64,000 nt of DNA from Clostridia bacterium (GTDB lineage Bacteria > Bacillota > Clostridia > Lachnospirales > Lachnospiraceae), in assembly GCA_910574475.1 (NCBI GenBank), contig CAJTAT010000001.1:372001-436000 (forward strand), read 5' to 3'. A model generated the notes under the pieces. The model was not told the DNA's origin. It ran no database searches and worked only from the letters and a program-made list of their open reading frames with translations. Positions within the stretch are counted from its first letter, which is position 1; each line of letters begins with the position of its first letter. Both the position numbers and the translations under genes were made by a program. This document shows, in pieces, positions 1 through 64,000 of this stretch.

Positions 1-10
1 TACTTAATAG

Positions 11-997
11 TCAAATTAATTTCCTATACTCATCCCATACACCTTTGTCTAAAGGCATCTGGGTAATATCAGGATCAGCATTACAATTGCCTTCAATAAT
101 GGAAGGGCCTGTCGGTGTCAGAGCAACATCCCATCCAACATAGCGAACTTCCGGGACGACACTTGCTGCCTCCAAACACATATCAATAGCCTGATCCCAC
201 ATTGGAATCTGAAAACCCTTGATTAAAAGCTTAGAATCAGGATGTTCCTTATAATGCTTTAGCTCATTATCCACAGCATCAGATTCTACAATCCCTGTCT
301 CTATATCCACCTTTGCCGCTAATCCACGATGATGAAAATTATCTGCCAGCTCCCCTTTACGCCCACTTCTAAATACTGCTGCCATTATTCTAGTTTTTCC
401 AGTATTATCAATCAAAGTAACGATTCGAATAGTGTTTATCGTTGATTGATTGTAATTCTTCATTTCCATTATTTGTGAAATCTGTTCTTCAAGAATCATC
501 TTTTCTTTTTTTAATTCATTAAAAATCTCCAGACTATCATTCTTTTTTGAAACATCTAATATTCCTATACCTATTCCAAATGAGCCATCTGCTGGTTTGT
601 AAAAAGCATTTGGGTACCGTTCAATGAATTCTCTGTACTCCTTAAATGAGCATGTTGCTGTATCTATCCATTCACGTCCTAAATATTTGTCAAACATCTT
701 GTTAAAAGCAGCTTTATCATCAAACAATCTTGATTTCTTTTCATCATTACACCTTTTTCGGAATATATTTCTCTGTCTATCAAGTATAAATTGTCTGCGA
801 ATGGAATATGCTTTCTTGAATAAGCCATATTTAAAGTACTCATCAATATGATTTCCTACTATTATCATTGAAATAAATAAATCTATATCAATATGGATTT
901 TCTTTATTAACGGAATATCATCCCCGAAGCTTACCTTTCTCCAATACTGAATTTTTTTGATACGGCTCCCGACAAATTCTGGTGTTATGGCTCTCAC
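11..997 (-). CDS. Sugar-transfer-associated ATP-grasp enzyme
   Basis: Predicted cytoplasmic ATP-grasp ligase of the kind found beside sugar transferases in capsule loci. The GTG start lies two bases after the stop of the sugar transferase gene, and its GAGGGGG ribosome site is inside that gene's end, so the two are probably translationally coupled. ATP-grasp signatures are visible: KPADGSFG near residues 134-141, and an acid/Asn metal-binding stretch IIEGNCNADPD near residues 300-310. The length of 328 residues looks complete. The substrate is unknown; an ATP-dependent carboxylate-amine ligation linked to glycan synthesis is inferred from the family and context only. Confidence 0.8.
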   Translation of the reverse strand: MRAITPEFVGSRIKKIQYWRKVSFGDDIPLIKKIHIDIDLFISMIIVGNHIDEYFKYGLFKKAYSIRRQFILDRQRNIFRKRCNDEKKSRLFDDKAAFNKMFDKYLGREWIDTATCSFKEYREFIERYPNAFYKPADGSFGIGIGILDVSKKNDSLEIFNELKKEKMILEEQISQIMEMKNYNQSTINTIRIVTLIDNTGKTRIMAAVFRSGRKGELADNFHHRGLAAKVDIETGIVESDAVDNELKHYKEHPDSKLLIKGFQIPMWDQAIDMCLEAASVVPEVRYVGWDVALTPTGPSIIEGNCNADPDITQMPLDKGVWDEYRKLI

Positions 998-999
998 AT

Positions 1000-1866
1000 C
1001 TATGCCCCCTCTGCTAGTATCAGTTGTTTTTCATTTTCCTGCATACATACCGCATCCTCAACATATTTGATTGGAACACTTTGTGAATTAATAGTCCTTC
1101 CATCCTTACTATATCCCATAAATCCTCCCCGCATGGAAGCCCCTCTCATAGAATTATTTTTTTTATCAAACACCATTTTTACAAGCCGAAAAAACATTTT
1201 TACATCAAGAAAAAAACTCAGATTCTCAACATAATAAATATCGTTTTCAAATTGTTCATACCATGTAATTTTATGATCAATATCATATAATAATGGACAT
1301 TCAAGTCCAGGTCTTACCGCCATTCTCATCTTATGCCGTTCACTGTAGCGCTCATTATATACGATCTCCAGAGGTCTTGGGCCAATTAGGGACATGTCTC
1401 CTTTTAAGATACTCCAAAAATTTAATAATTCATCCAAAGAAGTCCTTCTTACAAAATAGCCAAATTTTGTGACCCGCTGCTCAGCAGGCAATAATTCTCC
1501 ATTTTTTCCCCGCTCATTTGTCATATTCCTAAATTTAACGAGCGTAAATTCTTTTCCATTTTTCCCCAACCGTTGCTGTTTAAAAATAATTGGGCATCCA
1601 ACATCAAAAAAAGTGATAATGGCAATTAAAAGATTGCAAGGAAGTGTAATAATCAAAGCTAACAATGAAATTACAATATCTAAAAAACGCTTGCCATATC
1701 TTGAATAAAAAGAAATTTTAGGATGTACTTCTTTACTATGTGCATTTACATAATCCAATGTACTACATTTTATTAATCTGGCGACCCTTCTATAAAATTC
1801 AACACGAGAATTTTGATTTTCCACTTCATTGAGGTTTATATAATTGTCAAAATAATTAGTGTTCAT
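1000..1866 (-). CDS. Undecaprenyl-phosphate sugar-1-phosphate transferase (bacterial sugar transferase family)
   Basis: Initiating glycosyltransferase that would load the first sugar phosphate onto undecaprenyl phosphate at the inner face of the membrane. Family hallmarks are present: the KRFLDI entry to a hydrophobic segment, then QQRLGKNGKEF, KFRNM, RRTSLDELLNF, LKGDMSLIGPRP and RPGLECPL. The start at 1866 is chosen because GGAG sits seven bases before it; an upstream in-frame ATG at 1884 has no comparable site. The protein is 288 residues. It has a C-terminal tail of about 60 residues beyond the catalytic core that I do not recognise. It is the only glycosyltransferase-type gene in the window, so the rest of the pathway must lie elsewhere. 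Confidence 0.9.
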   Translation of the reverse strand: MNTNYFDNYINLNEVENQNSRVEFYRRVARLIKCSTLDYVNAHSKEVHPKISFYSRYGKRFLDIVISLLALIITLPCNLLIAIITFFDVGCPIIFKQQRLGKNGKEFTLVKFRNMTNERGKNGELLPAEQRVTKFGYFVRRTSLDELLNFWSILKGDMSLIGPRPLEIVYNERYSERHKMRMAVRPGLECPLLYDIDHKITWYEQFENDIYYVENLSFFLDVKMFFRLVKMVFDKKNNSMRGASMRGGFMGYSKDGRTINSQSVPIKYVEDAVCMQENEKQLILAEGA

Positions 1867-1933
1867 AAAAATTCTCCATTTCATTAAACCAATTATAGAA
1901 GCTACGGCAAGCGTCCATTTTTACGTCTTTACA

Positions 1934-2974
1934 TTATATTTTGTCAAAAATATTGGAATCCTTAATTGCCCAGTCTTTTCCCAAATTACTTTCCTTCACT
2001 CTTTTATAAAAAGAATATGCTACAGCAATATCAACAAACCCAAGCCCAATTGAATTAAAATAATTAAACTCCTCATTATTTTCCCTTCCTGGCTTACTTC
2101 CATCAATGATATCTCCAATATTTGCATAAATATCTTCATCCTTTATCATTCCTTGGTGGTACAAACGGCTAATGGTAGGTGTTCTATGTTTAACGGCCTC
2201 CCAATAATCACACACAATTTTGTCTGCTTTCAATGGAACTTCATATTCATCTTCCCAACCGCCTACATGACAATAAAATGCACCTTTTTTAATCGCTTCA
2301 GCTTTAAGGAGTGGTTCCTGACAACTAACAGCAGTTATTATAATGTCTGCATTTCTAGAGGCTTTTCTATAATCAGAACCACATGTGATAAATTGAACAT
2401 TTGGATATCTTTTACTTAATTCTTCTACAAATGAATTCTCACTATTATGAGTCCTAGAAGCAACATAGCATGTATTTATTTTGGGGAAAAGTTCCTTAAT
2501 AGCAATAAAGTGCATCTTTGCCTGCTCTCCAGCTCCAATTGTCCCATAAATTTTACTGTCTTTTGCAGCTAAATATTTCGCTCCAATCGCTCCCATACAA
2601 GCTGTCCGAAGTGTTGTGATTAAAGTACCATCAAGAATAGCAAATGGATATCCCTTCTCAAGTTCAGAAAGTACAATGACTCCTGTTACATTAGGGCAAT
2701 CATTGTTTTTTGGGTTTTGTGGAAATACAGAAACCCATTTGACACCGCATATTCCTGATTCGCCCAATGTTTTAATTGTTGCCGGCATTACATTAATCCG
2801 ATTCTGAATCCCTTCATCAAAAATTTGAGAGATTTTATCTGGAAGGAAAACTTCTCCTGCTTTAAATTGTAAAAGGGCATTTTCTATCACAGAAATTATA
2901 TTCTTAATATCAATACATCTTGCGGTAATCATATCTTCCATTGAAATAAGCGTTACTGTGATATTATGATTCAT
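1934..2974 (-). CDS. Ornithine cyclodeaminase / mu-crystallin family enzyme
   Basis: NAD(P)-dependent enzyme of the ornithine cyclodeaminase superfamily, 346 residues. The family includes true cyclodeaminases, alanine dehydrogenases, and SbnB-like enzymes that make amino-acid building blocks. A central Rossmann motif GTIGAGEQAK is visible, preceded by the conserved TLRTACMGAIGAKYL segment that holds the substrate-binding Arg. A cluster with ATP-grasp ligases, an aminotransferase and a sugar transferase suggests it makes an amino- or imino-acid precursor that is attached to a glycan. That role is inference; the exact substrate cannot be read from sequence. Confidence 0.85.
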   Translation of the reverse strand: MNHNITVTLISMEDMITARCIDIKNIISVIENALLQFKAGEVFLPDKISQIFDEGIQNRINVMPATIKTLGESGICGVKWVSVFPQNPKNNDCPNVTGVIVLSELEKGYPFAILDGTLITTLRTACMGAIGAKYLAAKDSKIYGTIGAGEQAKMHFIAIKELFPKINTCYVASRTHNSENSFVEELSKRYPNVQFITCGSDYRKASRNADIIITAVSCQEPLLKAEAIKKGAFYCHVGGWEDEYEVPLKADKIVCDYWEAVKHRTPTISRLYHQGMIKDEDIYANIGDIIDGSKPGRENNEEFNYFNSIGLGFVDIAVAYSFYKRVKESNLGKDWAIKDSNIFDKI

Positions 2975-3026
2975 TTTTCATCTCCATATATAGTATTCTC
3001 TCTAGCTATTATTTACCTTCAGCTTT

Positions 3027-4289
3027 TCATACATAAAGATTAAATAAAATATCTCTACCTTTTTCATCATATATATGTATGTTATTCATAATCCATTTTG
3101 CAAATCTATCCGCTTCGCTACGATTGTCAGCTATAAAATGAATATAAGAAAACACTTGTTTAGCTGAACCCCAGTCATCTATGTTATCTCCAACATAATG
3201 TACTGGTACGATTTTAACCACATCTTCACATTCCTTTAATTTATCCAGACCCTCAACTTTTGTAATAGTCCCGGACATTACATGTATTGGGAAAATACAG
3301 TAAGTTTTATCAAAAAACACATTCCTTTTGATTGGAGTTTTCAACTCATTCTTTCCAAAAAGGGCATATTCAACAAGCATATCTAACTGATTAAAACCGT
3401 ATAGATGTTTAATCGGCAAATAAGTTAAGGACCCTCCAAAACGAACCCCCATTTCATTGAAAGTAAATTTTTTATCACTATTAAAGGCTTCGATCCAAAA
3501 AACTCCACACGTAAATCCCAATCCACTCAACATCTTTTTCGCTTTATTATCCAAATCGCGAAGATAAAGCTCTTCTTCCTGAGATAAATAGTACTGAAAT
3601 GCCATAATAGGGCTACCATCTTTTGACACTTTTCTTGAGTATTTATCTGACATCCCACAATAAAATATTTCCCCATTAATTATTGTATAATTTATAATAA
3701 CGCTTTCTTTATAGTTCATATACTTTTCTATAAGAACATCGCCTGTATCAGAAAATTTGACTGCTTTAGGAAATGCAGCCATCAAATCATTCTCATTATT
3801 ACAGATTGCAAATCCACAACTTCCACTACCGTCTACAGGCTTTATAATAACAGGATAGTCTATGGCTGTTTTTCTAACTTCATCTATCGAGTGAATATCA
3901 TATTCTTCTGTAACAGGGATGCCGTTTTTTCTACATAATCTTTTAAAATATGCCTTATTCTGAAGAAGATGCCATTGCTGAGAATTACAATAGCATGGAA
4001 GCTTTGTCTTTTCACACAAAACTATCATCTTTTTAATATTAAATTCATTGACACCTGCAAGTACGCCATTAATATGATTCTCTATAATCTTATCAGCCAG
4101 TGTCTCTATATCTGCTGTGCTAATGTCCCACACTTCATCAGCAATCATCTTTGCAGGCGATTGCTCTATAGGTAAGTAATCTGTTACAATGACATATACC
4201 CCCATAGCTTTTGCACATTCAACAATTTCTCTGGCTCCTATGGGCCTACCGCCAAGAAGAAGTAACTTCTTTCCCATAAACTTAGGCAT
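3027..4289 (-). CDS. ATP-grasp ligase (carbamoyl-phosphate-synthase-like fold), copy 1
   Basis: Cytoplasmic ATP-grasp enzyme of 420 residues with an N-terminal pre-ATP-grasp Rossmann segment (KKLLLLGGRPIGAREI), the nucleotide loop VIIKPVDGSGSCGF, and the late metal site TFNEMGVRFGGS. It resembles the adjacent upstream gene (4328-5542) in layout, so the pair probably arose by duplication. Start choice: ATG 4289 follows AAAGGAG at good spacing and aligns with the neighbour's start. An earlier ATG at 4328 overlaps the neighbour's stop as TAATG and could allow coupled initiation. It probably ligates an amino acid or a carboxylate in modification of the polysaccharide; this is inference. Confidence 0.8.
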   Translation of the reverse strand: MPKFMGKKLLLLGGRPIGAREIVECAKAMGVYVIVTDYLPIEQSPAKMIADEVWDISTADIETLADKIIENHINGVLAGVNEFNIKKMIVLCEKTKLPCYCNSQQWHLLQNKAYFKRLCRKNGIPVTEEYDIHSIDEVRKTAIDYPVIIKPVDGSGSCGFAICNNENDLMAAFPKAVKFSDTGDVLIEKYMNYKESVIINYTIINGEIFYCGMSDKYSRKVSKDGSPIMAFQYYLSQEEELYLRDLDNKAKKMLSGLGFTCGVFWIEAFNSDKKFTFNEMGVRFGGSLTYLPIKHLYGFNQLDMLVEYALFGKNELKTPIKRNVFFDKTYCIFPIHVMSGTITKVEGLDKLKECEDVVKIVPVHYVGDNIDDWGSAKQVFSYIHFIADNRSEADRFAKWIMNNIHIYDEKGRDILFNLYV

Positions 4290-4327
4290 ATTTCTCCTTT
4301 CCCAATTGAATGTCTTAATTAATTCCA

Positions 4328-5542
4328 TTACAACACAGACTCTTCGCTAACCTCTACTTTTATCCACTTTTCAAGGCAATCTATTACCTCTAACATTTCT
4401 TCTTTATTTTCAAATCTCATAATAGCTGTTCCTAAAGCTTCATTTGCTCCAGAAAAGCTATTTACTTTATCGCCTGCCTCTACCCATAAATCCATTTCAA
4501 CAATATTCTTTCTAATCTCATTTGAAATCTGTAGCTTTTTAAATCTCCCAGGCTTATTTGTATGTAAAATTATTTCTGTCCAAAATCCATTATCTATCTT
4601 TGATTCAATCCCAGTTATGGGTTTACCAATTGCCGCAAGTATAGCCGCCTTTATTAAATCAACGCCCTCTATATATCTCAACATCTCAGCCAATCGATTT
4701 CCACCGCCACGGGGTGAACATTCCATAATATAGGCTTTTCCATCTACACATTCTCTTGTTTCAATATTATAGAGTGACGATTTCATATGTAAAAGTTTAA
4801 GTAATCTCTGAATTTCTTCTTGTAATTCTTTTTGATGTGTATACGAAATTGTTGTCGGCCAGCAATACGCAGCTGGGACATATTCACTTATTCCATTTTT
4901 ATCAAATTTCTGTGCATTAAAAGAAAGAAATCTTATATCACCATCAACTGAAAAACCTTCTGAATCAGACGATGCGCCTACCTTTACAAGAAAATCCTCA
5001 ATAATAAATTCTTTTTTTAATGAATACTTCAGCGCATACATAATTGCCTTTTCTAGTTTATTTGGTTCATCAACACGCATTACCCCTTTACTTCCAGACG
5101 AATCTGTAGGTTTCACTATAACTGGCCAATGAAACAATGGAATATCCTTTTCTACCTCTTTTATACTTGTATATTTTTTCGCAAAAGGAACATTAAATCC
5201 GTGATCCTTTAAAAATTCCCGAAATCTTCCTTTATTTTGGAGTATTAGAACAGATTCATAAGGGCCACAAGAAGGAAGTCCTAGTTTTTCTGCAACATAA
5301 GCTGCAACTGTAACACCTGGATCACAGGCAAATGACATAATTCCATCAACCATTAATTTTTGAGCTACTTCCAACACAGCCTCTTTATCAATAATACTAA
5401 CATTACAATATTCGTCAGAATATTTATGAGCTATATTATCTGGCAGATAGTCACATGTAATTACATATAATCCAAGATTATGGGCAGTTTCTATAACAGG
5501 CAATAAATATCTCGAGCCTCCCAATAATAATAGCTTTTTCAC
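4328..5542 (-). CDS. ATP-grasp ligase (carbamoyl-phosphate-synthase-like fold), copy 2
   Basis: ATP-grasp enzyme of 404 residues. It begins with KKLLLLGGSRYLLP, a pre-ATP-grasp beta-alpha unit, followed by PVIVKPTDSSGSKGVM as the ATP loop and IMECSPRGGGNRL as the metal and phosphate-binding end. Enzymes of this shape join amino acids or make L-amino-acid ligase products. Its stop codon overlaps the possible TAATG start of the next ATP-grasp gene. Two such ligases in tandem, next to an ornithine-cyclodeaminase-like enzyme, point to a short pathway that makes or attaches an amino-acid-derived decoration. The product is not known. Confidence 0.82.
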   Translation of the reverse strand: MKKLLLLGGSRYLLPVIETAHNLGLYVITCDYLPDNIAHKYSDEYCNVSIIDKEAVLEVAQKLMVDGIMSFACDPGVTVAAYVAEKLGLPSCGPYESVLILQNKGRFREFLKDHGFNVPFAKKYTSIKEVEKDIPLFHWPVIVKPTDSSGSKGVMRVDEPNKLEKAIMYALKYSLKKEFIIEDFLVKVGASSDSEGFSVDGDIRFLSFNAQKFDKNGISEYVPAAYCWPTTISYTHQKELQEEIQRLLKLLHMKSSLYNIETRECVDGKAYIMECSPRGGGNRLAEMLRYIEGVDLIKAAILAAIGKPITGIESKIDNGFWTEIILHTNKPGRFKKLQISNEIRKNIVEMDLWVEAGDKVNSFSGANEALGTAIMRFENKEEMLEVIDCLEKWIKVEVSEESVL

Positions 5543-5573
5543 ATTATATTTCCCCCTACTATTGATATTAAAT

Positions 5574-6716
5574 TCACTTTACCCTACCCAAAACTTTTCT
5601 ATCTAACCTATTCATCAATCTATTTACAAGCCATGCAAACACAATACATACAAAAAAAGTAAAAACAAATCTTGTCCCTGCATGATAAATGATCCACGAT
5701 TGCAACTCCTTGCTAACCATACCTACAATAATTGGGATACCTTCGTATACAAATGCATGTGTCATATAAAGTTCAAAGGAAATCAACCCCAAAAACATCC
5801 ATACTGGTTTAGTCAATATTTTACTAACGATACCTCTTCCCTTTCGGAACACTATCAATACCATCCCCATAGGGATAATTTGTAACCACGCCTGCCATAC
5901 ATTCCATTGAAATAAATCTTTTAAAATAAAATTAAATAAAAAAATAAAAATCGCTATTATTTCTAATACAGTCCAGCTCATCCCCAGCTTCTGCTGAACA
6001 AAAATCATTTGTTCCTGTATCTTTTCTTCCTGCTCACATAATAAAACTCCAGCAAGCCCCTCCCCAAAAATCCTAAAATACGGATTTATATAACATAAAT
6101 ACAGCGATTTGCTTCCCCTTATGCTCAAAACAATACATATGAGCAACTGCAAAATATAAGCTATTATTATAGATCGTTTCAGAATTCTTAACCATTTTGC
6201 ATGAGTATCTTTATGACTATTTTTGATACCTTTTATAAACCAATAAGCAACAATATAGAATACAAACAAAACTGAAATATACCACGATGGCCCATGGAAA
6301 GAATAAAATGTACTGCGTAAAGGTATAAACGCTTTAAAGAGAAAAATATTCGCAACTATATTTAAATACCATTGGAAAGAACCACGTGTTACTCCCTCTG
6401 TTATAACATCATTGGCAAGTAAAACATCTATAATTAACGCCAATAGAAATACGATAAAAGTTAATGGATAAATTCTTTTTAACTTACTCTTCAAGTAATC
6501 ACCAAAAGTCTGATTTTTCCATGTATAATAAAGAAAATAACCAGAAGTCAAAAAGAAAAAAGAACAACTGACGCCTCCATTATGCATAAAAAAATTCCAG
6601 CATCCTCGCCAAAACGGATTCACTGCACTTTCAAGGTAAGCCATATGAGAAAACAAAATCATAATAGCAGCTATGCCTCTCCATGAATTATAAATACTTA
6701 TCTGTTCCCTTTTCAT
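5574..6716 (-). CDS. Membrane acyltransferase, family 3 (OafA/YrhL type)
   Basis: Integral membrane O-acyltransferase of 380 residues with about ten hydrophobic segments. The N-terminal SWRGIAAIMILFSH stretch carries the conserved Arg and the His thought to act in catalysis. Members move acetyl or other acyl groups across the membrane onto surface sugars. In this locus it most likely acetylates the exported polysaccharide or its lipid-linked repeat unit. Spacing to both neighbours is about 30 bases, consistent with one transcript. Confidence 0.88.
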   Translation of the reverse strand: MKREQISIYNSWRGIAAIMILFSHMAYLESAVNPFWRGCWNFFMHNGGVSCSFFFLTSGYFLYYTWKNQTFGDYLKSKLKRIYPLTFIVFLLALIIDVLLANDVITEGVTRGSFQWYLNIVANIFLFKAFIPLRSTFYSFHGPSWYISVLFVFYIVAYWFIKGIKNSHKDTHAKWLRILKRSIIIAYILQLLICIVLSIRGSKSLYLCYINPYFRIFGEGLAGVLLCEQEEKIQEQMIFVQQKLGMSWTVLEIIAIFIFLFNFILKDLFQWNVWQAWLQIIPMGMVLIVFRKGRGIVSKILTKPVWMFLGLISFELYMTHAFVYEGIPIIVGMVSKELQSWIIYHAGTRFVFTFFVCIVFAWLVNRLMNRLDRKVLGRVK

Positions 6717-6748
6717 TGTTTTTCATTCCTTTTGGCGACAATCCATTC

Positions 6749-7861
6749 TTATTTCAAAATAATATCACAAATTCTGTCCACATCATCTACCGTTAAATCC
6801 GCATACATGGGCAATGTTAATATACAGTCAGCTGCATGCGCCGCGACTGGTACCTCCACCTTTCCATAAAGATCTATATAGCAGGCTGCCCGATTCACAA
6901 GGGGATAAAAATACTTCCTGGCGTAAATATTATGTTTTGCAAGTTCTGCTTGTACCTGATTTCTATCCCATCGATATCCATCAAAAATTACTGGAAAATA
7001 AGCGCCATTCCATTCCACGTTTTTAGCTGGCTTTAAGATTCGGATTCCCTTTATGCCATCCAATCTTTCTTTATATCTTTCAACTGCAATTTTCCGTTTT
7101 GCAATCTCTGTATCTATATGTTCCAGATTTACAATTCCCATAACTGCTTCAAATTCATTCATACGAGCATTTGTACCAATAAAATCTATACATTCCTCGT
7201 TTGTAAACCCAAAATTTACTATTTTCCTCATAGGAGATAATCTTTCATTATCTTTATCTTTATATGTAACAATACCGCCTTCAATGGTATGGAATACTTT
7301 TGTAGCATGTGTGCTAAACATTGCTAAATCTCCAAAATTTCCAATCCCAACACCTTTATACTTCACTCCAAAAGCATGCGCAGCATCATAAATTACATAA
7401 AGATTATATTTCTGTGCAATCCTTTCAATATTTTCCACATTACATGGAAATCCGTATACATGCGTTGCTACTATTGCAACTGTCTTATCTGTAATCGCCT
7501 TTTCTATTAATTCTGAATTAATAGTATAATTTTCTTCCTCCACATCCACAAAAACAGGGGTAAGCCCATTCCTTACAATTGCATGTGTAGTAGAGACATG
7601 TGTATAGGGAGTTGTAATAACCTCTCCTTTTAAAAACAGGCTATTTATGGCGATTTCGAGGGCAACATGACCATTTGCGAAACAATATACATGCTCTACT
7701 TCAAGATAGCTTTCTAGCATACTTTCAAATTTTTTAGAAGCGGCTCCCCGATTAGAAAGCCATCTACTATTCCATACTGGTTTTAGTTCTTCAATAAATT
7801 CTTTAAGCTCTGGCATAGATGAACGTGTTACATTGATTCTTCCAGTATCTTTGACATTCAT
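6749..7861 (-). CDS. DegT/DnrJ/EryC1/StrS aminotransferase (nucleotide-sugar aminotransferase)
   Basis: PLP-dependent aminotransferase that would convert a 4-keto or 3-keto nucleotide sugar into an amino sugar. The PLP lysine is in the STHATKVFHTIEGG motif near residue 190, after IYDAAHAFGV, which supplies the conserved Asp and His. The length of 370 residues from the ATG at 7861 fits the family; GAGGAG precedes that ATG, while the longer frame to 7930 has no ribosome site. An amino sugar made here would give the adjacent ATP-grasp enzymes an amine to acylate, which is a reasonable but unproven link. Confidence 0.9.
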   Translation of the reverse strand: MNVKDTGRINVTRSSMPELKEFIEELKPVWNSRWLSNRGAASKKFESMLESYLEVEHVYCFANGHVALEIAINSLFLKGEVITTPYTHVSTTHAIVRNGLTPVFVDVEEENYTINSELIEKAITDKTVAIVATHVYGFPCNVENIERIAQKYNLYVIYDAAHAFGVKYKGVGIGNFGDLAMFSTHATKVFHTIEGGIVTYKDKDNERLSPMRKIVNFGFTNEECIDFIGTNARMNEFEAVMGIVNLEHIDTEIAKRKIAVERYKERLDGIKGIRILKPAKNVEWNGAYFPVIFDGYRWDRNQVQAELAKHNIYARKYFYPLVNRAACYIDLYGKVEVPVAAHAADCILTLPMYADLTVDDVDRICDIILK

Positions 7862-7942
7862 AATTTTCTCCTCATGTAAGTCTCCCGGATATTTCAATAC
7901 AAAACTATATATGTAAAAGACAATAAACACTCTCTCATTCAG

Positions 7943-7964
7943 GACCGCGCCCCAAAGCGCGGCC
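7943..7964 (-). terminator. GC-rich hairpin after the surface-protein gene
   Basis: A six-base stem (CCGCGC/GCGCGG) with a short loop lies between the SPQTG protein gene and the aminotransferase gene. No clear T-run follows on the minus strand, so it may be a partial terminator or an mRNA stabiliser inside the operon. Confidence 0.4.
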
Positions 7965-7981
7965 CCAAACTACAGGCAAAC

Positions 7982-8695
7982 TTATGCCTTCGTTCTTCTG
8001 AACAATGCGCCTGCTGCTGCAAGCAGTCCTACTGCTGCAAGCATCCATACGCCCCAGTCAGAAGACACGCCTGTCTGTGGGGATGCTACCATTCCCGCTG
8101 GGCCTGACGCCGTGCTGCTGGATGATGGTGTGCTGCTCCCACTTCCACTGCTCAGCTCCTTGTAGGTAATGATCACTGGTGACCAACCATCTACAGATAC
8201 AAAGGTTACGTACTCTCCATCTTTGCTTCCGCGGATCCTTTCCCAGGTCCCGTCTGCTGCCAGATGCAGTGCGTACACTTCCACATTCTTATCCTTCAAT
8301 GTTGGCACACGCAGCTTTACAGTATCTCCGGCAGTTGTTACATTGAAGATCGCTGAGGATAACATCTTGAAACCACTCATGTCGTTTCTGTCGTTCTCAC
8401 TCATAGAGTCTACAATTGCACTTAAGCTGCCTTTCACTGCCTCACTAAGCTGGGTCTTTACTGCTTCCCGCTTCTCGGCTGGTACACATGCTGCTAAGGA
8501 ATCAATGGTCTCTGAACCACTGATCGCGCTGAGTGTTACGTCTCCGCTGGCACTCTCCACAACTGCTGCACCTGTGGCGTCCTTAATTGTTGCTGAAGAA
8601 CCCCCTGCCTCTGCACTTCCTGCCGCCATGACGGTTACGCCCTGAGCTGCTATCAGCGCTGCTGTAAGAAGCATGGCAAATAATTTCTTTTTCAC
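7982..8695 (-). CDS. Secreted cell-wall-anchored protein with SPQTG sorting signal
   Basis: Exported protein of 237 residues. An N-terminal signal peptide (MKKKLFAMLL..., cleavage likely after VMAA) is followed by an extracellular domain of about 150 residues with no motif I recognise, then a Ser/Gly linker. The end is a complete sorting signal: SPQTG, a hydrophobic span and the basic tail RRTKA. It lies 18 bases downstream of a class B sortase, which makes it the likely dedicated substrate. Class B sortases of Clostridioides difficile are known to use (S/P)PxTG-type motifs, which fits. Its presence within the capsule operon suggests a role in holding or organising surface glycan; that is inference. 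Confidence 0.85.
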   Translation of the reverse strand: MKKKLFAMLLTAALIAAQGVTVMAAGSAEAGGSSATIKDATGAAVVESASGDVTLSAISGSETIDSLAACVPAEKREAVKTQLSEAVKGSLSAIVDSMSENDRNDMSGFKMLSSAIFNVTTAGDTVKLRVPTLKDKNVEVYALHLAADGTWERIRGSKDGEYVTFVSVDGWSPVIITYKELSSGSGSSTPSSSSTASGPAGMVASPQTGVSSDWGVWMLAAVGLLAAAGALFRRTKA

Positions 8696-8713
8696 TGAAT
8701 TTTCCTCCTTTCT

Positions 8714-9520
8714 TCAGTTTTTTATAGATATTAGTACGGCTTGTACTAGATATCTCTGGGTTTTAATTCCTGCATTGCAGGTGGACAGGGTCAGAATCCT
8801 GTCATTATTCTCCACCTCCATGGTGGAATCTATATGGGCATTCATATCCCGTATGGCAAATATCTCATCTAAATACTGCTGGAATACCAGCGGATCCTCC
8901 AAATCATAATTCAGCAGCAAATGCCGGTTGTCGTACACATATGCCGCAAAGATATGGTATTCCAGGATCCGGTCCGGCAGGTAAATGTATACCTCACGGT
9001 TCTCATCAAAAAACGCCTTATCCTCGTAATTATGTAAGGTTCGAAACATGGAACCATTTTTCATGTTATGACCATAGATCACTGTGTTGGGGTCATCGAA
9101 CTCCTTGCTGTTATAATCCTCTGTATAGATAGAGCCTTCTATCTTTTCCTCCCCATCTATGGTATGGGACAAGTAGTATCCATTGTCCTCCTCATCCTGA
9201 AGGATGGGATAATCCACGTTGGTTCCTGGAATCCGAATCCAGGCATACACATCCTCGTTCTGCTCCTTCAGGGCGTCAAAATCAATGGGGATCTCTATCT
9301 TTTCTTCTGGTGCCTCTTCCTCTGCAAGCTCTTCTTCCGGTTCACCAGTTTCCTCCGGCTCTTCTGTCTCTTCCGGCTCTACGGTTACACTTTCTAAAAG
9401 CTCCTCATATTCTTTTCCTGCGTTTTTCTCCCTCATCAAATGCTGGATTCCAAAGCCGGCACACACGCCGGCCAGAAGAGCCAGTACCATAATGAACACA
9501 TACCTTTGTTTCTTCTTCAT
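8714..9520 (-). CDS. srtB: Class B sortase
   Basis: Membrane-anchored transpeptidase that cleaves a sorting motif and links the protein to peptidoglycan. It has an N-terminal transmembrane anchor (residues 7-28), a Glu/Pro-rich linker at about 45-75, and the catalytic domain after that. The catalytic His is in VIYGHNMKNGSMF, the Cys in LTLSTCNAG, and the Arg in QRYLVQ. The spacing and the TLSTC sequence are those of the SrtB class. It sits between an LCP ligase gene and its probable SPQTG substrate gene, all in one minus-strand unit. Confidence 0.93.
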   Translation of the reverse strand: MKKKQRYVFIMVLALLAGVCAGFGIQHLMREKNAGKEYEELLESVTVEPEETEEPEETGEPEEELAEEEAPEEKIEIPIDFDALKEQNEDVYAWIRIPGTNVDYPILQDEEDNGYYLSHTIDGEEKIEGSIYTEDYNSKEFDDPNTVIYGHNMKNGSMFRTLHNYEDKAFFDENREVYIYLPDRILEYHIFAAYVYDNRHLLLNYDLEDPLVFQQYLDEIFAIRDMNAHIDSTMEVENNDRILTLSTCNAGIKTQRYLVQAVLISIKN

Positions 9521-9546
9521 CCTTTTATTCTTCCCCTGAATATTTT

Positions 9547-10593
9547 CTAGGTCTCTTCTATATAAAATGTCTCAATCATCTTCTCATACAGTCCATCTTC
9601 ATCCACATGGTATTCATCATAGTTCACTCCCTCTGTCCCTGTCCCCGGAACCGTCCAGTGCTCCGGCTTTCCTTTGGAAGCCAGACTCTCCATCAGCTTC
9701 ACAAACTGATCTGCACCGGCATTTGTTACCATATAGGGCTGCATGGCCTCATAGGAGCGCGTGACAAAACCCGGATCCTCTGCAAACCTCTCCTCTGCCT
9801 TTTCCAGAAATGCTTCCAGGAATACCTCCTGGCGCTCCAGCCTTGACAAAGCGCTCTGGCTTACCCCGATATCCCGGTATCGGATAAACGGTTCGATGTT
9901 TTCAGAGTCCAGTGTAACTTCTGTCCCTTCCTTGTATTCCGGGTACTTCTCCTCCAGGCTGTTGTTTGGCACCGTCACGGTTACATTTCCTACTTCCTCC
10001 ATAACCTCCGAAAGGGCCTCCAGGCTGATTGCACAGTATTTCTCTATGGGCAGCCCATAGAACAGCTGTGACACCGCCTCCACACTCATCCGGCAGCTCT
10101 CATGCTTTCCATCCCCATAGGCATAGGCTAAGTTCAGATGGCTTTTCATAGGCCCCAGGTTCTGCCCTCCCCTTCCGTAATAGTCATAGGGCGTCATGGT
10201 GTCACGGGGGATGGAAACCACTGTCAATTTTCCATCCACCCGATCCCAGGCCACCAGAAATATGGCGTCTGTCTGGCCTGCATCCAGATATCCGGCCTCT
10301 GTTTCCACCAGTTCCGCTTTATCTACACCAAGAAAGAGATAGTTGCTCAGGCGTTCATTATACCGGTACGTTTTCCCGTTCCAGGTGACAGTCCCTGAAC
10401 CGGAAGCATCTGTATCATAAGCGGATTCTGTGTCATTGGCAGAATCCGTATCCTCCATAGAATCCTCCTCATATCCAGACTGTACCTCCTGGACATTCTG
10501 GATTCCCTGAAAGACGATGAATCCTCCCACCGCCACTGCAACCGCACTGGCTGCCACAGGAATCATCCACACCTTCTTCTTTTTCATACGCAT
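9547..10593 (-). CDS. LytR-CpsA-Psr (LCP) family glycopolymer ligase
   Basis: Membrane-bound enzyme expected to transfer the finished polysaccharide from undecaprenyl pyrophosphate to peptidoglycan. One N-terminal transmembrane helix (residues 9-26) is followed by an acidic Asp/Ser linker and the LCP domain. The domain is shown by NYLFLGVDK, GQTDAIFLVAWD and VVSIPRDTM, with the conserved Arg/Asp pairs, and later IRYRD. Length is 348 residues. It lies seven bases after the SGNH-like gene. With CpsB/C/D upstream it completes a typical Gram-positive capsule assembly set. Confidence 0.92.
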   Translation of the reverse strand: MRMKKKKVWMIPVAASAVAVAVGGFIVFQGIQNVQEVQSGYEEDSMEDTDSANDTESAYDTDASGSGTVTWNGKTYRYNERLSNYLFLGVDKAELVETEAGYLDAGQTDAIFLVAWDRVDGKLTVVSIPRDTMTPYDYYGRGGQNLGPMKSHLNLAYAYGDGKHESCRMSVEAVSQLFYGLPIEKYCAISLEALSEVMEEVGNVTVTVPNNSLEEKYPEYKEGTEVTLDSENIEPFIRYRDIGVSQSALSRLERQEVFLEAFLEKAEERFAEDPGFVTRSYEAMQPYMVTNAGADQFVKLMESLASKGKPEHWTVPGTGTEGVNYDEYHVDEDGLYEKMIETFYIEET

Positions 10594-10599
10594 CCCTTT

Positions 10600-11493
10600 T
10601 TATATGGATTCCTTTTGGATATACGCAAGTTCCACTAGCTTCTCATAGATGGCTTCCCCTATCTCCTGCTGGCCTGTTCGCGTGGCTACATTTTGCGTGG
10701 TCACACTGGCGGCGCTTAAGTAATGCTCTCCCCATGCTGCCTCCATAGCCCTGTCAAACTCCTCCTGGCCCACACTTCCATCCATGGGCCGGACCCCTAC
10801 AATGACAAACTGCTCCTGATTTCCCACAAAGGTTTCCAGTATCTTCGTCTGCTGCTCGATAAGTTCCTGGGGGTCTTTGTTCCATCCCCCGTAATATCCC
10901 ATAAAGAGCACAGGGATATATTCTGCCTCCGTCCTTGTCATCTGCTCCTGGGTCAGATCCCTCGTCCCAACTTCTGTCACAGGAAGCTCTGCCCCTCCGG
11001 CACCTTCCTGATGCTCTGAAATATACGCCTCGATCTCCTCCTCCGGCACCCCCGCCATTTTCATCATCGACAGGGTACTGGCGCCGGACAGGGTCTTTCC
11101 CACCACTTCCAAATCATAGCCGTTCTCGGTAAGCTTCTCTTCTAACGCTACCCGGTAGGAGTTCTCCTGGGCTTCCTCCCCACGAAAAAACTCGTCCCCC
11201 CAGCATGCGATCCCTTTTGCCTGGGCCAAAGCCTCTTCCTCCGGGCTTTCTCCCTGGATGTCCTCACTCTCTTCATCCTCCCGGGATTCCCCCAGTTCCG
11301 TCTCCGGCCTTTCCTCCTCGAACGAAACCGGAAAGATCCCTTCCGCCGCTGCCTCCTTTTTGAGCCTTTCCGTCTCTTTCCTCTCTGCCTGGTGATTCCA
11401 GACAAGGAAGCTTAGGAGCGCCAGCGACAATACCACACACACAATCAGTAATACCAAGTTCCACCCTGATAAAAATCTGTTCTTCTTCCTCAT
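10600..11493 (-). CDS. Membrane-anchored SGNH-hydrolase-like protein, active site degenerate
   Basis: Protein of 297 residues with one N-terminal transmembrane helix (about 10-30), a Glu-rich linker, and an extracellular domain. The domain order resembles SGNH hydrolases: GIACWGDEF in the place of the GDS block, VVGKTLSGAS in the place of block II, and VLFMGYYGGWN in the place of the GxND block. The nucleophile Ser of block I is Glu here, and no DxxH block is visible near the C-terminus. It may therefore bind rather than hydrolyse glycan, or the resemblance may be superficial. It sits between cpsD and the LCP gene, so a role in surface polymer handling is inferred. Confidence 0.6.
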   Translation of the reverse strand: MRKKNRFLSGWNLVLLIVCVVLSLALLSFLVWNHQAERKETERLKKEAAAEGIFPVSFEEERPETELGESREDEESEDIQGESPEEEALAQAKGIACWGDEFFRGEEAQENSYRVALEEKLTENGYDLEVVGKTLSGASTLSMMKMAGVPEEEIEAYISEHQEGAGGAELPVTEVGTRDLTQEQMTRTEAEYIPVLFMGYYGGWNKDPQELIEQQTKILETFVGNQEQFVIVGVRPMDGSVGQEEFDRAMEAAWGEHYLSAASVTTQNVATRTGQQEIGEAIYEKLVELAYIQKESI

Positions 11494-11541
11494 ACTTGTT
11501 CTTCCATCTCTCTAACTATCTCTGATTATCTCTGTCTCTCT

Positions 11542-12255
11542 CTATCTCTTTTCACTGGAATAATAATTGTAGTATTTGTACTTTCCGTAATATTTCCCAT
11601 AATAGCGCTCTCTTGAGATATCCACCTTATTTAAGACTGCCCCTATCACACGGCAATCCGCCATCTCCAGCTGCTCCTTGGCCTTTTGAGCCATCCGGTA
11701 GCTGACTCGTTCACTTTCCAGCACCAGGATTGCCCCATCACAGAACTTTCCGATAATCGCTGCATCAATCAGGCTTCCTATGGGCGGCGTGTCAATCAAG
11801 ATATAATCATATCTCTTCCGCATCCCTCCAAGCAGGGAGGCAAAATAGGGATCCTCCAAAAGCTCTGAAGGGTTCGGCGCAATGACCCCTGCAAAGATGA
11901 TATCTACATTTTCATAGTTGGTTCGGTAGCAGATCTCTTCCACCTCTCTCTGACCACTCAGATACTGGGACAACCCTCCCGTGATTTTCTTTACCTGATA
12001 ACGGCTCAGAAATGTGGACTTGCGGATATCCGCATCCAGAAAGAGCACCCGCTTCCCCATTTTCCCGATTTCTCTGGCCAGCTGAAAGGTCACATCACTC
12101 TTCCCTTCATTGGGAAAACAGCTTGTCACCAGGATGGTACGCACATCCCTCCCAGCAAACTGGATGTTGGTCCGAAGGGTCTTCATGGCTTCATTGTAAA
12201 AATAATCCGATTTCTTTGGATCTGTCATAAATACACTTTGTTCCGTTTCCATCAT
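11542..12255 (-). CDS. cpsD: Capsular polysaccharide tyrosine kinase (BY-kinase) CpsD/CapB
   Basis: Cytoplasmic BY-kinase of 237 residues that autophosphorylates and works with CpsC to set polymer length and export. It has Walker A SCFPNEGKS, Walker A' VLFLDADIR and Walker B YILIDTPP. The C-terminal tail is a tyrosine cluster (RYYGKYYGKYKYYNYY), the site of autophosphorylation in this family. Its ATG overlaps the end of the cpsC frame by four bases. The N-terminal YNEAMKTLRTNI segment matches the standard lead-in of the family. Confidence 0.94.
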   Translation of the reverse strand: MMETEQSVFMTDPKKSDYFYNEAMKTLRTNIQFAGRDVRTILVTSCFPNEGKSDVTFQLAREIGKMGKRVLFLDADIRKSTFLSRYQVKKITGGLSQYLSGQREVEEICYRTNYENVDIIFAGVIAPNPSELLEDPYFASLLGGMRKRYDYILIDTPPIGSLIDAAIIGKFCDGAILVLESERVSYRMAQKAKEQLEMADCRVIGAVLNKVDISRERYYGKYYGKYKYYNYYSSEKR

Positions 12256-13004
12256 CGAACCTTTCCTCCTGCTGTCTTTTTCTTCTTTTCCTTTTTCTTT
12301 TTCTTTTGCTTGTCATTGATGTAGTCTTTCCGGTCGGGAACGGTAGCCAGCGTGGGGATTCCCAGATATTTCTCAATATCATCCTCGGACTTAATGGTAT
12401 CATCCACGATTGCCGTCACGACAATCACAGCCGCGCTCAAAACAAGGCCCAGGAACAGGCAGATCAGCGCATTTTTCCACATGACAGGGCTGGTCTTTTT
12501 GACAGGAAGCTGCCCCTCCTCAATCACCTTGGGCGGAACCACCTCCATCTTATCCCCGATAAATGCTGAGGCCACTCTTGTCAGCTCATTTACAATATCT
12601 TTGCAAGCCTCCGGGCTTGGATTATCCACGGAAACCTCCAGAATTCGCGTGTCCGTTGGATTCCCTATGGTGATGTCCTCTTTCAAATCCTCGTATTCCA
12701 TATCCAGTCCCAGATTTTCAATCACTGTCTCTAATACTGGGCGGCTAGTAATCAGCACTTCATAATCATTTGTCAACTGACTTCCCATCTGCAAATCTGC
12801 CAATGACGCCAGGGTTGTCTCCTTTGTCAACACTAAAATGCTGGATTTGGAGGTATACACAGGCGGCATCAGAAAGGCAGTAAATGCACACCCCAGGCAG
12901 CTTACCAATAGTCCAATGGCCGTTATCAACAGAAACTTTTCTTTGATAATCAGAAAAATCTCCAGCAAGTCAATCTCTATCTCATCTCTTTGTGTGTGGT
13001 TCAT
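12252..13004 (-). CDS. cpsC: Chain-length determinant / BY-kinase adaptor CpsC (Wzz family)
   Basis: Polysaccharide copolymerase with two membrane helices (about residues 25-47 and 177-200) and an extracellular loop containing the Wzz-type segment YTSKSSILV. The cytoplasmic C-terminus, which normally docks and activates the kinase, ends in a Lys-rich stretch (KQKKKKKEKKKK). Length is 250 residues. The stop region overlaps the cpsD start (12252-12255), typical of this pair. AAGGA precedes the ATG. Confidence 0.93.
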   Translation of the reverse strand: MNHTQRDEIEIDLLEIFLIIKEKFLLITAIGLLVSCLGCAFTAFLMPPVYTSKSSILVLTKETTLASLADLQMGSQLTNDYEVLITSRPVLETVIENLGLDMEYEDLKEDITIGNPTDTRILEVSVDNPSPEACKDIVNELTRVASAFIGDKMEVVPPKVIEEGQLPVKKTSPVMWKNALICLFLGLVLSAAVIVVTAIVDDTIKSEDDIEKYLGIPTLATVPDRKDYINDKQKKKKKEKKKKTAGGKVR

Positions 13005-13038
13005 GTTAAAATTTTCCTTCTAAATTGTTATGAAATTC

Positions 13039-13761
13039 TTATATCCTTCTGTTTTCCAGGACTTTTCTTACATTCTCCCTGCAAATGTCCTCCAGGTAAG
13101 ATTCCTCCAGATGCTTATGAAGCCACCCCATGGCTCCTTCTGTCTCTGGCGCACGATGCTTCAGATTGTGCATATCAGTCCCCAGAAAGTGGATATTTCC
13201 TGCCTTCAACATCTCTCTGCACCATCTGACAGAGCTCTCGTACCATTTGCCCCCGATCATACGGTAATTCATCTGCATATAGGCTCCCGTTCGGATGAGT
13301 TCCTCCACCCTGCCTTCCTCTCTTAAGGCTTCATACCGCTCAATATGGGCCAGAACCGGCACAAAATCTGTCGTTCCAAACTCCCGGATGACCCGGTAAA
13401 TGGAAGAGTAGGGCGTGGAAGGAAAAAACTCCAACAGCACATAGGCACTTCCCGCCAGGGACAATAGTTCTCCCTCTTCCAGCCCTCTAAGTACCCGATC
13501 TGTGGACAAAATCTCCTGCCCCGGATAGATACGAAACCCAGGGGAAATCTCCTCCCTGGCTTTCTTTTCCAGCCTTTCACACTGCTCGAAAATCACATCC
13601 GGCCTGCTCTTAGGATACTCCGGTGAAGCATGAGGGGTTGCTATCACTGCACCAATCCCCTGACGATACGCGGCTCTTAGCATCTCTATACTCTCTTTTT
13701 CACTGCCCGCACCATCATCAAGGCCAGGCAGGATGTGACAATGGATATCTATTTTTTCCAT
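13039..13761 (-). CDS. cpsB: Tyrosine-protein phosphatase CpsB (PHP domain)
   Basis: Manganese-dependent phosphatase that reverses CpsD phosphorylation. PHP metal ligands are visible: DIHCHILPGLDDG at the N-terminus, ATPHAS, the LAHIERY segment and GTDMHNL near the C-terminus. The 240-residue length is typical. The ATG at 13761 is chosen, with AGAAGAG upstream; a TTG two codons earlier is possible. It is the first gene of the capsule operon and is preceded by the inverted-repeat promoter region described separately. Confidence 0.94.
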   Translation of the reverse strand: MEKIDIHCHILPGLDDGAGSEKESIEMLRAAYRQGIGAVIATPHASPEYPKSRPDVIFEQCERLEKKAREEISPGFRIYPGQEILSTDRVLRGLEEGELLSLAGSAYVLLEFFPSTPYSSIYRVIREFGTTDFVPVLAHIERYEALREEGRVEELIRTGAYMQMNYRMIGGKWYESSVRWCREMLKAGNIHFLGTDMHNLKHRAPETEGAMGWLHKHLEESYLEDICRENVRKVLENRRI

Positions 13762-13866
13762 GAGCAAATCTCTTCTATTACACGAAAAAGGATACCAGGC
13801 CTGCCTCTGGGTATTTGCTTTTGGTTTTTGGCAGTGCTCCTGATATTAGGTCTCTGAGTTGGAGAG

Positions 13867-14112
13867 TTCGTAGAGTAACATACTTCCAGAAGTTCAGGGC
13901 TTATATTTACGAAAAAAGGGATAAAATAGAATGTTTTGGAATGAAAAAATAGACAAACTTTGAAAACAAACAAGAGATACCACTAGAAACTTTTACAAAA
14001 AATGCAAGATTGAGGAAAAAATATTTACGTTTTTCAAGAAATGTGTTATGATACTAGAGAAATTGGAGGAAAAAGAAATCCTCCGCTTTCGTAGAATATG
14101 TTACTCTACGAA
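13867..14112. repeat. Candidate invertible promoter segment (inverton) upstream of cpsB
   Basis: Perfect 16-bp inverted repeats, TTCGTAGAGTAACATA at 13867-13882 and its reverse complement at 14097-14112, bound a 246-bp AT-rich segment between cpsB and the PqqD gene. The only good promoter inside points right, away from the capsule operon, and meets a terminator just outside the right repeat. The right arm also contains an internal 8-bp palindrome TTCGTAGA/TCTACGAA. This arrangement is that of site-specific promoter inversion. No recombinase gene is adjacent. Confidence 0.65.
14024..14052 (+). promoter_or_regulatory. Rightward promoter inside the candidate inverton
   Basis: TTTACG (14024-14029), a 17-base spacer, and TATGAT (14047-14052) with an extended TG at 14044-14045. 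It faces away from cpsB in the present orientation. Inversion would place its -10 near 13927-13932 on the minus strand, about 165 bases before the cpsB start. Confidence 0.6.
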
Positions 14113-14163
14113 AATATCAGAAGAATTTTGGTAGAATTTGTCAAAATCTGGGTTCTTTTCTCT

Positions 14164-14189
14164 GAGGCTTTTATAAGCCTTCTTTTTTT
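14164..14189 (+). terminator. Rho-independent terminator facing the inverton promoter
   Basis: AGGCTT/AAGCCT stem with a four-base loop, followed by a T-run at 14182-14188. It would stop the transcript started inside the inverton, leaving an RNA of about 130 nt that includes two hairpins and no reading frame. Confidence 0.75.
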
Positions 14190-14202
14190 GATAAATTTTA
14201 AA

Positions 14203-14242
14203 AGAGGCAGCCGGGAAATGTTTTCTCCCAACTGCCCCTTTA
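14203..14242 (-). terminator. Terminator of the OPT-PqqD unit
   Basis: On the minus strand GGGGCAGTTGGGA pairs with TCCCGGCTGCC around a short loop, followed by TTTT. It lies six bases after the stop of the PqqD-like gene. Confidence 0.75.
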
Positions 14243-14248
14243 TTATTC

Positions 14249-14620
14249 TCACCTGAACGATTCTTTTTTCTCCAAAGGTACACAATACCCAATAAAATGA
14301 TTCTGATATAAGATCTGAAAATACTTCGTCAACCTCTCCAGCAAAGGCTCTGCCTTGTCTCCATAGCGCTCCTTCACCAAAAAACTGATATCATAGATGG
14401 TACGCTTGCCATCCATCTGTTGCCACACAAAGCTTCCATACTCGTCCAGGCTGATGTGACTTACCTTAGGACGTTTGAAAAGTTTCTGGGCCAGTCGGTT
14501 GTAGAAACCCTTGTTCTCCACATGGACCACTACCAGCTTCTTATCATCCAAATCCCAGCTATGCTCCGGCGCACACACCGGAACATAGTCCAGATAATTC
14601 TTTTTTGACTTTTTGCTCAT
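14249..14620 (-). CDS. PqqD family peptide-binding protein
   Basis: Small cytoplasmic protein of 123 residues. Residues about 50-110 match the PqqD winged-helix fold, with HISLDEYGSFVW and a following IYDISFLV segment. PqqD domains bind peptide substrates for radical-SAM or other modifying enzymes, but no such enzyme or precursor peptide is adjacent. Its ATG directly follows the stop of the oligopeptide transporter gene (TAAATG), so the two are translationally coupled. A function in handling imported peptides is possible but unproven. Confidence 0.8.
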   Translation of the reverse strand: MSKKSKKNYLDYVPVCAPEHSWDLDDKKLVVVHVENKGFYNRLAQKLFKRPKVSHISLDEYGSFVWQQMDGKRTIYDISFLVKERYGDKAEPLLERLTKYFQILYQNHFIGYCVPLEKKESFR

Positions 14621-16534
14621 TTATTTCTCTTTTCTTTTTGTAACCATCCACATCGTAGCTGTCAGCAGAGCAAAGAAAATGAGGCCGCCCAGATTACTGT
14701 TAATCGGAGTACCAGATACAAGTGTTCCCAGGAAGTCGCCCAGAGTCCCACCGGCCAAAGGAATGATGGCAAATACCGCCAGAAGGATACCTACCAGTCC
14801 CTCTCCTGCGATTAAGCCGGAGCAGTAGAGAACTCCATTCTCAATCAAATCTTTTTTGGCCTTCTCACTCATATTTTTCCTCTTCTCAAAGATCCAGCGC
14901 ACAGCGCCGCCCAGCATCATGGGAGTACTCAGATGAATCGGAAGATAGAGACCTACTGCAAAAGGCAGTACGGGAATACCCAGAACTTCTACCACGATAC
15001 CGATAAATGCACCTGCAAATACCAAGTTCCAGGGGAGATTTCCTCCCATAACGCCCTCTACAATCATCTTCATCAGAGTAGCCTGAGGAGCGGGAAGCTC
15101 TGTAGAACCGTAACCCCATGCGGCACTCAAAAGATACAGAATGGCTCCAATGGCCACTGCCGATGCCACAACGCCGATGAGCTCACCGATTTGCTGTCTG
15201 TAGGGAGTTGCGCCTACAATATAGCCTGTCTTTAAATCCTGAGAAGTATCTCCAGCAATGGCTGCCACGATACAGATGACGGAACCAATCGCAATTGCCG
15301 CCGTCATACCTGCCTGTCCCACCTGCCCGGTAGCTTTCAGAATAATCGTTGTCACCAGAAGTGTAGCAATAGCCATACCGGATACCGGATTATTGCTGCT
15401 TCCGATCAAGCCTACCATACGGGAGGAAACAGTTGCAAAGAAGAAACCAAATATAACAATCAAAACTGCACAGAACAGATTCACTGGAACGACGGGGATC
15501 AGCCAAAGCAGAAGCGCCAAAGCGGCAATCAGGATAAAAATAACCTTCATAGACAAATCTTTATCCGTGCGCTCTCCTGTACCTGCTCCGCCCTTGCCAT
15601 AGCCCTTTAAAGCTTCTCTAAAGGTGCGCACAATCAATGGCAGAGATTTGATCAGACTGATGACGCCGCCTGCTGCCACTGCTCCTGCGCCAATATACTT
15701 GATATAATTGGTCCACACAGCAAAGGAACCGCCCTCCGCATACAGCTCTGCCACCGTCACATCTGCCGGGAAAAGAATGGAGTTTCCGCCAAACAAAACG
15801 ATCAGAGGCATCAGTACGAACCAGCCCGTGATACCGCCTGCAAACAAATAGGAAGAAATTTTCGTTCCACAGATATAACCTACACCCAAAAGTGCCGGAA
15901 GCACGTCCACACCTACACCAGCTCCCGCATAAGCCGGGATCTCATAGTGTACCTCGCTAGGGAACAACTTTAAGCCATCTGCAATAAACTTATACAATGC
16001 CGCAATTCCAAGGCCTTTAAAGACAATACCAGCCTTTGCGCCGCCCTCTTCACCTGCCAACAATACCTCCGCGCAAGCCTGTCCTTCTGGATAGGGCAGG
16101 ACTCCGTGCTCCTGGACAATCAATGCCTTCCGCAAAGGTACCATGAACAGCACACCCAATGCGCCGCCGATACCGGCGATAATGGCAATCTCAACCAGAG
16201 ATGGTGCCTGAGTTCCCCACTCTGTCGCCCACAAAAACAGTGCCGGCATGGTAAAGATAGCACCTGCCGCTACAGATTCTCCTGCAGATCCAATAGTCTG
16301 AACCATATTGTTCTCCAACACGGAATCTCTTCTGAGAATCACCCGAATTACACCCATGGAAATAACGGCTGCAGGAATAGACGCAGACACAGTCATACCC
16401 ACACGCAGTCCCAGATAGGCATTGGCTCCACCAAAGAGTACTGCTAATAGAATACCCAGAATAATGGAAGTAGCTGTAAATTCCGGCAGATTCTTTTCCG
16501 CAGGAATAAACGGTTTGAAATTGTTGTCACTCAT
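14621..16534 (-). CDS. OPT family oligopeptide transporter
   Basis: Polytopic membrane protein of 637 residues with about 15 hydrophobic segments, in the OPT superfamily that imports oligopeptides or metal-chelate complexes. Typical stretches include GGANAYLGLRVGMTVSASIP near the N-terminus and VQEHGVLPYPEGQACAEVL in the middle. The ATG at 16534 is used because AAGGAG lies eight bases upstream; the longer frame to 16618 runs through the promoter region. It shares a transcript with the PqqD-like gene. Confidence 0.92.
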   Translation of the reverse strand: MSDNNFKPFIPAEKNLPEFTATSIILGILLAVLFGGANAYLGLRVGMTVSASIPAAVISMGVIRVILRRDSVLENNMVQTIGSAGESVAAGAIFTMPALFLWATEWGTQAPSLVEIAIIAGIGGALGVLFMVPLRKALIVQEHGVLPYPEGQACAEVLLAGEEGGAKAGIVFKGLGIAALYKFIADGLKLFPSEVHYEIPAYAGAGVGVDVLPALLGVGYICGTKISSYLFAGGITGWFVLMPLIVLFGGNSILFPADVTVAELYAEGGSFAVWTNYIKYIGAGAVAAGGVISLIKSLPLIVRTFREALKGYGKGGAGTGERTDKDLSMKVIFILIAALALLLWLIPVVPVNLFCAVLIVIFGFFFATVSSRMVGLIGSSNNPVSGMAIATLLVTTIILKATGQVGQAGMTAAIAIGSVICIVAAIAGDTSQDLKTGYIVGATPYRQQIGELIGVVASAVAIGAILYLLSAAWGYGSTELPAPQATLMKMIVEGVMGGNLPWNLVFAGAFIGIVVEVLGIPVLPFAVGLYLPIHLSTPMMLGGAVRWIFEKRKNMSEKAKKDLIENGVLYCSGLIAGEGLVGILLAVFAIIPLAGGTLGDFLGTLVSGTPINSNLGGLIFFALLTATMWMVTKRKEK

Positions 16535-16553
16535 ACTCTCTCTCCTTCTCTCA

Positions 16554-16638
16554 GGATATCCTGTTCCCATATCTAAATTTAGAAACAGGATATCCAAATA
16601 ATAAAATAAGTATACCATAATTCTACAAGTTGTGACAA
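16554..16638 (-). promoter_or_regulatory. OPT promoter with a 12-bp inverted repeat in the leader
   Basis: TTGTCA (16633-16638), 18 bases, TATACT (16609-16614). Just downstream of the start point a perfect 12-bp inverted repeat, GGATATCCTGTT (16554-16565) and its complement (16584-16595), could be an operator or an mRNA hairpin. Confidence 0.6.
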
Positions 16639-16663
16639 CTGTTTACTGTTGAATTCTGTAGCG

Positions 16664-16705
16664 CAAAAATTAGAGGGTATCAATTTTACTTTCTTGATAC
16701 CCTCT
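16664..16705 (-). terminator. Terminator of the large RNA candidate
   Basis: Eleven-base stem GAGGGTATCAA/TTGATACCCTC followed on the minus strand by TAATTTTTG. It lies upstream of the OPT promoter and so insulates the two units. Confidence 0.8.
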
Positions 16706-17211
16706 GCTAAACTATGCTGTCCATTGGACTATGTCTCCTCTTTTCTTTTTTCAAACTACAATTTACTTTTCTGAATGTCCTGAATGATTATTTATCATTC
16801 ATTCTCGTGAAACCTTTTTATAGGTTTCTGCTGTCACTGTTCGACTTCTTCTGTTCTCGGCTCTCTCTCTTTATTTTAAGACTTTCTTTTCTGGCTTTTT
16901 CTACTCTCTTCTTCTCTGCCAGCTTCTTCTACTCTACCGATTCTAATCGAACATTTTGCTCTTTGGGTTCCCTGACTTTCTTCTTACTATAATTTTTTGA
17001 TTCTGATATGTTCTACACCTTCCTCTTATTTTATAGTAGAAAGTCTAACCTACGTTCCCACTGGTTCGTACCTCCCTTTCTTAAACTATGAGGTAATTCA
17101 TTAAGTTTTTGTTGGACCGTACCTCCTTTTTTAGATTCACATCACATCTATATGAAATATATTATTATATATTCGGTATATTGAGTGGTGTGTTTGTTAT
17201 GTCTTATCTTT
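16666..17211 (-). ncRNA. Candidate large structured noncoding RNA (about 545 nt)
   Basis: A consensus promoter at 17218-17246 and a strong terminator at 16664-16705 define a minus-strand unit with no convincing reading frame. The RNA is purine-rich and full of local pairings. These include a 13-bp stem with one mismatch near 17000-17040 (CTACTATAA with TTATAGTA), CTGGC/GCCAG, CGATT/AATCG, GAAACC/GGTTTC, GAATGAT/ATCATTC and GTCC/GGAC hairpins. A GGAGGTACG box occurs twice in the 5' part. The size and style recall the ROOL/GOLLD/OLE group of large bacterial RNAs, but I cannot assign a class by eye. Confidence 0.6.
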
Positions 17212-17217
17212 AAACAT

Positions 17218-17246
17218 ATTATAATCATTCTATTTGTAATTGTCAA
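17218..17246 (-). promoter_or_regulatory. Consensus sigma-A promoter of the large RNA candidate
   Basis: TTGACA (17241-17246), exactly 17 bases, TATAAT (17218-17223) on the minus strand. This is a full consensus match and implies high expression. Confidence 0.85.
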
Positions 17247-17368
17247 TACCTTTTTTTTAAAATTTAAAATATTTTTCTCTATAATTTGTGTATTTTGGAT
17301 ATTTTGTATTAATTATTTGAATATTTTAAAATATTCATTCTAATCCTTGTATATACCTCTGCTCCACA

Positions 17369-17408
17369 AAAAAAGCTGTGCTCCCTTCCCAAGAAAGCAC
17401 AGCTTTTG
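17369..17408 (-). terminator. secA terminator
   Basis: Eleven-base stem AAAGCTGTGCT/AGCACAGCTTT followed by further T residues on the minus strand, directly after the secA stop codon. Confidence 0.85.
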
Positions 17409-17409
17409 A

Positions 17410-19974
17410 CTATTTTCTTCCACAGCACTGCTTATATTTTTTACCACTTCCGCAGGGACAAGGATCATTGGGATAAATCTTCTCCGAATCTCTCTTTTTT
17501 GGAGTCTTAGCAAGACTGGTATCCTTGTTCGTTCCTGTTACCTTCGCCACCTGCTCTCTCTCTGCCTTTTCCTCTACCCTTACGTGTAGCAGAATACGGA
17601 TGGTTTCTTCCTGAATACTGGATGTCATGGCGGAGAACATATCATATCCGCTCAGCTTATATTCTACCAGAGGATCTCTCTGGGCAAATGCCTGCAGGCC
17701 GATACCTTGACGCAACTGATCCATGTCGTCAATGTGATCCATCCATTTCCGGTCAATCACTTTTAGCAAAAAGACACGCTCCAGCTCTCTTAGCATTTCT
17801 GAGTTGGGGAACTCTGCCTCTTTCAGTTCATAGAGCTTCACTGCCTCTTCCTTCAAGAGGTGCTTGAGTTCATTTTTCTTCTTGCCAGCTACTCTCTCTG
17901 GTATAATAGGCTTTAAAGGTATGGTGGGAAGAAGAACTTCATTGAGCCCTTTCAGATCCCATTCTTCTGGATCCTGGTCGTCCCCAATAAGAGTATCAAC
18001 TGTATTCTCCACGGTATCGGTCAGCATCTTATAGATAGCATCTCTCATGCTCTCCCCGTCCAGAACCCGACGGCGCTCTGCATAGATGATCTCACGCTGC
18101 TCGTTCATTACCTGATCGTATTCCAACAGATTTTTACGTACTCCAAAGTTATTGCTCTCAATCTTCTTCTGAGCCTTTTCAATAGCATCTGACAACATCT
18201 TGTGCTCAATCTGTTCATTTTCCGGCACACCCAGAGCATTGAAGATCCCCATCAAACGCTCAGAGCCAAAGAGACGCATCAGATCGTCCTCCAAAGATAT
18301 ATAGAATCTGGATTCGCCTGGATCTCCCTGCCGTCCTGAACGTCCACGAAGCTGATTGTCGATTCGTCGGGCTTCATGGCGCTCTGTACCGATGATTTTC
18401 AATCCTCCAGCAGCCTTAGCGTCTTCATCCAGCTTAATATCTGTACCGCGACCTGCCATATTGGTGGCAATGGTGACTGCCCCGTGGCGGCCTGCCAGAG
18501 CTACAATCTCTGCCTCCCGCTCATGGAACTTGGCATTTAATACCTCGTGAGGAACTCCCCGCTTGCGCAGCAACGCACTTAGCTCCTCGGAAGCCTCAAT
18601 GGTAATGGTACCCACCAGTACAGGCTGGCCTTTTTTGTGAGCCTCCTCAATGGCATTAACTACAGCAAGCAGCTTTTCTTTCTTTGTCTTATATACGGCA
18701 TCCTGCAAATCCTGTCGAATCACAGGACGGTTGGTGGGAATCTCGATTACGTCCATGCCGTAAATCTCGCGGAACTCCTTTTCCTCTGTCAGGGCTGTAC
18801 CTGTCATGCCAGCTTTTTTCTCATATTTGTTAAAGAAATTCTGGAATGTGATGTTGGCAAGAGTTTTACTCTCTCTTTTTACCTTTACGTGCTCTTTTGC
18901 TTCAATAGCCTGATGAAGCCCGTCTGAGTACCGGCGGCCAGGCATAATACGCCCTGTAAATTCATCAACGATCAGCACCTGATCGTCCTTTACCACATAA
19001 TCCTGATCCCGGAACATAAGGTAATTGGCCCGCAAAGCCAGGATAATATTGTGCTGGATCTCTAGATTTTCAGGATCTGCCAAATTCTCAATATGAAAAT
19101 ACTGCTCTACCCGTTTTACACCGTCAGCAGTCAGATTGACTACCTTGTCCTTTTCATTGACGATGAATTCGCCCGTCTCTTCAATCTCCTCGCCCATGAT
19201 CGCATTCATTTTACTGAACTCTCCACTGGCTTCGCCCCGCTTCATGGTCTTTGCCAGAGCGTCACAGACCTCATAGAGCTTTGTGGACTTGCCACTCTGC
19301 CCAGATATAATCAGGGGTGTCCGCGCTTCGTCAATGAGTACCGAGTCCACCTCATCTATAATGGCATAGTACAGAGGCCGCTGTACAAGCTGCTCCTTGT
19401 AGATCACCATATTATCACGCAGATAGTCAAATCCCAGTTCATTATTCGTCACATAGGTAATATCACATTTATAAGCTTCCCTGCGCTCATCATTCGTATT
19501 GCTGTTCAACACCACGCCGACAGTCAGCCCCAGAGTTTCATGAACCTTTCCCATCCACTCTGCATCACGGTGGGCCAGATAGTCATTGACTGTTACGACA
19601 TGAACGCCTTTTCCTTCCAGGGCATTGAGGTACGCCGGAAGGGTGGATACCAGGGTTTTTCCTTCACCTGTCTTCATCTCCGCTATACGGCCCTGATGAA
19701 GAATAATACCACCGATTAGCTGTACCCGGTAATGCTCCATTCCAAGAGCACGTCTGGCTGCTTCTCTCACTGCAGCGTACGCCTCCACCAAGAGATCATC
19801 CAGTGTCTCACCGTTTGCCAGCCGTTCTTTGAACTCTTTTGTCTTACCTTTCAGCTCTTCGTCTGACAATTCCATCATTTCAGGCCGCAAGGCTTCGATT
19901 TTATCTACTATTGGATAAATCAACTTCAATTCACGTTCACTGTGGGTTCCGAACATTTTCGTAATGATATTCAT
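17410..19974 (-). CDS. secA: Preprotein translocase ATPase SecA
   Basis: Motor ATPase that drives Sec-dependent export through SecYEG. The 854 residues are full length. The Walker A motif is MKTGEGKT near residue 102, the DEAD-type Walker B is [15 protein letters not shown], and helicase motifs [10 protein letters not shown] and [11 protein letters not shown] follow. The C-terminus carries the zinc and SecB-binding motif [13 protein letters not shown]. The ATG at 19974 has GGAG eight bases before it. It is monocistronic here, with its own promoter and terminator. Confidence 0.98.
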
Positions 19975-20022
19975 CGAATTAACTCCTGTATCGTATATTG
20001 GGGGAAAATACCCTATTTTTGT

Positions 20023-20051
20023 ATTGTAGCACTAACAGAAAGATTATTCAA
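20023..20051 (-). promoter_or_regulatory. secA promoter
   Basis: TTGAAT (20046-20051), 17 bases, TACAAT (20023-20028) on the minus strand, about 50 bases before the secA start codon. Confidence 0.7.
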
Positions 20052-20099
20052 GAAAAAAGCTTCCAGAGCCATTGTTCTCTCCCTGACTCTGGAAGCTTT
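20052..20099 (-). terminator. hpf terminator
   Basis: Thirteen-base stem AAAGCTTCCAGAG/CTCTGGAAGCTTT, then TTTTC on the minus strand. It separates hpf from secA and abuts the secA -35 box. Confidence 0.85.
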
Positions 20100-20144
20100 A
20101 CTCTATAAGCTATTATTTAAGTTCCTATGCTTTCAAATTTTTCT

Positions 20145-20669
<525 letters not shown>

Positions 20670-20718
20670 AGACTCAACTCCTTTACGCTTTTTTAGACCA
20701 CTGACCCGGCAAAGTGTG

Positions 20719-21498
20719 TCAATTGTCTTGTCCCAAGTATACCACATTTTGGTAAGGGATACAACCACCAAAGAGATCCAGAGCACTTCCAATAGTCACA
20801 TCCAGACGCCCTCTTCCAAGTTCCTTCAAAGTCCACAGATCTTCCATACTGCCCACGCCTCCAGCATAGGTGACAGGAATACCCTGCCAGTCTCCCAGAA
20901 GTGAAACCAGCTCCTTTTCAATGCCAGATGCCTTTCCCTCCACATCCACTGCGTGAATGAGAAACTCGCTGCAATACTTGGAAAGCTCCGTGAGAAGCTC
21001 CTTAGTAACTTCCACATCCGTAAATTTCTGCCATCGATCCGTGACTATATAATAAGTCCCTGCTCTCTTACGACAGCTCAAATCAAGAACTAGCTGTTTC
21101 TCCCCTACCGTATCCCGCATCCTCTTAAGGTTGTGATACTCAATCTGCCCATTTCGAAATACATAAGAGGTTACAATTACATGGGATGCCCCTGCCTCCA
21201 AATATTCACAGGCATTGTCGGGAGTGATCCCTCCCCCAACTTGAAGTCCCTTGGGGTATACTGCCAGGGCGCTTATAGCTTGTCTCTTTGTAGCTTCATA
21301 ATAGGGAGAATCCTTTCCGTTGAGCAAAATGATATGGCCTCCCTTTAAACCATCCTTTTTATATAGTGTGGCATACCACTCTGCCGTCTGCTCTGATACA
21401 AAGTTTTCTCTGGCAAAATCATTTTTATCCGACAGGCTTCCACCTACAATCTGCTTTACTTTTCCATTGTGAATATCAATACATGGTCGAAAACGCAT
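20719..21498 (-). CDS. hisA: Phosphoribosylformimino-AICAR ribotide isomerase, eukaryotic-type HisA
   Basis: TIM-barrel isomerase of histidine synthesis, 259 residues. The phosphate-binding glycine motifs LQVGGGI and VTYAGGVGS are present, as is the N-terminal catalytic Asp in RPCIDIHNGKVKQ. The segment DGLKGGHIILLNG and overall spacing match the HIS6-like branch of the family that occurs in eukaryotes and some Clostridia. No other his gene is nearby, so it stands apart from the rest of the pathway. It has its own promoter upstream. Confidence 0.88.
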   Translation of the reverse strand: MRFRPCIDIHNGKVKQIVGGSLSDKNDFARENFVSEQTAEWYATLYKKDGLKGGHIILLNGKDSPYYEATKRQAISALAVYPKGLQVGGGITPDNACEYLEAGASHVIVTSYVFRNGQIEYHNLKRMRDTVGEKQLVLDLSCRKRAGTYYIVTDRWQKFTDVEVTKELLTELSKYCSEFLIHAVDVEGKASGIEKELVSLLGDWQGIPVTYAGGVGSMEDLWTLKELGRGRLDVTIGSALDLFGGCIPYQNVVYLGQDN

Positions 21499-21554
21499 TG
21501 CCTTGTCCTCCCTAATCTTTGATTTCCTGAGACAAATACCTTGTCCACTGCCTA

Positions 21555-21582
21555 ATTATAATAAATTCTCCAAATATTACAA
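21555..21582 (-). promoter_or_regulatory. hisA promoter
   Basis: TTGTAA (21577-21582), 16 bases, TATAAT (21555-21560) on the minus strand, about 55 bases before hisA. Confidence 0.65.
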
Positions 21583-21707
21583 GTCTATTCTAACATATGG
21601 GCTCTCCAAGGCTCTGACAGTCCACAAATCATTACATAGCTGCCCATAGCAGCCCTGGTATCTGATCTGTATGCCGTCAGAGCAGGAGTAGTATTTATTA
21701 TAGCTCC

Positions 21708-22302
21708 TTACCTTGGATTACCCTCTGCAATCCTGGACACGCCCACAAAAATCTCCGAAATTTTATACCAAGTGGGATAATCTACGATTCCATTTGTCGG
21801 AAGTCCAAAGATGGACTGGAAATCCCGCACTGCCGCCTCTGTAGCAGGCCCGAAAATCCCGTCTTCTGCAATGACAGGAAGTGCCGGATAGGCCTGGGCA
21901 ATTCGATTAAGCTGTTCCTGCATTTGTAATACCTTTTGCCCTCTGGCCCCCACAGACAGATTACTCCCCGGCCAGGAATAGGGAACGCCTGAAATTTCCT
22001 CTGCAGTGTTGATATACATAGAATTCCCATAGTAATTTCGTAAAATTTCTATAGCGGAATATCCCTGTTCTCCCAAAGCCTGGCTTCCCCACTGGCTCAT
22101 CCAATTGGGACAAGTCACCCGCCGTCCGTCACAATATTGTGTCAAAATAGGCTGTTTTACATTGGGTCTGGATAGATAATTGCCAAACAATTCATCCACA
22201 ATCCGAGAAATATTTCCAAAAATGTTTCTTCCGTTGATCCATTTGTGATCAAAAGCAGTGGATGATGTAATGGTGAAATCATAGCCTTTATTTCGGTACC
22301 AC
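21708..22302 (-). CDS. sleC: SleC, C-terminal part (gene split by the element)
   Basis: The 3' 194 codons of a spore cortex-lytic enzyme. The sequence from NKGYDFTITSSTAFDH onward continues the SpoIID-like lytic domain, including TQYCDGRRVTCPNWMSQWG. It ends with a peptidoglycan-binding domain (VGARGQKVLQMQEQL, DGIFGPATEAAVRDFQ). No start codon with a ribosome site precedes it; the frame runs into element DNA at 22303. It matches directly to the N-terminal part at 34128-34813: both halves carry Trp-Tyr-Arg in the same frame at the junction. In Clostridia SleC degrades cortex during germination after cleavage of its propeptide by a Csp protease. Confidence 0.88.
22294..22302. repeat. Left attachment site core
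   Basis: CGGTACCAC at 22294-22302 matches CGATACCAC at 34128-34136 with one mismatch; the exact shared core is TACCAC (22297-22302). It marks the left boundary of the element within sleC. Confidence 0.75.
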
Positions 22303-22648
22303 GGAGCATATAGGAATCCAGGGTAGGGATAAGGTATTATTGAGTGAGATTTGGGTAAAAATAGGGGCCAGGAGGGTGAAGTGGATAAGGCATGAGTATG
22401 AGGTAATAGGCTTGTAAAAATAGAATAACAGTAAAGTGATAGTAGGTCAATATCCAAAAGAGGGTATTGGCCTATTTGTTTAGCAAGTAAAAAAGCATGT
22501 CAATAAGGTATGAATATATTTTGAAATATAATTTTGAAAAAAGCAAAGGATGCAAGGTAGTTTAAGGGGTAAGGGAATAATATTTCAAAAGGGTATAGTC
22601 TAATGAAAGTATGTCAAAAAGGCAATTATGAAATGGGAGGAAAAAGGA
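22303..22648. other. Left end of the element, noncoding
   Basis: AT-rich stretch without a supported gene. In the circular form, the plus strand from 22303 to 22417 would continue the frame of the large recombinase at the other end for 37 codons. The rest holds only A/T-rich runs; I see no convincing promoter for the small recombinase. Confidence 0.5.
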
Positions 22649-23293
22649 ATGGTATCTTATGGATATGCAAGGGTAAGTACAAATGAACAGAATCCAGAAC
22701 GCCAGATACAGGCAATAAAGGCATATCGGCATGATATGCTGATAGAAAACATTTTTATAGATAAACAATCGGGAAAGACATTTGATAGACCTAACTATAA
22801 TACCTTAAAACTCATATTAGAGAATTTACGCAAGTCATCAAAAGAGATGCACATAGAATTAATCATAGAGGAATTGGATCGATTAGGTAGAACAAAAGAA
22901 GGGATACGAAAGGAATTAGAATGGTATGCAAAGCAAAATATATTTATTCGTATTTTAGAAATACCAACCACATTAATAGACATAGATGCTCAAAATGAGT
23001 GGGTACTAGAATTAATTAACAAGATATTAATAGAGGTATACTCTTCTCTTGCAGAACAGGAAATGGACAAAAGGGTAAAAAGGCAGTCGGAAGGAATTGC
23101 AGAGGCCAAAAAACAAGGAGTATACAAAGGTAGAAAACCCATACAAGTAAATGAGAATCAGTTTATAAGGGTATACAAAGAATGGAAAGGAAACAAGATA
23201 AAAGGCAAAGAAGCCATGCAAATTTTAGGTTTAAAGCCTAATACATTCTATCGTAGGGTAAAAGAATATGAAGCCAGTTTAAGTTCAGAATGA
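22649..23293 (+). CDS. Small serine recombinase (resolvase/invertase family)
   Basis: Serine recombinase of 214 residues. The catalytic Ser is in YGYARVSTNEQN, the conserved Arg pair region is in EELDRLGRTKEG, and SLAEQEMDKRVKRQSEGIAEA forms the long E helix. A C-terminal helix-turn-helix (KGKEAMQILGLKPNTFYRRVKEY) should bind DNA. The ATG at 22649 has GGGAGG upstream; the frame opens earlier at 22628. It could resolve multimers of the excised circle or act as an invertase. It is separate from the large recombinase at the other end. Confidence 0.9.
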   Translation: MVSYGYARVSTNEQNPERQIQAIKAYRHDMLIENIFIDKQSGKTFDRPNYNTLKLILENLRKSSKEMHIELIIEELDRLGRTKEGIRKELEWYAKQNIFIRILEIPTTLIDIDAQNEWVLELINKILIEVYSSLAEQEMDKRVKRQSEGIAEAKKQGVYKGRKPIQVNENQFIRVYKEWKGNKIKGKEAMQILGLKPNTFYRRVKEYEASLSSE

Positions 23294-23544
23294 AAACAGC
23301 TCATATTTTGCAAATATACCATGCCATTCATACAAAGAGCAAAAATCGCTGTACAGTTAAGATACATAAAATAATTATCAACAATAAAAAGGAAATTATC
23401 AATCAAAAGATAAGAGGAAAAGGAAGTGATTTTCGGCTCTTACAATCTGAAAAAAATCATCATACAAAAGAGGAAAAATTAAAGAACAGTAAAAGTGCAA
23501 AAGAAGTTAAAATTAAAAATCAAAAATTTGATGAGCAAAGTTAA
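23290..23544 (+). CDS. Hypothetical basic protein
   Basis: Frame of 84 residues whose ATG overlaps the recombinase stop (ATGA). It is very rich in Lys, Asn and Ile and has no recognisable domain. There is no good ribosome site, so translation would depend on coupling. The composition follows the AT-rich background, and it may not be a real gene. Confidence 0.3.
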   Translation: MKTAHILQIYHAIHTKSKNRCTVKIHKIIINNKKEIINQKIRGKGSDFRLLQSEKNHHTKEEKLKNSKSAKEVKIKNQKFDEQS

Positions 23545-23688
23545 ACAAGAAAATTAGAGAAAGGGTTTATAGAGAAAAAAGGAAGAAAACATCCCATAAA
23601 AACATTAAAAGTTTTAAAAAAATACCTTGCCTTTTCCCTTATTCAGCGTTACTCTCCCACTACCTTAAAAAGAAAGGAGGGGAAAAGG

Positions 23689-23946
23689 ATGAGGGCAATT
23701 CAAAACCTAAATTCAACAGATTTAATAATCAATCTGTTGAATGAATTAGATTCAGAAATGAATCACTTAACAAATGTATTGGAGGTGATACAAGTAGGTA
23801 TCAAGCATATGCCATATAATGATAAAGAGAATGAAATATCCAGTATATATGTATTAGAACATTACATACAATATTTACAAGATGCTTATGTATTAAATAT
23901 CCTGGATATAATAACAAGCAATAGCCAACACAAGAATAGTTTATAA
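23689..23946 (+). CDS. Small hypothetical protein of the element
   Basis: Acidic, helical protein of 85 residues with a strong AAAGGAGGGG ribosome site before its ATG. Leu/Ile spacing (LIINLLNELDSEMNHLTNVLEVI) suggests an amphipathic helix. No family is recognised. It is convergent with the XRE repressor gene, overlapping its end by six bases. Confidence 0.6.
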   Translation: MRAIQNLNSTDLIINLLNELDSEMNHLTNVLEVIQVGIKHMPYNDKENEISSIYVLEHYIQYLQDAYVLNILDIITSNSQHKNSL

Positions 23947-24225
23947 GCTGTTAAGGAATTGCACAAGAAAAGTTTTTTGTTCTGGTGTCAGCATAGAAGT
24001 ATCAATGGTGTCATTCTCACGGGTATTAAACCCAAGTAAATAATCCGTAGAGCAATGATAAAGTCTGGCAAGGGCCATAAGAACTTCCACACTTGGTGTT
24101 CTTCCGCCTGTCTCATAATTAGAAACAACAGACGGGGAAACGCCAAGTGTCAAGGCAACTTCCTTTTGAGAAAGGTGGTTTAGTATTCTTTGTTGGTGTA
24201 ACCGTTCACCTAATCCATGAATCAT
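23941..24225 (-). CDS. XRE family transcriptional repressor
   Basis: Cro/CI-type DNA-binding protein of 94 residues. The helix-turn-helix is LSQKEVALTLGVSPSVVSNYETGGRTPS, followed by the usual LMALARLYHCSTDYLLG segment. AGGAGG precedes the ATG. It is the only minus-strand gene of the element and is divergent from the gene at 24359. A perfect palindrome lies in the shared control region, so it likely represses element functions and itself. Confidence 0.9.
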   Translation of the reverse strand: MIHGLGERLHQQRILNHLSQKEVALTLGVSPSVVSNYETGGRTPSVEVLMALARLYHCSTDYLLGFNTRENDTIDTSMLTPEQKTFLVQFLNSL

Positions 24226-24245
24226 ATGAGACCTCCTGTTATTAG

Positions 24246-24263
24246 TTTATTGTAGACAATAAA
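24246..24263. promoter_or_regulatory. Palindromic operator, likely for the XRE repressor
   Basis: TTTATTGTAGACAATAAA is a perfect 8-bp inverted repeat with a 2-bp centre, located between the divergent repressor and 24359 genes. Confidence 0.65.
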
Positions 24264-24299
24264 TGCTTTCTATAGGTCAACAAAACAATGCTAAAAGCA

Positions 24300-24328
24300 T
24301 TGAAAAATTGACTTAAAGGAAGTATAAT
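24300..24328 (+). promoter_or_regulatory. Rightward promoter of the 24359 gene
   Basis: TTGAAA (24300-24305), 17 bases, TATAAT (24323-24328), 30 bases before the ATG. Confidence 0.75.
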
Positions 24329-24358
24329 AATACTAAATACAAAGGAGGAAGGGTTAAT

Positions 24359-24808
24359 ATGATGGATATTAAAGAGCTTACAACATATGATATTGAGGTC
24401 TTAGAACTGATAAAAGATTTGAAAGAGTTTAAGGGCAAGGGTTTTGAACATTCATCCTTAGATGAAAAAGTGCAAGCATTTATAGAGGGAAATCAAGGCT
24501 CAAGTGATTTTGATGAACAATTATTTGTAAGCAGTATATTAGAGTTAAGCAAAAGTAAATGCATTAAGACCTCAAACAAGGGAGGTACCAGATTAGAGGT
24601 TTTGGATATTACAATACAGGGGTTAGAAATTATAGAACAATTAAGCGGAGGTAAAGTAGAGAAAGAAAAGGAGAATGGAGAAACAGTTATCATAAATAAT
24701 AATACAATCAATCTTAAAAGTATTAAAAATAAAGCGTTTAACTTATTATGTAACAATAAAGCAAAAGTAGATAATCCCAAGGTAGGAATAAATCCAAGCG
24801 TATTTTAA
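24359..24808 (+). CDS. Hypothetical cytoplasmic protein, possible winged-helix fold
   Basis: Protein of 149 residues preceded by AAAGGAGGAAGGG and a good promoter. The N-terminal two thirds alternate helices and a short hairpin (KGGTRLEVLDITIQGLEII) in the way of small winged-helix proteins, but no family is certain. It is placed opposite the XRE repressor, a position often held by a regulator or an excision-control gene. Confidence 0.65.
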   Translation: MMDIKELTTYDIEVLELIKDLKEFKGKGFEHSSLDEKVQAFIEGNQGSSDFDEQLFVSSILELSKSKCIKTSNKGGTRLEVLDITIQGLEIIEQLSGGKVEKEKENGETVIINNNTINLKSIKNKAFNLLCNNKAKVDNPKVGINPSVF

Positions 24809-24860
24809 ATGTATTATACATACAATCGGGCATAAAAATAAAATAAAGAAAAATAAAATT

Positions 24861-24895
24861 TTTGTGGTGGTATGCGAAGAGCATATCACCACAAA
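24861..24895 (+). other. Strong stem-loop before the lipoprotein gene
   Basis: TTTGTGGTG and TATGC pair with GCATA and CACCACAAA around a GAAGA loop, about 30 bases upstream of the 24925 start. No T-run follows on the plus strand, so it is more likely a leader structure than a terminator. Confidence 0.5.
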
Positions 24896-24924
24896 CACTA
24901 TTAGGAAAAGGAGAACGCTAACAA

Positions 24925-26538
24925 ATGGATGGAAAGTTTATGAAGATCAAAAAGCTCATCATACCAACAATAACAATGTTAATCATGTGCAGTCAAATAA
25001 TGGGCTGTGCTTCAGTTTCTTCAAAAGAGATGGTCGAACTATTGCGGGAGGGATCTACAATAGAGATTGAAGTAGCCGTACCCTCCTATTATGAAGAAGA
25101 ACAAGGCACAGAATCCACCCTAGCATGGACAGAACTAGGATCACAGTCAAACTACCAAGAGTTCAGAATGGGTTTTGACGATCTATTCCGGGTATTAAGT
25201 TTCGATCAAGGAAAGAAGAATGGTCCTTGTTACATAGACCTAGAGGGCAACTGGACAAACAACAGCACCCTCTACTATGCAATGCAAAACAAAGTATTTG
25301 CAGATATACTCAAAGACAGTGACACCCTCACGGATCTAACAGAATATGTTCAAAATAATTATATAGACATAGATGAAAGTGATGAAAAGACAATCAGAGA
25401 TATAGCAATCAATGCTTATTTTAGTTTATTTGATGACAATGAAGTAGGCTATGCAAACAAAAACAGTACCCTAACTCGTGGTGAATTTCTAGCTGGTCTA
25501 GTAAAGAGTGATACCCCAGTAGATACAAACCTACAATCCAATAGTGATTTAGTATCCTTAGTAGGAAGTGATTCAGAGCAAGTCAAGTTAGCAAGCCAAG
25601 CACTAGACAATTCTTACTTAGATGTAGAAAGTAAAAGTTTAGATTCAACAACTTTCAATGGAACAATCACCAGAGCAGAAGCCATATATACGATAGTTCA
25701 AAGATACTTTAGCAACGAATATGCGGCTGTAAAGGATAATGACAAGGCATACAAAGACACAGGCAATGCCCAAGACATAGCCCTTAGAGCAGGCATCAAA
25801 GACAAAAAGACCAATGAAGCCCCAGACAGATGGAAAGCAGGAATCATGTCTCTAATGGTCAACGAACCCCACAAAGGAATGGACAAAGAATTATTCAAAG
25901 CAATGGTAGTCAGCAAACAGTTAGGTTTAATAGAAGGTGAAGAGAGTAATTGGGATGAAGCTTTAACAAAGGGAGAAGCCATCGAATTAATTCTAAGAGC
26001 AAATGAAGCCATAGCAACCAGAGATGGTTATGCAACAGATTCAGAGTTAGGTTTAAACGAGGGACAAAGCATAAGTCGGGGAGATCAAGTCAGTGATGTT
26101 GACACTAGCCAAGGCAATGGAGAATACCAAGACACAGAGGTAAATGGAGATATCGTAGATGGGACAGCTCTCACACAGGAAGAAATAGAGCAATTAAAAG
26201 CTAATGCTACAACAGACAAAGAAAAAGATAGTATAGATGCATATGAATCTATAACTAAAACAGGTACATGGACTAGTCCTAACGGTGGTACATATAATGA
26301 AGTAGTTGGAAAACCTGGAGACACATCCTGGCGTCAAATGACAGACCAAGAAGCCAAGGTAGCATTAGCTAATGATCCAGAATTATTATTACCTCAAGCC
26401 GAATTAGCAAATGGTACATGGTGTAAATTTATGTTTGGCAAGGTATATTTTGACCCTTACAAATATTTAGAAGATTCAGAGAAAGCAATGGATGATATAT
26501 CAGATCAATTAATAACATCTGAAAATTTTGAAGATTAA
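24925..26538 (+). CDS. Surface lipoprotein with SLH-like repeats
   Basis: Exported protein of 537 residues. The N-terminus has basic residues, a hydrophobic run and a Cys (SQIMGCASVSS) consistent with a lipobox, though the -3/-2 residues are not ideal. Three segments resemble S-layer-homology cores: TLTRGEFLAGLV, TITRAEAIYTIVQRYF and ALTKGEAIELILR. The C-terminal third is acidic with a TGTWTSPNGGTYNEVVGKPGDTSWR stretch of unknown role. GGAG lies 11 bases before the ATG. Its job on a mobile element is unknown; a surface function in the host cell is inferred. Confidence 0.7.
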   Translation: MDGKFMKIKKLIIPTITMLIMCSQIMGCASVSSKEMVELLREGSTIEIEVAVPSYYEEEQGTESTLAWTELGSQSNYQEFRMGFDDLFRVLSFDQGKKNGPCYIDLEGNWTNNSTLYYAMQNKVFADILKDSDTLTDLTEYVQNNYIDIDESDEKTIRDIAINAYFSLFDDNEVGYANKNSTLTRGEFLAGLVKSDTPVDTNLQSNSDLVSLVGSDSEQVKLASQALDNSYLDVESKSLDSTTFNGTITRAEAIYTIVQRYFSNEYAAVKDNDKAYKDTGNAQDIALRAGIKDKKTNEAPDRWKAGIMSLMVNEPHKGMDKELFKAMVVSKQLGLIEGEESNWDEALTKGEAIELILRANEAIATRDGYATDSELGLNEGQSISRGDQVSDVDTSQGNGEYQDTEVNGDIVDGTALTQEEIEQLKANATTDKEKDSIDAYESITKTGTWTSPNGGTYNEVVGKPGDTSWRQMTDQEAKVALANDPELLLPQAELANGTWCKFMFGKVYFDPYKYLEDSEKAMDDISDQLITSENFED

Positions 26539-26680
26539 TCAATATTCTACCCAGATGCCAAGATAATTTATCTTAGCATCTGGGTAAAAAACTCAATAGA
26601 AACAAATTTTTAATAAGTTTAAACAGTAATTTGTAATTTTTCCAATTTTGCGGTATACTATATATGAGGTGGTGATTATA

Positions 26681-27004
26681 ATGCTTAATCTATCAGAGAT
26701 TATAAAAACATTGCAAAGCGTATATAATAAATATGATAACATAAAAATAGGATTAGCTGGTTCATATGCAAATAATACATCAAAAATAGATAGTGATATA
26801 GATGTAGTAATAGATGGTGATTCAATGCGAATAGATATAGCAGAGTATATCAAAGGACTATTTAGTATTCCTGTGGATATATTATGGCTTGAATTACTGA
26901 AAGAGGATGATGAAGAACTTGATAGATATGCTTTGTCTATAGGAGTTCCGCAAAATAAACATTCAGTTTATAAGACAATTTTAAGGGAAGTGAAGTGGGT
27001 ATGA
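26681..27004 (+). CDS. mntA: MNT-type nucleotidyltransferase antitoxin MntA
   Basis: Minimal nucleotidyltransferase of 107 residues. The motif GLAGSYANNTSKIDSDIDVV gives the GS and DxD catalytic signature. In MntA/HepT systems this protein adds AMP units to the HEPN toxin and neutralises it. The ATG at 26681 follows AGGTGGTG. Its last four bases overlap the start of the HEPN gene (ATGA), the typical gene order for the pair. Confidence 0.9.
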   Translation: MLNLSEIIKTLQSVYNKYDNIKIGLAGSYANNTSKIDSDIDVVIDGDSMRIDIAEYIKGLFSIPVDILWLELLKEDDEELDRYALSIGVPQNKHSVYKTILREVKWV

Positions 27005-27378
27005 CTAAATCATACAGTAAAGATATTCAATTACTTTTAAAAATATCACAAAATCAACAGAAAATCAAAATGGTATTAAAAGATTTTAAGTGTACAGAGA
27101 TAGATTTAGATACTAATACATACGCCTTTGATTTATGTGCATTATATATGTCTCAAATAGGGGAAGCGAGTAAATATCTTACAGATAGTACAAAGCAATC
27201 TTTTAAATATTTCGATCCATCTATTACAAGTTATTTTAGGAATATGATAGATCATGTATATGAAAAAGTTAATAAGAAATATTTAAAGGCATATATTTTT
27301 AGTATGATAAAGCAAGAAGTTATAAAAGAAATAATTGACAGAATAAATTTCTGTACTGAACATGCAAAGAATAAGTAA
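27001..27378 (+). CDS. hepT: HEPN-domain toxin HepT
   Basis: HEPN ribonuclease-type toxin of 125 residues. The Rx4HxY motif is intact as RNMIDHVY near residue 80, with Arg, His and the modifiable Tyr all present. Partnered with MntA, it forms an addiction or defence module that would stabilise the element while it is integrated or circular. The ATG at 27001 overlaps the mntA stop. Confidence 0.9.
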   Translation: MTKSYSKDIQLLLKISQNQQKIKMVLKDFKCTEIDLDTNTYAFDLCALYMSQIGEASKYLTDSTKQSFKYFDPSITSYFRNMIDHVYEKVNKKYLKAYIFSMIKQEVIKEIIDRINFCTEHAKNK

Positions 27379-27401
27379 TTATAGAAGAACTTTTATAGCA
27401 G

Positions 27402-27436
27402 GCACTGACCCCACAAAGTCAGTGCTTATTTAATTT
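27402..27436 (+). terminator. Terminator of the mntA-hepT unit
   Basis: GCACTGAC (27402-27409) pairs with GTCAGTGC (27418-27425), followed by TTATTTAATTT. Confidence 0.75.
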
Positions 27437-27523
27437 CACTTCAAGCCCCCAAATATACATCTAAAATAGATTAAGATAAAAAATAGTTGTCAATAATTTT
27501 GGATAAAGGAGGACAAGCAAACA

Positions 27524-29071
27524 ATGGTACGAAAAAGAAGTTACATCCCAATATTATTTACAATCATATCACTGTTATTATTAATAGTACTTTTAAACAC
27601 TTCTCCTGCTCATGCAACAGGTGGTGTAAATGGTGAATACCATGATACTGTAAATGGAACAAACGTTGATATAGAGCATCCTTGGTCAGAGAAGTTTAAG
27701 GGTTATAGAATATCTATAGTATCAGAATCAGATAAAAATGTAGATAAGACAATAGACATGTGGTTTGGTAATGGTACACATGAGGATGTATTCCGATTAA
27801 CAAGACCAGACCCGGCACATGGACTATGGGCAAGTTCTTATCTAGGTGCCACACGTGAATCTCAAGAAGTATCAAAAGTAAACAGAATTTATGATGATGC
27901 AGAAGATTTTTTAAATGAATCTGGAAACAATGAAATGCCACATCCTTGGTATGGGTTTACCTCAAATGGACAGCAATTAGAAAATTGGATATATACAACA
28001 GAGGAAGGAGAGGAATACTGTAATGGACTAAGATTGATTGAAAAGATTTGGGGGACTGAAATATTAGAGCAATATGTAAATGATCCAAATAATGAGGAAT
28101 TTTATATAATCATAGAGGGGTTATCTCTATTTGACATGTTAGATGAATATAATGAAAGAATAGGCATTTTTGCCGGAACAGCCTTTAACTGGAGTGGTAG
28201 ATTAAGTGGTTGGTTGCACATGCCATATGGTAATGTATGGTTAAGGAGAGGAACCAATGGTGCTTTTGCAATATCCCTCCAATTAGAGGAAACTTGGAAG
28301 GGTGTCAACACTTGGGGGCAAATGGATATGCCAGTGAGGAAAAGTGTTGGTACAGATCCAAATATAGAGACACAATTTATAAGTGCTGAGGAATTAAGGA
28401 CTTATGGATATGATGTAGTAGTTTATAGGTTTAGTGATGTAATGAACCTAAGCACCCACACCTGGGATTACCCATTAGGCGAAACCCCAGGGCCAGCCCC
28501 AGAGGTAGAAGATCTAAAGAAGAATAAAATAAATATCATAAAAGTATATTGTACACGTGACAAAGAAACGGAGGAAGTCATAAGTTGGGATGGCAGTTTC
28601 CTTCGCAAAGAAAATCCAAAGACAATACAAATAGAGGATGAACCAGAGTATATAGTAGAGGAATGGAAAACGACGAGGGATAAGAACCCCACGGCCCCAC
28701 CAACTTGGGACCCCATAAAGCCCAGGCCGCATATACAGAAAGGCACCTCCCAAGGCACAGTAACCCTAGACCCCACAGACCCCACCAAAGAACAAACCCT
28801 CTATGTTCTATTAGTAAAATATGAAGAGATAGACAATGAAAAGGATTTAATCTTACATGAAAGTGAAATCAGCAGATATTATGAGTTAACAAATGTAAAA
28901 GAGTTTAACACCCTAGATAGAAATATTCAAAACCAATCTTATTCATACTATAAAAAAAATCGAGTAAAGGCAAATTGCACAATGCCCTACATGCCAGAAT
29001 GTTTTCAACAACATTCTTTTTTTATGCAACAACATATATTTTGCACATTCCAAAAAAGCAGGAAAAGATGA
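27524..29071 (+). CDS. Large exported protein, C-terminus probably frameshifted
   Basis: Frame of 515 residues with a clear signal peptide (hydrophobic run residues 9-28, likely cut after AHA). The mature part has no recognised family; Trp, Tyr, Asp and Asn are frequent and a Pro-rich linker lies near residues 385-420. The last 40 residues look unlike the rest and run through a terminator hairpin at 28998-29023. An A8 run at 28952-28959 precedes them: with seven A residues the frame would end at once as ...KKIE-stop. The tail is therefore suspect. AAAGGAGG lies before the ATG. Confidence 0.7.
   Translation: MVRKRSYIPILFTIISLLLLIVLLNTSPAHATGGVNGEYHDTVNGTNVDIEHPWSEKFKGYRISIVSESDKNVDKTIDMWFGNGTHEDVFRLTRPDPAHGLWASSYLGATRESQEVSKVNRIYDDAEDFLNESGNNEMPHPWYGFTSNGQQLENWIYTTEEGEEYCNGLRLIEKIWGTEILEQYVNDPNNEEFYIIIEGLSLFDMLDEYNERIGIFAGTAFNWSGRLSGWLHMPYGNVWLRRGTNGAFAISLQLEETWKGVNTWGQMDMPVRKSVGTDPNIETQFISAEELRTYGYDVVVYRFSDVMNLSTHTWDYPLGETPGPAPEVEDLKKNKINIIKVYCTRDKETEEVISWDGSFLRKENPKTIQIEDEPEYIVEEWKTTRDKNPTAPPTWDPIKPRPHIQKGTSQGTVTLDPTDPTKEQTLYVLLVKYEEIDNEKDLILHESEISRYYELTNVKEFNTLDRNIQNQSYSYYKKNRVKANCTMPYMPECFQQHSFFMQQHIFCTFQKSRKR
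28998..29023 (+). terminator. Terminator inside the 3' end of the exported-protein frame
   Basis: GAATGTT/AACATTC stem followed by seven T residues at 29017-29023. Its location inside the annotated frame supports an earlier natural stop. Confidence 0.75.
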
Positions 29072-29164
29072 CTTAAGCACAAAATAAGTTTATCTATTCT
29101 GCTAATTTTTTTATGTTAAACAATATGGTATTCTGAAGTCATACTTATAAAGGTGGTGAAACAA

Positions 29165-30109
29165 ATGGAAGAGATTAAGCTTGTCATAGGGGCAAGGAGG
29201 ACACAAGTAATCGTTTATGAGGATGTAGATTACGGGATACCAAAGGATACCATATACAAAGAGAAGAAAATCCCAGTCAAGAGACAAGAAGATAAAGAGC
29301 AAGAAGATAAAGAGAAGAAACAATCTTCCTATGCAGCGTTCAATTATTATCAGCGATTGAAGAAAAGAAGGGAAACACTAAAGGAATTAATCTACAATAA
29401 TTTTGCGGTTCCAAACGTATCCTTTTTAACATTAACGTTTGATGATACTCAAAGGGGTGAGAAAGATTATACGGATTTAGATACTGCACACAGGGAGTTT
29501 AAGAATTTCATCTTAAGGATGAACCGTAAATACAACAATTTTAAATATGTGGGTGTGTTTGCAAGGCAAAAGACAGGGAACTGGCACTATCACCTGATAT
29601 GTAATTTAGATCACAAGACAACCAACAAAGAAGTAGAGACCATATGGAAAAGAGGATATGTCTGGATAGAGTATATAAAAGCAAATAGCGATTTTTATGA
29701 TAAAGTTAGCTATTGTATCCGCAACATGCAAGAGGTAGGTTTAAAGGAATTACAAGGGGAAAAGGGCTATTTATGTTCAAAAAACCTACAAAGGAATATC
29801 GTCTTGAGGACATGGAGGGAAAATGAGTTAGAGGAATGTAGAGAGGTATTCCAAGATATTAGGACAAAGAAAAATAAATTGTTGTATACATCAGAAAAAG
29901 TACAAGGCGTAAAAGCCAAAACAGCAGACCAAGAAACAGGAGAAATCCTATATTATTATGATAATCAAAAGATATTAAATGATACATTAGAAAGATATGG
30001 ATATGAGGAATGGAAAAGCACCTTTCATCATATTTCATCAAGTGCAAAATATCCAGAGCGATTCAAGTTATTAGAATGTGCAGAGAAAATACAAAAGAAG
30101 AAAGATTAA
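29165..30109 (+). CDS. HUH-type rolling-circle replication initiator
   Basis: Rep-like endonuclease of 314 residues. It has the three HUH-class motifs in order: FLTLTFDD near residue 80, the metal-binding NWHYHLICNL near residue 140, and a Tyr-bearing helix FYDKVSYCIRNM near residue 180. Such proteins nick one strand at an origin to start rolling-circle replication. Its presence suggests that the excised circle can replicate, or that the element descends from a small plasmid or phage. The ATG at 29165 follows GGTGG at eight bases; a GTG at 29153 is less likely. Confidence 0.85.
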   Translation: MEEIKLVIGARRTQVIVYEDVDYGIPKDTIYKEKKIPVKRQEDKEQEDKEKKQSSYAAFNYYQRLKKRRETLKELIYNNFAVPNVSFLTLTFDDTQRGEKDYTDLDTAHREFKNFILRMNRKYNNFKYVGVFARQKTGNWHYHLICNLDHKTTNKEVETIWKRGYVWIEYIKANSDFYDKVSYCIRNMQEVGLKELQGEKGYLCSKNLQRNIVLRTWRENELEECREVFQDIRTKKNKLLYTSEKVQGVKAKTADQETGEILYYYDNQKILNDTLERYGYEEWKSTFHHISSSAKYPERFKLLECAEKIQKKKD

Positions 30110-30188
30110 ACAAGATTAAATTCATCAAAAATACATCATATGCAAACATAGATAAAAAATAATTAAAGATTTAGGGAGTAATAATTTT

Positions 30189-30231
30189 AAAGGGAGTTAA
30201 GATAGATAAGTTTATTTTAACTCTCTTTATT
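30189..30231 (+). terminator. Stem-loop/terminator after rep
   Basis: AAAGGGAGTTAA pairs with TTAACTCTCTTT around a 16-base loop, 80 bases after the rep stop; only a short T-run follows. Confidence 0.5.
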
Positions 30232-30433
30232 GCACATATACCATATATGCAAGCAGTAATTATATAATAAATACAAATTGGCTATATTCCCTAACAGCCC
30301 TCATTTCATGCGGCAATCTCCCTAAAAAATATGATTCACTTCTGGCTATTACGTCAACAGACACCGTAGTTTTTCAGCGTTAGAATGTGTGTATAAGTTA
30401 AATAAAAAACATTTTTCTAAGGAGGAAAACATT
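30232..30433. other. Noncoding gap after rep with an imperfect palindrome
   Basis: No gene is seen. TTGCACATAT at 30230-30239 is matched in inverted orientation by ATATATGCAA at 30243-30252 (one mismatch), which could be a replication or regulator site. The rest is AT-rich with no clear promoter. Confidence 0.35.
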
Positions 30434-30913
30434 ATGTGTAAAATCGTAGTAAACCAAGTAAATCAGTTTAGTTGCAGGATTCAGGGTTATGAATTGTTTG
30501 AAACCAAGACCGGAGAAATCATAGGCATGACCGAGAAAGATATCGTTAAGGCCATCAATGCGGATGAAACAATCTTAGGTCTGACACTGGACAGTGAAAA
30601 CAAAGTAGTTTTGGATAGTGAGAGCTTTTTCCAGAATAACATCATGGTAAAGACAACCTTAACCAGTATGCATCCATTAAATGAGGACTGCCCGGTAAAT
30701 ATCCTGTATACGGTAATCGGTTTAAATGGAGACAAGTACATCCTGTTAAACAGCCGGTTTGGACGTAGTGAGGTTACCAAAAACAAATTATCTGCCATGT
30801 TAGAAATCGGTTTGATACAAGGTGGAGCAAGGTTACAAGAGAATGGAGAGATTGAGATTGTAGAGGTTTTAAAGCCGCAAGCAACCATGAAAAAGGAAGT
30901 CAAAGAGAAATAG
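30434..30913 (+). CDS. Hypothetical protein of the element
   Basis: Protein of 159 residues with a strong AAGGAGG site before the ATG at 30434. It appears soluble, with mixed alpha/beta character. Recognisable family signatures are absent. Base composition is less AT-biased than in its neighbours, so it may have a different origin or be highly expressed. A terminator follows 30 bases after the stop. Confidence 0.7.
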   Translation: MCKIVVNQVNQFSCRIQGYELFETKTGEIIGMTEKDIVKAINADETILGLTLDSENKVVLDSESFFQNNIMVKTTLTSMHPLNEDCPVNILYTVIGLNGDKYILLNSRFGRSEVTKNKLSAMLEIGLIQGGARLQENGEIEIVEVLKPQATMKKEVKEK

Positions 30914-30941
30914 GATAAAAGAGAGGATAATAAGGTACAAT

Positions 30942-30980
30942 GCCCTATGTCAAATTCAACTTGACATAGGGTATTTTTCT
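30942..30980 (+). terminator. Terminator of the 30434 gene
   Basis: CCCTATGTCAA/TTGACATAGGG perfect 11-bp stem followed by TATTTTTC. Confidence 0.85.
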
Positions 30981-31045
30981 ATGGATACCTGGAGAATATA
31001 CGTCAATTAGAAAATAAAACTAAAAAAAAGAAAGGAGTTAAGGAC

Positions 31046-31237
31046 ATGATTATTACTGCTAGTGCATATTACCAAGAGGAAGCTGAGGGAGAAATAAAAA
31101 GCAGGCTTCGGGCATCTATTCATGTAGACAGTTCTAATGAATCAACTGATCGAAGAGCAAAATCTATTGCAAGGAATTTATATAGTAATATGGTAGTAAT
31201 GATACCAAGGGAGGGAAATCAAGATGTGGTTAAATAG
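31046..31237 (+). CDS. Small hypothetical protein
   Basis: Protein of 63 residues with AAAGGAG eight bases before its ATG. Charged, with no recognised family. Its end overlaps the start of the next small gene by 14 bases, so the two are probably translated together. Confidence 0.55.
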   Translation: MIITASAYYQEEAEGEIKSRLRASIHVDSSNESTDRRAKSIARNLYSNMVVMIPREGNQDVVK

Positions 31238-31415
31238 GATGTATGTTTGGCAGGCAGACGGATTATTATACATTTATACACAATATGGAGAACTAAAGGC
31301 CACAGTAGCATTGCCGCAAAATGGTCAACAATTACAGAATATCCGTATCCTGGACAAGATAACTAAAATCTTAGCAATGGCATGGGGATATATAACACCA
31401 CAGGAAAAAAAGTAA
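31224..31415 (+). CDS. Small hypothetical protein
   Basis: Protein of 63 residues, preceded by GGGAGGG within the end of the gene before it. Beta-rich N-terminal half (WQADGLLYIYTQYGELKATV) and a helical C-terminal half; no family recognised. A terminator follows at 31431. Confidence 0.55.
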   Translation: MWLNRMYVWQADGLLYIYTQYGELKATVALPQNGQQLQNIRILDKITKILAMAWGYITPQEKK

Positions 31416-31430
31416 TTGTTTGATAGATAG

Positions 31431-31460
31431 GGGAATAGGAATCAACCTATTCCTTTTTCT
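31431..31460 (+). terminator. Terminator after the small-gene pair
   Basis: GAATAGG/CCTATTC stem followed by CTTTTTCT, 16 bases after the stop codon. Confidence 0.8.
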
Positions 31461-32221
31461 ATGCCAGCATTTATTTATAAACCAAAATAAATCTAGTTAG
31501 TAAAGGGGATAAAGCACAGAATATAGAAACTATGAAAAAAAGAGAATAAATATCATTACAACAATAAGGCTAGTGATAAATTTTATGAATCAGCAACTAC
31601 TATTCTATTATGATAAAATGAAAGAAATGCAAGTGAGTTTATACAAAGAAAGGGAAAAATTATATCAATGGAGTTTAACCTTTTGAGAAAAGGTTAAGAT
31701 TAACCATAATTTATAAAAGCATGGATGAAGGGAATAATTTTTTTAAAAAATAGGTTTAAATAGGGTAAAAAAGGTATGGAACGCAAAAATAAAAGGGGGG
31801 AGGAAATGGAATCCATATACATTACCTTTCAAGCTTAATAATTTCTTTCCACAAGCAATAAGATCAAAAGATAGAATAAAAAATAACAATAAAAGTAATC
31901 CTCTCTTCTATATCAATCTAAATATTGTTCATAATCAATCCCTCAAATTGTTTAAACCCGAAGAAAATAATGTAGCTTTATAAGACATGCACCCATTCCT
32001 ATAAAAACAGAGATAAGAAAGTAAATAATAGAAACATTGAGGAAAAACCATCATACGTTCTGTTTCAGAAACATGTACAGAGTATACATTACTTTTTATG
32101 CACAGAAAAAATCTAAAACAGCCTATACATTCTGTTAATAGACCTATATTTTTCAAAAAGTATGCATAGCATGATTGTCATACATATTTTGGATACCCAA
32201 ATAAAAAGGAGTTTTGCTGTG
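31461..32221 (+). other. Long AT-rich gap before the recombinase operon
   Basis: No strong gene. It holds a possible 33-codon frame at 31585-31686, a 10-codon frame at about 31806 behind a very purine-rich stretch, and CATACATA at about 32179-32186, which resembles a mother-cell sigma-E -10 box without a convincing -35. This is where control signals for the recombinase would be expected. Confidence 0.35.
31585..31686 (+). CDS. Possible 33-residue peptide
   Basis: Short frame reading MNQQLLFYYDKMKEM..., amphipathic and helical in appearance. The ribosome site is poor. Included only because it is the one helix-like small frame in the long gap before the recombinase. Confidence 0.2.
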   Translation: MNQQLLFYYDKMKEMQVSLYKEREKLYQWSLTF

Positions 32222-32539
32222 ATGAAAGGTTATACATCATTTATTTGGGTCTACCAAAAAACAAGGAATCATAAAGTAAAAGTAAGGAAACAACAGGATG
32301 TGGAGAAGATCAAAGGAAAGGTAAAAAGGGTAACTTATCATTATAAAAGTCCTATCACAGATAAGTTTCAAATCACCTTGGAATTTAAAAGTAATCCTGA
32401 TAGCAATAAAATCAAACAAGAAGTAAAAGAAATATTAAAGGGAGAATTTTTGAAGAATTTTATAGAAAGCTCTGGACAAAGCCGAGACCTGGCGTTATCA
32501 TCACCCCCACATTTAGATAAGGAGGAAACAAGGGAATGA
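32222..32539 (+). CDS. Small protein coupled to the large recombinase
   Basis: Protein of 105 residues, Lys-rich, starting MKGYTSFIWVYQK with AAAAGGAG upstream. Its stop overlaps the recombinase ATG (ATGA at 32536-32539), so both are made from one message. No domain is recognised. A small basic protein encoded just before a large serine recombinase is a candidate accessory or directionality factor; this rests on position only. Confidence 0.6.
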   Translation: MKGYTSFIWVYQKTRNHKVKVRKQQDVEKIKGKVKRVTYHYKSPITDKFQITLEFKSNPDSNKIKQEVKEILKGEFLKNFIESSGQSRDLALSSPPHLDKEETRE

Positions 32540-34161
32540 AGAAAGTAAGGTGTTTATATCGTGTATCGTCAAAACAGCAGTTGCATGGGGATGATATACC
32601 ACTACAAAGGAATGAGTGTAAGGAATTTATTGCTCATCAGTCAGACTGGAAATTTGATTCAGAATACATAGAAAAAGGAGTATCGGGCTATAAGAAAGCC
32701 ATCAGGGAAAGAGATATATTGATGGAGATTGTGAGGGATGCATCCAAGAAAGAATTTGATATTCTATTAGTTTATATGTCTGATCGTTTAGGACGCAGGG
32801 AGGGGGAAACCCCTTTGTATGTATCAAACCTAAATAACCTGGGAATTGAGGTCTGGTCAGTCAAGGAAGGAAAAATAGAAACAGAGGAACATATTGACAA
32901 GCTTTTGAACTATATTCGTTTCTGGCAGGCAGAGGGAGAAAGCAGGAAAACAGGAATCCGTGTAAGGGATGCACAGTTAGATAAAGTAAGAAAGGGAGAG
33001 TTTGTAGGGGGCTGTGCTCCATTGGGTTATGATTTGATACCAACGGGAGAAATCAATGCACATGGAAGGATTGCCAGGAAGTTAGTCATAAATGAAGAGA
33101 AAGCAAAGTTAGTCCGCCAGATTTTCAATTATGCTCTCAATTATGGTTATGGTTCGTTTAAGATTGCAAAGGTTTTAAATGAGCAGAAAATACCTGCACT
33201 TAAAAGTGATGAATGGAAAAGCACATCTATTTCCTGCATATTAAAGAATCCTATCTACAAGGGCTATGTGGCAAGGCGTGATGGAGGGCCTAATGGGAGT
33301 AAGACCTATTCAGAACAGCCCAATCCCGATTACATCATCATACCAGAGGATATCTGGGATAAAGTGCAAGATATAAGGGAATGTAGGGTAAAAAGGATGC
33401 GAAGGACTTATCCCATTTCCACAAGTGGCCGTTTATTGTTTATGGATATCTTATATTGTGGTTATTGTGGGAGAAAGTTTACCAATGGGAGCAAATATGA
33501 TTATTGGACAACAAAGGATGGGGAGAAGAGACAGAAGATTGTAGGCAGGTATCGCTGTGGTACAAAGGCTGTAGGTTCCCTCCAATGCAAGGGAAGGGGA
33601 GCATACAGGCAGGAGGAAATAGAGCCAATCCTATTAAATGTCATAGGAACATACATGGATTCTTTAGGCAAGGCAGAGGTTTATTCAGAACTTTTAGAGA
33701 TGCAGGAAAAGCAGAGAAAGGCTTTACAGACTACCATCAACCAACAAAAGAAAAAAATAAAAGCCATAAAAGAAGATATTACAACACTAGAGGATAAAAT
33801 ACCTGATGCAATCCGGGGGGAATATGTAATACCTCTTGAAAGATTATCCAATCTCCTGGAGGACAGAGAGAAAAGCCTACAAGATGAGATACAAACCTTA
33901 GAGGATATGGAGCAAGAATATGAGCAATCCGAACTGGACATCCAAGATTTAGAGAGATATAATAATCTCATCATAAATTGGAGAGAGACCTTTGAGCAAG
34001 CCCCAGTCCCTATGAAAAAAGTAATCATTGGCAAATTGATTGAACGGATAGATGTTTACAATGATGACATCAAGATCAAATTTAGAATCAGTTTAGAGGA
34101 TTTTGGACAAAGAATCCATGGTAATAGCGATACCACTCTGTATATACGCGATTCAAAGTAA
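32536..34161 (+). CDS. Large serine recombinase (element integrase/excisionase)
   Basis: Site-specific recombinase of 541 residues. The N-terminal catalytic domain has YRVSSKQQ with the nucleophile Ser, and the Arg-bearing YMSDRLGRREGE segment. The recombinase domain follows (GGCAPLGYDLIP), then a zinc ribbon (ILYCGYCGRKFTNG and a later RYRCGTK...LQCKG), and a coiled coil at about 390-480. It lies at the right end, transcribed outward. The last seven codons (LYIRDSK) are read from the antisense strand of host sleC, so its C-terminus depends on whether the element is integrated. It is the obvious enzyme for excision. Confidence 0.95.
   Translation: MKKVRCLYRVSSKQQLHGDDIPLQRNECKEFIAHQSDWKFDSEYIEKGVSGYKKAIRERDILMEIVRDASKKEFDILLVYMSDRLGRREGETPLYVSNLNNLGIEVWSVKEGKIETEEHIDKLLNYIRFWQAEGESRKTGIRVRDAQLDKVRKGEFVGGCAPLGYDLIPTGEINAHGRIARKLVINEEKAKLVRQIFNYALNYGYGSFKIAKVLNEQKIPALKSDEWKSTSISCILKNPIYKGYVARRDGGPNGSKTYSEQPNPDYIIIPEDIWDKVQDIRECRVKRMRRTYPISTSGRLLFMDILYCGYCGRKFTNGSKYDYWTTKDGEKRQKIVGRYRCGTKAVGSLQCKGRGAYRQEEIEPILLNVIGTYMDSLGKAEVYSELLEMQEKQRKALQTTINQQKKKIKAIKEDITTLEDKIPDAIRGEYVIPLERLSNLLEDREKSLQDEIQTLEDMEQEYEQSELDIQDLERYNNLIINWRETFEQAPVPMKKVIIGKLIERIDVYNDDIKIKFRISLEDFGQRIHGNSDTTLYIRDSK
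34128..34136. repeat. Right attachment site core
   Basis: CGATACCAC, matching CGGTACCAC at 22294-22302 with one mismatch. TACCAC at 34131-34136 is the exact shared core and marks the right boundary of the element. Confidence 0.75.
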
Positions 34162-34813
34162 AGGACATAATAGCCAGAATATTTGCCCGAATGGCCGCCT
34201 CACTCCAGGTGGCATAGATTTCACTGGATGCCACATTTTTAATATAATCTTTATAGCGGACCCAATAATTCGTAGCTGAGCTGTCAGTGGGAACACCGTC
34301 ATGGACGATTACGTATTCCGGCACTACTACCCGGCTCAGGACAATTTCCCCCGTCTCATTGACTGGCTTAATCTCAGCTTCTGCAATTTTAGGCGGGTAA
34401 TCTCCAAACAGTGTATGGGCAGGAATTACAAAACGCTCATATTCCCTACCGTCCTGTAATGGAACCATCTTAATATTCTGTAAAGCCGTCACATTGGGAA
34501 GGATTTCTGCTCCTACCACCTCCACCGGCTCATATCCCGGTGCTGTCACTTCCATCGTATATTCTGAATAAGGCTGCTGTTCACTTGGCTCAATACTATA
34601 TTCCAAAGGCGGGGCAGCCAATTCCAGCTCTTCTGTCTGCCCTGATTCATTTGTCGTTACTTCTTCCAGTTCCCGTTCTGGTTCTCCCGTATAGTAGATT
34701 GCTATTTTTGCCCCTGATATGGGCGTTGCTCCAAGAGCTGATGTAACATTTACCTGCAGGCGGCCCATGTCCACCGCCTCTGTCTGCATGGCTTTCACTG
34801 GAATATCGCGCAT
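34128..34813 (-). CDS. sleC: SleC, N-terminal part (gene split by the element)
   Basis: The 5' 229 codons of the cortex-lytic enzyme. It holds the beta-rich pre/pro region (MGRLQVNVTSALG, ELAAPPLEYSIEPS) and the start of the SpoIID-like domain, VASSEIYATWSEAAIRANILAI. After ...VYTEWYR the frame enters the element and stops 12 codons later at 34088. Joined to the 194 codons at 21708-22292 it gives 423 residues, the size expected of clostridial SleC. The ATG at 34813 has GAGGG upstream; another in-frame ATG lies two codons earlier. A sigma-K-type promoter precedes it. Confidence 0.88.
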
Positions 34814-34842
34814 AATCATCCCTCATAGACCATATTTCTATA

Positions 34843-34869
34843 TAGCTTATGCAGGAAAAATAGTTTGGT
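34843..34869 (-). promoter_or_regulatory. Sigma-K-type promoter of sleC
   Basis: On the minus strand AC (34868-34869), 16 bases, then CATAAGCTA (34843-34851). This fits the Bacillus mother-cell sigma-K consensus AC-N16/17-CATANNNTA. It lies about 30 bases before the sleC start. Confidence 0.6.
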
Positions 34870-34881
34870 TCCAATTAGTTC

Positions 34882-34912
34882 TTGACATTTCTTGGCTGAA
34901 TCATGCTATAAT
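34882..34912 (+). promoter_or_regulatory. Promoter of the GntR regulator
   Basis: TTGACA (34882-34887), 19 bases, TATAAT (34907-34912) with an extended TG before the -10. The long spacer may be offset by the extended -10. Confidence 0.65.
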
Positions 34913-34967
34913 ATACTAGATCCATACAACATTATTTTACAATTAAGAAATGGGAGTTTTGCCACCT

Positions 34968-35612
34968 ATGACAGCAACAATTGAGACAAAACAAAATCTA
35001 AAGTTACAGGCCTATTCTATCTTAAAAGAAAAAATCGTCAATTGTGAGTATAGCCCTGGAAGTATGCTAAATGAAGCGCAGCTTGCCGCCAAGCTGGGAT
35101 TTAGCCGAACTCCCATCCGCGAGGCTATCAGTATTCTGGAGATGGAAGGATTTCTGCACATTGTGCCCAAAAAGGGAATCCTGGTAACTGATATCCTTCT
35201 TAGCGATATTGTTCAAATCTTTCAGGCCCGTATGGAGATTGAACCCATTGCACTAAAACTGGCTGGACCTAATATTCCCCAGGAAGAGCTGTTACAATGG
35301 AAAGAAAATTTTCAGTCGGAGGTGCTTTCTATCGAACATGGCTATCAGACAGACACTGCCATGCATTTGGGAATTATTAGCCACTGCAATAATTCTTATA
35401 TCATTGATATGATGAAAAAAGTCTTTGATAAAAACACGCGTATCATTGTCTGTAGTACCCAAAACAAAGCCCATTTACAGGAAGCCCGCAAAGAACATAT
35501 AGAAATCCTGGACTGTCTCCTGAATCAGGATCTGGAGCTGGCCGCCACAAAGATGCGCTCCCATGTGGCTGGTTGTCGCAATGCGGCAATGGATTTCTTC
35601 TATTCTATCTAG
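34968..35612 (+). CDS. GntR family transcriptional regulator, FadR/FCD subfamily
   Basis: DNA-binding regulator of 214 residues. The N-terminal winged helix has LNEAQLAAKLGFSRTPIREAISILEMEGF, and the C-terminal FCD effector domain has the metal/ligand His positions (MHLGIISHCNNSYI and a later SHVAG). It is convergent with the sugar ABC/kinase operon and likely controls it in response to a sugar acid or similar ligand; this is inference. The start at 34968 has GGGAG 11 bases upstream; an ATG at 34950 is an alternative. Confidence 0.9.
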   Translation: MTATIETKQNLKLQAYSILKEKIVNCEYSPGSMLNEAQLAAKLGFSRTPIREAISILEMEGFLHIVPKKGILVTDILLSDIVQIFQARMEIEPIALKLAGPNIPQEELLQWKENFQSEVLSIEHGYQTDTAMHLGIISHCNNSYIIDMMKKVFDKNTRIIVCSTQNKAHLQEARKEHIEILDCLLNQDLELAATKMRSHVAGCRNAAMDFFYSI

Positions 35613-35648
35613 CAGATAGTAGCTAATTTTTCTATGCGCCTGCACATA

Positions 35649-35709
35649 AAAAGAGCTGTTACAGAGAAAAGGCATGATATGTCTTCTCCTTGCAACAGCT
35701 CTCTATTTT
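35649..35709. terminator. Terminator between convergent GntR and kinase genes
   Basis: AAGAGCTGTT and AACAGCTCT pair around a 33-base loop; T-rich sequence follows on the plus strand and AAAAA-derived T's on the minus strand, so it can serve both genes. Confidence 0.7.
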
Positions 35710-35715
35710 CTAAAC

Positions 35716-37248
35716 TTAATGTCTGTCTTGATAAGCCTGCACAGAATCCCACAGCCCGTCCAATGCTTTTAACGTCTTACAGTACAGCTCATACTTTTCA
35801 TCATAAATGGATGCCCGCTCCATATCTGGGAGCACAGGGCTGGAAATCCGACACATCCTGGCCGCCGCCTCTGCAATATCTGGATAAGCTTTGCAGGCTG
35901 TGGCACCAATCAGGGCGCAGCCGAAAGCACCTGTCTCATTTACCTGTACACTCTCTACCGGCAACTTCATCACATCTGCAAACATCTGGGTCCACATAGG
36001 AGAACGCGCAGCACCTCCGGCCAGACGAATGGATTTGGGCGCCTCCTTTCGCGTCTTTAGAAGCCTTTCCAAATGATATCTGTGGCAGAAGGTGACACCT
36101 TCATACACACTTCTCAGTAAGTGCTTCCTCGTATGGAAGTTGCTAAGCCCTACAAAGCTTCCCCTGGCATTTGGATGTACATTGCTGGCCATGAGAAATG
36201 GCAGATATACAGGACAAAATTCCTCAGGAGGAATCTCCTCCACCCAGGCGTTCATCTGTTCATAAATGTTTGTTCCATTTTTTTTGCACTCCTTGCGAAG
36301 CTCTGGAAGCAAAGTTTTCATAAACCACTCATTATTTCCCGCTGAAGTGGGGCTACATTCTTCTATCAGATAATAGTCTGGCAGACAGAAGAAGGAGTTC
36401 ATCATGACGCTCCCATCTGTGATGGGTTTCCGACCTATGTACTCATTAATACTCCAGGTTCCCGCGATCATACAGACATGTTCCTCATCTGTGACGCCCA
36501 CGGCCAGAGCGCAGGCATCAATATCAAAGGCGCCTCCGGCTACGGGGGTTCCCTCATTCAATCCTGTCTTTTGGGCTGCCTCCGCTGTAATATAACCGCA
36601 GATATCTGTAGAATACCGAAGCGGTGGCAGCTTTTCCATACACTCAGAGAGACCAAACAGCTCCAAAAGCTCCTGATCGTATTCTTCTGTGTGAAGGTTT
36701 ACCAGATTACAGCCAGAATAATCCGTGCGCTCCGCAAAAGCTTCTCCTGTGAGGCAAAACCGCACATAATCCTTGCAGGCAAAAATCCACTGGGTCTTCT
36801 CCAGGGCTTCTGGCTCATTATCCTTCAGCCATGCCAGAAGGGATACTGGCTGGCTGCTCAGAATGTGTTGGCAAGATCGCTCAAATACTTTATCTTGCGT
36901 CCCATCCTCTTTCCACTGTACTGGATAGCGCCAGGCTCTGTTATCTGTAGAAATAATTCCATTTCGCACGGGCCTGCCATCTTTTCCCCAGAGATACAGG
37001 CCCTTCCCATGTCCACAGACTGTCACACAGGCGATATCCTCACCTCTAATCTGTGCTTTTTCCAGAGCCTTTCGAACCACCTGACAGTTTGCCTCCCACA
37101 TCTCGTCCATATCCCGCTCTGTAAATCCGGCCTTTGGCACCAGCATTGCCGTATCCATCCCCGCTGTCGCCACTTCTTTTCCTGTCTCATCAAAGATAGC
37201 CGCTTTTGTGGCCGTACCTCCATTATCCAAACCAAGATAATACCTCAT
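35716..37248 (-). CDS. FGGY carbohydrate kinase, xylulokinase/LyxK-like
   Basis: Sugar kinase of 510 residues with the actin-like ATPase fold. It starts MRYYLGLDNGGTATKAAIFD (phosphate 1 loop); VCGHGKGLYLW and SSQPVSLLAWLK resemble the L-xylulose kinase branch (LyxK), and LAGGAARSPMWTQMFAD is the C-terminal FGGY signature. It would phosphorylate the sugar imported by the adjacent ABC system. AAGGAGG precedes the ATG at 37248. The exact sugar is not determinable. Confidence 0.88.
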   Translation of the reverse strand: MRYYLGLDNGGTATKAAIFDETGKEVATAGMDTAMLVPKAGFTERDMDEMWEANCQVVRKALEKAQIRGEDIACVTVCGHGKGLYLWGKDGRPVRNGIISTDNRAWRYPVQWKEDGTQDKVFERSCQHILSSQPVSLLAWLKDNEPEALEKTQWIFACKDYVRFCLTGEAFAERTDYSGCNLVNLHTEEYDQELLELFGLSECMEKLPPLRYSTDICGYITAEAAQKTGLNEGTPVAGGAFDIDACALAVGVTDEEHVCMIAGTWSINEYIGRKPITDGSVMMNSFFCLPDYYLIEECSPTSAGNNEWFMKTLLPELRKECKKNGTNIYEQMNAWVEEIPPEEFCPVYLPFLMASNVHPNARGSFVGLSNFHTRKHLLRSVYEGVTFCHRYHLERLLKTRKEAPKSIRLAGGAARSPMWTQMFADVMKLPVESVQVNETGAFGCALIGATACKAYPDIAEAAARMCRISSPVLPDMERASIYDEKYELYCKTLKALDGLWDSVQAYQDRH

Positions 37249-37270
37249 CTGACCCTCCTTCGGCAATCTG

Positions 37271-38257
37271 TCAGGCGTGCTCTTTGTAATCCTGGTTTAA
37301 AATATGTAGGGAATCCTTGCCCGCAAAGAAATCCGCACTGATATCAATTGCCATTTTATAAATATTCCACAGAGATTCCACTGTCTGACTGGACACATGG
37401 GGGGTAATTACCGCATTATTCAAAGTCAGAAGTGGTGAATCCACAGGCAGAGGTTCTGTTGCAAATACGTCTACGCCAGCCCCTGCAATCCGGTCGGATT
37501 TCAAAGCTTCATACAGTGCGTCCTCATCTATAATATTTCCACGGGCTGTATTCACAATCACAGCCGTCGGCTTCATCATGGCCAACGTCTCTCTGTTCAC
37601 CATATGATGTGTCTGCTCTGTGTAAGGCACATGGATACTGATGGCATCCGCCTGACAAAACACTTCCTCCAGTGAAACCAATTCTACCCCATCTGCCTCC
37701 ATCGCTTCCTTATTGGGGAAGGGATCAAAAGCTAAAATCCGACAGTCAAACCCTTTAAGCAGTTTTGCCAAGCGCCGGCCAATACAGCCATAGCCAATAA
37801 TACCTACTGTGCCACCAATAATCTCATTTCCAATATCTTTTACCCATTCTCCAGCTTTGGCTCTTGCCTGATATTTGCTGATCCTTCTGCGGCAGGACAG
37901 CATCAGTGTCAATGCCATCTCTGCCACAGCCGTTGTATTGGCTCCCGTCGTCCGGGCAACTGCTATCCCATTTGTGCTTGCTGCTTTTAAATCTACTTTA
38001 TCATATCCTACGCCAAAACGTACCAATAATTTTGCTCTATCTTTTATCTGACTAAAAATAGATTCCCCATAAGGCTCTATGTCAATGATTCCGGCATCCG
38101 CATTTTGAAGCTCTTTGATCACACACTCCTCAGAAAATGGAAGCTGTGGAGCCCAACGATACTCTATGCCTAAGGATTTTGCATATTCCCTGGCCCTGTC
38201 GTTTAAGTTGCAAAAAATTTCTGATTTGTCTCCAAAAAACGAAACAATCTTTTTCAT
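37271..38257 (-). CDS. D-isomer-specific 2-hydroxyacid dehydrogenase
   Basis: NAD-dependent dehydrogenase of 328 residues. Rossmann motif GIIGYGCIGRRLAK with Asp in FDPFPN for NAD; catalytic Arg in NTARGNIID, Glu in ATEPLP and His in TPHVSSQ are all present. The ATG at 38257 follows AAAGGAG. In this operon it probably oxidises or reduces a hydroxy- or keto-acid derived from the imported sugar. Confidence 0.9.
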   Translation of the reverse strand: MKKIVSFFGDKSEIFCNLNDRAREYAKSLGIEYRWAPQLPFSEECVIKELQNADAGIIDIEPYGESIFSQIKDRAKLLVRFGVGYDKVDLKAASTNGIAVARTTGANTTAVAEMALTLMLSCRRRISKYQARAKAGEWVKDIGNEIIGGTVGIIGYGCIGRRLAKLLKGFDCRILAFDPFPNKEAMEADGVELVSLEEVFCQADAISIHVPYTEQTHHMVNRETLAMMKPTAVIVNTARGNIIDEDALYEALKSDRIAGAGVDVFATEPLPVDSPLLTLNNAVITPHVSSQTVESLWNIYKMAIDISADFFAGKDSLHILNQDYKEHA

Positions 38258-38336
38258 GGCACTCCTTTCTGTTACCCCCAAGGGTATCCCGTAACTCCTG
38301 CCAACGGGAAGGCTTCTCACATCAAAAATTTATGGT

Positions 38337-39248
38337 TCAAGAAAAATAGACCTGATATGCGTTGTGATAGTAAATATTTTCCAGTTCTTCTTTTGAAAAA
38401 TCCTTTGCTTTTTCAAGATAATCTGCCAAATGCTCATAAGAATCCGTAACCGCGGCATAGGGCGCATCCGTTCCCCACAATAGTCTGTCCATCCCCAGCA
38501 ATTCCATAGCTTCTCTCACTATTTCCTGTACTCTGGGGTAAGGGTAAGTATCTGTCCCTACAATTTTGGGAAGAGCTGCAATATCAAACCAAACATTCTC
38601 TTTTTTCAAAAGCTGTAAGCTCTCTCTCCACTCTTCCTTTCGCTCTTCCAAGGGCGCCAACAGATGACAGATTACCAGCTTTAATCCCGGAAACGTATCG
38701 GCAATCCTGGCTAAACTGTCAGGCTGATGGCTAGGCATAGTGATATCTCCCACATCCATTGCCAGCACGCCTTGATTCTTTTCTATGACACTGTAAATCT
38801 CCATCATACGGTCAGAGACTAAGGAAAAAGCATCGTGGCAGCCCATAAGTCCACCGCCGGAACTAATTTCAAACTTCACTAGATGAAATTTCAAGTCCTC
38901 CAGATAAAACTTAAGTGTTTCCATATGATTTGTCATATAGGGATCTACTGTGCAGGAGGGGCAAAATCTGTCTGGATATTGTTGGAGGAGTTGATAATGA
39001 TACTGATTCTGAAATCCATACATACTGCCATGCATCAATACTGCCCGTTCCACCTCATTGGCATCCATGAGCTCCAGAGCTTTCTCGGCCCGGAAATTCC
39101 AACTATCTCCATACTCTGCCGGGATAAGCTGAAACTCTTCCCCATTTCCCCACATTGCCTTTCCATTACCTACAGCACGCAATTCTCCCCTGCGGCAATA
39201 GCCTGCAATAATGTCTGCAACATGTAAATGTGCGTCTATCTTTTTCAT
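38337..39248 (-). CDS. Amidohydrolase-family TIM-barrel protein
   Basis: Metal-dependent hydrolase or lactonase of the amidohydrolase-2 group, 303 residues. The N-terminal DAHLHVAD metal site, a central KLVICHLL segment and LLWGTDAPY near the end supply the usual His and Asp ligands. It may open a sugar lactone or act as a decarboxylase. Its ATG overlaps the stop of the upstream permease gene by four bases. Confidence 0.82.
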   Translation of the reverse strand: MKKIDAHLHVADIIAGYCRRGELRAVGNGKAMWGNGEEFQLIPAEYGDSWNFRAEKALELMDANEVERAVLMHGSMYGFQNQYHYQLLQQYPDRFCPSCTVDPYMTNHMETLKFYLEDLKFHLVKFEISSGGGLMGCHDAFSLVSDRMMEIYSVIEKNQGVLAMDVGDITMPSHQPDSLARIADTFPGLKLVICHLLAPLEERKEEWRESLQLLKKENVWFDIAALPKIVGTDTYPYPRVQEIVREAMELLGMDRLLWGTDAPYAAVTDSYEHLADYLEKAKDFSKEELENIYYHNAYQVYFS

Positions 39249-40243
39249 ACATTTCCTCCTGCTTTTTTCTTCTTTGAAAAGGGCAAATGAACTTTCTTTT
39301 CATTTTTTTGCATAATGTCCAGGGCCACTGCGCAGATGATAACCAGTCCTTTTACAAGCCCCTGGTTAGTAGACGGCACGTTCATCAGGTTCATTCCGTT
39401 GTTCAGAAGACCGACTAACATTGCACCTACAATGGCTCCCTGAATGGTTCCGGCTCCTCCTACCAGACTGACTCCGCCAATGACAGCCGCTGTGATCACC
39501 TCTGTATCATATCCAGAGCCTGTGCTCGCCATACCTTGCTGGGTCATAGAAGCTAGAACAATACCGCCGATGGCAGCCGTCAGCCCTGAAGTAATATAAG
39601 AAATCAGTGTGATTTTCTTTACCGAGATACCAGATATTCTAGATGCCTCTGGGTTCCCGCCCACAGCATAGATATGACGTCCCAAAACAGTCTTATTTAA
39701 TATGAAAAAGCTCAACAGGGCAATGAGAATCATAAAATAAATGGGAAATGTAAAGGGGCCAATCCGTCCAAGTCCAATACTGGTAAAAAGTTTAGGTTCC
39801 AGGCAGCTTAAAATTTTATTGTTTGTAAGCACCATAGAGATCCCAAGGTAAATACTCTGTGTAGCAAAAGTCACCAGAAATGCAGGCACATGGAAAGTCA
39901 TCACCAGAAAGCCGTGGAGAGCTCCCGCTGCAATTCCCACGAAAAGAGCCAGGGTTATCCCCAAAATCACACCTTTATTTGAATAATCATAATTTCGGAT
40001 GGTGATGACTGTAACCACTGCAGAAAGCCCCATCAGGGATCCTACAGAAAGGTCAATTCCTCCCAACAGCATAACGAAGATTGAGCCAGATACCAAAATT
40101 CCAACCACAGATATAGACCAGAGTACATTTGAGATATTGTTCACGGTAGGAAAGCTCTTTGGCCGAATCACGGTCAATACAATAATAAATAGAAGCAGTA
40201 TGAAAATTCTGCTATACTTTTCCATCGAAAATTTCTTTTTCAT
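39245..40243 (-). CDS. Ribose-type ABC transporter permease, second copy
   Basis: RbsC-like permease of 332 residues with eight to ten membrane helices. Family segments include MLLGGIDLSVGSLMGLSA and TAAVIGGVSLVGGAGTIQGA. It overlaps the ATPase stop by four bases (ATGA). With the permease at 41766 it probably forms a heterodimeric channel for one sugar. Confidence 0.92.
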   Translation of the reverse strand: MKKKFSMEKYSRIFILLLFIIVLTVIRPKSFPTVNNISNVLWSISVVGILVSGSIFVMLLGGIDLSVGSLMGLSAVVTVITIRNYDYSNKGVILGITLALFVGIAAGALHGFLVMTFHVPAFLVTFATQSIYLGISMVLTNNKILSCLEPKLFTSIGLGRIGPFTFPIYFMILIALLSFFILNKTVLGRHIYAVGGNPEASRISGISVKKITLISYITSGLTAAIGGIVLASMTQQGMASTGSGYDTEVITAAVIGGVSLVGGAGTIQGAIVGAMLVGLLNNGMNLMNVPSTNQGLVKGLVIICAVALDIMQKNEKKVHLPFSKKKKAGGNV

Positions 40244-41769
40244 CCTGCTACCTCCTCTTGATTTTCAATGCCGGAAGCCGCCTCCAAAATATCTGCCTGA
40301 GTTACTGTTCCCTCAGCCAGTTCCTTCACAATCTTTCCCTTGCGCATGACAAGAATCCGGTGAGAAACGCGAACCAGCTCTTGCAGGTCAGAAGATACGA
40401 GAATCACTATCACTCCCTTTGCTGCCAGTTCCTCCAGAATATGGTAAATCTCATCCTTAGCTCCCACATCAATTCCCGCTGTGGGCTCATCCACAATCAA
40501 AATTTTCAGTTCCCGCATCAGCCATTTACCTATGACTACCTTTTGTTGATTTCCCCCAGACATAAGTCCCACCTGTTTCTCTGGATCTGCAGGACGGATG
40601 TCAATTTTCTCAATAATCTTTTTACACATTTCCAGCTCTTCTTTTGAGGAAATGGAAAATGCTGTCTGCCTTATGATGTCATAGTTTGTCAAAGCTGTAT
40701 TGCGGTTGGTGGATAAAAGGGGAATAAAGCCTTGGCCGCGGCGATCCTCAGGGACAAATCCAAAACCGAAAGCAATACTCTTCCTGGTAGACGTGGGAAC
40801 ATATTCTTTGCCTTCAATCCATATCTTCCCGCTCTGATATTTGTCTGCTCCATACAGGCAGCGCATCACCTCTGTCCGTCCTGCTCCAATCAGTCCCCCA
40901 AATCCAAGGATTTCTCCCTGTCTCACTTCAAAGTTTACATTTTCAAAAAATCCCTTGCGGGTAAGGCCTTCTACCTTCAATACCACTTCGTTCGTGTTGC
41001 GGGTCAATGTTTTCCTGGAGCCTGCTGATTCATCCACCACTTTCCCAATCATAGTCTGGATCACATCCTTTGGAATGATCTCTTCCTTCTCAAGCACTGC
41101 CGCATTTTTCCCATCCCGTAAAATAGTCAGACGATCGGAGAGCATATATACTTCTTCCAGACGATGGGAAATGTAGATGATGCTCACTTCTTGCCTGCGC
41201 AAGGCGTCAATAATGCGAAATAGAATGGATGCTTCTTTTCCGCTGAGAGAGGCGGTGGGTTCATCCATAATCAATAGTTCCGAGTTGCAAGAAAGTCCCT
41301 TAAGAATTTCGACCAACTGACGAAGGCCAATTCCCAGACTATCCACAATATCTGTGGCTTTTAAGGGAAATTCATAGCGATCGATCAATTCCTGAGCCAT
41401 CCTGTTCATTTTTTTATAATCAATCAGCCCTGTTTTCCCTTTTTTAGGTTCCCGTCCCAGATAAATATTTTGTGCTACTGTCAAAGCAGGTATTACGGAC
41501 AGTTCCTGATAAATACAGGCCATTCCAAGACCCTGGCAATCCTTGAGGCTATTGATTTCCACTTCCTGGCCTTTCCAGAAAATCCTGCCGCTGTCTTTGG
41601 TGTAGGCTCCTGTAATAATCTTAATAAGTGTAGATTTACCGGCTCCATTTTCACCCATCAGGGCATGCACTTCCCCTTTGCGAATATCCAGATGCACTTG
41701 GTTTAAGACTTGAACACCGGAAAAACTTTTATTAATATCACATGCTTCTAAGATAATTTCCTGATTCAT
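40240..41769 (-). CDS. Ribose-type ABC transporter ATP-binding protein
   Basis: RbsA-like protein of 509 residues with two nucleotide-binding domains. The first has MGENGAGKSTLIKI and LIMDEPTASLS; the second has the usual degenerate P-loop (GFGGLIGAGRTEVMRC) with LMSGGNQQKVVIGKWL and LIVDEPTAGID. It energises sugar uptake with the two permeases. It overlaps both flanking genes by four bases. Confidence 0.95.
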   Translation of the reverse strand: MNQEIILEACDINKSFSGVQVLNQVHLDIRKGEVHALMGENGAGKSTLIKIITGAYTKDSGRIFWKGQEVEINSLKDCQGLGMACIYQELSVIPALTVAQNIYLGREPKKGKTGLIDYKKMNRMAQELIDRYEFPLKATDIVDSLGIGLRQLVEILKGLSCNSELLIMDEPTASLSGKEASILFRIIDALRRQEVSIIYISHRLEEVYMLSDRLTILRDGKNAAVLEKEEIIPKDVIQTMIGKVVDESAGSRKTLTRNTNEVVLKVEGLTRKGFFENVNFEVRQGEILGFGGLIGAGRTEVMRCLYGADKYQSGKIWIEGKEYVPTSTRKSIAFGFGFVPEDRRGQGFIPLLSTNRNTALTNYDIIRQTAFSISSKEELEMCKKIIEKIDIRPADPEKQVGLMSGGNQQKVVIGKWLMRELKILIVDEPTAGIDVGAKDEIYHILEELAAKGVIVILVSSDLQELVRVSHRILVMRKGKIVKELAEGTVTQADILEAASGIENQEEVAG

Positions 41770-42758
41770 TCCCCTACCCCCTTCAGCTTTTTATTCCTGG
41801 AGGCTTCGTCCATAAAGTTGTTGTACCAGGAGTCAAACACAACCACACAGATAATAATGATTCCTTTGATAATCAATTGATAAGCGGTATTGATCTGAAA
41901 TTTGTAGATGCCATTATCCAACGTAGCCATAAAAATTGCCCCAATAAGAGTTCCCACAATATCTCCCCGGCCACCAGCCAAAGAGCATCCGCCTACTACC
42001 ACCGCTGCAATCACATTAAATTCCATCCCTTCGCCAAGGAGCGCCGTAGTACTTTGAAGTCTTGCTGTCATAAATACAGACGCAATGCCTGCACAAAAGC
42101 CGGTAATCACATAGGCCAGAGCTCTTGTCCTGTCTGTATTGATGCCAGATAGCTGTGCAGCCTTAATGTTAGAGCCAACTGCATACAAATTCGTGCCAAA
42201 GCGGGTATATTTTAAGATTACCTGACCAATCACAGCCAGCAGTACAAAGACAATAATTACATAGTAAATTCCACCTACAGATTTTCCCAGAAGAATAAAA
42301 CTTCTCGCCTTTAGAGCTTGACTGGTAATAAGCCCGTTCTGCTTAATCGAAATGATATAAGTCAGCGCCCGAAAAATGCTCATTGTAGAGAGTGTGGCGA
42401 TAAATTCAGGGAGACTGAATTTAGTAATAATCACACCATTAAAGAGCCCGGCCAGTGTACCTACCAGAAGCCCAGCCAGTATCATAACCCAGATAGGAAG
42501 CAGCGTATAGCGATAAATGTTTGCCATAGTCATGCCGACTAAGGCCATGATAGAGCCTGTAGATAAGTCAATTCCGGCTGTCAGAATCACCATTGTAACG
42601 CCAATTCCAATAATCCCCACCACAGAAGCATCTCGGAAAATTTCCATAAAGTTGCCAAGTGTCAGGAAATAGTCGCTCGAAATCGTGAATATAAGGATTA
42701 AAATCAGGAGCAATCCCGCCGAAACCAGCTTTCGGATTGTATTCTTATTCATATTCAC
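41766..42758 (-). CDS. Ribose-type ABC transporter permease, first copy
   Basis: RbsC-like permease of 330 residues, with ILTAGIDLSTGSIMALVG and VAAVVVGGCSLAGGRGDIVGT as family segments. It is the first gene after the binding protein and follows a partial terminator at 42783. Confidence 0.92.
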   Translation of the reverse strand: MNMNKNTIRKLVSAGLLLILILIFTISSDYFLTLGNFMEIFRDASVVGIIGIGVTMVILTAGIDLSTGSIMALVGMTMANIYRYTLLPIWVMILAGLLVGTLAGLFNGVIITKFSLPEFIATLSTMSIFRALTYIISIKQNGLITSQALKARSFILLGKSVGGIYYVIIVFVLLAVIGQVILKYTRFGTNLYAVGSNIKAAQLSGINTDRTRALAYVITGFCAGIASVFMTARLQSTTALLGEGMEFNVIAAVVVGGCSLAGGRGDIVGTLIGAIFMATLDNGIYKFQINTAYQLIIKGIIIICVVVFDSWYNNFMDEASRNKKLKGVGE

Positions 42759-42782
42759 ACCCCTTAAGATAAAATTTTGATC

Positions 42783-42820
42783 GGAAAAAGGGCAAGGGCT
42801 ATGTGCACCCCTGCCCCTTT
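42783..42820 (-). terminator. Attenuating terminator between binding protein and permease
   Basis: AGGGGCAGGG pairs with CCCTTGCCCTT, followed by TTT on the minus strand. Its place after the binding-protein gene suits the usual excess of binding protein over permease. Confidence 0.75.
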
Positions 42821-42825
42821 AGCTA

Positions 42826-43887
42826 CTACCAGCGGTCTTCTTCCGCAATTGTTCCCACAGTATCCTTTGTCGCCACAACTGGCTCCATCATAACTTGAGG
42901 TGTCTTTGTCAGCACATGAGAACTGTACTCAGAGCCAATCATGAGAAGCGCTACTTTTGCAGCAGTAGAGCCCTGATCCCAGCTATTTGTATAAATAGTT
43001 CCTGTTAAAGTTCCTTCCTCAATCATAGCTAGAGCATCTTTTTCACCGTCAGCTCCCCAGATCACCATCTCTTCCAGACGGCCAGCGTTCTGAGCAGCAA
43101 GTGATGCTCCCTCTGCCATAGCATCATTGATTGCAAATACACCATCGATTTGTTCAAACTGGGAAAGGAAGCTGTTCATTACAGTAGTTGCCTTCTCTTT
43201 CTCAAAATCTGCTGCCTGGCTTGCAATGATCTCCATATTGGGGTACTTCTCTGACAATGTGTCTCTGAATCCCTTTTCCAAATTATCTGTTCTGGATACG
43301 CCAGCGATACCTTGAATGATTACCACCTTGCCCTGCTCATTGGTAGCTGCCGCAATCTCATCCGCAATCAGGCGGCCTGCATCATAATCAAGAGCCTGTA
43401 CAAGAGCCGTATGTGTACAGTCAGCATCCAAATTCAACGTAACAACAGGAATTCCTGCTTCCTCCGCCTGTGTCACACTGTCTGCCAGTGCTGCGCCGTC
43501 GCTACATTGAATGATAATCGCGTCATACTCTTGGTTAATCACTTCAGACATAATCTTTACCTGTTCTTCCGCAGAACTGTCTCCATTGAAAGATTGAACT
43601 GTGATGTTGTCATAATACTCACATTCGCGCTCGATTCCCTCTAACCAGGCCTGGTTGTTGGGCGTACTAATGTCATGTGCTACATAAGCAATCTTAACTT
43701 CATCTACATAGGGGTTCTTAACCGTCTTATTGCTCTCTGCTGGCGCCTCTGATTCTGTCTCTGACTCCACATTTGTAGAGGCAGGTGCCTCTTCTGCCTC
43801 GCGGCTTACTTCCTGTGCGCTATTGCAGGCAGCCAATGAAAATGTCATAACCAGTGTCAATCCCAGTGCCAAAAATTTCTTTTTCAT
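42826..43887 (-). CDS. Sugar-binding lipoprotein of a ribose-type ABC transporter
   Basis: Periplasmic-binding-protein type 1 lipoprotein of 353 residues. The signal peptide ends in a lipobox (FSLAACNSA), followed by a Glu/Ala/Ser linker and the binding fold (VKIAYVAHDISTPNNQAWLEG, AIIIQCSDGAAL, VFAINDAMAEGAS). It captures the unknown sugar at the cell surface. It is the promoter-proximal gene of the operon, with AAAGGAGAGG before the ATG. Confidence 0.93.
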   Translation of the reverse strand: MKKKFLALGLTLVMTFSLAACNSAQEVSREAEEAPASTNVESETESEAPAESNKTVKNPYVDEVKIAYVAHDISTPNNQAWLEGIERECEYYDNITVQSFNGDSSAEEQVKIMSEVINQEYDAIIIQCSDGAALADSVTQAEEAGIPVVTLNLDADCTHTALVQALDYDAGRLIADEIAAATNEQGKVVIIQGIAGVSRTDNLEKGFRDTLSEKYPNMEIIASQAADFEKEKATTVMNSFLSQFEQIDGVFAINDAMAEGASLAAQNAGRLEEMVIWGADGEKDALAMIEEGTLTGTIYTNSWDQGSTAAKVALLMIGSEYSSHVLTKTPQVMMEPVVATKDTVGTIAEEDRW

Positions 43888-43945
43888 ACTTTCCTCTCCT
43901 TTACCACAAGATTTTCAAACAGTGATATACATCTTTTGTTCTTTT

Positions 43946-43975
43946 AGTATACAACAGTTTTATATGTTATTTCAA
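43946..43975 (-). promoter_or_regulatory. Promoter of the sugar ABC operon
   Basis: TTGAAA (43970-43975), 18 bases, TATACT (43946-43951) on the minus strand, about 55 bases before the binding-protein start. Confidence 0.65.
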
Positions 43976-44051
43976 CTATCTTTTTTACTAAAATTAACCT
44001 TATATTTTTGTATGTTTTTTCTAGTTTTTCATTCTATATCCATACTCTCTT

Positions 44052-44087
44052 TTGGCAAGGGCATACACACCTTTGTCAAGAAAGGGT
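44052..44087. repeat. Short copy of the palindromic repeat found at 61695
   Basis: TTGGCAAGGGCATACACACC followed by TTTGTCAAGAAAGGGT resembles the two outer ends of the 257-bp element at 61695-61951 joined directly. It looks like an internal-deletion or solo form. Confidence 0.45.
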
Positions 44088-44145
44088 AAAAAAAGAAGTA
44101 CTTCGAAAACCGAATTTATCAATTTGGGAAGTACTTCTTTTTCTT
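44088..44145 (-). terminator. csoR terminator (bidirectional)
   Basis: AAAAGAAGTACTT pairs with AAGTACTTCTTTT around a 24-base loop, with T-runs on both strands. It lies just after the csoR stop codon. Confidence 0.8.
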
Positions 44146-44157
44146 TTATCTGAACCT

Positions 44158-44529
44158 TTATTTCATAAACCGATCAATGGCCGCCGTCAATTCTTCAATG
44201 GCTTCGTGATCCCCAACTTCCACCGCATCCACCAGACAGTGCTCTATGTGATCTTTTAAGATCACTTTGGCGGTATTGTTGATCGCTGCTTTTACAGCGG
44301 AGAGCTGTACCAGAACCTCACTACAGTCGCGCCCTTCTTCCACCATCCGTTTGACCGATTCCATATGGCCAATAGCCCGGGACAGGCGGTTTAAGACTGC
44401 CTTTGTATTCTTGTGTGTGTGCGCATGTCCATGGGAGTGAATGTTCTCTGTATCATGCGTATGTTCTGTATGGTGAACATGCTCATAGACTGTTCCATCC
44501 TCCGCTATATGCGTATGTTTTTCACTCAT
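44158..44529 (-). CDS. csoR: CsoR/FrmR family metal-sensing repressor
   Basis: All-helical repressor of 123 residues. The CsoR-type ligand set is visible: Cys in GRDCSEVL, and His and Cys in LKDHIEHC (HxxxC), which bind Cu(I) in CsoR. The first 40 residues are an unusual His-rich extension (HVHHTEHTHD, HSHGHAHTHK) that could bind or buffer metal. There is no copper ATPase or chaperone gene adjacent, so its target may be elsewhere. Nickel or another metal is an alternative. Confidence 0.88.
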   Translation of the reverse strand: MSEKHTHIAEDGTVYEHVHHTEHTHDTENIHSHGHAHTHKNTKAVLNRLSRAIGHMESVKRMVEEGRDCSEVLVQLSAVKAAINNTAKVILKDHIEHCLVDAVEVGDHEAIEELTAAIDRFMK

Positions 44530-44581
44530 CTATTTATCTTCCTTTTCTTATTCTCGTTCTTCTTAAGAAATCAGTGTCCCC

Positions 44582-44626
44582 ATTATAGCATAGGATATAA
44601 GGAAAAACAATCCACCCTATGGGGAT
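44582..44626 (-). promoter_or_regulatory. csoR promoter with CCCC/GGGG operator-like sequence
   Basis: TTGTTT (44605-44610), 17 bases, TATAAT (44582-44587), extended TG. Just upstream, ATCCCCATAGGGTGGAT (44610-44626) has the C-tract/G-tract symmetry typical of CsoR operators. Confidence 0.55.
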
Positions 44627-44633
44627 AAAATGT

Positions 44634-44670
44634 AAAAAAGAACTGCCATATTCTTCTATACAGCAGTTCT
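44634..44670 (-). terminator. Terminator of the coiled-coil gene
   Basis: AGAACTGC/GCAGTTCT stem followed by TTTTTT on the minus strand. Confidence 0.8.
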
Positions 44671-44716
44671 ATGATTCATCCAATTTTTTCATTATTTTGA
44701 TATCAAAGAATTTAGC

Positions 44717-45175
44717 CTATGCTGTCTTTCTCTTCAAATCCTCCACATCTTTCCTCAATTCTTCAATCATTCGTAACAGCAAAGTAGTATTTTCATTCTC
44801 CAATTTTGTAATTCGATAATACTGACACAATTCTTCCATGTTTTTTTCAAGTTTCTCAAATCTCTTGTCAAACACTTCCTGCACATGATCTATATGACTA
44901 AGAATCATATTTTCAGATTCCCTTAAATCCTCTTTTGTAACCATCCCATCCATTCGATTATCCATCTTATCTAACCGATTATCCATCTTATCTAACCGAT
45001 TATCCATCTTGTCTAACCGATCATCCATCTTGTCTAACCGATCATCTATCTTATCAAACCGATCATCCATCTTGTCTAACCGATCATCTATCTTATCAAA
45101 CCGATCATCCATCTTGTCTAATCGGCCATTTATCTTTTGTAATTCATCTAAAATTAATCTAATTTCATCGCTCAT
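44717..45175 (-). CDS. Coiled-coil protein built on heptad tandem repeats
   Basis: Protein of 152 residues, starting MSDEIRLILDELQKING, with AAGGAGG before the ATG at 45175. Residues about 20-80 are heptads of the form RLDKMDD/RFDKIDD/RLDKMDN, encoded by near-identical 21-bp DNA repeats. A second coiled coil follows to the C-terminus. No transmembrane segment or enzyme domain is seen. Such proteins often serve as structural or scaffold parts; the function is unknown. Confidence 0.75.
   Translation of the reverse strand: MSDEIRLILDELQKINGRLDKMDDRFDKIDDRLDKMDDRFDKIDDRLDKMDDRLDKMDNRLDKMDNRLDKMDNRMDGMVTKEDLRESENMILSHIDHVQEVFDKRFEKLEKNMEELCQYYRITKLENENTTLLLRMIEELRKDVEDLKRKTA
44955..45128. repeat. 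21-bp tandem repeats inside the coiled-coil gene
   Basis: Around eight near-identical 21-bp units (for example CCGATCATCCATCTTGTCTAA on the plus strand). The length is in frame, so gain or loss of units would change the heptad number without a frameshift. Confidence 0.8.
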
Positions 45176-45249
45176 ACTTTCACCTCCTTCCACTATTAAA
45201 AGTATAACACAAGCCCTTTGCTAAGTCTATTAGATTTTAAGTCTATAAA

Positions 45250-46713
45250 CTATAAGTTTAGCATTGGATTGCTCTCCAATCTTCTACGAATCTCCTCCTC
45301 TTTTCCCTCCACAGAAAGAAACTCTGTTGCCGCCTTGAATTCAGCCCCCAACTGTGCCTTCATCCTCCGCCTAATGAATGGATGTTCCAAAAGCCCTGTG
45401 AGAAAAATTACCAACTCCTGCCCCTCTCCAAAGGTCTGCCGGACAAACTTTATCCCTTTCTGCAAGGCTTTTCGCAGCTCTGTTCCCTTTTCCTTAAGAT
45501 TTTCCTGCTCCTCTTCTAGTCTACTTTGATACGCCCCTGCTTCACCCAAAAGGCGTTCCTGCCCCATGCAACCGTGAATGATAGTTACCAAAATTTTTTC
45601 CCGTTCTTCCTCTCCTGGCTGTAAAAGTCCACAGTCCTTCCGTACCAAAAATCCTTTTTTTCTGCGCTCCAACTGTTCCTGGCAACTTTGTCCCGAGCGT
45701 CCCATACCTTCTATAAAATATTGCAGACTTTTTGCGATCTGTTCCCTCTCATCTAAAGAAAAGGCCATCACATGAAGCCTTTGGAGCAAAAGCCAGACCA
45801 CGCACAAGCGTTCGTCAAAGGGCAATGAGGGAAGCTCTGGAAATTCTTTCTCTCCCTCAAGAATCTCTTCCAGATAAATCTGCCCCTTCCACTTTTGATA
45901 AAGCTGATAATAGAGGGCGAATTCCTGGCTTGTTTCCTGGTCTTGAAGGTACTGGCAGAATAGATGCTCTTCTACTTTGAGCTTTAGCTCTTCCATAGTC
46001 AGAAGCATCTCTGAGAGGTCCTCCCAGCCTCTCCCAGTCACAAACCCCCTTTTCCCTGGCTCTATCACATAGAAACATTCTGGCTTTAGTTCCAGGAATG
46101 AAAGTACCGCCGGATGTAAGCCTCGTTCCAAAGCATAAGATTTCCACACCTTAAGATCTGGCTCCACATCCATTCGCTTTACCCGGTCAAGTGTCACCAT
46201 ATCAAACTCTCGCACAGAACGATTGTATCCAAAAGGATTTCCTGCTGCCACAATCACCCATCCCTCGGGAAGCTTATGACTTCCAAAGGTCTTATATTGT
46301 AGAAACTGGAGCATGGCTGGCATAAGGGTCTCCGACACACAGTTGATTTCATCCAGAAAGAGGATTCCCTCCTCTCTCCCTGTAAGTTTCATTTGTTCAT
46401 AGACAGATGCGATAATTTCACTCATAGTATAAGAAGTTATTGTATACTCCTGTCCCTGAAACTCTCTCTTCTCCAACACAGGCAGCCCAATGGCACTTTG
46501 CCTTGTATGGTGAGTCATAGTATAAGCCACCAGTCCCAGAGAACATTCCTGGGCAATCTGCTCCATAATCGCTGTCTTTCCAATTCCCGGGGGACCAATC
46601 AGAAGGACTGGGCGCTGACGATGGATTGAAATCCGGTAAGTTCCCGCTTCCGTTTTTGAGGTGTAGGCCTTGACTGTTTTTTTAATCTCTTCTTTTGCTT
46701 CTTTTATATTCAT
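45250..46713 (-). CDS. MoxR-like AAA+ ATPase
   Basis: AAA+ ATPase of 487 residues. Walker A LIGPPGIGKTAIMEQ, Walker B GILFLDEINCV, sensor AAGNPFGYN and a region after it that matches MoxR-type chaperones. The C-terminal 200 residues are divergent and helical. It follows the VWA gene with three bases between stop and ATG; the two encode the usual MoxR/VWA pair that remodels or inserts cofactors into a client protein, not identified here. The start at 46713 is chosen over 46752, which overlaps the VWA gene. Confidence 0.88.
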   Translation of the reverse strand: MNIKEAKEEIKKTVKAYTSKTEAGTYRISIHRQRPVLLIGPPGIGKTAIMEQIAQECSLGLVAYTMTHHTRQSAIGLPVLEKREFQGQEYTITSYTMSEIIASVYEQMKLTGREEGILFLDEINCVSETLMPAMLQFLQYKTFGSHKLPEGWVIVAAGNPFGYNRSVREFDMVTLDRVKRMDVEPDLKVWKSYALERGLHPAVLSFLELKPECFYVIEPGKRGFVTGRGWEDLSEMLLTMEELKLKVEEHLFCQYLQDQETSQEFALYYQLYQKWKGQIYLEEILEGEKEFPELPSLPFDERLCVVWLLLQRLHVMAFSLDEREQIAKSLQYFIEGMGRSGQSCQEQLERRKKGFLVRKDCGLLQPGEEEREKILVTIIHGCMGQERLLGEAGAYQSRLEEEQENLKEKGTELRKALQKGIKFVRQTFGEGQELVIFLTGLLEHPFIRRRMKAQLGAEFKAATEFLSVEGKEEEIRRRLESNPMLNL

Positions 46714-46718
46714 AAGTC

Positions 46719-47942
46719 TTAAATTTCCTCCAGCACCAGAGAATGAATCCATCCTGGCATATCTATGGCATCATAATGTCCTTTCACCATCACAAAATAT
46801 ACTTCATAATCAGGAGCTTCTTTCGGATAGATTCCACAGCCGTCTGTAAAGTAAAGAATCCCTTTTAAATCATGAAACTCACCTGCTTTTTTAAGCTCGG
46901 CAATCTTACAAAAGGCCGGACGAAAGTCGGTTCCTCCGCCTCCTGTGATGGTAAACTCCTCCAAATACTTTTCAAACTCTTCACTGCTTGTAATCTTATC
47001 ATCTCTCTGAATCTGATTATCGCACTGGAGCATGTGGAGGCAAAAGTGCCGGAAAAACAAGCTGTCCTGCTCAAGGATTCCCTTTGTCTCCTCTAAAAAA
47101 ATGCGAACTAGATCCTTTTCGCAGGATGCAGAAGTGTCTATCACCAGAACAAGATCCTCAATCTTTTGATACTCTCTGTATTCCAACGGTTCTATCAAAG
47201 GCATGTTTCCATAAATCTGCATGCCATATTCATACCAGGCATACTGGAATTCTTCCTGATTGATCCGACTGTCCTCCCGAAATGAGGAAAAGCTTCTCAA
47301 AATCTCCCGATAGTCCCCCCGATGGCCGGATGCCAATATCAAACGGTGGGGTCTTTTGCGGTGGGCGGTTCCCCTCTGACGCTTTTTCCCTGGAAGATAC
47401 TCTCGGCTTAGCTTCTCATGCTGAAGACGCCACCAGCGTTGGCTATGCGCCTTTGTCTCCTCACTCTCACTGCCATCCTTGCTGAATCCGCCCCCCAGTT
47501 CCCCTGAGACCTTTGCTAATCTGACAGAATGATCCAAACGGTTCCAATACTCATGGCTGTCCACATACACATCTTTTATGAAAATTTCTTCTCTCCAGAG
47601 CAGTTTTGTCAGATCCCACGCCGGCACGTCCCAGGTCAGATCCAAAAGCTTTCCATTCTTATCCTCCCCAGATAAAAAGGGATGCCCCAGCAGCCAATGG
47701 CTTATCATATGTAGAAATTCCAGACATAGCCACTGGCTATCCTCCAAAAATTCTTCTCTTAGCCGAGAACTGTCAAGATACAGGGAATTCCCTTCCGTCC
47801 AGTAGAGTCCTTTCCAGTCTCCAATCTGGATCACCCATTTCCCCAGCACGACTGCCAGACCATGGCACCGCTGATACAGGCGCATTTTTATCAGATCCGC
47901 AATCTTATATTCTATTTCATATCTATCCCTGATTTCTTCCAT
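46719..47942 (-). CDS. VWA-domain protein (DUF2201-like) with degenerate metallopeptidase-like N-terminus
   Basis: Protein of 407 residues. The C-terminal VWA-like domain has LVLVIDTSASCE (MIDAS DxSxS) and TITGGGGTDFRPAF. The N-terminal part carries FLHMISHWLLGHP, laid out like an HExxH zinc-protease helix, but with Met in place of the catalytic Glu. It pairs with the MoxR ATPase downstream. Proteins of this class are thought to act as adaptors; client unknown. Confidence 0.85.
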   Translation of the reverse strand: MEEIRDRYEIEYKIADLIKMRLYQRCHGLAVVLGKWVIQIGDWKGLYWTEGNSLYLDSSRLREEFLEDSQWLCLEFLHMISHWLLGHPFLSGEDKNGKLLDLTWDVPAWDLTKLLWREEIFIKDVYVDSHEYWNRLDHSVRLAKVSGELGGGFSKDGSESEETKAHSQRWWRLQHEKLSREYLPGKKRQRGTAHRKRPHRLILASGHRGDYREILRSFSSFREDSRINQEEFQYAWYEYGMQIYGNMPLIEPLEYREYQKIEDLVLVIDTSASCEKDLVRIFLEETKGILEQDSLFFRHFCLHMLQCDNQIQRDDKITSSEEFEKYLEEFTITGGGGTDFRPAFCKIAELKKAGEFHDLKGILYFTDGCGIYPKEAPDYEVYFVMVKGHYDAIDMPGWIHSLVLEEI

Positions 47943-47970
47943 CTCTACCTGCGCGCTCTACCCATAAGAA

Positions 47971-48004
47971 GAGAAAATCCCGAGCACAGCCCCGGGATTT
48001 TTCC
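47971..48004 (-). terminator. asnS terminator
   Basis: AATCCCGG/CGGGATT stem followed by TTT on the minus strand, about 45 bases after the asnS stop and upstream of the VWA gene. Confidence 0.75.
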
Positions 48005-48050
48005 GTCCTTTGGCAGGTATGATGCGTCCTGTCAAAGGATATTTATCATG

Positions 48051-49442
48051 TTACAGTTCACAATTGTTCACAGTCCGGGGGAATGGAATCACATCACGGA
48101 TATTTCCCATACCAGTCAGATACATGACACAGCGTTCAAAGCCCAGTCCGAATCCAGAATGGCGCACGGAGCCGTACTTTCTCAGATCCAGATAGAAGCT
48201 ATAATCCTCTTCCTTAAGTCCAAGCTCCTGCATCCTGAACACTAGCTTTTCATAATTGTCTTCTCTCTGGCTTCCTCCAATGATTTCGCCGATTCCCGGA
48301 ACCAGACAGTCCATAGCCGCCACTGTCTTCTCGTCTTCATTCTGCTTCATATAAAAAGCCTTGATCTCCTTTGGATAGTCCGTGACAAACAAAGGACGCT
48401 TGAACACTTCTTCTGTCAGGTAGCGCTCATGCTCTGTCTGCAAGTCACATCCCCAGCTTACCTTATAATCAAAATTGTCATTGTTCTTTTCCAGTATCTC
48501 AATGGCCTCTGTATAGGTGACATGGCCAAATTCTGAGTTTAGCACACCATTTAAGCGTTCCAGAAGGCCTTTGTCCACAAATTGGTTGAAGAAATTCATC
48601 TCTTCTGGAGCTTGCTCCAACACATACTGAATGATATATTTCAGCATATCCTCAGCCACAGCCATATTATCTTCCAGATCTGCAAACGCCATCTCCGGCT
48701 CAATCATCCAAAACTCTGCCGCATGACGGGTGGTATTGGAATTCTCCGCCCGGAAAGTTGGGCCAAAGGTATAGATATTTCGGAAAGCCATAGCATACGT
48801 TTCCCCGTTGAGCTGTCCACTAACTGTCAAGTTTGTCATCTTTCCAAAGAAATCCTGACTGTAGTCCACTTCTCCCTGATCTGTTCTAGGAGCATCCGCC
48901 AAATCCAGAGTCGTCACCTGAAACATTTCTCCTGCCCCTTCACAGTCACTTCCTGTAATGAGCGGCGTGTGCACATAGACAAATCCTCTCTCCTGAAAAA
49001 ACTGATGAATCGCAAAAGCAATCAGGGACCGCACGCGAAATACTGCCTGGAAGGTATTAGTCCTGGGACGCAGGTGAGAGATGGTACGCAAATATTCAAA
49101 TGAATGGCGCTTTTTCTGTAGTGGGTAATCTGGAGCAGAATCCCCCTCTACCATCACAGTGTCTGCCTGAATCTCAAAAGGCTGCTTAGCCTGAGGTGTG
49201 GCCACCAGAGTTCCCTTTACAATTACGGCTGCTCCTACGTTGATCTTAGAAATCTCACCAAAATTATCCATGGTGTCATGGTATACCACCTGGAGTGTAT
49301 TAAAATATGTTCCATCATTTAACACTAGAAAACCAAAGGCTTTGGAACCACGGTTGCTTCTGATCCAGCCGCCTACTTCAATGGTCTGATCCAAATATTT
49401 CTCACTGTTGCTATATAATTCTTTTACTGTAATAAAATCCAT
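48051..49442 (-). CDS. asnS: Asparaginyl-tRNA synthetase
   Basis: Class II synthetase of 463 residues that charges tRNA-Asn. The N-terminal OB-fold anticodon-binding domain has [21 protein letters not shown]; the catalytic core has motif 2 in [21 protein letters not shown] and motif 3 in [15 protein letters not shown]. The C-terminus ends in the usual RDVIPFPRT. It has its own promoter with a short leader, so no T-box can be present. Confidence 0.97.
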
Positions 49443-49476
49443 ATCTCTTTCCCCTCTAACTTAATTTATCTTTAAC

Positions 49477-49505
49477 AGTATATCGCATTTTTACCCAGCC
49501 TGCAA
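49477..49505 (-). promoter_or_regulatory. asnS promoter
   Basis: TTGCAG (49500-49505), 17 bases, TATACT (49477-49482) on the minus strand, about 35 bases before asnS. Confidence 0.65.
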
Positions 49506-49541
49506 TAAGGCTTTGTTACATTTTATATGCATAACAGTTTA

Positions 49542-49567
49542 GCGGGAGGCATAAATCTGCCTCCCGC
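49542..49567 (-). terminator. Stem-loop after the lipoprotein gene
   Basis: Perfect 10-bp stem GCGGGAGGCA/TGCCTCCCGC with a six-base loop, 12 bases after the stop codon; only a weak T-run follows. Confidence 0.6.
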
Positions 49568-49578
49568 CGGGAACCCTG

Positions 49579-49968
49579 TTATGGATTCGTTGTATTATTC
49601 GTTGTTCCGTTGGTTGTTCCATTCACATCGTTGTTGGTGTTGTTATTGTTATTCCCATCTCCGGTTATATCATCCACCACATCGTCCACGCCGTCTACCA
49701 TATCATCGCCAATATCATCCAGCAGGCCGCCATTGTCATCATCGGCAGGAGTATTGGTTCCATTGGTGTCTGTACCATTTCCATTGACATCATTTGTGGT
49801 ACCATTTTCGGTCGCGCCGTTGTTAGTCGTACCATTTGTAGTACCGTTGTTGGTTGTGTTGTTCGGCGTGTCAGTTGTGTTGTTGTCACGGCTGTTTCCG
49901 CAAGCAGCAACTACCAGTACGAAAACCAGGAGCAGAGCTCCGGCTGTACACTTTTTGAACAATTTCAT
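49579..49968 (-). CDS. Low-complexity Asn/Thr/Gly/Asp-rich lipoprotein
   Basis: Small exported lipoprotein of 129 residues: basic N-terminus, hydrophobic run and lipobox VAACGN. The mature part is almost entirely Asn, Thr, Gly and Asp in irregular repeats, with one Asp/Val segment (GLLDDIGDDMVDGVDD) in the middle. It is likely disordered and hydrophilic. AGGAGAGTTC precedes the ATG. Similar proteins are common in Lachnospiraceae; function unknown. Confidence 0.75.
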   Translation of the reverse strand: MKLFKKCTAGALLLVFVLVVAACGNSRDNNTTDTPNNTTNNGTTNGTTNNGATENGTTNDVNGNGTDTNGTNTPADDDNGGLLDDIGDDMVDGVDDVVDDITGDGNNNNNTNNDVNGTTNGTTNNTTNP

Positions 49969-50048
49969 AATAGAACTCTCCTTTCTTGCTCTTTGTTACC
50001 ATTATGAACCGTTCTACAAGTTTTTATGCGAATAGCAAAAACAATTTT

Positions 50049-50813
50049 TTATTTTACTAAGTATCCGCCGTCTACTGGAAGCACAGCGCCGTTAATATAG
50101 TCAGAGGCGTGAGATGCAAGAAATACACAGGCTCCCTTCATATCCTCCCCCGTTCCCCACCGATGCGCAGGAATTCGATCACTGATTTCCTTAAATCTAG
50201 GGTTATTGGGATCTGTCAAGGCTGTGTTCATTTCTGTATCCATATAACCTGGAGCCACACAGTTTACAGTAATGCCATGTCCCGCCCACTCATTACAAAA
50301 AGCTTTTGTCATCTGTGTGACACCGCCTTTAGACGCTGCATAAGCTGGGATTGTAAATCCTCCAAAGTGAAATGTCATAGATGAAAAGTTAATAATCTTT
50401 CCATATCCTTTTTTCAAAAATTCTCTCCCAGCTAACTGGCAAAGGGCAAAAGGCGCATTGAGGTTCACATTCAGCACCCGGTTCCAATCTTCCATGGGAA
50501 ATTCTTCACATTTATGACGACTCTGAACGCCTGCCGCGTTAATAAGAATCTGCAGTTCACCACCTAAAAGCTCCAATGCTTCATAAAAAGCCTTTTCTCT
50601 GGCTTCTGCGTCTGCCAAATCTACCGCGATCCCATGACATTTGAATCCTTTGGCGCAATACTCAGCCGCCACTTCCCTGGCTTTTTCGCTGGATCCAAAG
50701 ATCACAGCTTCAGCACCTGCCTCCATCAAGCCCTCTGCGGCGCCTCGTCCCAGCCCTCTGGTTCCCCCTGTCACTATGGCCTTGTGACCCGTTAAATCAA
50801 ACATGTCTAGCAT
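50049..50813 (-). CDS. SDR oxidoreductase, 2-deoxy-D-gluconate 3-dehydrogenase (KduD)-like
   Basis: Short-chain dehydrogenase of 254 residues. Cofactor motif VTGGTRGLGRGAA, NAAGV motif, catalytic Ser in NFSSMTFHFGG and YAASKGG with Tyr and Lys. The opening MFDLTGHKAIVTGG and the DTEMNTAL segment are like KduD, an enzyme of hexuronate breakdown, but the neighbours give no pathway support. It follows the ABC exporter genes, separated by a terminator. Confidence 0.85.
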   Translation of the reverse strand: MLDMFDLTGHKAIVTGGTRGLGRGAAEGLMEAGAEAVIFGSSEKAREVAAEYCAKGFKCHGIAVDLADAEAREKAFYEALELLGGELQILINAAGVQSRHKCEEFPMEDWNRVLNVNLNAPFALCQLAGREFLKKGYGKIINFSSMTFHFGGFTIPAYAASKGGVTQMTKAFCNEWAGHGITVNCVAPGYMDTEMNTALTDPNNPRFKEISDRIPAHRWGTGEDMKGACVFLASHASDYINGAVLPVDGGYLVK

Positions 50814-50833
50814 ATCATATCACCTCTCCTTTA

Positions 50834-50861
50834 TGATAAAAGGAGCGTAACACGCTCCTCC
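50834..50861 (-). terminator. Terminator of the ABC exporter operon
   Basis: AGGAGCGT/ACGCTCCT stem with a three-base loop, followed by TTTTATC on the minus strand. Confidence 0.8.
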
Positions 50862-50892
50862 TATCCATGTCAAGCATCTATCTTTATTTTCC

Positions 50893-52812
50893 TTAGGAAA
50901 GCTCAAAAGCACCTGTATAGAGCTGATAATATTTGCCTTTTTGCTCTATGAGTTCCTCATGATTTCCCCGCTCAATAATACGTCCCTGCTCCAGCACCAT
51001 AATCACATCAGAATTCTGGACTGTGGAAAGCCGGTGAGCAATCACAAATACGGTCCGGCCATTCATCAGGCTATCCATTCCTCTCTGAACAATCGTCTCT
51101 GTACGTGTATCAATGCTCGATGTAGCCTCATCCAGAATCAGCACCGGCGGATCTGCAATGGCTGCCCGGGCGATGGTCAAAAGCTGTCTCTGGCCCTGGG
51201 AAAGATTTGCTCCGTCACCGGAGAGCATGGTGTCATAACCCTGGGGAAGGTGACGGATAAATGTATCTGCGCCTGCCAGCATTGCCGCTCCTTTTACTTC
51301 TGTGTCTGTGGCGTCCAGTTTTCCATAGCGGATATTATCAGCCACCGTTCCTGTAAATAAATGGCTGTCCTGAAGCACCATTCCCAGTGACCGGCGCAGG
51401 TCAGATTTCTTAATTTTGTTAATATTGATGCCGTCATAGCGTATTTTGCCGTCCTGAATATCATAAAAGCGGTTGATCAAGTTGGTAATTGTAGTCTTGC
51501 CTGCGCCTGTAGCGCCCACAAAAGCCACCTTCTGACCAGGTTTTGCAAAGAGCTTAATGTCATGAAGGACCATCTTTTCTTCGTTATACCCGAAATCCAC
51601 TCCATCCATGACTACATCGCCCTTCACTTCTGTATAAGTCAGAGTTCCGTCATGGTGAGGATGCTTCCAGGCCCATATGCCTGTACGATCCGGCACTTCC
51701 ACCAGTTCCCCATTCTCGTACCGGGCATTGACCAGTGTGACATAGCCATCATCCTTCTCAGAAGGTTCATCCAGAAGATCAAAAATACGCTCTGCGCCTG
51801 CCAGTGCCATAATAATAGAGTTAAACTGCTGGGCCACCTGGGTAATAGGCATATTGAAACTGCGGTTGAGCTGTAAAAAGGACGCAAGACCGCCCAGAGT
51901 CAGACCGCCCACACCACCGATGGCAAAAAGTGCGCCTATCATCGTAGTGAGCACATAGCTGATATTTCCAATATTAGCCATAATCGGCATCAAAATATTG
52001 GCATAAATATTGGCATTGCTGGCGCTTTTAAAGAGCTGATCGTTGAGTTCCTTGAATTTAAGTTTGGCTTCCTCTTCATGGCAAAATACTTTGACTACCT
52101 TCTGCCCTTCCATCATTTCTTCAATATAACCGTTGACAGTTCCCAGATCCTTTTGCTGAGCCATAAAGTATTGGCCAGACTTCCCTCCTATTTTCTTGAT
52201 AACCTGAGTCATGACAAAGACCATACCAATTACCAGCACAGTCAGAAGGGGGCTTAATACGATCATGGACACAAAGACACTGACAATCGTAATCCCAGAA
52301 GATAAAAGCTGTGGAATACTCTGACTGATAAGCTGGCGCAAAGTGTCCGTATCGTTCGTATAAACGCTCATAATATCCCCATGTGCGTGAGTGTCAAAAT
52401 AGGGAATGGATAAAGTCTCCATATGTTCAAACAAATTATTTCGAATCTTTTTCAAGCTTCCCTGTGCCACAGTAATCATCAGTCGGTTATAGAGATACGT
52501 AGACAAGGCTCCAACCATATAAATCACTGCCATGGTGGACAGAGCTTTTAACAGAGGCGTGAAATCAGGGGAGTCCGCGCCAATCAAAGGAGTAATGTAG
52601 TTATCAATCAGCGTCTGCAAAAACAAATTTCCCCTTACATTTGCCAAGACACTTACTATAATTCCCACAACCACAATTGCGCAGTGGACCGGATATGCCT
52701 TCACTACAAGATCGAACAGTCTTTTTAATGTACGGCCCGGATTCTTCGCCTTAGGGCCGCTTTTTAAGCCCTTTCCTCTTCCCATGGGACCTCTTGGCCG
52801 ATTATTGCTCAT
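50893..52812 (-). CDS. ABC exporter half-transporter, subunit 2
   Basis: Type IV ABC exporter of 639 residues: six membrane helices then a nucleotide-binding domain. Walker A FVGATGAGKTTITN, signature LSQGQRQLL and Walker B PPVLILDEATSSID. The N-terminus (RPRGPMGRGKGLKSGPKAKN) is basic and extended. The start at 52812 lies inside the end of the partner gene, so they are coupled. An insertion between membrane and ATPase domains (LVEVPDRTGIWAWKHP) is unusual for the family. Confidence 0.93.
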   Translation of the reverse strand: MSNNRPRGPMGRGKGLKSGPKAKNPGRTLKRLFDLVVKAYPVHCAIVVVGIIVSVLANVRGNLFLQTLIDNYITPLIGADSPDFTPLLKALSTMAVIYMVGALSTYLYNRLMITVAQGSLKKIRNNLFEHMETLSIPYFDTHAHGDIMSVYTNDTDTLRQLISQSIPQLLSSGITIVSVFVSMIVLSPLLTVLVIGMVFVMTQVIKKIGGKSGQYFMAQQKDLGTVNGYIEEMMEGQKVVKVFCHEEEAKLKFKELNDQLFKSASNANIYANILMPIMANIGNISYVLTTMIGALFAIGGVGGLTLGGLASFLQLNRSFNMPITQVAQQFNSIIMALAGAERIFDLLDEPSEKDDGYVTLVNARYENGELVEVPDRTGIWAWKHPHHDGTLTYTEVKGDVVMDGVDFGYNEEKMVLHDIKLFAKPGQKVAFVGATGAGKTTITNLINRFYDIQDGKIRYDGININKIKKSDLRRSLGMVLQDSHLFTGTVADNIRYGKLDATDTEVKGAAMLAGADTFIRHLPQGYDTMLSGDGANLSQGQRQLLTIARAAIADPPVLILDEATSSIDTRTETIVQRGMDSLMNGRTVFVIAHRLSTVQNSDVIMVLEQGRIIERGNHEELIEQKGKYYQLYTGAFELS

Positions 52813-54538
52813 CCATGTCGCCCCCTTTCTGTTGGGATTCAAATACTTCACGATAAATAGCGTTATTCTCCAGAAGCTCCTCATGTGTGCCTACTGCGTC
52901 AATCTGTCCGTCATTTAACACAATAATTTTATCCGCATCCTGAACAGAGGAAACCCGCTGAGCAATAATAAGTTTTGTCGTATCTGGTATCTCATCCCGA
53001 AAGGCTTTACGAATCATAGCGTCTGTGTGGGTATCCACTGCGCTGGTAGAATCATCCAGGATGAGAATCTTAGGTTTCTTCAACAAGGCCCTGGCAATAC
53101 AGAGACGTTGCTTTTGTCCCCCGGATACATTGGTTCCTCCCTGTTCAATATATGTGTCATACCGATCTGGGAAATTTTCAATAAATTCGTCTGCGCAGGC
53201 CAGCTTACAGACGCGGATCAATTCTTCGTCTGAGGCATTTTTGTCTCCCCATCTCAAGTTTTCCTTAATAGTGCCAGAAAACAGCACATTCTTCTGGAGC
53301 ACCATAGATACCTCGTTGCGAAGTGTCTCAATATCATAGTCCCGAACATCTATTCCGCCTACTTTTACATTGCCAGATGTTACATCATAAAGCCGGGGAA
53401 TTAACTGCACCAATGTAGACTTTGCACTTCCAGTGCCTCCCAGGATTCCCACTGTCTCACCTGACTGAATAGATAAGTTCACATGGGACAGATGTAGATT
53501 TTCCTTATCACCATGATAGCTAAAGCACACATCCTCAAAGGTAATGGAACCGTCCTCAACACTTTTCTGAGGATTCTGTCCATTGATCAGATTGCTCTTT
53601 TCCTCCAGTACTTCGCAGATACGCTCTGCGGAAGATTTCGCCATAGAAATCATAACTGTCACCATAGCGATCATCATTAAACTCATTAAAATATTCATGG
53701 TATAAGTAAAAAGACTCATGAGATCACCTGTAGTCATACCCTCCACTGCAATGCTCTTGGCTCCAAGCCAGGAAATGATAATAATACAGGTATACACAGA
53801 GAATTGCATAATGGGCATCATAATGACCATGCCCTTCTCTGCACGCACTGCACACCAGTAAAGGGCTTCGGATGCCCTTTTGAATTTCTCAGTCTCATGT
53901 TTCTCTCGCACGTAAGCCTTTACCACTCGGATTCCCGTTAGATTCTCCTGGACGCTGGAATTGAGCCCATCGTATTTCTCAAACATCTCCCGAAAGTAGG
54001 GTCCCACTTTTCCTATCAGGAAAAGGATAATACTTCCTAAAAATACCAGAACCACCAGGAATACCAGGGACAATCTTGCATTGATAGAAAAAGCCATTAT
54101 CATAGCTGTAATCAGTGTGATAGGAGCCCTTGTAAACATACGCATTATCATCTGAAATGCATTTTGTACATTCGTCACATCCGTAGTCAATCTTGTCACA
54201 AGACCTGCTGTAGAAAAGCGATCAATATTGGAAAAGGAAAACTCCTGGATATGATTGTACATAGCTTCTCTTAAGTTTTTTGCAAAACCAGTGGATGCAG
54301 TGGCTGCTAATTTTGCTGCCATAGCTCCAGAATAGAGCGATACAAAGGAAACCACCAGCATCAAAAGGCCGATTTTTACCACATATTCCATATTCCCTGT
54401 CCCCAGACCGTCATCAATAATTGTGGCCATCAGCCGGGGAAGAATCATTTCCAGTATGACTTCCAGAACAATAAAAACAGGAGCCATCACTGCAATCTTT
54501 TTATATTCGCCGATGTAGGATTTTAATGTCTTTAGCAC
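52802..54538 (-). CDS. ABC exporter half-transporter, subunit 1
   Basis: ABC exporter of 578 residues with six membrane helices and an ATPase domain: Walker A ILGGTGSAKSTLVQ, signature VSGGQKQRL and Walker B PKILILDDSTSAVD. In this subunit the residue after Walker B is Asp in place of the usual catalytic Glu, so it holds the degenerate site of a heterodimer, as in BmrC/LmrC-type pairs. The start is GTG with AGGAGG upstream. It follows the marR gene and is likely a drug or lipid exporter. Confidence 0.93.
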   Translation of the reverse strand: MLKTLKSYIGEYKKIAVMAPVFIVLEVILEMILPRLMATIIDDGLGTGNMEYVVKIGLLMLVVSFVSLYSGAMAAKLAATASTGFAKNLREAMYNHIQEFSFSNIDRFSTAGLVTRLTTDVTNVQNAFQMIMRMFTRAPITLITAMIMAFSINARLSLVFLVVLVFLGSIILFLIGKVGPYFREMFEKYDGLNSSVQENLTGIRVVKAYVREKHETEKFKRASEALYWCAVRAEKGMVIMMPIMQFSVYTCIIIISWLGAKSIAVEGMTTGDLMSLFTYTMNILMSLMMIAMVTVMISMAKSSAERICEVLEEKSNLINGQNPQKSVEDGSITFEDVCFSYHGDKENLHLSHVNLSIQSGETVGILGGTGSAKSTLVQLIPRLYDVTSGNVKVGGIDVRDYDIETLRNEVSMVLQKNVLFSGTIKENLRWGDKNASDEELIRVCKLACADEFIENFPDRYDTYIEQGGTNVSGGQKQRLCIARALLKKPKILILDDSTSAVDTHTDAMIRKAFRDEIPDTTKLIIAQRVSSVQDADKIIVLNDGQIDAVGTHEELLENNAIYREVFESQQKGGDMDEQ

Positions 54539-54592
54539 GCTAAACCTCCTATTTCAAGTTCCACACCTTTAGGGGTGTTGTTTTTAAGTTAC

Positions 54593-55033
54593 TCAGAACT
54601 CCGACAGACTATGCAGGATGCGGTCCAGCAGTTCAGTAAGCTTCTGGCGCTCTTCTTCTGTCATGCAGCTATAAATGCGGCTGTCCATCTCCCACATTTG
54701 ATCGCAAATCTCAGTCATCAAGCAGTTGCTTTTTTCTGTAAGCTCAATAATCCGATAGCGCCTGTCAGCTACATTTGTCTTCCGAACGATGAGTCCTTTC
54801 TCCTCCAGACGGTTCAAAATCCCTGTCACTGTAGGATTTTTCAGGCGGAAGGCTTTTTCAATTTCCCGCTGATGGATATCTTTGCCCTCAATATCTCTTA
54901 ATCCCAGATAAATAATCACATCCATCTGGGAGGAAGTGAGATTGTACTTGTTTAGCTGTCGGTTTCTTCTCTCCTCAAAAAGATTGTGAATCATTTTCAA
55001 TTGTTTGCTGATGAGTGCCGGTTCCTTCATCAT
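54593..55033 (-). CDS. MarR family repressor
   Basis: Winged-helix regulator of 146 residues. LTSSQMDVIIYLGLRD, the recognition helix region REIEKAFRLKNPTVTGILNRLEEKGL and the wing RKTNVADRRYRIIEL fit MarR. It is the first gene of the exporter operon and has an inverted repeat over its own promoter, so it probably represses the whole unit until a ligand binds. Confidence 0.93.
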   Translation of the reverse strand: MMKEPALISKQLKMIHNLFEERRNRQLNKYNLTSSQMDVIIYLGLRDIEGKDIHQREIEKAFRLKNPTVTGILNRLEEKGLIVRKTNVADRRYRIIELTEKSNCLMTEICDQMWEMDSRIYSCMTEEERQKLTELLDRILHSLSEF

Positions 55034-55113
55034 CTGCCATACACCTCCCTGCTGCCAAACCGGCAGTTCTCAGTTCTTGATTCAAAACTTTCCTGTGCGC
55101 TTTTGCGCAAAAA

Positions 55114-55155
55114 AATATATAGCACAGTATGTACTTATATATTGTGCTATATATT
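55114..55155. promoter_or_regulatory. Palindromic MarR operator
   Basis: AATATATAGCACA (55114-55126) and its perfect complement (55143-55155), 13-bp arms 16 bases apart. The right arm covers the -10 box. Confidence 0.7.
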
Positions 55156-55179
55156 AATACCTATTTGTTGGAATGTCAA
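55151..55179 (-). promoter_or_regulatory. Promoter of the marR-exporter operon
   Basis: TTGACA (55174-55179), 17 bases, TAATAT (55151-55156) on the minus strand. Confidence 0.75.
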
Positions 55180-55210
55180 TAAAATAAATATGAAAATTTG
55201 GTGAAATCTT

Positions 55211-56425
55211 TTACATCTTTTGAATCCTGTCCAAAGCCTCCACAGTATTTTCATAGGAGCCAAAGGCTGTCAGCCGAAAATATCCTTCTCCGCTGGGTCC
55301 AAATCCAGATCCGGGAGTGCCCACCACATTGGCTTTCTCCAGCAGATAGTCAAAAAACTCCCAGGAAGTCATCTTATCTGGGGTCTTCAGCCAAATATAG
55401 GGAGCATTGACACCCCCCGACACCTGATATCCTGCCTTCTTCAAGCCCTGATAAATGGTTTTGGCGTTATTCATATAATAAGCTACTTGTTTCTTCAATT
55501 GTTCCCGGCCCTCTCTAGAGTAAACGGCCTCTCCGGCCCTCTGAATAATATAGGGTGCTCCATTGTATTTGGTTCCATGGCGTCTGGCCCACAGAGAATG
55601 AAGCGCTGTGTCTCCACATTTTAGTTCTTTGGGAATCACTGTATACCCAAGGCGCACGCCTGTAAATCCTGCATTTTTAGAAAAGCTCTTTAATTCAATG
55701 GCACAAGTTCTGGCTCCCACACACTCATAAATAGTATGAGGCACATTTTCCTCAGATATGTATGCTTCATAGGCAGCGTCATAGATAATGACTGCCCCTA
55801 CTTTATTGGCATAATCCACCCACACCTGAAGCTGATCCTTGGTGATTGTAGAACCCGTAGGATTGTTAGGAAAACATAAGTAGATCAGATCTGGCGTCTC
55901 TTTGGGCAGCTCCGGGGCAAAATCGTTATCTGCTGTACAGGGCATGTAAATGACATTGCTCCACCTTTCTGTCTCTACATCGTAGGTCCCTGTCCTTCCG
56001 GCCATTACATTGGAATCCACATAGACGGGATAGACGGGATCACAGACGGCAATCTTACTGTGTAGGCTGAAAATTTCCTGAATATTGCTGGAATCGCACT
56101 TTGCTCCGTCACTTACAAAAATCTCATCTGCAGAAATATCTGCCCCTCTGGAGTGATAATCGCCTTTGGCAATGGCATCTCTCAGGAATTCATAGCCCAG
56201 ATCCGGCGCATAGCCCCGAAATGTCTCTGCCTGCCCCATCTCATCTACCGCTTTATGCATGGCCTCAAGAATCACAGGAGCTAATGGCTGTGTCACATCG
56301 CCGATGCTCAGGCGAATCACATTTCTGTCCGGGTGGGCTTTTTCATACTCTCTCTGTTTTCTGCCCACTGTAGAGAACAGATAACTGCCTGGCAGCTTCA
56401 AATAATTGTCATTCACTTTAATCAT
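55211..56425 (-). CDS. dapL: LL-diaminopimelate aminotransferase
   Basis: PLP enzyme of 404 residues that makes LL-diaminopimelate directly from tetrahydrodipicolinate, for lysine and peptidoglycan. The PLP lysine is in ELKSFSKNAGFTGVRLGY, the cofactor Asp/Tyr in IIYDAAYEAYIS, and CFPNNPTGST is the conserved Asn-Pro segment. The N-terminal KVNDNYLKLPGSYLFSTV is typical of DapL. It is downstream of dapF, with 50 bases between, so both act in one pathway and probably one transcript. Confidence 0.96.
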   Translation of the reverse strand: MIKVNDNYLKLPGSYLFSTVGRKQREYEKAHPDRNVIRLSIGDVTQPLAPVILEAMHKAVDEMGQAETFRGYAPDLGYEFLRDAIAKGDYHSRGADISADEIFVSDGAKCDSSNIQEIFSLHSKIAVCDPVYPVYVDSNVMAGRTGTYDVETERWSNVIYMPCTADNDFAPELPKETPDLIYLCFPNNPTGSTITKDQLQVWVDYANKVGAVIIYDAAYEAYISEENVPHTIYECVGARTCAIELKSFSKNAGFTGVRLGYTVIPKELKCGDTALHSLWARRHGTKYNGAPYIIQRAGEAVYSREGREQLKKQVAYYMNNAKTIYQGLKKAGYQVSGGVNAPYIWLKTPDKMTSWEFFDYLLEKANVVGTPGSGFGPSGEGYFRLTAFGSYENTVEALDRIQKM

Positions 56426-56475
56426 AACATCTACTCCTCCTCATTTCAGACTTTTACAAGGTTTTTGCGTGACTT

Positions 56476-57330
56476 TTATTGGTCCTTCTTTAACTGCTCC
56501 AAATCCACTTCTCCATGAAATACTGTGGCCGCAGGTCCTGTCATATACACACAGTTATCCTCCTCGCTCCAGCAGATGTGCAGATCGCCTCCCAGCAAAT
56601 ATACAACTACCTCCCGGTCTGCATAGCCATTCAGAACAGCAGCGACTGCAGCAGCGCAAGCGCCTGTCCCACAGGCGAGAGTCTCACCGGAGCCCCGTTC
56701 CCACACTCGCATTTCCAGATTTTTTCTGTCTATTACCCGGACAAACTCTGTGTTGATCCGCTCCGGGAACTGTCTATGATTTTCAAACCTTGGTCCAATT
56801 TCCTGTATTTTTAAATTCTTCACATCATCCATAAAGACAACAGCATGAGGGTTTCCCATAGAAACACATGTCATAGCGTACATTTGTCCAGCCACACGGA
56901 TAGGTTCTGCCACCAGAGACTTTCCTGTGCCAATCACAGGAATCTTGGACGGTTCCAGCGTAGGCTGGCCCATATTGACCCGCACTTGGGACACCTTGCC
57001 GTCAGCGACTGTCAGCTTTAAATGCTTGATAGCCCCGCCAGAAATGACACTAAGGTCTGTTTTATCAGTCAGTTTGTTATCATATACATATTTTGCCACG
57101 CACCGGATTCCATTGCCGCACATCTCGCCGTAGGAACCGTCTGCATTGTACATGGCCATCTCAAAATCCGCGCGATCAGAGGATTTGATTAAAATCAAGC
57201 CGTCGGAACCAATTCCTTTATGACGATCACTTACCAAGCGCGCTGTGGCTTCAGGATTTTGTAATACTTCTTTTGTACAGTCCACATAAATATAATCATT
57301 CCCAATTCCATGCATTTTTGTAAAATTCAT
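56476..57330 (-). CDS. dapF: Diaminopimelate epimerase
   Basis: Converts LL- to meso-diaminopimelate. The 284-residue protein has both catalytic Cys motifs, GEMCGNGIRC and LACGTGACA, and the N-terminal MNFTKMHGIGNDY signature. AGGAGG lies before the ATG. It precedes dapL. Confidence 0.97.
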   Translation of the reverse strand: MNFTKMHGIGNDYIYVDCTKEVLQNPEATARLVSDRHKGIGSDGLILIKSSDRADFEMAMYNADGSYGEMCGNGIRCVAKYVYDNKLTDKTDLSVISGGAIKHLKLTVADGKVSQVRVNMGQPTLEPSKIPVIGTGKSLVAEPIRVAGQMYAMTCVSMGNPHAVVFMDDVKNLKIQEIGPRFENHRQFPERINTEFVRVIDRKNLEMRVWERGSGETLACGTGACAAAVAAVLNGYADREVVVYLLGGDLHICWSEEDNCVYMTGPAATVFHGEVDLEQLKKDQ

Positions 57331-57345
57331 AAATACCTCCTAAAT

Positions 57346-57462
57346 TAAAGTCGCTGCGCGACAGCACTAAAGGGTAAAGTCCCTTCGGCGCACACCCAAT
57401 GAGAGAAATTTTCATTCGAAGGGCACTCATGAAAATTCCTCTCGTGCGCCTTCGCGACTTTA
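57346..57462. repeat. Palindromic intergenic element
   Basis: A 117-bp block bounded by TAAAGTCGC and GCGACTTTA. Nested pairs include GGCGCAC/GTGCGCC and AAATTTTCAT/ATGAAAATT, so it can fold as one long cruciform or hairpin. It lies between dapF and the ANTAR gene. Confidence 0.65.
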
Positions 57463-57549
57463 CCGGCCAGCCAAAAAATATTTTTATAAATACTTGAATT
57501 TCTTTCTATCATATTACCATATCCCCTGCCAAAAAAATAGTCATTTCCC

Positions 57550-58104
57550 TCAAAAGTTCATCATACTGAGTATCATTTGGGCGGTCTCGATAAGGTTGGT
57601 GCCACTGTCCATGCTGCACTTTTGGATATAGCGGTGGGCCTCCTCTTCCGTCATGTTGTTCCGTTCCATCAGCAGTCGCTTGGCCTCCCACAATATTTTC
57701 TTATCCTCCTCCGAGCGCACCTTAGGCTTCTCCCGCAGCTTCCGCCTTCTGCGGACAATATTTTCCGCCATCATCTCCAGCGTATTCACAAGATCATGAA
57801 CCTTAATCGGCATGGCAACGCATACAATGTCATTGCCCACACACTCACTCCACACCTGCTGGGAAGCCACCAGAAGCATCTCAAAATGAGCAGGGAGGCA
57901 GTCGTGCAACTCAGTATATATCATATCAGGATACTTATAGCCGCATACCACAATCCCATCGCCTAAGGAATCCACTGCTGCCAGGGCCTGTGCCCCCGTC
58001 GTACAGACAGCGGGGACCTGAAATCCACGGCGCACCAACAGATTACGAATATTATTTGCATCCTCTATTTTGGGAAATAATACAATCACATTTGTCACAC
58101 TCAC
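57550..58104 (-). CDS. ANTAR-domain antiterminator (NitR-like response regulator)
   Basis: Protein of 184 residues. The N-terminal receiver-like domain lacks a clear phosphorylation-site Asp (ANNIRNLLVRRGFQV... with GYKYPDM in its place). The C-terminal ANTAR domain is AKRLLMERNNMTEEEAHRYIQK...ETAQMIL, which binds paired hairpins in nascent RNA. It lies 32 bases after glnA. In Clostridia such proteins relieve termination in nitrogen-assimilation transcripts, and glnA here has a terminator hairpin in its leader. Confidence 0.9.
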   Translation of the reverse strand: MSVTNVIVLFPKIEDANNIRNLLVRRGFQVPAVCTTGAQALAAVDSLGDGIVVCGYKYPDMIYTELHDCLPAHFEMLLVASQQVWSECVGNDIVCVAMPIKVHDLVNTLEMMAENIVRRRRKLREKPKVRSEEDKKILWEAKRLLMERNNMTEEEAHRYIQKCSMDSGTNLIETAQMILSMMNF

Positions 58105-58136
58105 ACCTCCTTAAACCATTTTGAGAAGTGTAAGTC

Positions 58137-59483
58137 TTAGATTCGGTACAGATATTTATCAATCTCCCAGGCCGACACTTGGGCGCAGTACTCCTGCCAC
58201 TCTCTGCGCTTTGCGTTAATATAGCTTCGACTGACGCCCTCTCCCAGAACGCCTGTTACAAGAGCATCCGCCTCCATAGCTGTGAGAGCCTCCTCAAGAC
58301 TGTGCGGAAGCCGCTCAATGTCTGCTTCCCTTCGCTCTTCTTCTGTCATCTTATGAATATCCCGATCCACTGCTGCCGGAGGCATAATCTGCTCCTTTAT
58401 TCCCTCTAAACCTGCCGCCAGGCAGACTGCCAGAGCCAGGTAGGGATTACAGGAGGGATCCGGGCTTCTAAGCTCAATTCGCGCGTTATCTCCCCTCTGG
58501 GCCGGAATACGAATCAATGGTGTCCGGTTAATTCCAGACCAAGCAATATAAGAGGGCGCTGTATATCCATTCACTGGCTTAACTGGAAACAGGCGTTTGT
58601 AAGAATTCACTAAAGGATTTGTAATCGCTGTCATTCCCTTGATATGCTTTAAAATTCCTCCGATAAAATAGTAAGCTTCCTTGCTCAGTCCATTTGGATC
58701 CTCTGGATCCTGAAAAATATTTTTTCCATCCCTGGACAGAGACATATTTGTATGCATGCCGGATCCGTTTTCATCCGTCTTAGGTTTAGGCATAAACGTA
58801 GCATGTAGACCAAAGCGCCGGGCAATGGTTTTCACTGCCAGCTTGAAAGTCATAATATGATCTGCAGTCAGCAATGCCTCCCCATAGCGAAAGTCTATCT
58901 CATGCTGAGCAGGCGCTATCTCGTGAAAGGAGGATTCCACCTCAAAGCCCATATCCTCCAGGGTCAGAACCATATCCCTTCTAGCGTTTTCCCCCAGATC
59001 AATGGGACTCATATCAAAATATCCGGCACGCTCATGGCTGAGCGTGGTAGCCTCCCCCTCGTTGTCCGTGTGAAACAGGAAAAACTCGCACTCTGGCCCC
59101 ACATCAAACTGATATCCCATCTCTTCTGTCTCTTTCAGAACCTTTTTCAAAATATAGCGGGGATCTCCCTCATAGGGAGATCCATTGGGCCTGTGAATAT
59201 CACAGAGCAGCCGGGCCACCTTTCCCTGCTGAGGCCTCCATGGAAATATAGCAAAAGTACTTAAATCAGGATACAGAAGCATATCTGTGTCATTGTCCTT
59301 TGCAAAGCCGTCAATACAGGCGCCGTCAAATACATAGTAATTGTCCAGCACACGTTCCAGTTGATTTGCTGTAACAGCCACATTCTTCAGATTGCCAAAC
59401 AGATCTGTAAACTGCAGACGGATAAATTCCACATCCTCCTCTTCCACCAGCCTGAGAATATCCTTTTTTGAATAATGATTCAT
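58137..59483 (-). CDS. glnA: Glutamine synthetase type I
   Basis: Makes glutamine from glutamate and ammonia. The 448-residue length fits the GSI-alpha class. The beta-grasp segment has FIRLQFTDLFGNLKN, metal sites are in VGPECEFFLF and EIAPAQHEIDF, and the ATP/glutamate loop is NGSGMHTNMS followed by NRTPLIRIPAQRGDNARIELRSPD. No adenylylation-site Tyr region of the beta class is seen. It is led by a strong promoter and a leader attenuator. Confidence 0.97.
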   Translation of the reverse strand: MNHYSKKDILRLVEEEDVEFIRLQFTDLFGNLKNVAVTANQLERVLDNYYVFDGACIDGFAKDNDTDMLLYPDLSTFAIFPWRPQQGKVARLLCDIHRPNGSPYEGDPRYILKKVLKETEEMGYQFDVGPECEFFLFHTDNEGEATTLSHERAGYFDMSPIDLGENARRDMVLTLEDMGFEVESSFHEIAPAQHEIDFRYGEALLTADHIMTFKLAVKTIARRFGLHATFMPKPKTDENGSGMHTNMSLSRDGKNIFQDPEDPNGLSKEAYYFIGGILKHIKGMTAITNPLVNSYKRLFPVKPVNGYTAPSYIAWSGINRTPLIRIPAQRGDNARIELRSPDPSCNPYLALAVCLAAGLEGIKEQIMPPAAVDRDIHKMTEEERREADIERLPHSLEEALTAMEADALVTGVLGEGVSRSYINAKRREWQEYCAQVSAWEIDKYLYRI

Positions 59484-59548
59484 CTTATCTCTCCTTTACT
59501 CCCTTATCGATTCATCAAATATGTGTATTCATATTTTTCGTAAAAATA

Positions 59549-59583
59549 TAAAAAAAGAGCGTTCTTCCATAAAAAGAACGCCT
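59549..59583 (-). terminator. Attenuator hairpin in the glnA leader
   Basis: GCGTTCTT/AAGAACGC stem followed by TCTTTTTTT on the minus strand, starting about eight bases after the predicted transcription start and 65 bases before glnA. Transcription must pass this terminator to reach glnA. Confidence 0.8.
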
Positions 59584-59597
59584 TTGTTCTGATTCAA

Positions 59598-59626
59598 AAT
59601 ATAACAGTTATTTTTTCCTTTGTCAA
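59598..59626 (-). promoter_or_regulatory. glnA promoter
   Basis: TTGACA (59621-59626), 17 bases, TATATT (59598-59603) on the minus strand. Confidence 0.8.
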
Positions 59627-59697
59627 CCGATCCACGCCAGATAACTCAGCGAAAGCCCACCAGTACCTGAAACGCACTGTTCAAAAACAGATGTGAG

Positions 59698-59750
59698 AAA
59701 AAATAACCAAAAACCCTTGATTTTATTGAAAATCCTCTGGTTTTTGGCTA
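59698..59750 (-). terminator. tRNA-Pro terminator
   Basis: CCAAAAACC pairs with GGTTTTTGG around a 24-base loop, followed by TTATTTTTT on the minus strand. Confidence 0.75.
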
Positions 59751-59760
59751 TCATCATCAA

Positions 59761-59834
59761 TCGGAGTAACAGGATTTGAACCTGCGACCTCTCGGCCCCC
59801 AGCCGAGCGCGCTACCAAGCTACGCCATACTCCG
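59761..59834 (-). tRNA. tRNA-Pro (anticodon GGG)
   Basis: A 74-nt cloverleaf. Acceptor CGGAGTA/TACTCCG with discriminator A, anticodon stem CTCGG/CCGAG around the loop CTGGGGG giving GGG, and T-stem CAGG/CCTG with TTCAAAT. CCA is not encoded. Confidence 0.97.
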
Positions 59835-59955
59835 ATAACCAACGTACAGATGTTATTTTATGTGATTCTTCTGGATTTGTCAAGTGCATATTTTCATATA
59901 ATTACTGTTTTTAGGAAATTAGATACCAGCTCCCACACACTCGATCACGCCATAG

Positions 59956-59997
59956 CAAAAAGCCTCTTATGATTTAGATTTTATCATAAAAGGCCTT
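59956..59997 (-). terminator. Terminator of the flagellin-like gene
   Basis: AGGCCTTTTATGAT pairs with ATCATAAGAGGCT, followed by TTTTG on the minus strand. Confidence 0.75.
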
Positions 59998-60033
59998 ATA
60001 AATCTTTATTTTTTATGAAATCCTACATAGTTC

Positions 60034-60807
60034 CTACACCTGAAGTGCTCCCAGGATCTGTTGTCCCTTCTGAGCCATGTTCTTCTTCTGTAGCATCATA
60101 GAAATACTGTGTATGGTCTGTTGATGCTTTAGCTTCATGAGTGTCTCTTCAATATCGGCATCTCCCATGCGGCTCATGGATGCTGTCAAATTCTCAGATG
60201 CATATCCGTTATAATTAATCGCATATTCCAGCTTATTATATTGCGCTCCTAAGGTAGTGCGGTCTCCGGTAACCTGATCCAGAGCTTTGTCAATCGCCCC
60301 AATATCAAAACTCTTTGTAACATCAAAATCTGCAAGGCCAAGTGCATCTATCGTTGAATTTATAGAACTATTGACATTGATCTCGCCCCCATACGCATCG
60401 CTTACCAGCTTGACTCCCTCAGTCTGGCTGCCGTCCAATAGCTGAATCCCATTGAAGGTAGTCTGACCGGATACACGGTTGATCTCCTTTTTAAGCTGTT
60501 CGATTTCCTGTTGAATCGATGCACGATTTGTGGGATTCAGAATACTACTGGTAGCCCGGAGAGCCAATTCGCGCATTCTCTGCAGAGAATTTGTTATGCT
60601 GCCTTGTGCGGAGTCCGACGTTCTTAGCAGGCTGAGTCCATCGTTCAGATTTTTTGTACCTGTGTTAATACCTGTGATCTGGGCTTTTTCATTTTCGGTA
60701 ATCGCCAGTTCAGCGGCGCCGTTTGCTGCAGACGTCAATCTGTTCCCGCTTGCAATCTGTCCATATACGTAAGGGGATGTACTGCTAATACCAGAAATAC
60801 CGCTCAT
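60034..60807 (-). CDS. Flagellin-like protein, orphan and shortened
   Basis: Protein of 257 residues with flagellin N- and C-terminal helical domains. NGAAELAITENEKAQITGIN, LNDGLSLLRTSDSAQG and LQRMRELALRA match the conserved D1 region, and RTTLGAQYNKLEYAI with SRMGDADIEETLM the C-terminal part. The first 20 or so residues of ordinary flagellin (D0) are replaced by MSGISGISSTSPYVYGQIASG, and the end does not match the classic D0 helix. There are no other flagellar genes around. GGGAGG precedes the ATG. Confidence 0.85.
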   Translation of the reverse strand: MSGISGISSTSPYVYGQIASGNRLTSAANGAAELAITENEKAQITGINTGTKNLNDGLSLLRTSDSAQGSITNSLQRMRELALRATSSILNPTNRASIQQEIEQLKKEINRVSGQTTFNGIQLLDGSQTEGVKLVSDAYGGEINVNSSINSTIDALGLADFDVTKSFDIGAIDKALDQVTGDRTTLGAQYNKLEYAINYNGYASENLTASMSRMGDADIEETLMKLKHQQTIHSISMMLQKKNMAQKGQQILGALQV

Positions 60808-60884
60808 ATTTGATACCTCCCTTGCTGATTTAAGAATCTAAAAAATCATCCATCACATTTTTGTAACAAAGCTTTACATATATT

Positions 60885-60911
60885 ATATCGTTAAAACTCT
60901 CAAAAAGTTTA
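60885..60911 (-). promoter_or_regulatory. Possible sigma-D (sigma-28) promoter of the flagellin-like gene
   Basis: TAAA (60908-60911), 15 bases, AACGATAT (60885-60892) on the minus strand. The spacing matches the flagellar consensus TAAA-N15-GCCGATAA, with five of eight bases in the -10 box. Confidence 0.45.
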
Positions 60912-61041
60912 CTGATTTTTTGATAAATTCACAGTTTTTTATATTTTCTATCTACTTCGCTCCCTGATTCGTCAAGTACATATTTTCAACTTCTCACGCA
61001 TAAACTATGACAGAAAACCAGGCCCCTCTGAGGTGACGTAT

Positions 61042-61698
61042 ATGATTCTTCAGCATTACCCTTTTGAACTGCTTCCTCTTCCCTATCACTATGATGCCCT
61101 GGAGCCTTATATTGATATGGAAACCATGTATTTCCACCATGACAAACATTTAGGTTCCTACGTGAATCGTCTAAATGAGCTTTTGGAACCCTATCCGCAC
61201 CTTCACAACTGGTCTCTGGAGCGCCTCATCCTGGAAAATCGCACTCTGCCAGAGGACATTCAGGAGGATGTGCTAAAAAATGCCGGCGGTGTCTACAACC
61301 ATCAGCTTTATTTTTCTGGCATGTCGCCTAGCGTTACAGAGCTGAAAGGGAAACTGAAAGATGCACTGCTATTAGATTTTGGAACTTGGGAAGAGTTTTA
61401 TAAAACATTTGTTGAGATGGCAATGAAAATTTTTGGTTCAGGATACCTTTGGCTGGCTGCAGATGACAAAGGTAAACTGGTCCTTGTCCCACTTCCCAAT
61501 CAAGCCACACCACTCTCTATAGGCCTTACTCCTATCCTGAATCTGGATGTCTGGGAGCACGCCTATTATCTAAAGCACCAAAATCTCCGGGCAGATTATA
61601 TCAACGACTGGTTTCATGTCATTAACTGGGCAGAGGCCGGTCGGCGATACCAAAATGCATTACTTGGTAATTTTTTGCAAAATAGTATCCTCCCTTGA
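61042..61698 (+). CDS. sod: Fe/Mn superoxide dismutase family protein
   Basis: Protein of 218 residues of the Fe/Mn-SOD fold, which removes superoxide. Metal ligands are in place: His in MYFHHDKHLGSYV, His in VYNHQLYF, and Asp and His in LNLDVWEHAYYLKH. The ATG at 61042 follows GAGGTG at seven bases; a GTG at 61033 is less likely. It is a lone plus-strand gene whose stop codon falls inside the left arm of the large palindromic repeat, which may serve as its terminator. Confidence 0.9.
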   Translation: MILQHYPFELLPLPYHYDALEPYIDMETMYFHHDKHLGSYVNRLNELLEPYPHLHNWSLERLILENRTLPEDIQEDVLKNAGGVYNHQLYFSGMSPSVTELKGKLKDALLLDFGTWEEFYKTFVEMAMKIFGSGYLWLAADDKGKLVLVPLPNQATPLSIGLTPILNLDVWEHAYYLKHQNLRADYINDWFHVINWAEAGRRYQNALLGNFLQNSILP

Positions 61699-61951
61699 CA
61701 AGGGCATACACGGTCGAAAAAGAGTAAATTTTGTGACCTGCGGCGTTACTTTCAATCGGCGTACGTCCAGTACGCCTCTTTCAAGTGCCTTGCAGGACGC
61801 AAAATTTACCTCTTTTCGACTCTTCGACCTCAATCATGAGATTTCGTCGCCTTGCAAGGCAGACGATTGAGGCGTACTGGACGTACGCCGATTGAGGATA
61901 ACGCCGCAAAGCGGCGAAATATCGTGATTGAGGCGTGTGTGCCCTTGTCAA
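61695..61951. repeat. 257-bp cruciform, MITE-like repeat
   Basis: Bounded by 18-bp inverted repeats, TTGACAAGGGCATACACG (61695-61712) and its complement with one mismatch (61934-61951). Inside, further inverted pairs nest: GTCGAAAAAGAG.../...CTCTTTTCGAC, and a perfect 26-bp pair containing GGCGTACGTCCAGTACGCC, flanked by GCGGCGTTA/TAACGCCGC. It encodes nothing. A short relative lies at 44052. Confidence 0.7.
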
Positions 61952-61971
61952 GAGAGGGTATGGTTACAACA

Positions 61972-62820
61972 TCAATCATTTAGAGCTTCCAGTGCATGCA
62001 GCATGGCTTCCTTAGAGGGTTCTTTTCCCGTCCAGATCTTTACACCCAGAGCTCCCTAGTTAACCAGCATCTGCATCCCGTCAAACACAATAGCTCCGCA
62101 TTTTTTTGCTTCCGCCAAAAATGGTGTCATGGCCGGATTCGGTATAATATCCTGTACAATCATACCCTTGCAAATTGTCCCGTAATCAATATCAGGTTTA
62201 TTCGTATCAGGATATAAGCCAATATTAGTGGCGTTAATCAGGATATCACACAGTGGAATCTGAAGTTTGGGAGTCCAGGGTAGATAGGAAGATTTACTCT
62301 TTGTCTTCGTTCGGATCAGTTCACTCAACTCTGAGCCTGCCACTTCCTTTCTTGCGACTACTACAATCTCTTCACATCCCGCAAAAGCGCACTCCACGCT
62401 GATGGCTCTGGCTGCCCCGCCTGCCCCAAGAATCACTATCCGTTTTCCTGTCAGGCTTATCTGATTGCTCTCCATCCCCAGAACAAAGCCTTTGCCGTCT
62501 GTGTTCTCGCCTTTCAGCTTTCCATCTTCCGTGACTAGTACTGTGTTAATAGCGCCAATTATTTTGGCGCTCTCTGTCAGTTCATCCATATAAGGAATGG
62601 CTGCTATCTTGTGAGGGATAGTAAGGTTCAGGCCTTTGAAGCCCATACAGCGAACCCCTTCTAAAGCCTTTCCCAGATCTTTTGGCTTTACCTCAAAAAG
62701 CTGATACCGCCAGTCTAACCCTAATGACTGATAACCTGCCTCACACATTACCCCTGATGGATTTTCTGCAATTGGATTTCCAAATGCTCCTGTAGTAGGA
62801 ATTCTAAAATCTGTTTTCAT
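61972..62820 (-). pseudogene. aroE: Shikimate dehydrogenase broken by an in-frame amber codon
   Basis: AroE reduces 3-dehydroshikimate in aromatic amino-acid synthesis. The reading frame of 254 codons contains the catalytic NLTIPHK lysine, GENTDGKGF and the NADP motif ILGAGGAARA, then stops at TAG (62056-62058) after GMQMLVN. The family has Gln at this point (MLVNQGA). Translation past TAG gives 27 more residues, GALGVKIWTGKEPSKEA..., ending in TGA at 61972, which is the normal C-terminus. One CAG-to-TAG change explains this. The truncated protein may be inactive; readthrough or a sequencing error are alternatives. Confidence 0.75.
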
Positions 62821-63400
62821 TCTTCCTCTCCTTTTTATTTATGACATATTCCTGTATTTTTTTCGACAGTTCTTCAAATTCATCTTGAAAAATGCAGTGC
62901 TGCATCTCATTGCCGCGAATACGCTTCAGACATTCTTGGTAGTCAATCCAGAGCACACTTTCCACCTCTTCCTCCTGAAGCTTCATCTCTTCTGGCTCCA
63001 GAGCACACTCATAGAGATAGACCTGGCTATATTCATAATTTTTAAAAACACGCCCGTAAAATCTTGCTTCTTTGTAGCCAATATGGGAAAAGATATGGTG
63101 TAAATCCTTTTTTTCAGCCTTAATTCCCAGTTCTTCTTCCAGCTCTCTCTGGGCAGATTCCAAAAAATCAGTTCCCGCCGGAACATGGCCGGCAGAAGAG
63201 ATGTCATAACTTCCCGGAAAAGAATCTTTATGTGCACTGCGCTTTTGCAAGAGCACCTCTGCCGATTGCCTTCCCTCCCGATAGCGTATCAGCCACACAT
63301 GTACTGTTCCATGAAGGTCTCCGTCCCGATGAATTTCACTGCGCTCCTTTACCTTTCCTGTAAGGCTTCCGTCCTCATTTCTCAAATCAATCAGTTCCAT
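62804..63400 (-). CDS. NUDIX hydrolase, isopentenyl-diphosphate-isomerase-like group
   Basis: NUDIX protein of 198 residues. The Nudix box is SSAGHVPAGTDFLESAQRE followed by LEEELGI; the REUxEE core is intact, but Thr replaces the usual Glu in the first part of the box. The start MELIDLRNEDGSLTG resembles YfcD/Idi-type proteins. The ATG at 63400 has GGAG upstream. Its end overlaps the aroE start by 17 bases. The substrate is unknown; a nucleoside diphosphate derivative is likely. Confidence 0.85.
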   Translation of the reverse strand: MELIDLRNEDGSLTGKVKERSEIHRDGDLHGTVHVWLIRYREGRQSAEVLLQKRSAHKDSFPGSYDISSAGHVPAGTDFLESAQRELEEELGIKAEKKDLHHIFSHIGYKEARFYGRVFKNYEYSQVYLYECALEPEEMKLQEEEVESVLWIDYQECLKRIRGNEMQHCIFQDEFEELSKKIQEYVINKKERKNENRF

Positions 63401-63438
63401 AGATTTGACTCCATTTCTTACGCTTCCACATTTCCCTT

Positions 63439-64000
63439 CTACTGTGTCCGCTTCCATGCCAGGAGCAAGTCCACCATCCGGCCATAGCTCCTCGTCCCTT
63501 CCTTCTGGGAATTTACTTTTAAATACACATCGTTTACTTTATCTGAGACCTCTGCGACTTTTCCCCTATATGTATCCCAGTAGGCATTGTGATCCAAAAG
63601 ATCTCGGATTGCCTGATCACAGAGCTTCTCCCTCACTTGGCGAAGGGCTTCCGGGTTCTGATCATACAAGGCATTGCCGCAATAAATATAGGCCAATATA
63701 CTTCCACTGTATCGAAATTCTGGGCTTTCCGACACACGGCAGGCCAAATAGGAGACAAAGTTCGCCTCATCTTCCCGCATAAATCCTTTCAGATGAGAGA
63801 GTTCATGGCAGATCGTCGATGGCTTATCCTGATCCGGCATCCCATGATTATAGTTAGCTTCCACTGTAAAGGGGCTATATACGCCCTGCAGAAGCTGATA
63901 AGATAAATACCATGTGCTGAAAACCGGTTTTGCGTCTGGGTAGTACCCCTCTAGCTCCCGATAATCCCTGGCCGCTGTCTGCATGGCCTTTCGAGCTTCA
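63439..64000 (-). CDS. Zinc-metalloprotease-like membrane protein (DUF3810-like), partial
   Basis: C-terminal 187 residues of a protein that continues past the right edge; the frame is open to base 64000. The zinc motif STICHELSHLKGF (HExxH type) is followed by EDEANFVSYLACR, which supplies a further acidic ligand. Members of this family usually have N-terminal membrane helices, which would lie outside the window. It ends 38 bases before the NUDIX start. Confidence 0.8.
   Translation of the reverse strand, partial: EARKAMQTAARDYRELEGYYPDAKPVFSTWYLSYQLLQGVYSPFTVEANYNHGMPDQDKPSTICHELSHLKGFMREDEANFVSYLACRVSESPEFRYSGSILAYIYCGNALYDQNPEALRQVREKLCDQAIRDLLDHNAYWDTYRGKVAEVSDKVNDVYLKVNSQKEGTRSYGRMVDLLLAWKRTQ

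Follow-up and report, generated by a model that had tools for sequence, protein, structure and literature searches.

Programmed excision is known for sigK, gerE, spsM, spoVFB and yabG (PMC10747680). The skin elements of B. subtilis and C. difficile carry a large serine recombinase (LSR) at their boundary, split a mother-cell sporulation gene, sigK, and are missing from some relatives (PMC5025042). In the C. difficile element (skinCd) the LSR is CD1231 and the directionality factor CD1234 (PMC5025042). The prophage SPbeta interrupts the spore-envelope gene spsM of B. subtilis (PMC4191935), gin lies in gerE of B. cereus ATCC10987 (PMC5595907) and yin in yabG of C. botulinum V73 (PMC10747680); vfbin is a further member of this class.

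Here we describe an intervening element in sleC, found in a Lachnospiraceae genome within a stretch of 64,000 nucleotides that was analysed as a whole (the window). It has features of the skin-type class, i.e., a sporulation gene interrupted here but whole in relatives, a shared core at which the parts would rejoin in frame and a recombinase at the boundary, together with those of a phage-type serine integrase, namely the three LSR domains and attP arms inverted about a dinucleotide shared with attB. As with skin, the element bears an LSR, splits a sporulation gene that is probably one of the mother cell and is absent from some relatives, but the target is a germination enzyme instead of a sigma factor, the LSR in the window borders on the 5' part of sleC and points towards it, three sites within sleC are used, and no mother-cell promoter was found here in the 250 bp upstream of the candidate directionality factor (PMC5025042). 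SPbeta, which also interrupts a gene of the spore, differs in its target and from the window element in that no phage structural genes were recognised in the latter by Pfam or PHROG (PMC4191935); the LSR of a phage contig from IMG/VR (L191) suggests that the sleC site may serve phages as well. The likeness to gin includes its non-prophage nature, several serine recombinase genes, an attP symmetric about the central dinucleotide and perhaps a small extra factor (GirX, required in gin), although the account of gin gives one site and names strains of B. cereus and B. toyonensis, whereas the sleC elements occupy three sites in many genera (PMC5595907). Yin likewise interrupts a gene of the sigma-K regulon, and since YabG processes pre-pro-SleC both genes act in the same germination pathway; yin is, however, described as unique to one strain, while the sleC splits recur across the family (PMC10747680). 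Finally, an LSR survey (PMC10083194) also reports diverse LSRs using one conserved site in one gene, but names a magnesium chelatase/protease and a prolyl isomerase as the targets, and its main text has the word "sporulation" once, in a reference title. Searches of open-access full text gave no report of a sleC-intervening element, and as far as these go sleC is a new target among skin-type intervening elements.

The interrupted gene and its element

Alignment of the junctions with the intact sleC of relatives places the interruption after Tyr231, the predicted crossover dinucleotides being separated by 11,834 bp (22299..34132). The 5' part (codons 1-231, minus strand, 34132..34819, starting with the ATG at 34819 or that at 34813) has ...NRVYTEWY as its last residues at the core and is 86-90% identical to sleC of the closest sister genomes, in which the gene is intact. 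The 3' part (21708..22299, minus strand) starts at R232/N233 (NKGYDF...), contains PG_binding_1 and is open as far as its natural stop. The two correspond to residues 1-231 and 232-425 of the 425 aa intact sleC of sister species with zero gap, so that the split and the in-frame rejoining point claimed in a sequence-only reading of this DNA are both borne out. The 6-mer TACCAC (GTGGTA in sleC sense) is found at both ends of the element, 11,834 bp apart, at 22297..22302 on the side of the 3' part and at 34131..34136 on that of the 5' part, with the predicted crossover dinucleotide (AC/GT) at 22298-22299 and 34132-34133. The same reading had seen no decay, and indeed neither part contains a stop or a frameshift; an uninterrupted sleC with the identical junction sequence, the comparison it had pointed to in relatives, is present in sister species. 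A second intact sleC, which it had raised as a possibility, was not found in the window's own genome by searches with both sleC parts, each of which had exactly one match. As to the identity of the gene, the intact sister protein P0001 matches the solved SleC structure 9h68, a spore cortex-lytic enzyme in its pre-pro-form, over residues 19-425 (E 1.2e-135), and the sleC product is a full-length relative.

The LSR at the boundary, also as claimed, is a 541 aa protein (32536..34161, plus strand) with the Pfam domains Resolvase, Recombinase and Zn_ribbon_recom and a match to PHROG 95 (integrase). Its ORF is read towards sleC, in convergent orientation, and reaches over the junction, so that the last codons lie in sleC DNA. 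Immediately upstream lies a small ORF of 125 aa (32162..32539, plus strand), a candidate directionality factor; this role is a guess from its position. Homologues are found at the same place in the elements of two genomes of the genus, G002 (61% identity) and G011 (66%), and similar-looking small ORFs of weak sequence similarity (21-22%) in seven other site-A elements (site A being the codon cut in the window). Altogether, 10 of 13 site-A elements have a small ORF before the LSR, alignable mainly inside the genus. Protein searches gave five relatives, and family searches, PHROG included, no convincing match.

At the opposite end of the element from the LSR there is a small serine recombinase/resolvase (22628..23293, plus strand; Pfam Resolvase), followed by an XRE-type repressor-like regulator (23941..24225, minus strand; HTH_3). 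Both have homologues in the element of another carrier, G387 (31 and 60% identical, respectively), as does a cargo ORF of 174 aa (30389..30913, plus strand; 34%). The remaining cargo, all on the plus strand, consists of a 537 aa ORF for which no convincing family match was found (24925..26538), an MNT-like nucleotidyltransferase (26648..27004; NTP_transf_2), a 515 aa ORF with a hydrophobic N-terminal segment and no family match (27524..29071) and a rolling-circle replication initiator-like protein (29153..30109; REP_ORF2-G2P). The nucleotidyltransferase and the ORF at 26995-27378, a presumed partner that has no Pfam match, form a possible MNT/HEPT pair.

The attP-like arms are symmetric about the GT in TG[GT]A. 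Summed over nine elements the symmetry amounted to 112/216 at the GT against 32-63 at 16 other offsets; taken singly, the elements of the window, G002 and G011 reached only 8/24 at the GT, a value tied first, second and tied first, respectively. With the arms aligned the central dinucleotide of the window element is inverted, and hence this element lies in the opposite orientation.

Occurrence in the genus and the family

Within the genus, an LSR of 87-90% identity was present in two of 15 other genomes and absent from the other 13, and the two are exactly those with sleC split at the same codon. Over a 366-codon comparison of secA, a third genome with intact sleC (G006) was as close to each of these two (G002 and G011) as they are to one another, and therefore, by what these sequences indicate, either precise loss of the element or separate gains must have occurred. 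Beyond the genus, LSRs of a single clade, 36-47% identical, are found at site A in ten further genera (13 genomes examined in total). Since two sister species and, beyond them, ten genera share this codon, always with LSRs of one clade, the split of sleC is not due to chance. A second site (site B) is cut by a distant LSR clade, and a third site is also used. In a tree of 46 LSRs, those of site A, that of the window included, formed one clade together with a phage LSR, that of L191 (100/99), and those of site B a separate clade (100/99). Besides, IMG/VR contained two contigs with sleC cut at two sites.

In the family sample sleC was split in 30 of 255 sleC-bearing genomes (about 12%), belonging to 29 genera. 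Four genomes with one site-B piece only (G171, G266, G090 and G241) were left out of this count, and one with a split copy plus a long sleC match (G260) was counted apart. As a control, the best E-value for TyrS was weaker than 1e-130 in 12 of 382 genomes, compared to 32 of 255 for sleC, a crude comparison as E-values depend on the protein. When 299 genomes were searched with the LSR alone, scoring four candidates per genome, all eight with E<=1e-90 adjoined sleC at site A, and the six weaker matches were at loci that show no sleC. Some relatives of the LSR are located elsewhere, one of them, L192 from IMG/VR, with a tRNA-Pro called by ARAGORN at a distance of about 120 bp, and by these positions the wider LSR family is an ordinary integrase of mobile elements. 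Two other IMG/VR relatives (L187 and L188) seemed by eye to be at tRNA genes, but ARAGORN calls none there.

Several apparent carriers were not counted. In G113 a contig-end overlap that might have been taken for a mixture of joined and split forms is exactly 141 bases long, begins before the core is reached and has the look of an assembler k-mer; the site-A LSR (E<=1e-90) is absent from this genome, as it is from G115 and G244. In G202 sleC breaks off precisely at site A; the LSR of this genome, however, belongs to another clade and has no adjoining sleC.

Proposed excision in the mother cell and its alternatives

In C. difficile sleC is expressed in the mother cell in a sigma-K-dependent manner (PMC3789822), and it is named as a sigma-K target (PMC5025042, PMC3789822). 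As a mother-cell gene, it would be a suitable target for an element of this type. A sigma-K-type promoter match, AC-N16-CATAAGCTA, is found upstream of sleC in the window (34843..34869, minus strand), and 41 of the 80 named loci had the motif (on shuffling, a mean of 0.9 and a maximum of 3), as did all four split genomes tried, that of the window included. All of the 20 genomes searched have a SigK-like match, uninterrupted in the window's genome. We think it probable, with reservations, that the element was inserted by its own LSR through site-specific recombination at the GT of TG[GT]A, and that the same LSR would excise it in the sporulating mother cell, rejoining sleC in frame there only while the spore line would retain the element. 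The small ORF would act as directionality factor, excision would be timed to sporulation and the rejoined product would be the SleC of the mature spore. A DNA rearrangement in a mother cell that is going to die would have no cost for the lineage, and the element could remain integrated without disabling germination.

The germination switch put forward in the sequence-only reading is only partly upheld: the split, the register, the boundary LSR and the lack of decay stand, but a simple on/off switch is disfavoured, there being four Hydrolase_2 (SleB/CwlJ-type) matches in the window's genome and no mother-cell-type promoter found before the LSR or the small ORF. In the 250 bp upstream of the LSRs and small ORFs no promoters of sigma-E or sigma-K type were found above chance: the sigma-K pattern appeared before 0/10 small ORFs, 0/12 site-A LSRs and 1/13 site-B LSRs, the sigma-E pattern before none of the three, and the bare CATANNNTA before two, two and four, respectively, inside the shuffled range. 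Mother-cell control might be exerted at another place within the element. The joined site predicted for the window element had zero matches in IMG/VR and no excision product was seen there.

The other way to look at these data is that of an ordinary selfish element for which a conserved stretch of sleC serves as landing site, with occasional and untimed excision, so that carriers would be devoid of SleC and germinate by means of SleB/CwlJ-type enzymes until the element leaves. The absence of promoters before the LSR genes fits this idea, and so do the phage LSR within the site-A clade, the intact G006 among split relatives and the cargo, which varies in size and content among carriers. Moreover, Hydrolase_2 proteins were kept in all 20 genomes searched, and loss of SleC might for this reason be tolerated. 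We nevertheless consider this explanation rather unlikely, because both parts are open in all 34 readable genomes. At site A, 13/13 N-parts and 12/12 C-parts were stop-free before the junction, and at site B 19/19 and 19/20, the remaining one not being readable. The parts also appear to be constrained within the genus, if only roughly, with omega between split genomes of 0.023-0.030 (N) and 0.016-0.026 (C) against intact-intact medians of 0.052 and 0.037, all rough values as dS is near saturation; branch by branch this constraint may predate the insertion. In one site-B pair (G344/G096) dN was lower in the sleC parts (0.122 and 0.039) than in the LSR (0.183), with dS saturated. Further points against selfish elements are that LSRs of two distant clades, and a third site as well, coincide on one gene with a late mother-cell promoter motif, and that small site-B elements of 2.4-2.6 kb contain the LSR and little else, which is odd for a free-living mobile element.

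A gene working in two pieces, with both fragments expressed and functional separately, or a dead gene that has not yet decayed, we regard as very improbable. Possible start codons do exist upstream of the junction for the 3' part in some carriers, and single insertions could be young. However, site A falls inside a weak SpoIID match (187-242, below the Pfam cut-off), leaving neither part with the domain, and against a dead gene stand the lack of decay in the 34 readable genomes and the divergence of the LSRs, whose dS is little below that of host genes. An assembly or binning artefact, to which the many draft carriers with the two sleC parts on separate contigs might point, can practically be dismissed, as both parts of the window are on one 852-kb contig, other single-contig cases include contigs of 3.5 and 3.8 Mb (G357 and G143) and the codon is identical across many genera.

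To return to excision in the mother cell, a broader version of it, on which our opinion is evenly balanced, would make the sleC of Lachnospiraceae a hub of programmed rearrangement. Two or more distant recombinase lineages would each use their own codon, with a third site besides, some genes in three pieces would need two excisions, and the capacity to germinate would be assembled by mother-cell excision at each sporulation, the small LSR-only elements being domesticated, intron-like survivors of temperate phages. In a major gut family the gene of a germination enzyme is affected at three sites, and the recombinases involved come from at least two distant lineages. Should excision be restricted to the mother cell, these gut commensals would carry a germination enzyme as fragments and reassemble it every time they sporulate, which, if true, would bear on the differences in germination among these organisms. 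The many natural attP/attB pairs and the minimal elements provide material for understanding how such switches arise from phages. For annotation, a sleC that is called absent or broken may be merely interrupted. As a separate observation, stop codons were also seen inside unsplit sleC, in G241, G379 and G042.

Split sleC in the window genome and its relatives

The genome is 4.46 Mb in size, and the contig on which the window sits measures 852 kb. What the sequence-only reading had described there, namely both sleC parts, their core and the recombinase, was borne out. A second sleC elsewhere, which that reading had named as evidence against a developmental switch, was not found in this genome, each part being a single genome match. 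The gene is sleC, since the intact protein of a sister species (P0001, 425 aa, from genome G006) aligns over residues 19-425 with the solved pre-pro-form of SleC (9h68). Among the 16 genomes of the genus, sleC was whole in 11 and split at the same codon in three: the window genome, G002 (with an element of ca. 4.1 kb) and G011 (parts on two contigs). In G003 it was present as pieces at contig ends, and none was found in G007. The sequence-only reading had proposed looking for an uninterrupted gene in relatives, and in the seven intact relatives compared the junction DNA is continuous across the site. Only G002 and G011 share with the window genome a large serine recombinase (LSR) of this kind, 87-90% identical to that of the window. 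The 13 remaining genus genomes lack it, G004 having an LSR of 33% identity.

In a family sample of 397 genomes, sleC was present in 255. We re-searched for splits the 47 genomes, besides that of the window, whose best sleC match did not reach 1e-160, together with G241, G002 and G011; most candidate stretches were retrieved for inspection, and a split was counted only if both parts were present or one part abutted an LSR. This gave 30 split genes among the 255 sleC-bearing genomes, in 29 genera, 11 of them at site A, after Tyr231 (G000, the window genome, and G071, G081, G143, G182, G227, G243, G353, G357, G387, G402), 17 at site B, between Trp296-Met297 and Thr/Ser-Gln (G031, G063, G067, G086, G093, G096, G098, G134, G205, G233, G249, G256, G263, G291, G294, G344, G407) and two at site C, about residue 168 (G231, G324). 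Further cases beyond this count are G002 and G011 at site A and, at site B, G049 from a different family within the order; G260 has a split copy alongside a long sleC match. In several both-part cases the parts were on separate contigs, with flanking non-sleC DNA read on at least one side except in G249 and G294. We identified no LSR beside sleC in G353, and none in the examined stretches of G067, G098, G249 and G294. Four genomes with single sleC pieces only (G202, G171, G266, G090) were omitted.

Some minor observations accompany the survey. A second SleC-like paralogue in G353 (C64:51864-55022, stretch L249) also seems to be interrupted close to the site-A codon, by a short stretch with an LSR that contains an in-gene TGA. 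In G357 an additional 3'-terminal sleC fragment (C1:858842-858991; 10346-10489 of stretch L147) lies ca. 5.7 kb past the 3' part, perhaps a remnant of an earlier element. The sleC of G244 has a frameshift near site A without an element (C1:227165-227183), either a scar or a sequencing error.

Recombinases, attachment sites and cargo

The LSR was used as a query against 299 genomes of the family irrespective of sleC, with four candidates scored per genome. Matches at E<=1e-60 were found in 14, and in all eight that reached E<=1e-90 the LSR adjoins sleC at site A; no sleC was found at the LSR loci of the six weaker ones. In a midpoint-rooted tree of 46 LSRs, the 15 from site A formed one clade with a phage LSR (100/99) and the 15 from site B a separate one (100/99), the single site-C row being on a very long branch and of unsure placement. 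There are, therefore, two distant recombinase lineages, each faithful to its own sleC codon. A wide protein search returned 619 relatives at E<=1e-100, and in phage and plasmid collections no LSR closer than 34% appeared among the best matches listed, every hit being below 60%.

The phage LSR of the site-A clade comes from L191, part of a 68-kb IMG/VR contig in which anaerobic ribonucleotide reductase and dUTPase genes precede the LSR and tail genes follow it, with no sleC within the stretch. The LSR is directly followed (9560-9800) by a repeat with 20/24 symmetry whose centre is AC/GT and whose core is GAATGGTA. This core is also found at site A in the sleC of G010, G015, G004 and G005, and we predict that this phage integrates in sleC. 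Two other IMG/VR contigs show a single sleC gene cut at two sites, and so into three pieces. In L185 (2079-10314) the order is sleC residues 18-233, a site-A element with its LSR, residues 231-299 and a site-B-clade LSR. In L190 (569-2441) the middle sleC piece (231-298) lies behind a site-A LSR, and non-sleC DNA takes over precisely where site B would be joined; a site-B LSR was not found in the 10.2 kb examined.

An attP is symmetric about its central dinucleotide, the place of cleavage (PMC5595907). For nine site-A elements we joined the left and right end of the element into an attP-like sequence, and their summed inverted-repeat symmetry was 112/216 when centred on the GT of TG[GT]A, against 32-63 at 16 other offsets. 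This signal comes mostly from other genera; singly, the window, G002 and G011 elements give 8/24 at GT, an offset that ranks tied first, second and tied first, respectively. Serine integrases take their orientation from the central dinucleotide, and the reversed orientation of the window element is explained by its inverted dinucleotide (AC, versus GT in G002 and G011). When their arms are aligned in the direction of the LSR, the elements of the three genus members have 31-40 of 48 positions in common; flipping the window arm lowers this to 19 and 22. At site C, the junction arms in G231 (L159/L160) are a perfect inverted repeat, CATACACCAGC / GCTGGTGTATG, around CCCC.

The frame of the window LSR (32536..34161, forward strand) crosses the junction into sleC DNA at 34133-34161, as do the open frames of other site-A LSRs. 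The last LSR residues must therefore change when the element passes from its integrated to its circular form, and the recombinase tail could be coupled to the integration state.

Besides its LSR, the window element encodes a second, small serine recombinase, a regulator of the XRE type, a rolling-circle Rep of the G2P type and an MNT-like protein, and it has further ORFs without assigned family. Relatives of three of its products (XRE regulator, 60%; small recombinase, 31%; a 174-aa ORF, 34%) are found in the site-A element of G387, from another genus, where the LSR also adjoins the 5' part of sleC. Ten of 13 site-A elements (G000, G002, G011, G182, G260, G387, G227, G071, G357, G243) have a small ORF ahead of the LSR, candidate for a recombination directionality factor, with weak similarity outside the genus; no such ORF was recognised in G143 or G402, and the G081 contig begins inside the LSR. 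The smallest site-B elements (G263, G291, G256, G407) are 2.4-2.6 kb, with little beyond the LSR. Judged by eye, metabolic-looking genes (glycosidase, serine-dehydratase-like, peptide-transport-like) lie between the sleC parts in L052 (G031), L171 (G093) and L156 (G402), an unusual cargo if element-borne.

Integrity of the sleC parts and residence of the element

The absence of decay in either half, noticed at first in the window alone, extends to other genomes. At sites A and B, with N-parts (the 5' parts) read from the alignment start, no stop or shift precedes the junction in 13/13 site-A N-parts, nor is there any in 12/12 site-A C-parts, 19/19 site-B N-parts and 19/20 site-B C-parts; the one remaining C-part lies at a contig end and could not be read. 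The junction codon itself turns into TAA in the site-A N-parts of G227 and G143. Within the genus, omega between split genes was 0.023-0.030 for the N-part (3/3 pairs usable) and 0.016-0.026 for the C-part (2/3); medians were 0.049 and 0.036 for split-intact pairs (20/33 each) and 0.052 (35/55) and 0.037 (40/55) for intact-intact pairs, all of them rough values because dS is high.

For the same pairs, LSR dS (0.62, 1.25, 1.45) is only somewhat lower than secA dS (0.74, 1.61, 1.94), which makes a long residence of the element in the genus likely. Since the intact G006 is equally near to G002 and G011 by secA dS (0.50, 0.60; 366 codons), the element has been either lost precisely or gained more than once. 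Against G006, dS of the sleC N-part is 2.3 in G011 and saturated in G002, that of the C-part 1.1-1.3 and that of secA 0.5-0.6, as if the N-part had moved between lineages together with the element.

Predicted excision in the mother cell

In C. difficile, sleC is sigma-K-dependent (PMC3789822; also PMC5025042). Of 80 named loci, 41 have the motif AC-N14-17-CATANNNTR upstream of sleC, compared with a mean of 0.9 and a maximum of 3 after shuffling; the window has it as well, at 34843-34869. Together, this sigma-K-type motif and the C. difficile dependence make it likely that sleC is expressed only in the mother cell, a cell that does not pass on a loss of the element. Neither the LSR nor the small ORF has a recognisable promoter of this type ahead of it; in the skin element of C. 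difficile sigK the LSR is constitutive and the directionality factor alone is timed (PMC5025042).

Site-specific insertion into sleC by an LSR element is, from sequence, as good as certain, and the best explanation would be that the mother cell regains SleC through a regulated excision. Of the skin-like switch originally proposed, the split, the preserved register and the element's own LSR stand, while mother-cell excision stays a prediction. The sleC element would work like skin, a membership that the sequence-testable features support, and among the papers returned by searches of open-access full text we found none describing a sleC-intervening element. Hydrolase_2 (SleB/CwlJ-type) proteins are kept in 20/20 genomes searched, and SleC may therefore not be the only cortex hydrolase.

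A SigK-like match was present in 20/20 genomes searched (above the family cut-off in nine), and in the window genome the gene is uninterrupted. It is divided in G071, where its two pieces lie 25 kb apart (C1:57063-57341 and 82751-83101), and in G256, where they lie 10 kb apart (C5:103779-104087 and 93211-93567), resembling the skin-split sigK, so that each of these genomes has two interrupted sporulation genes, sigK-like and sleC.
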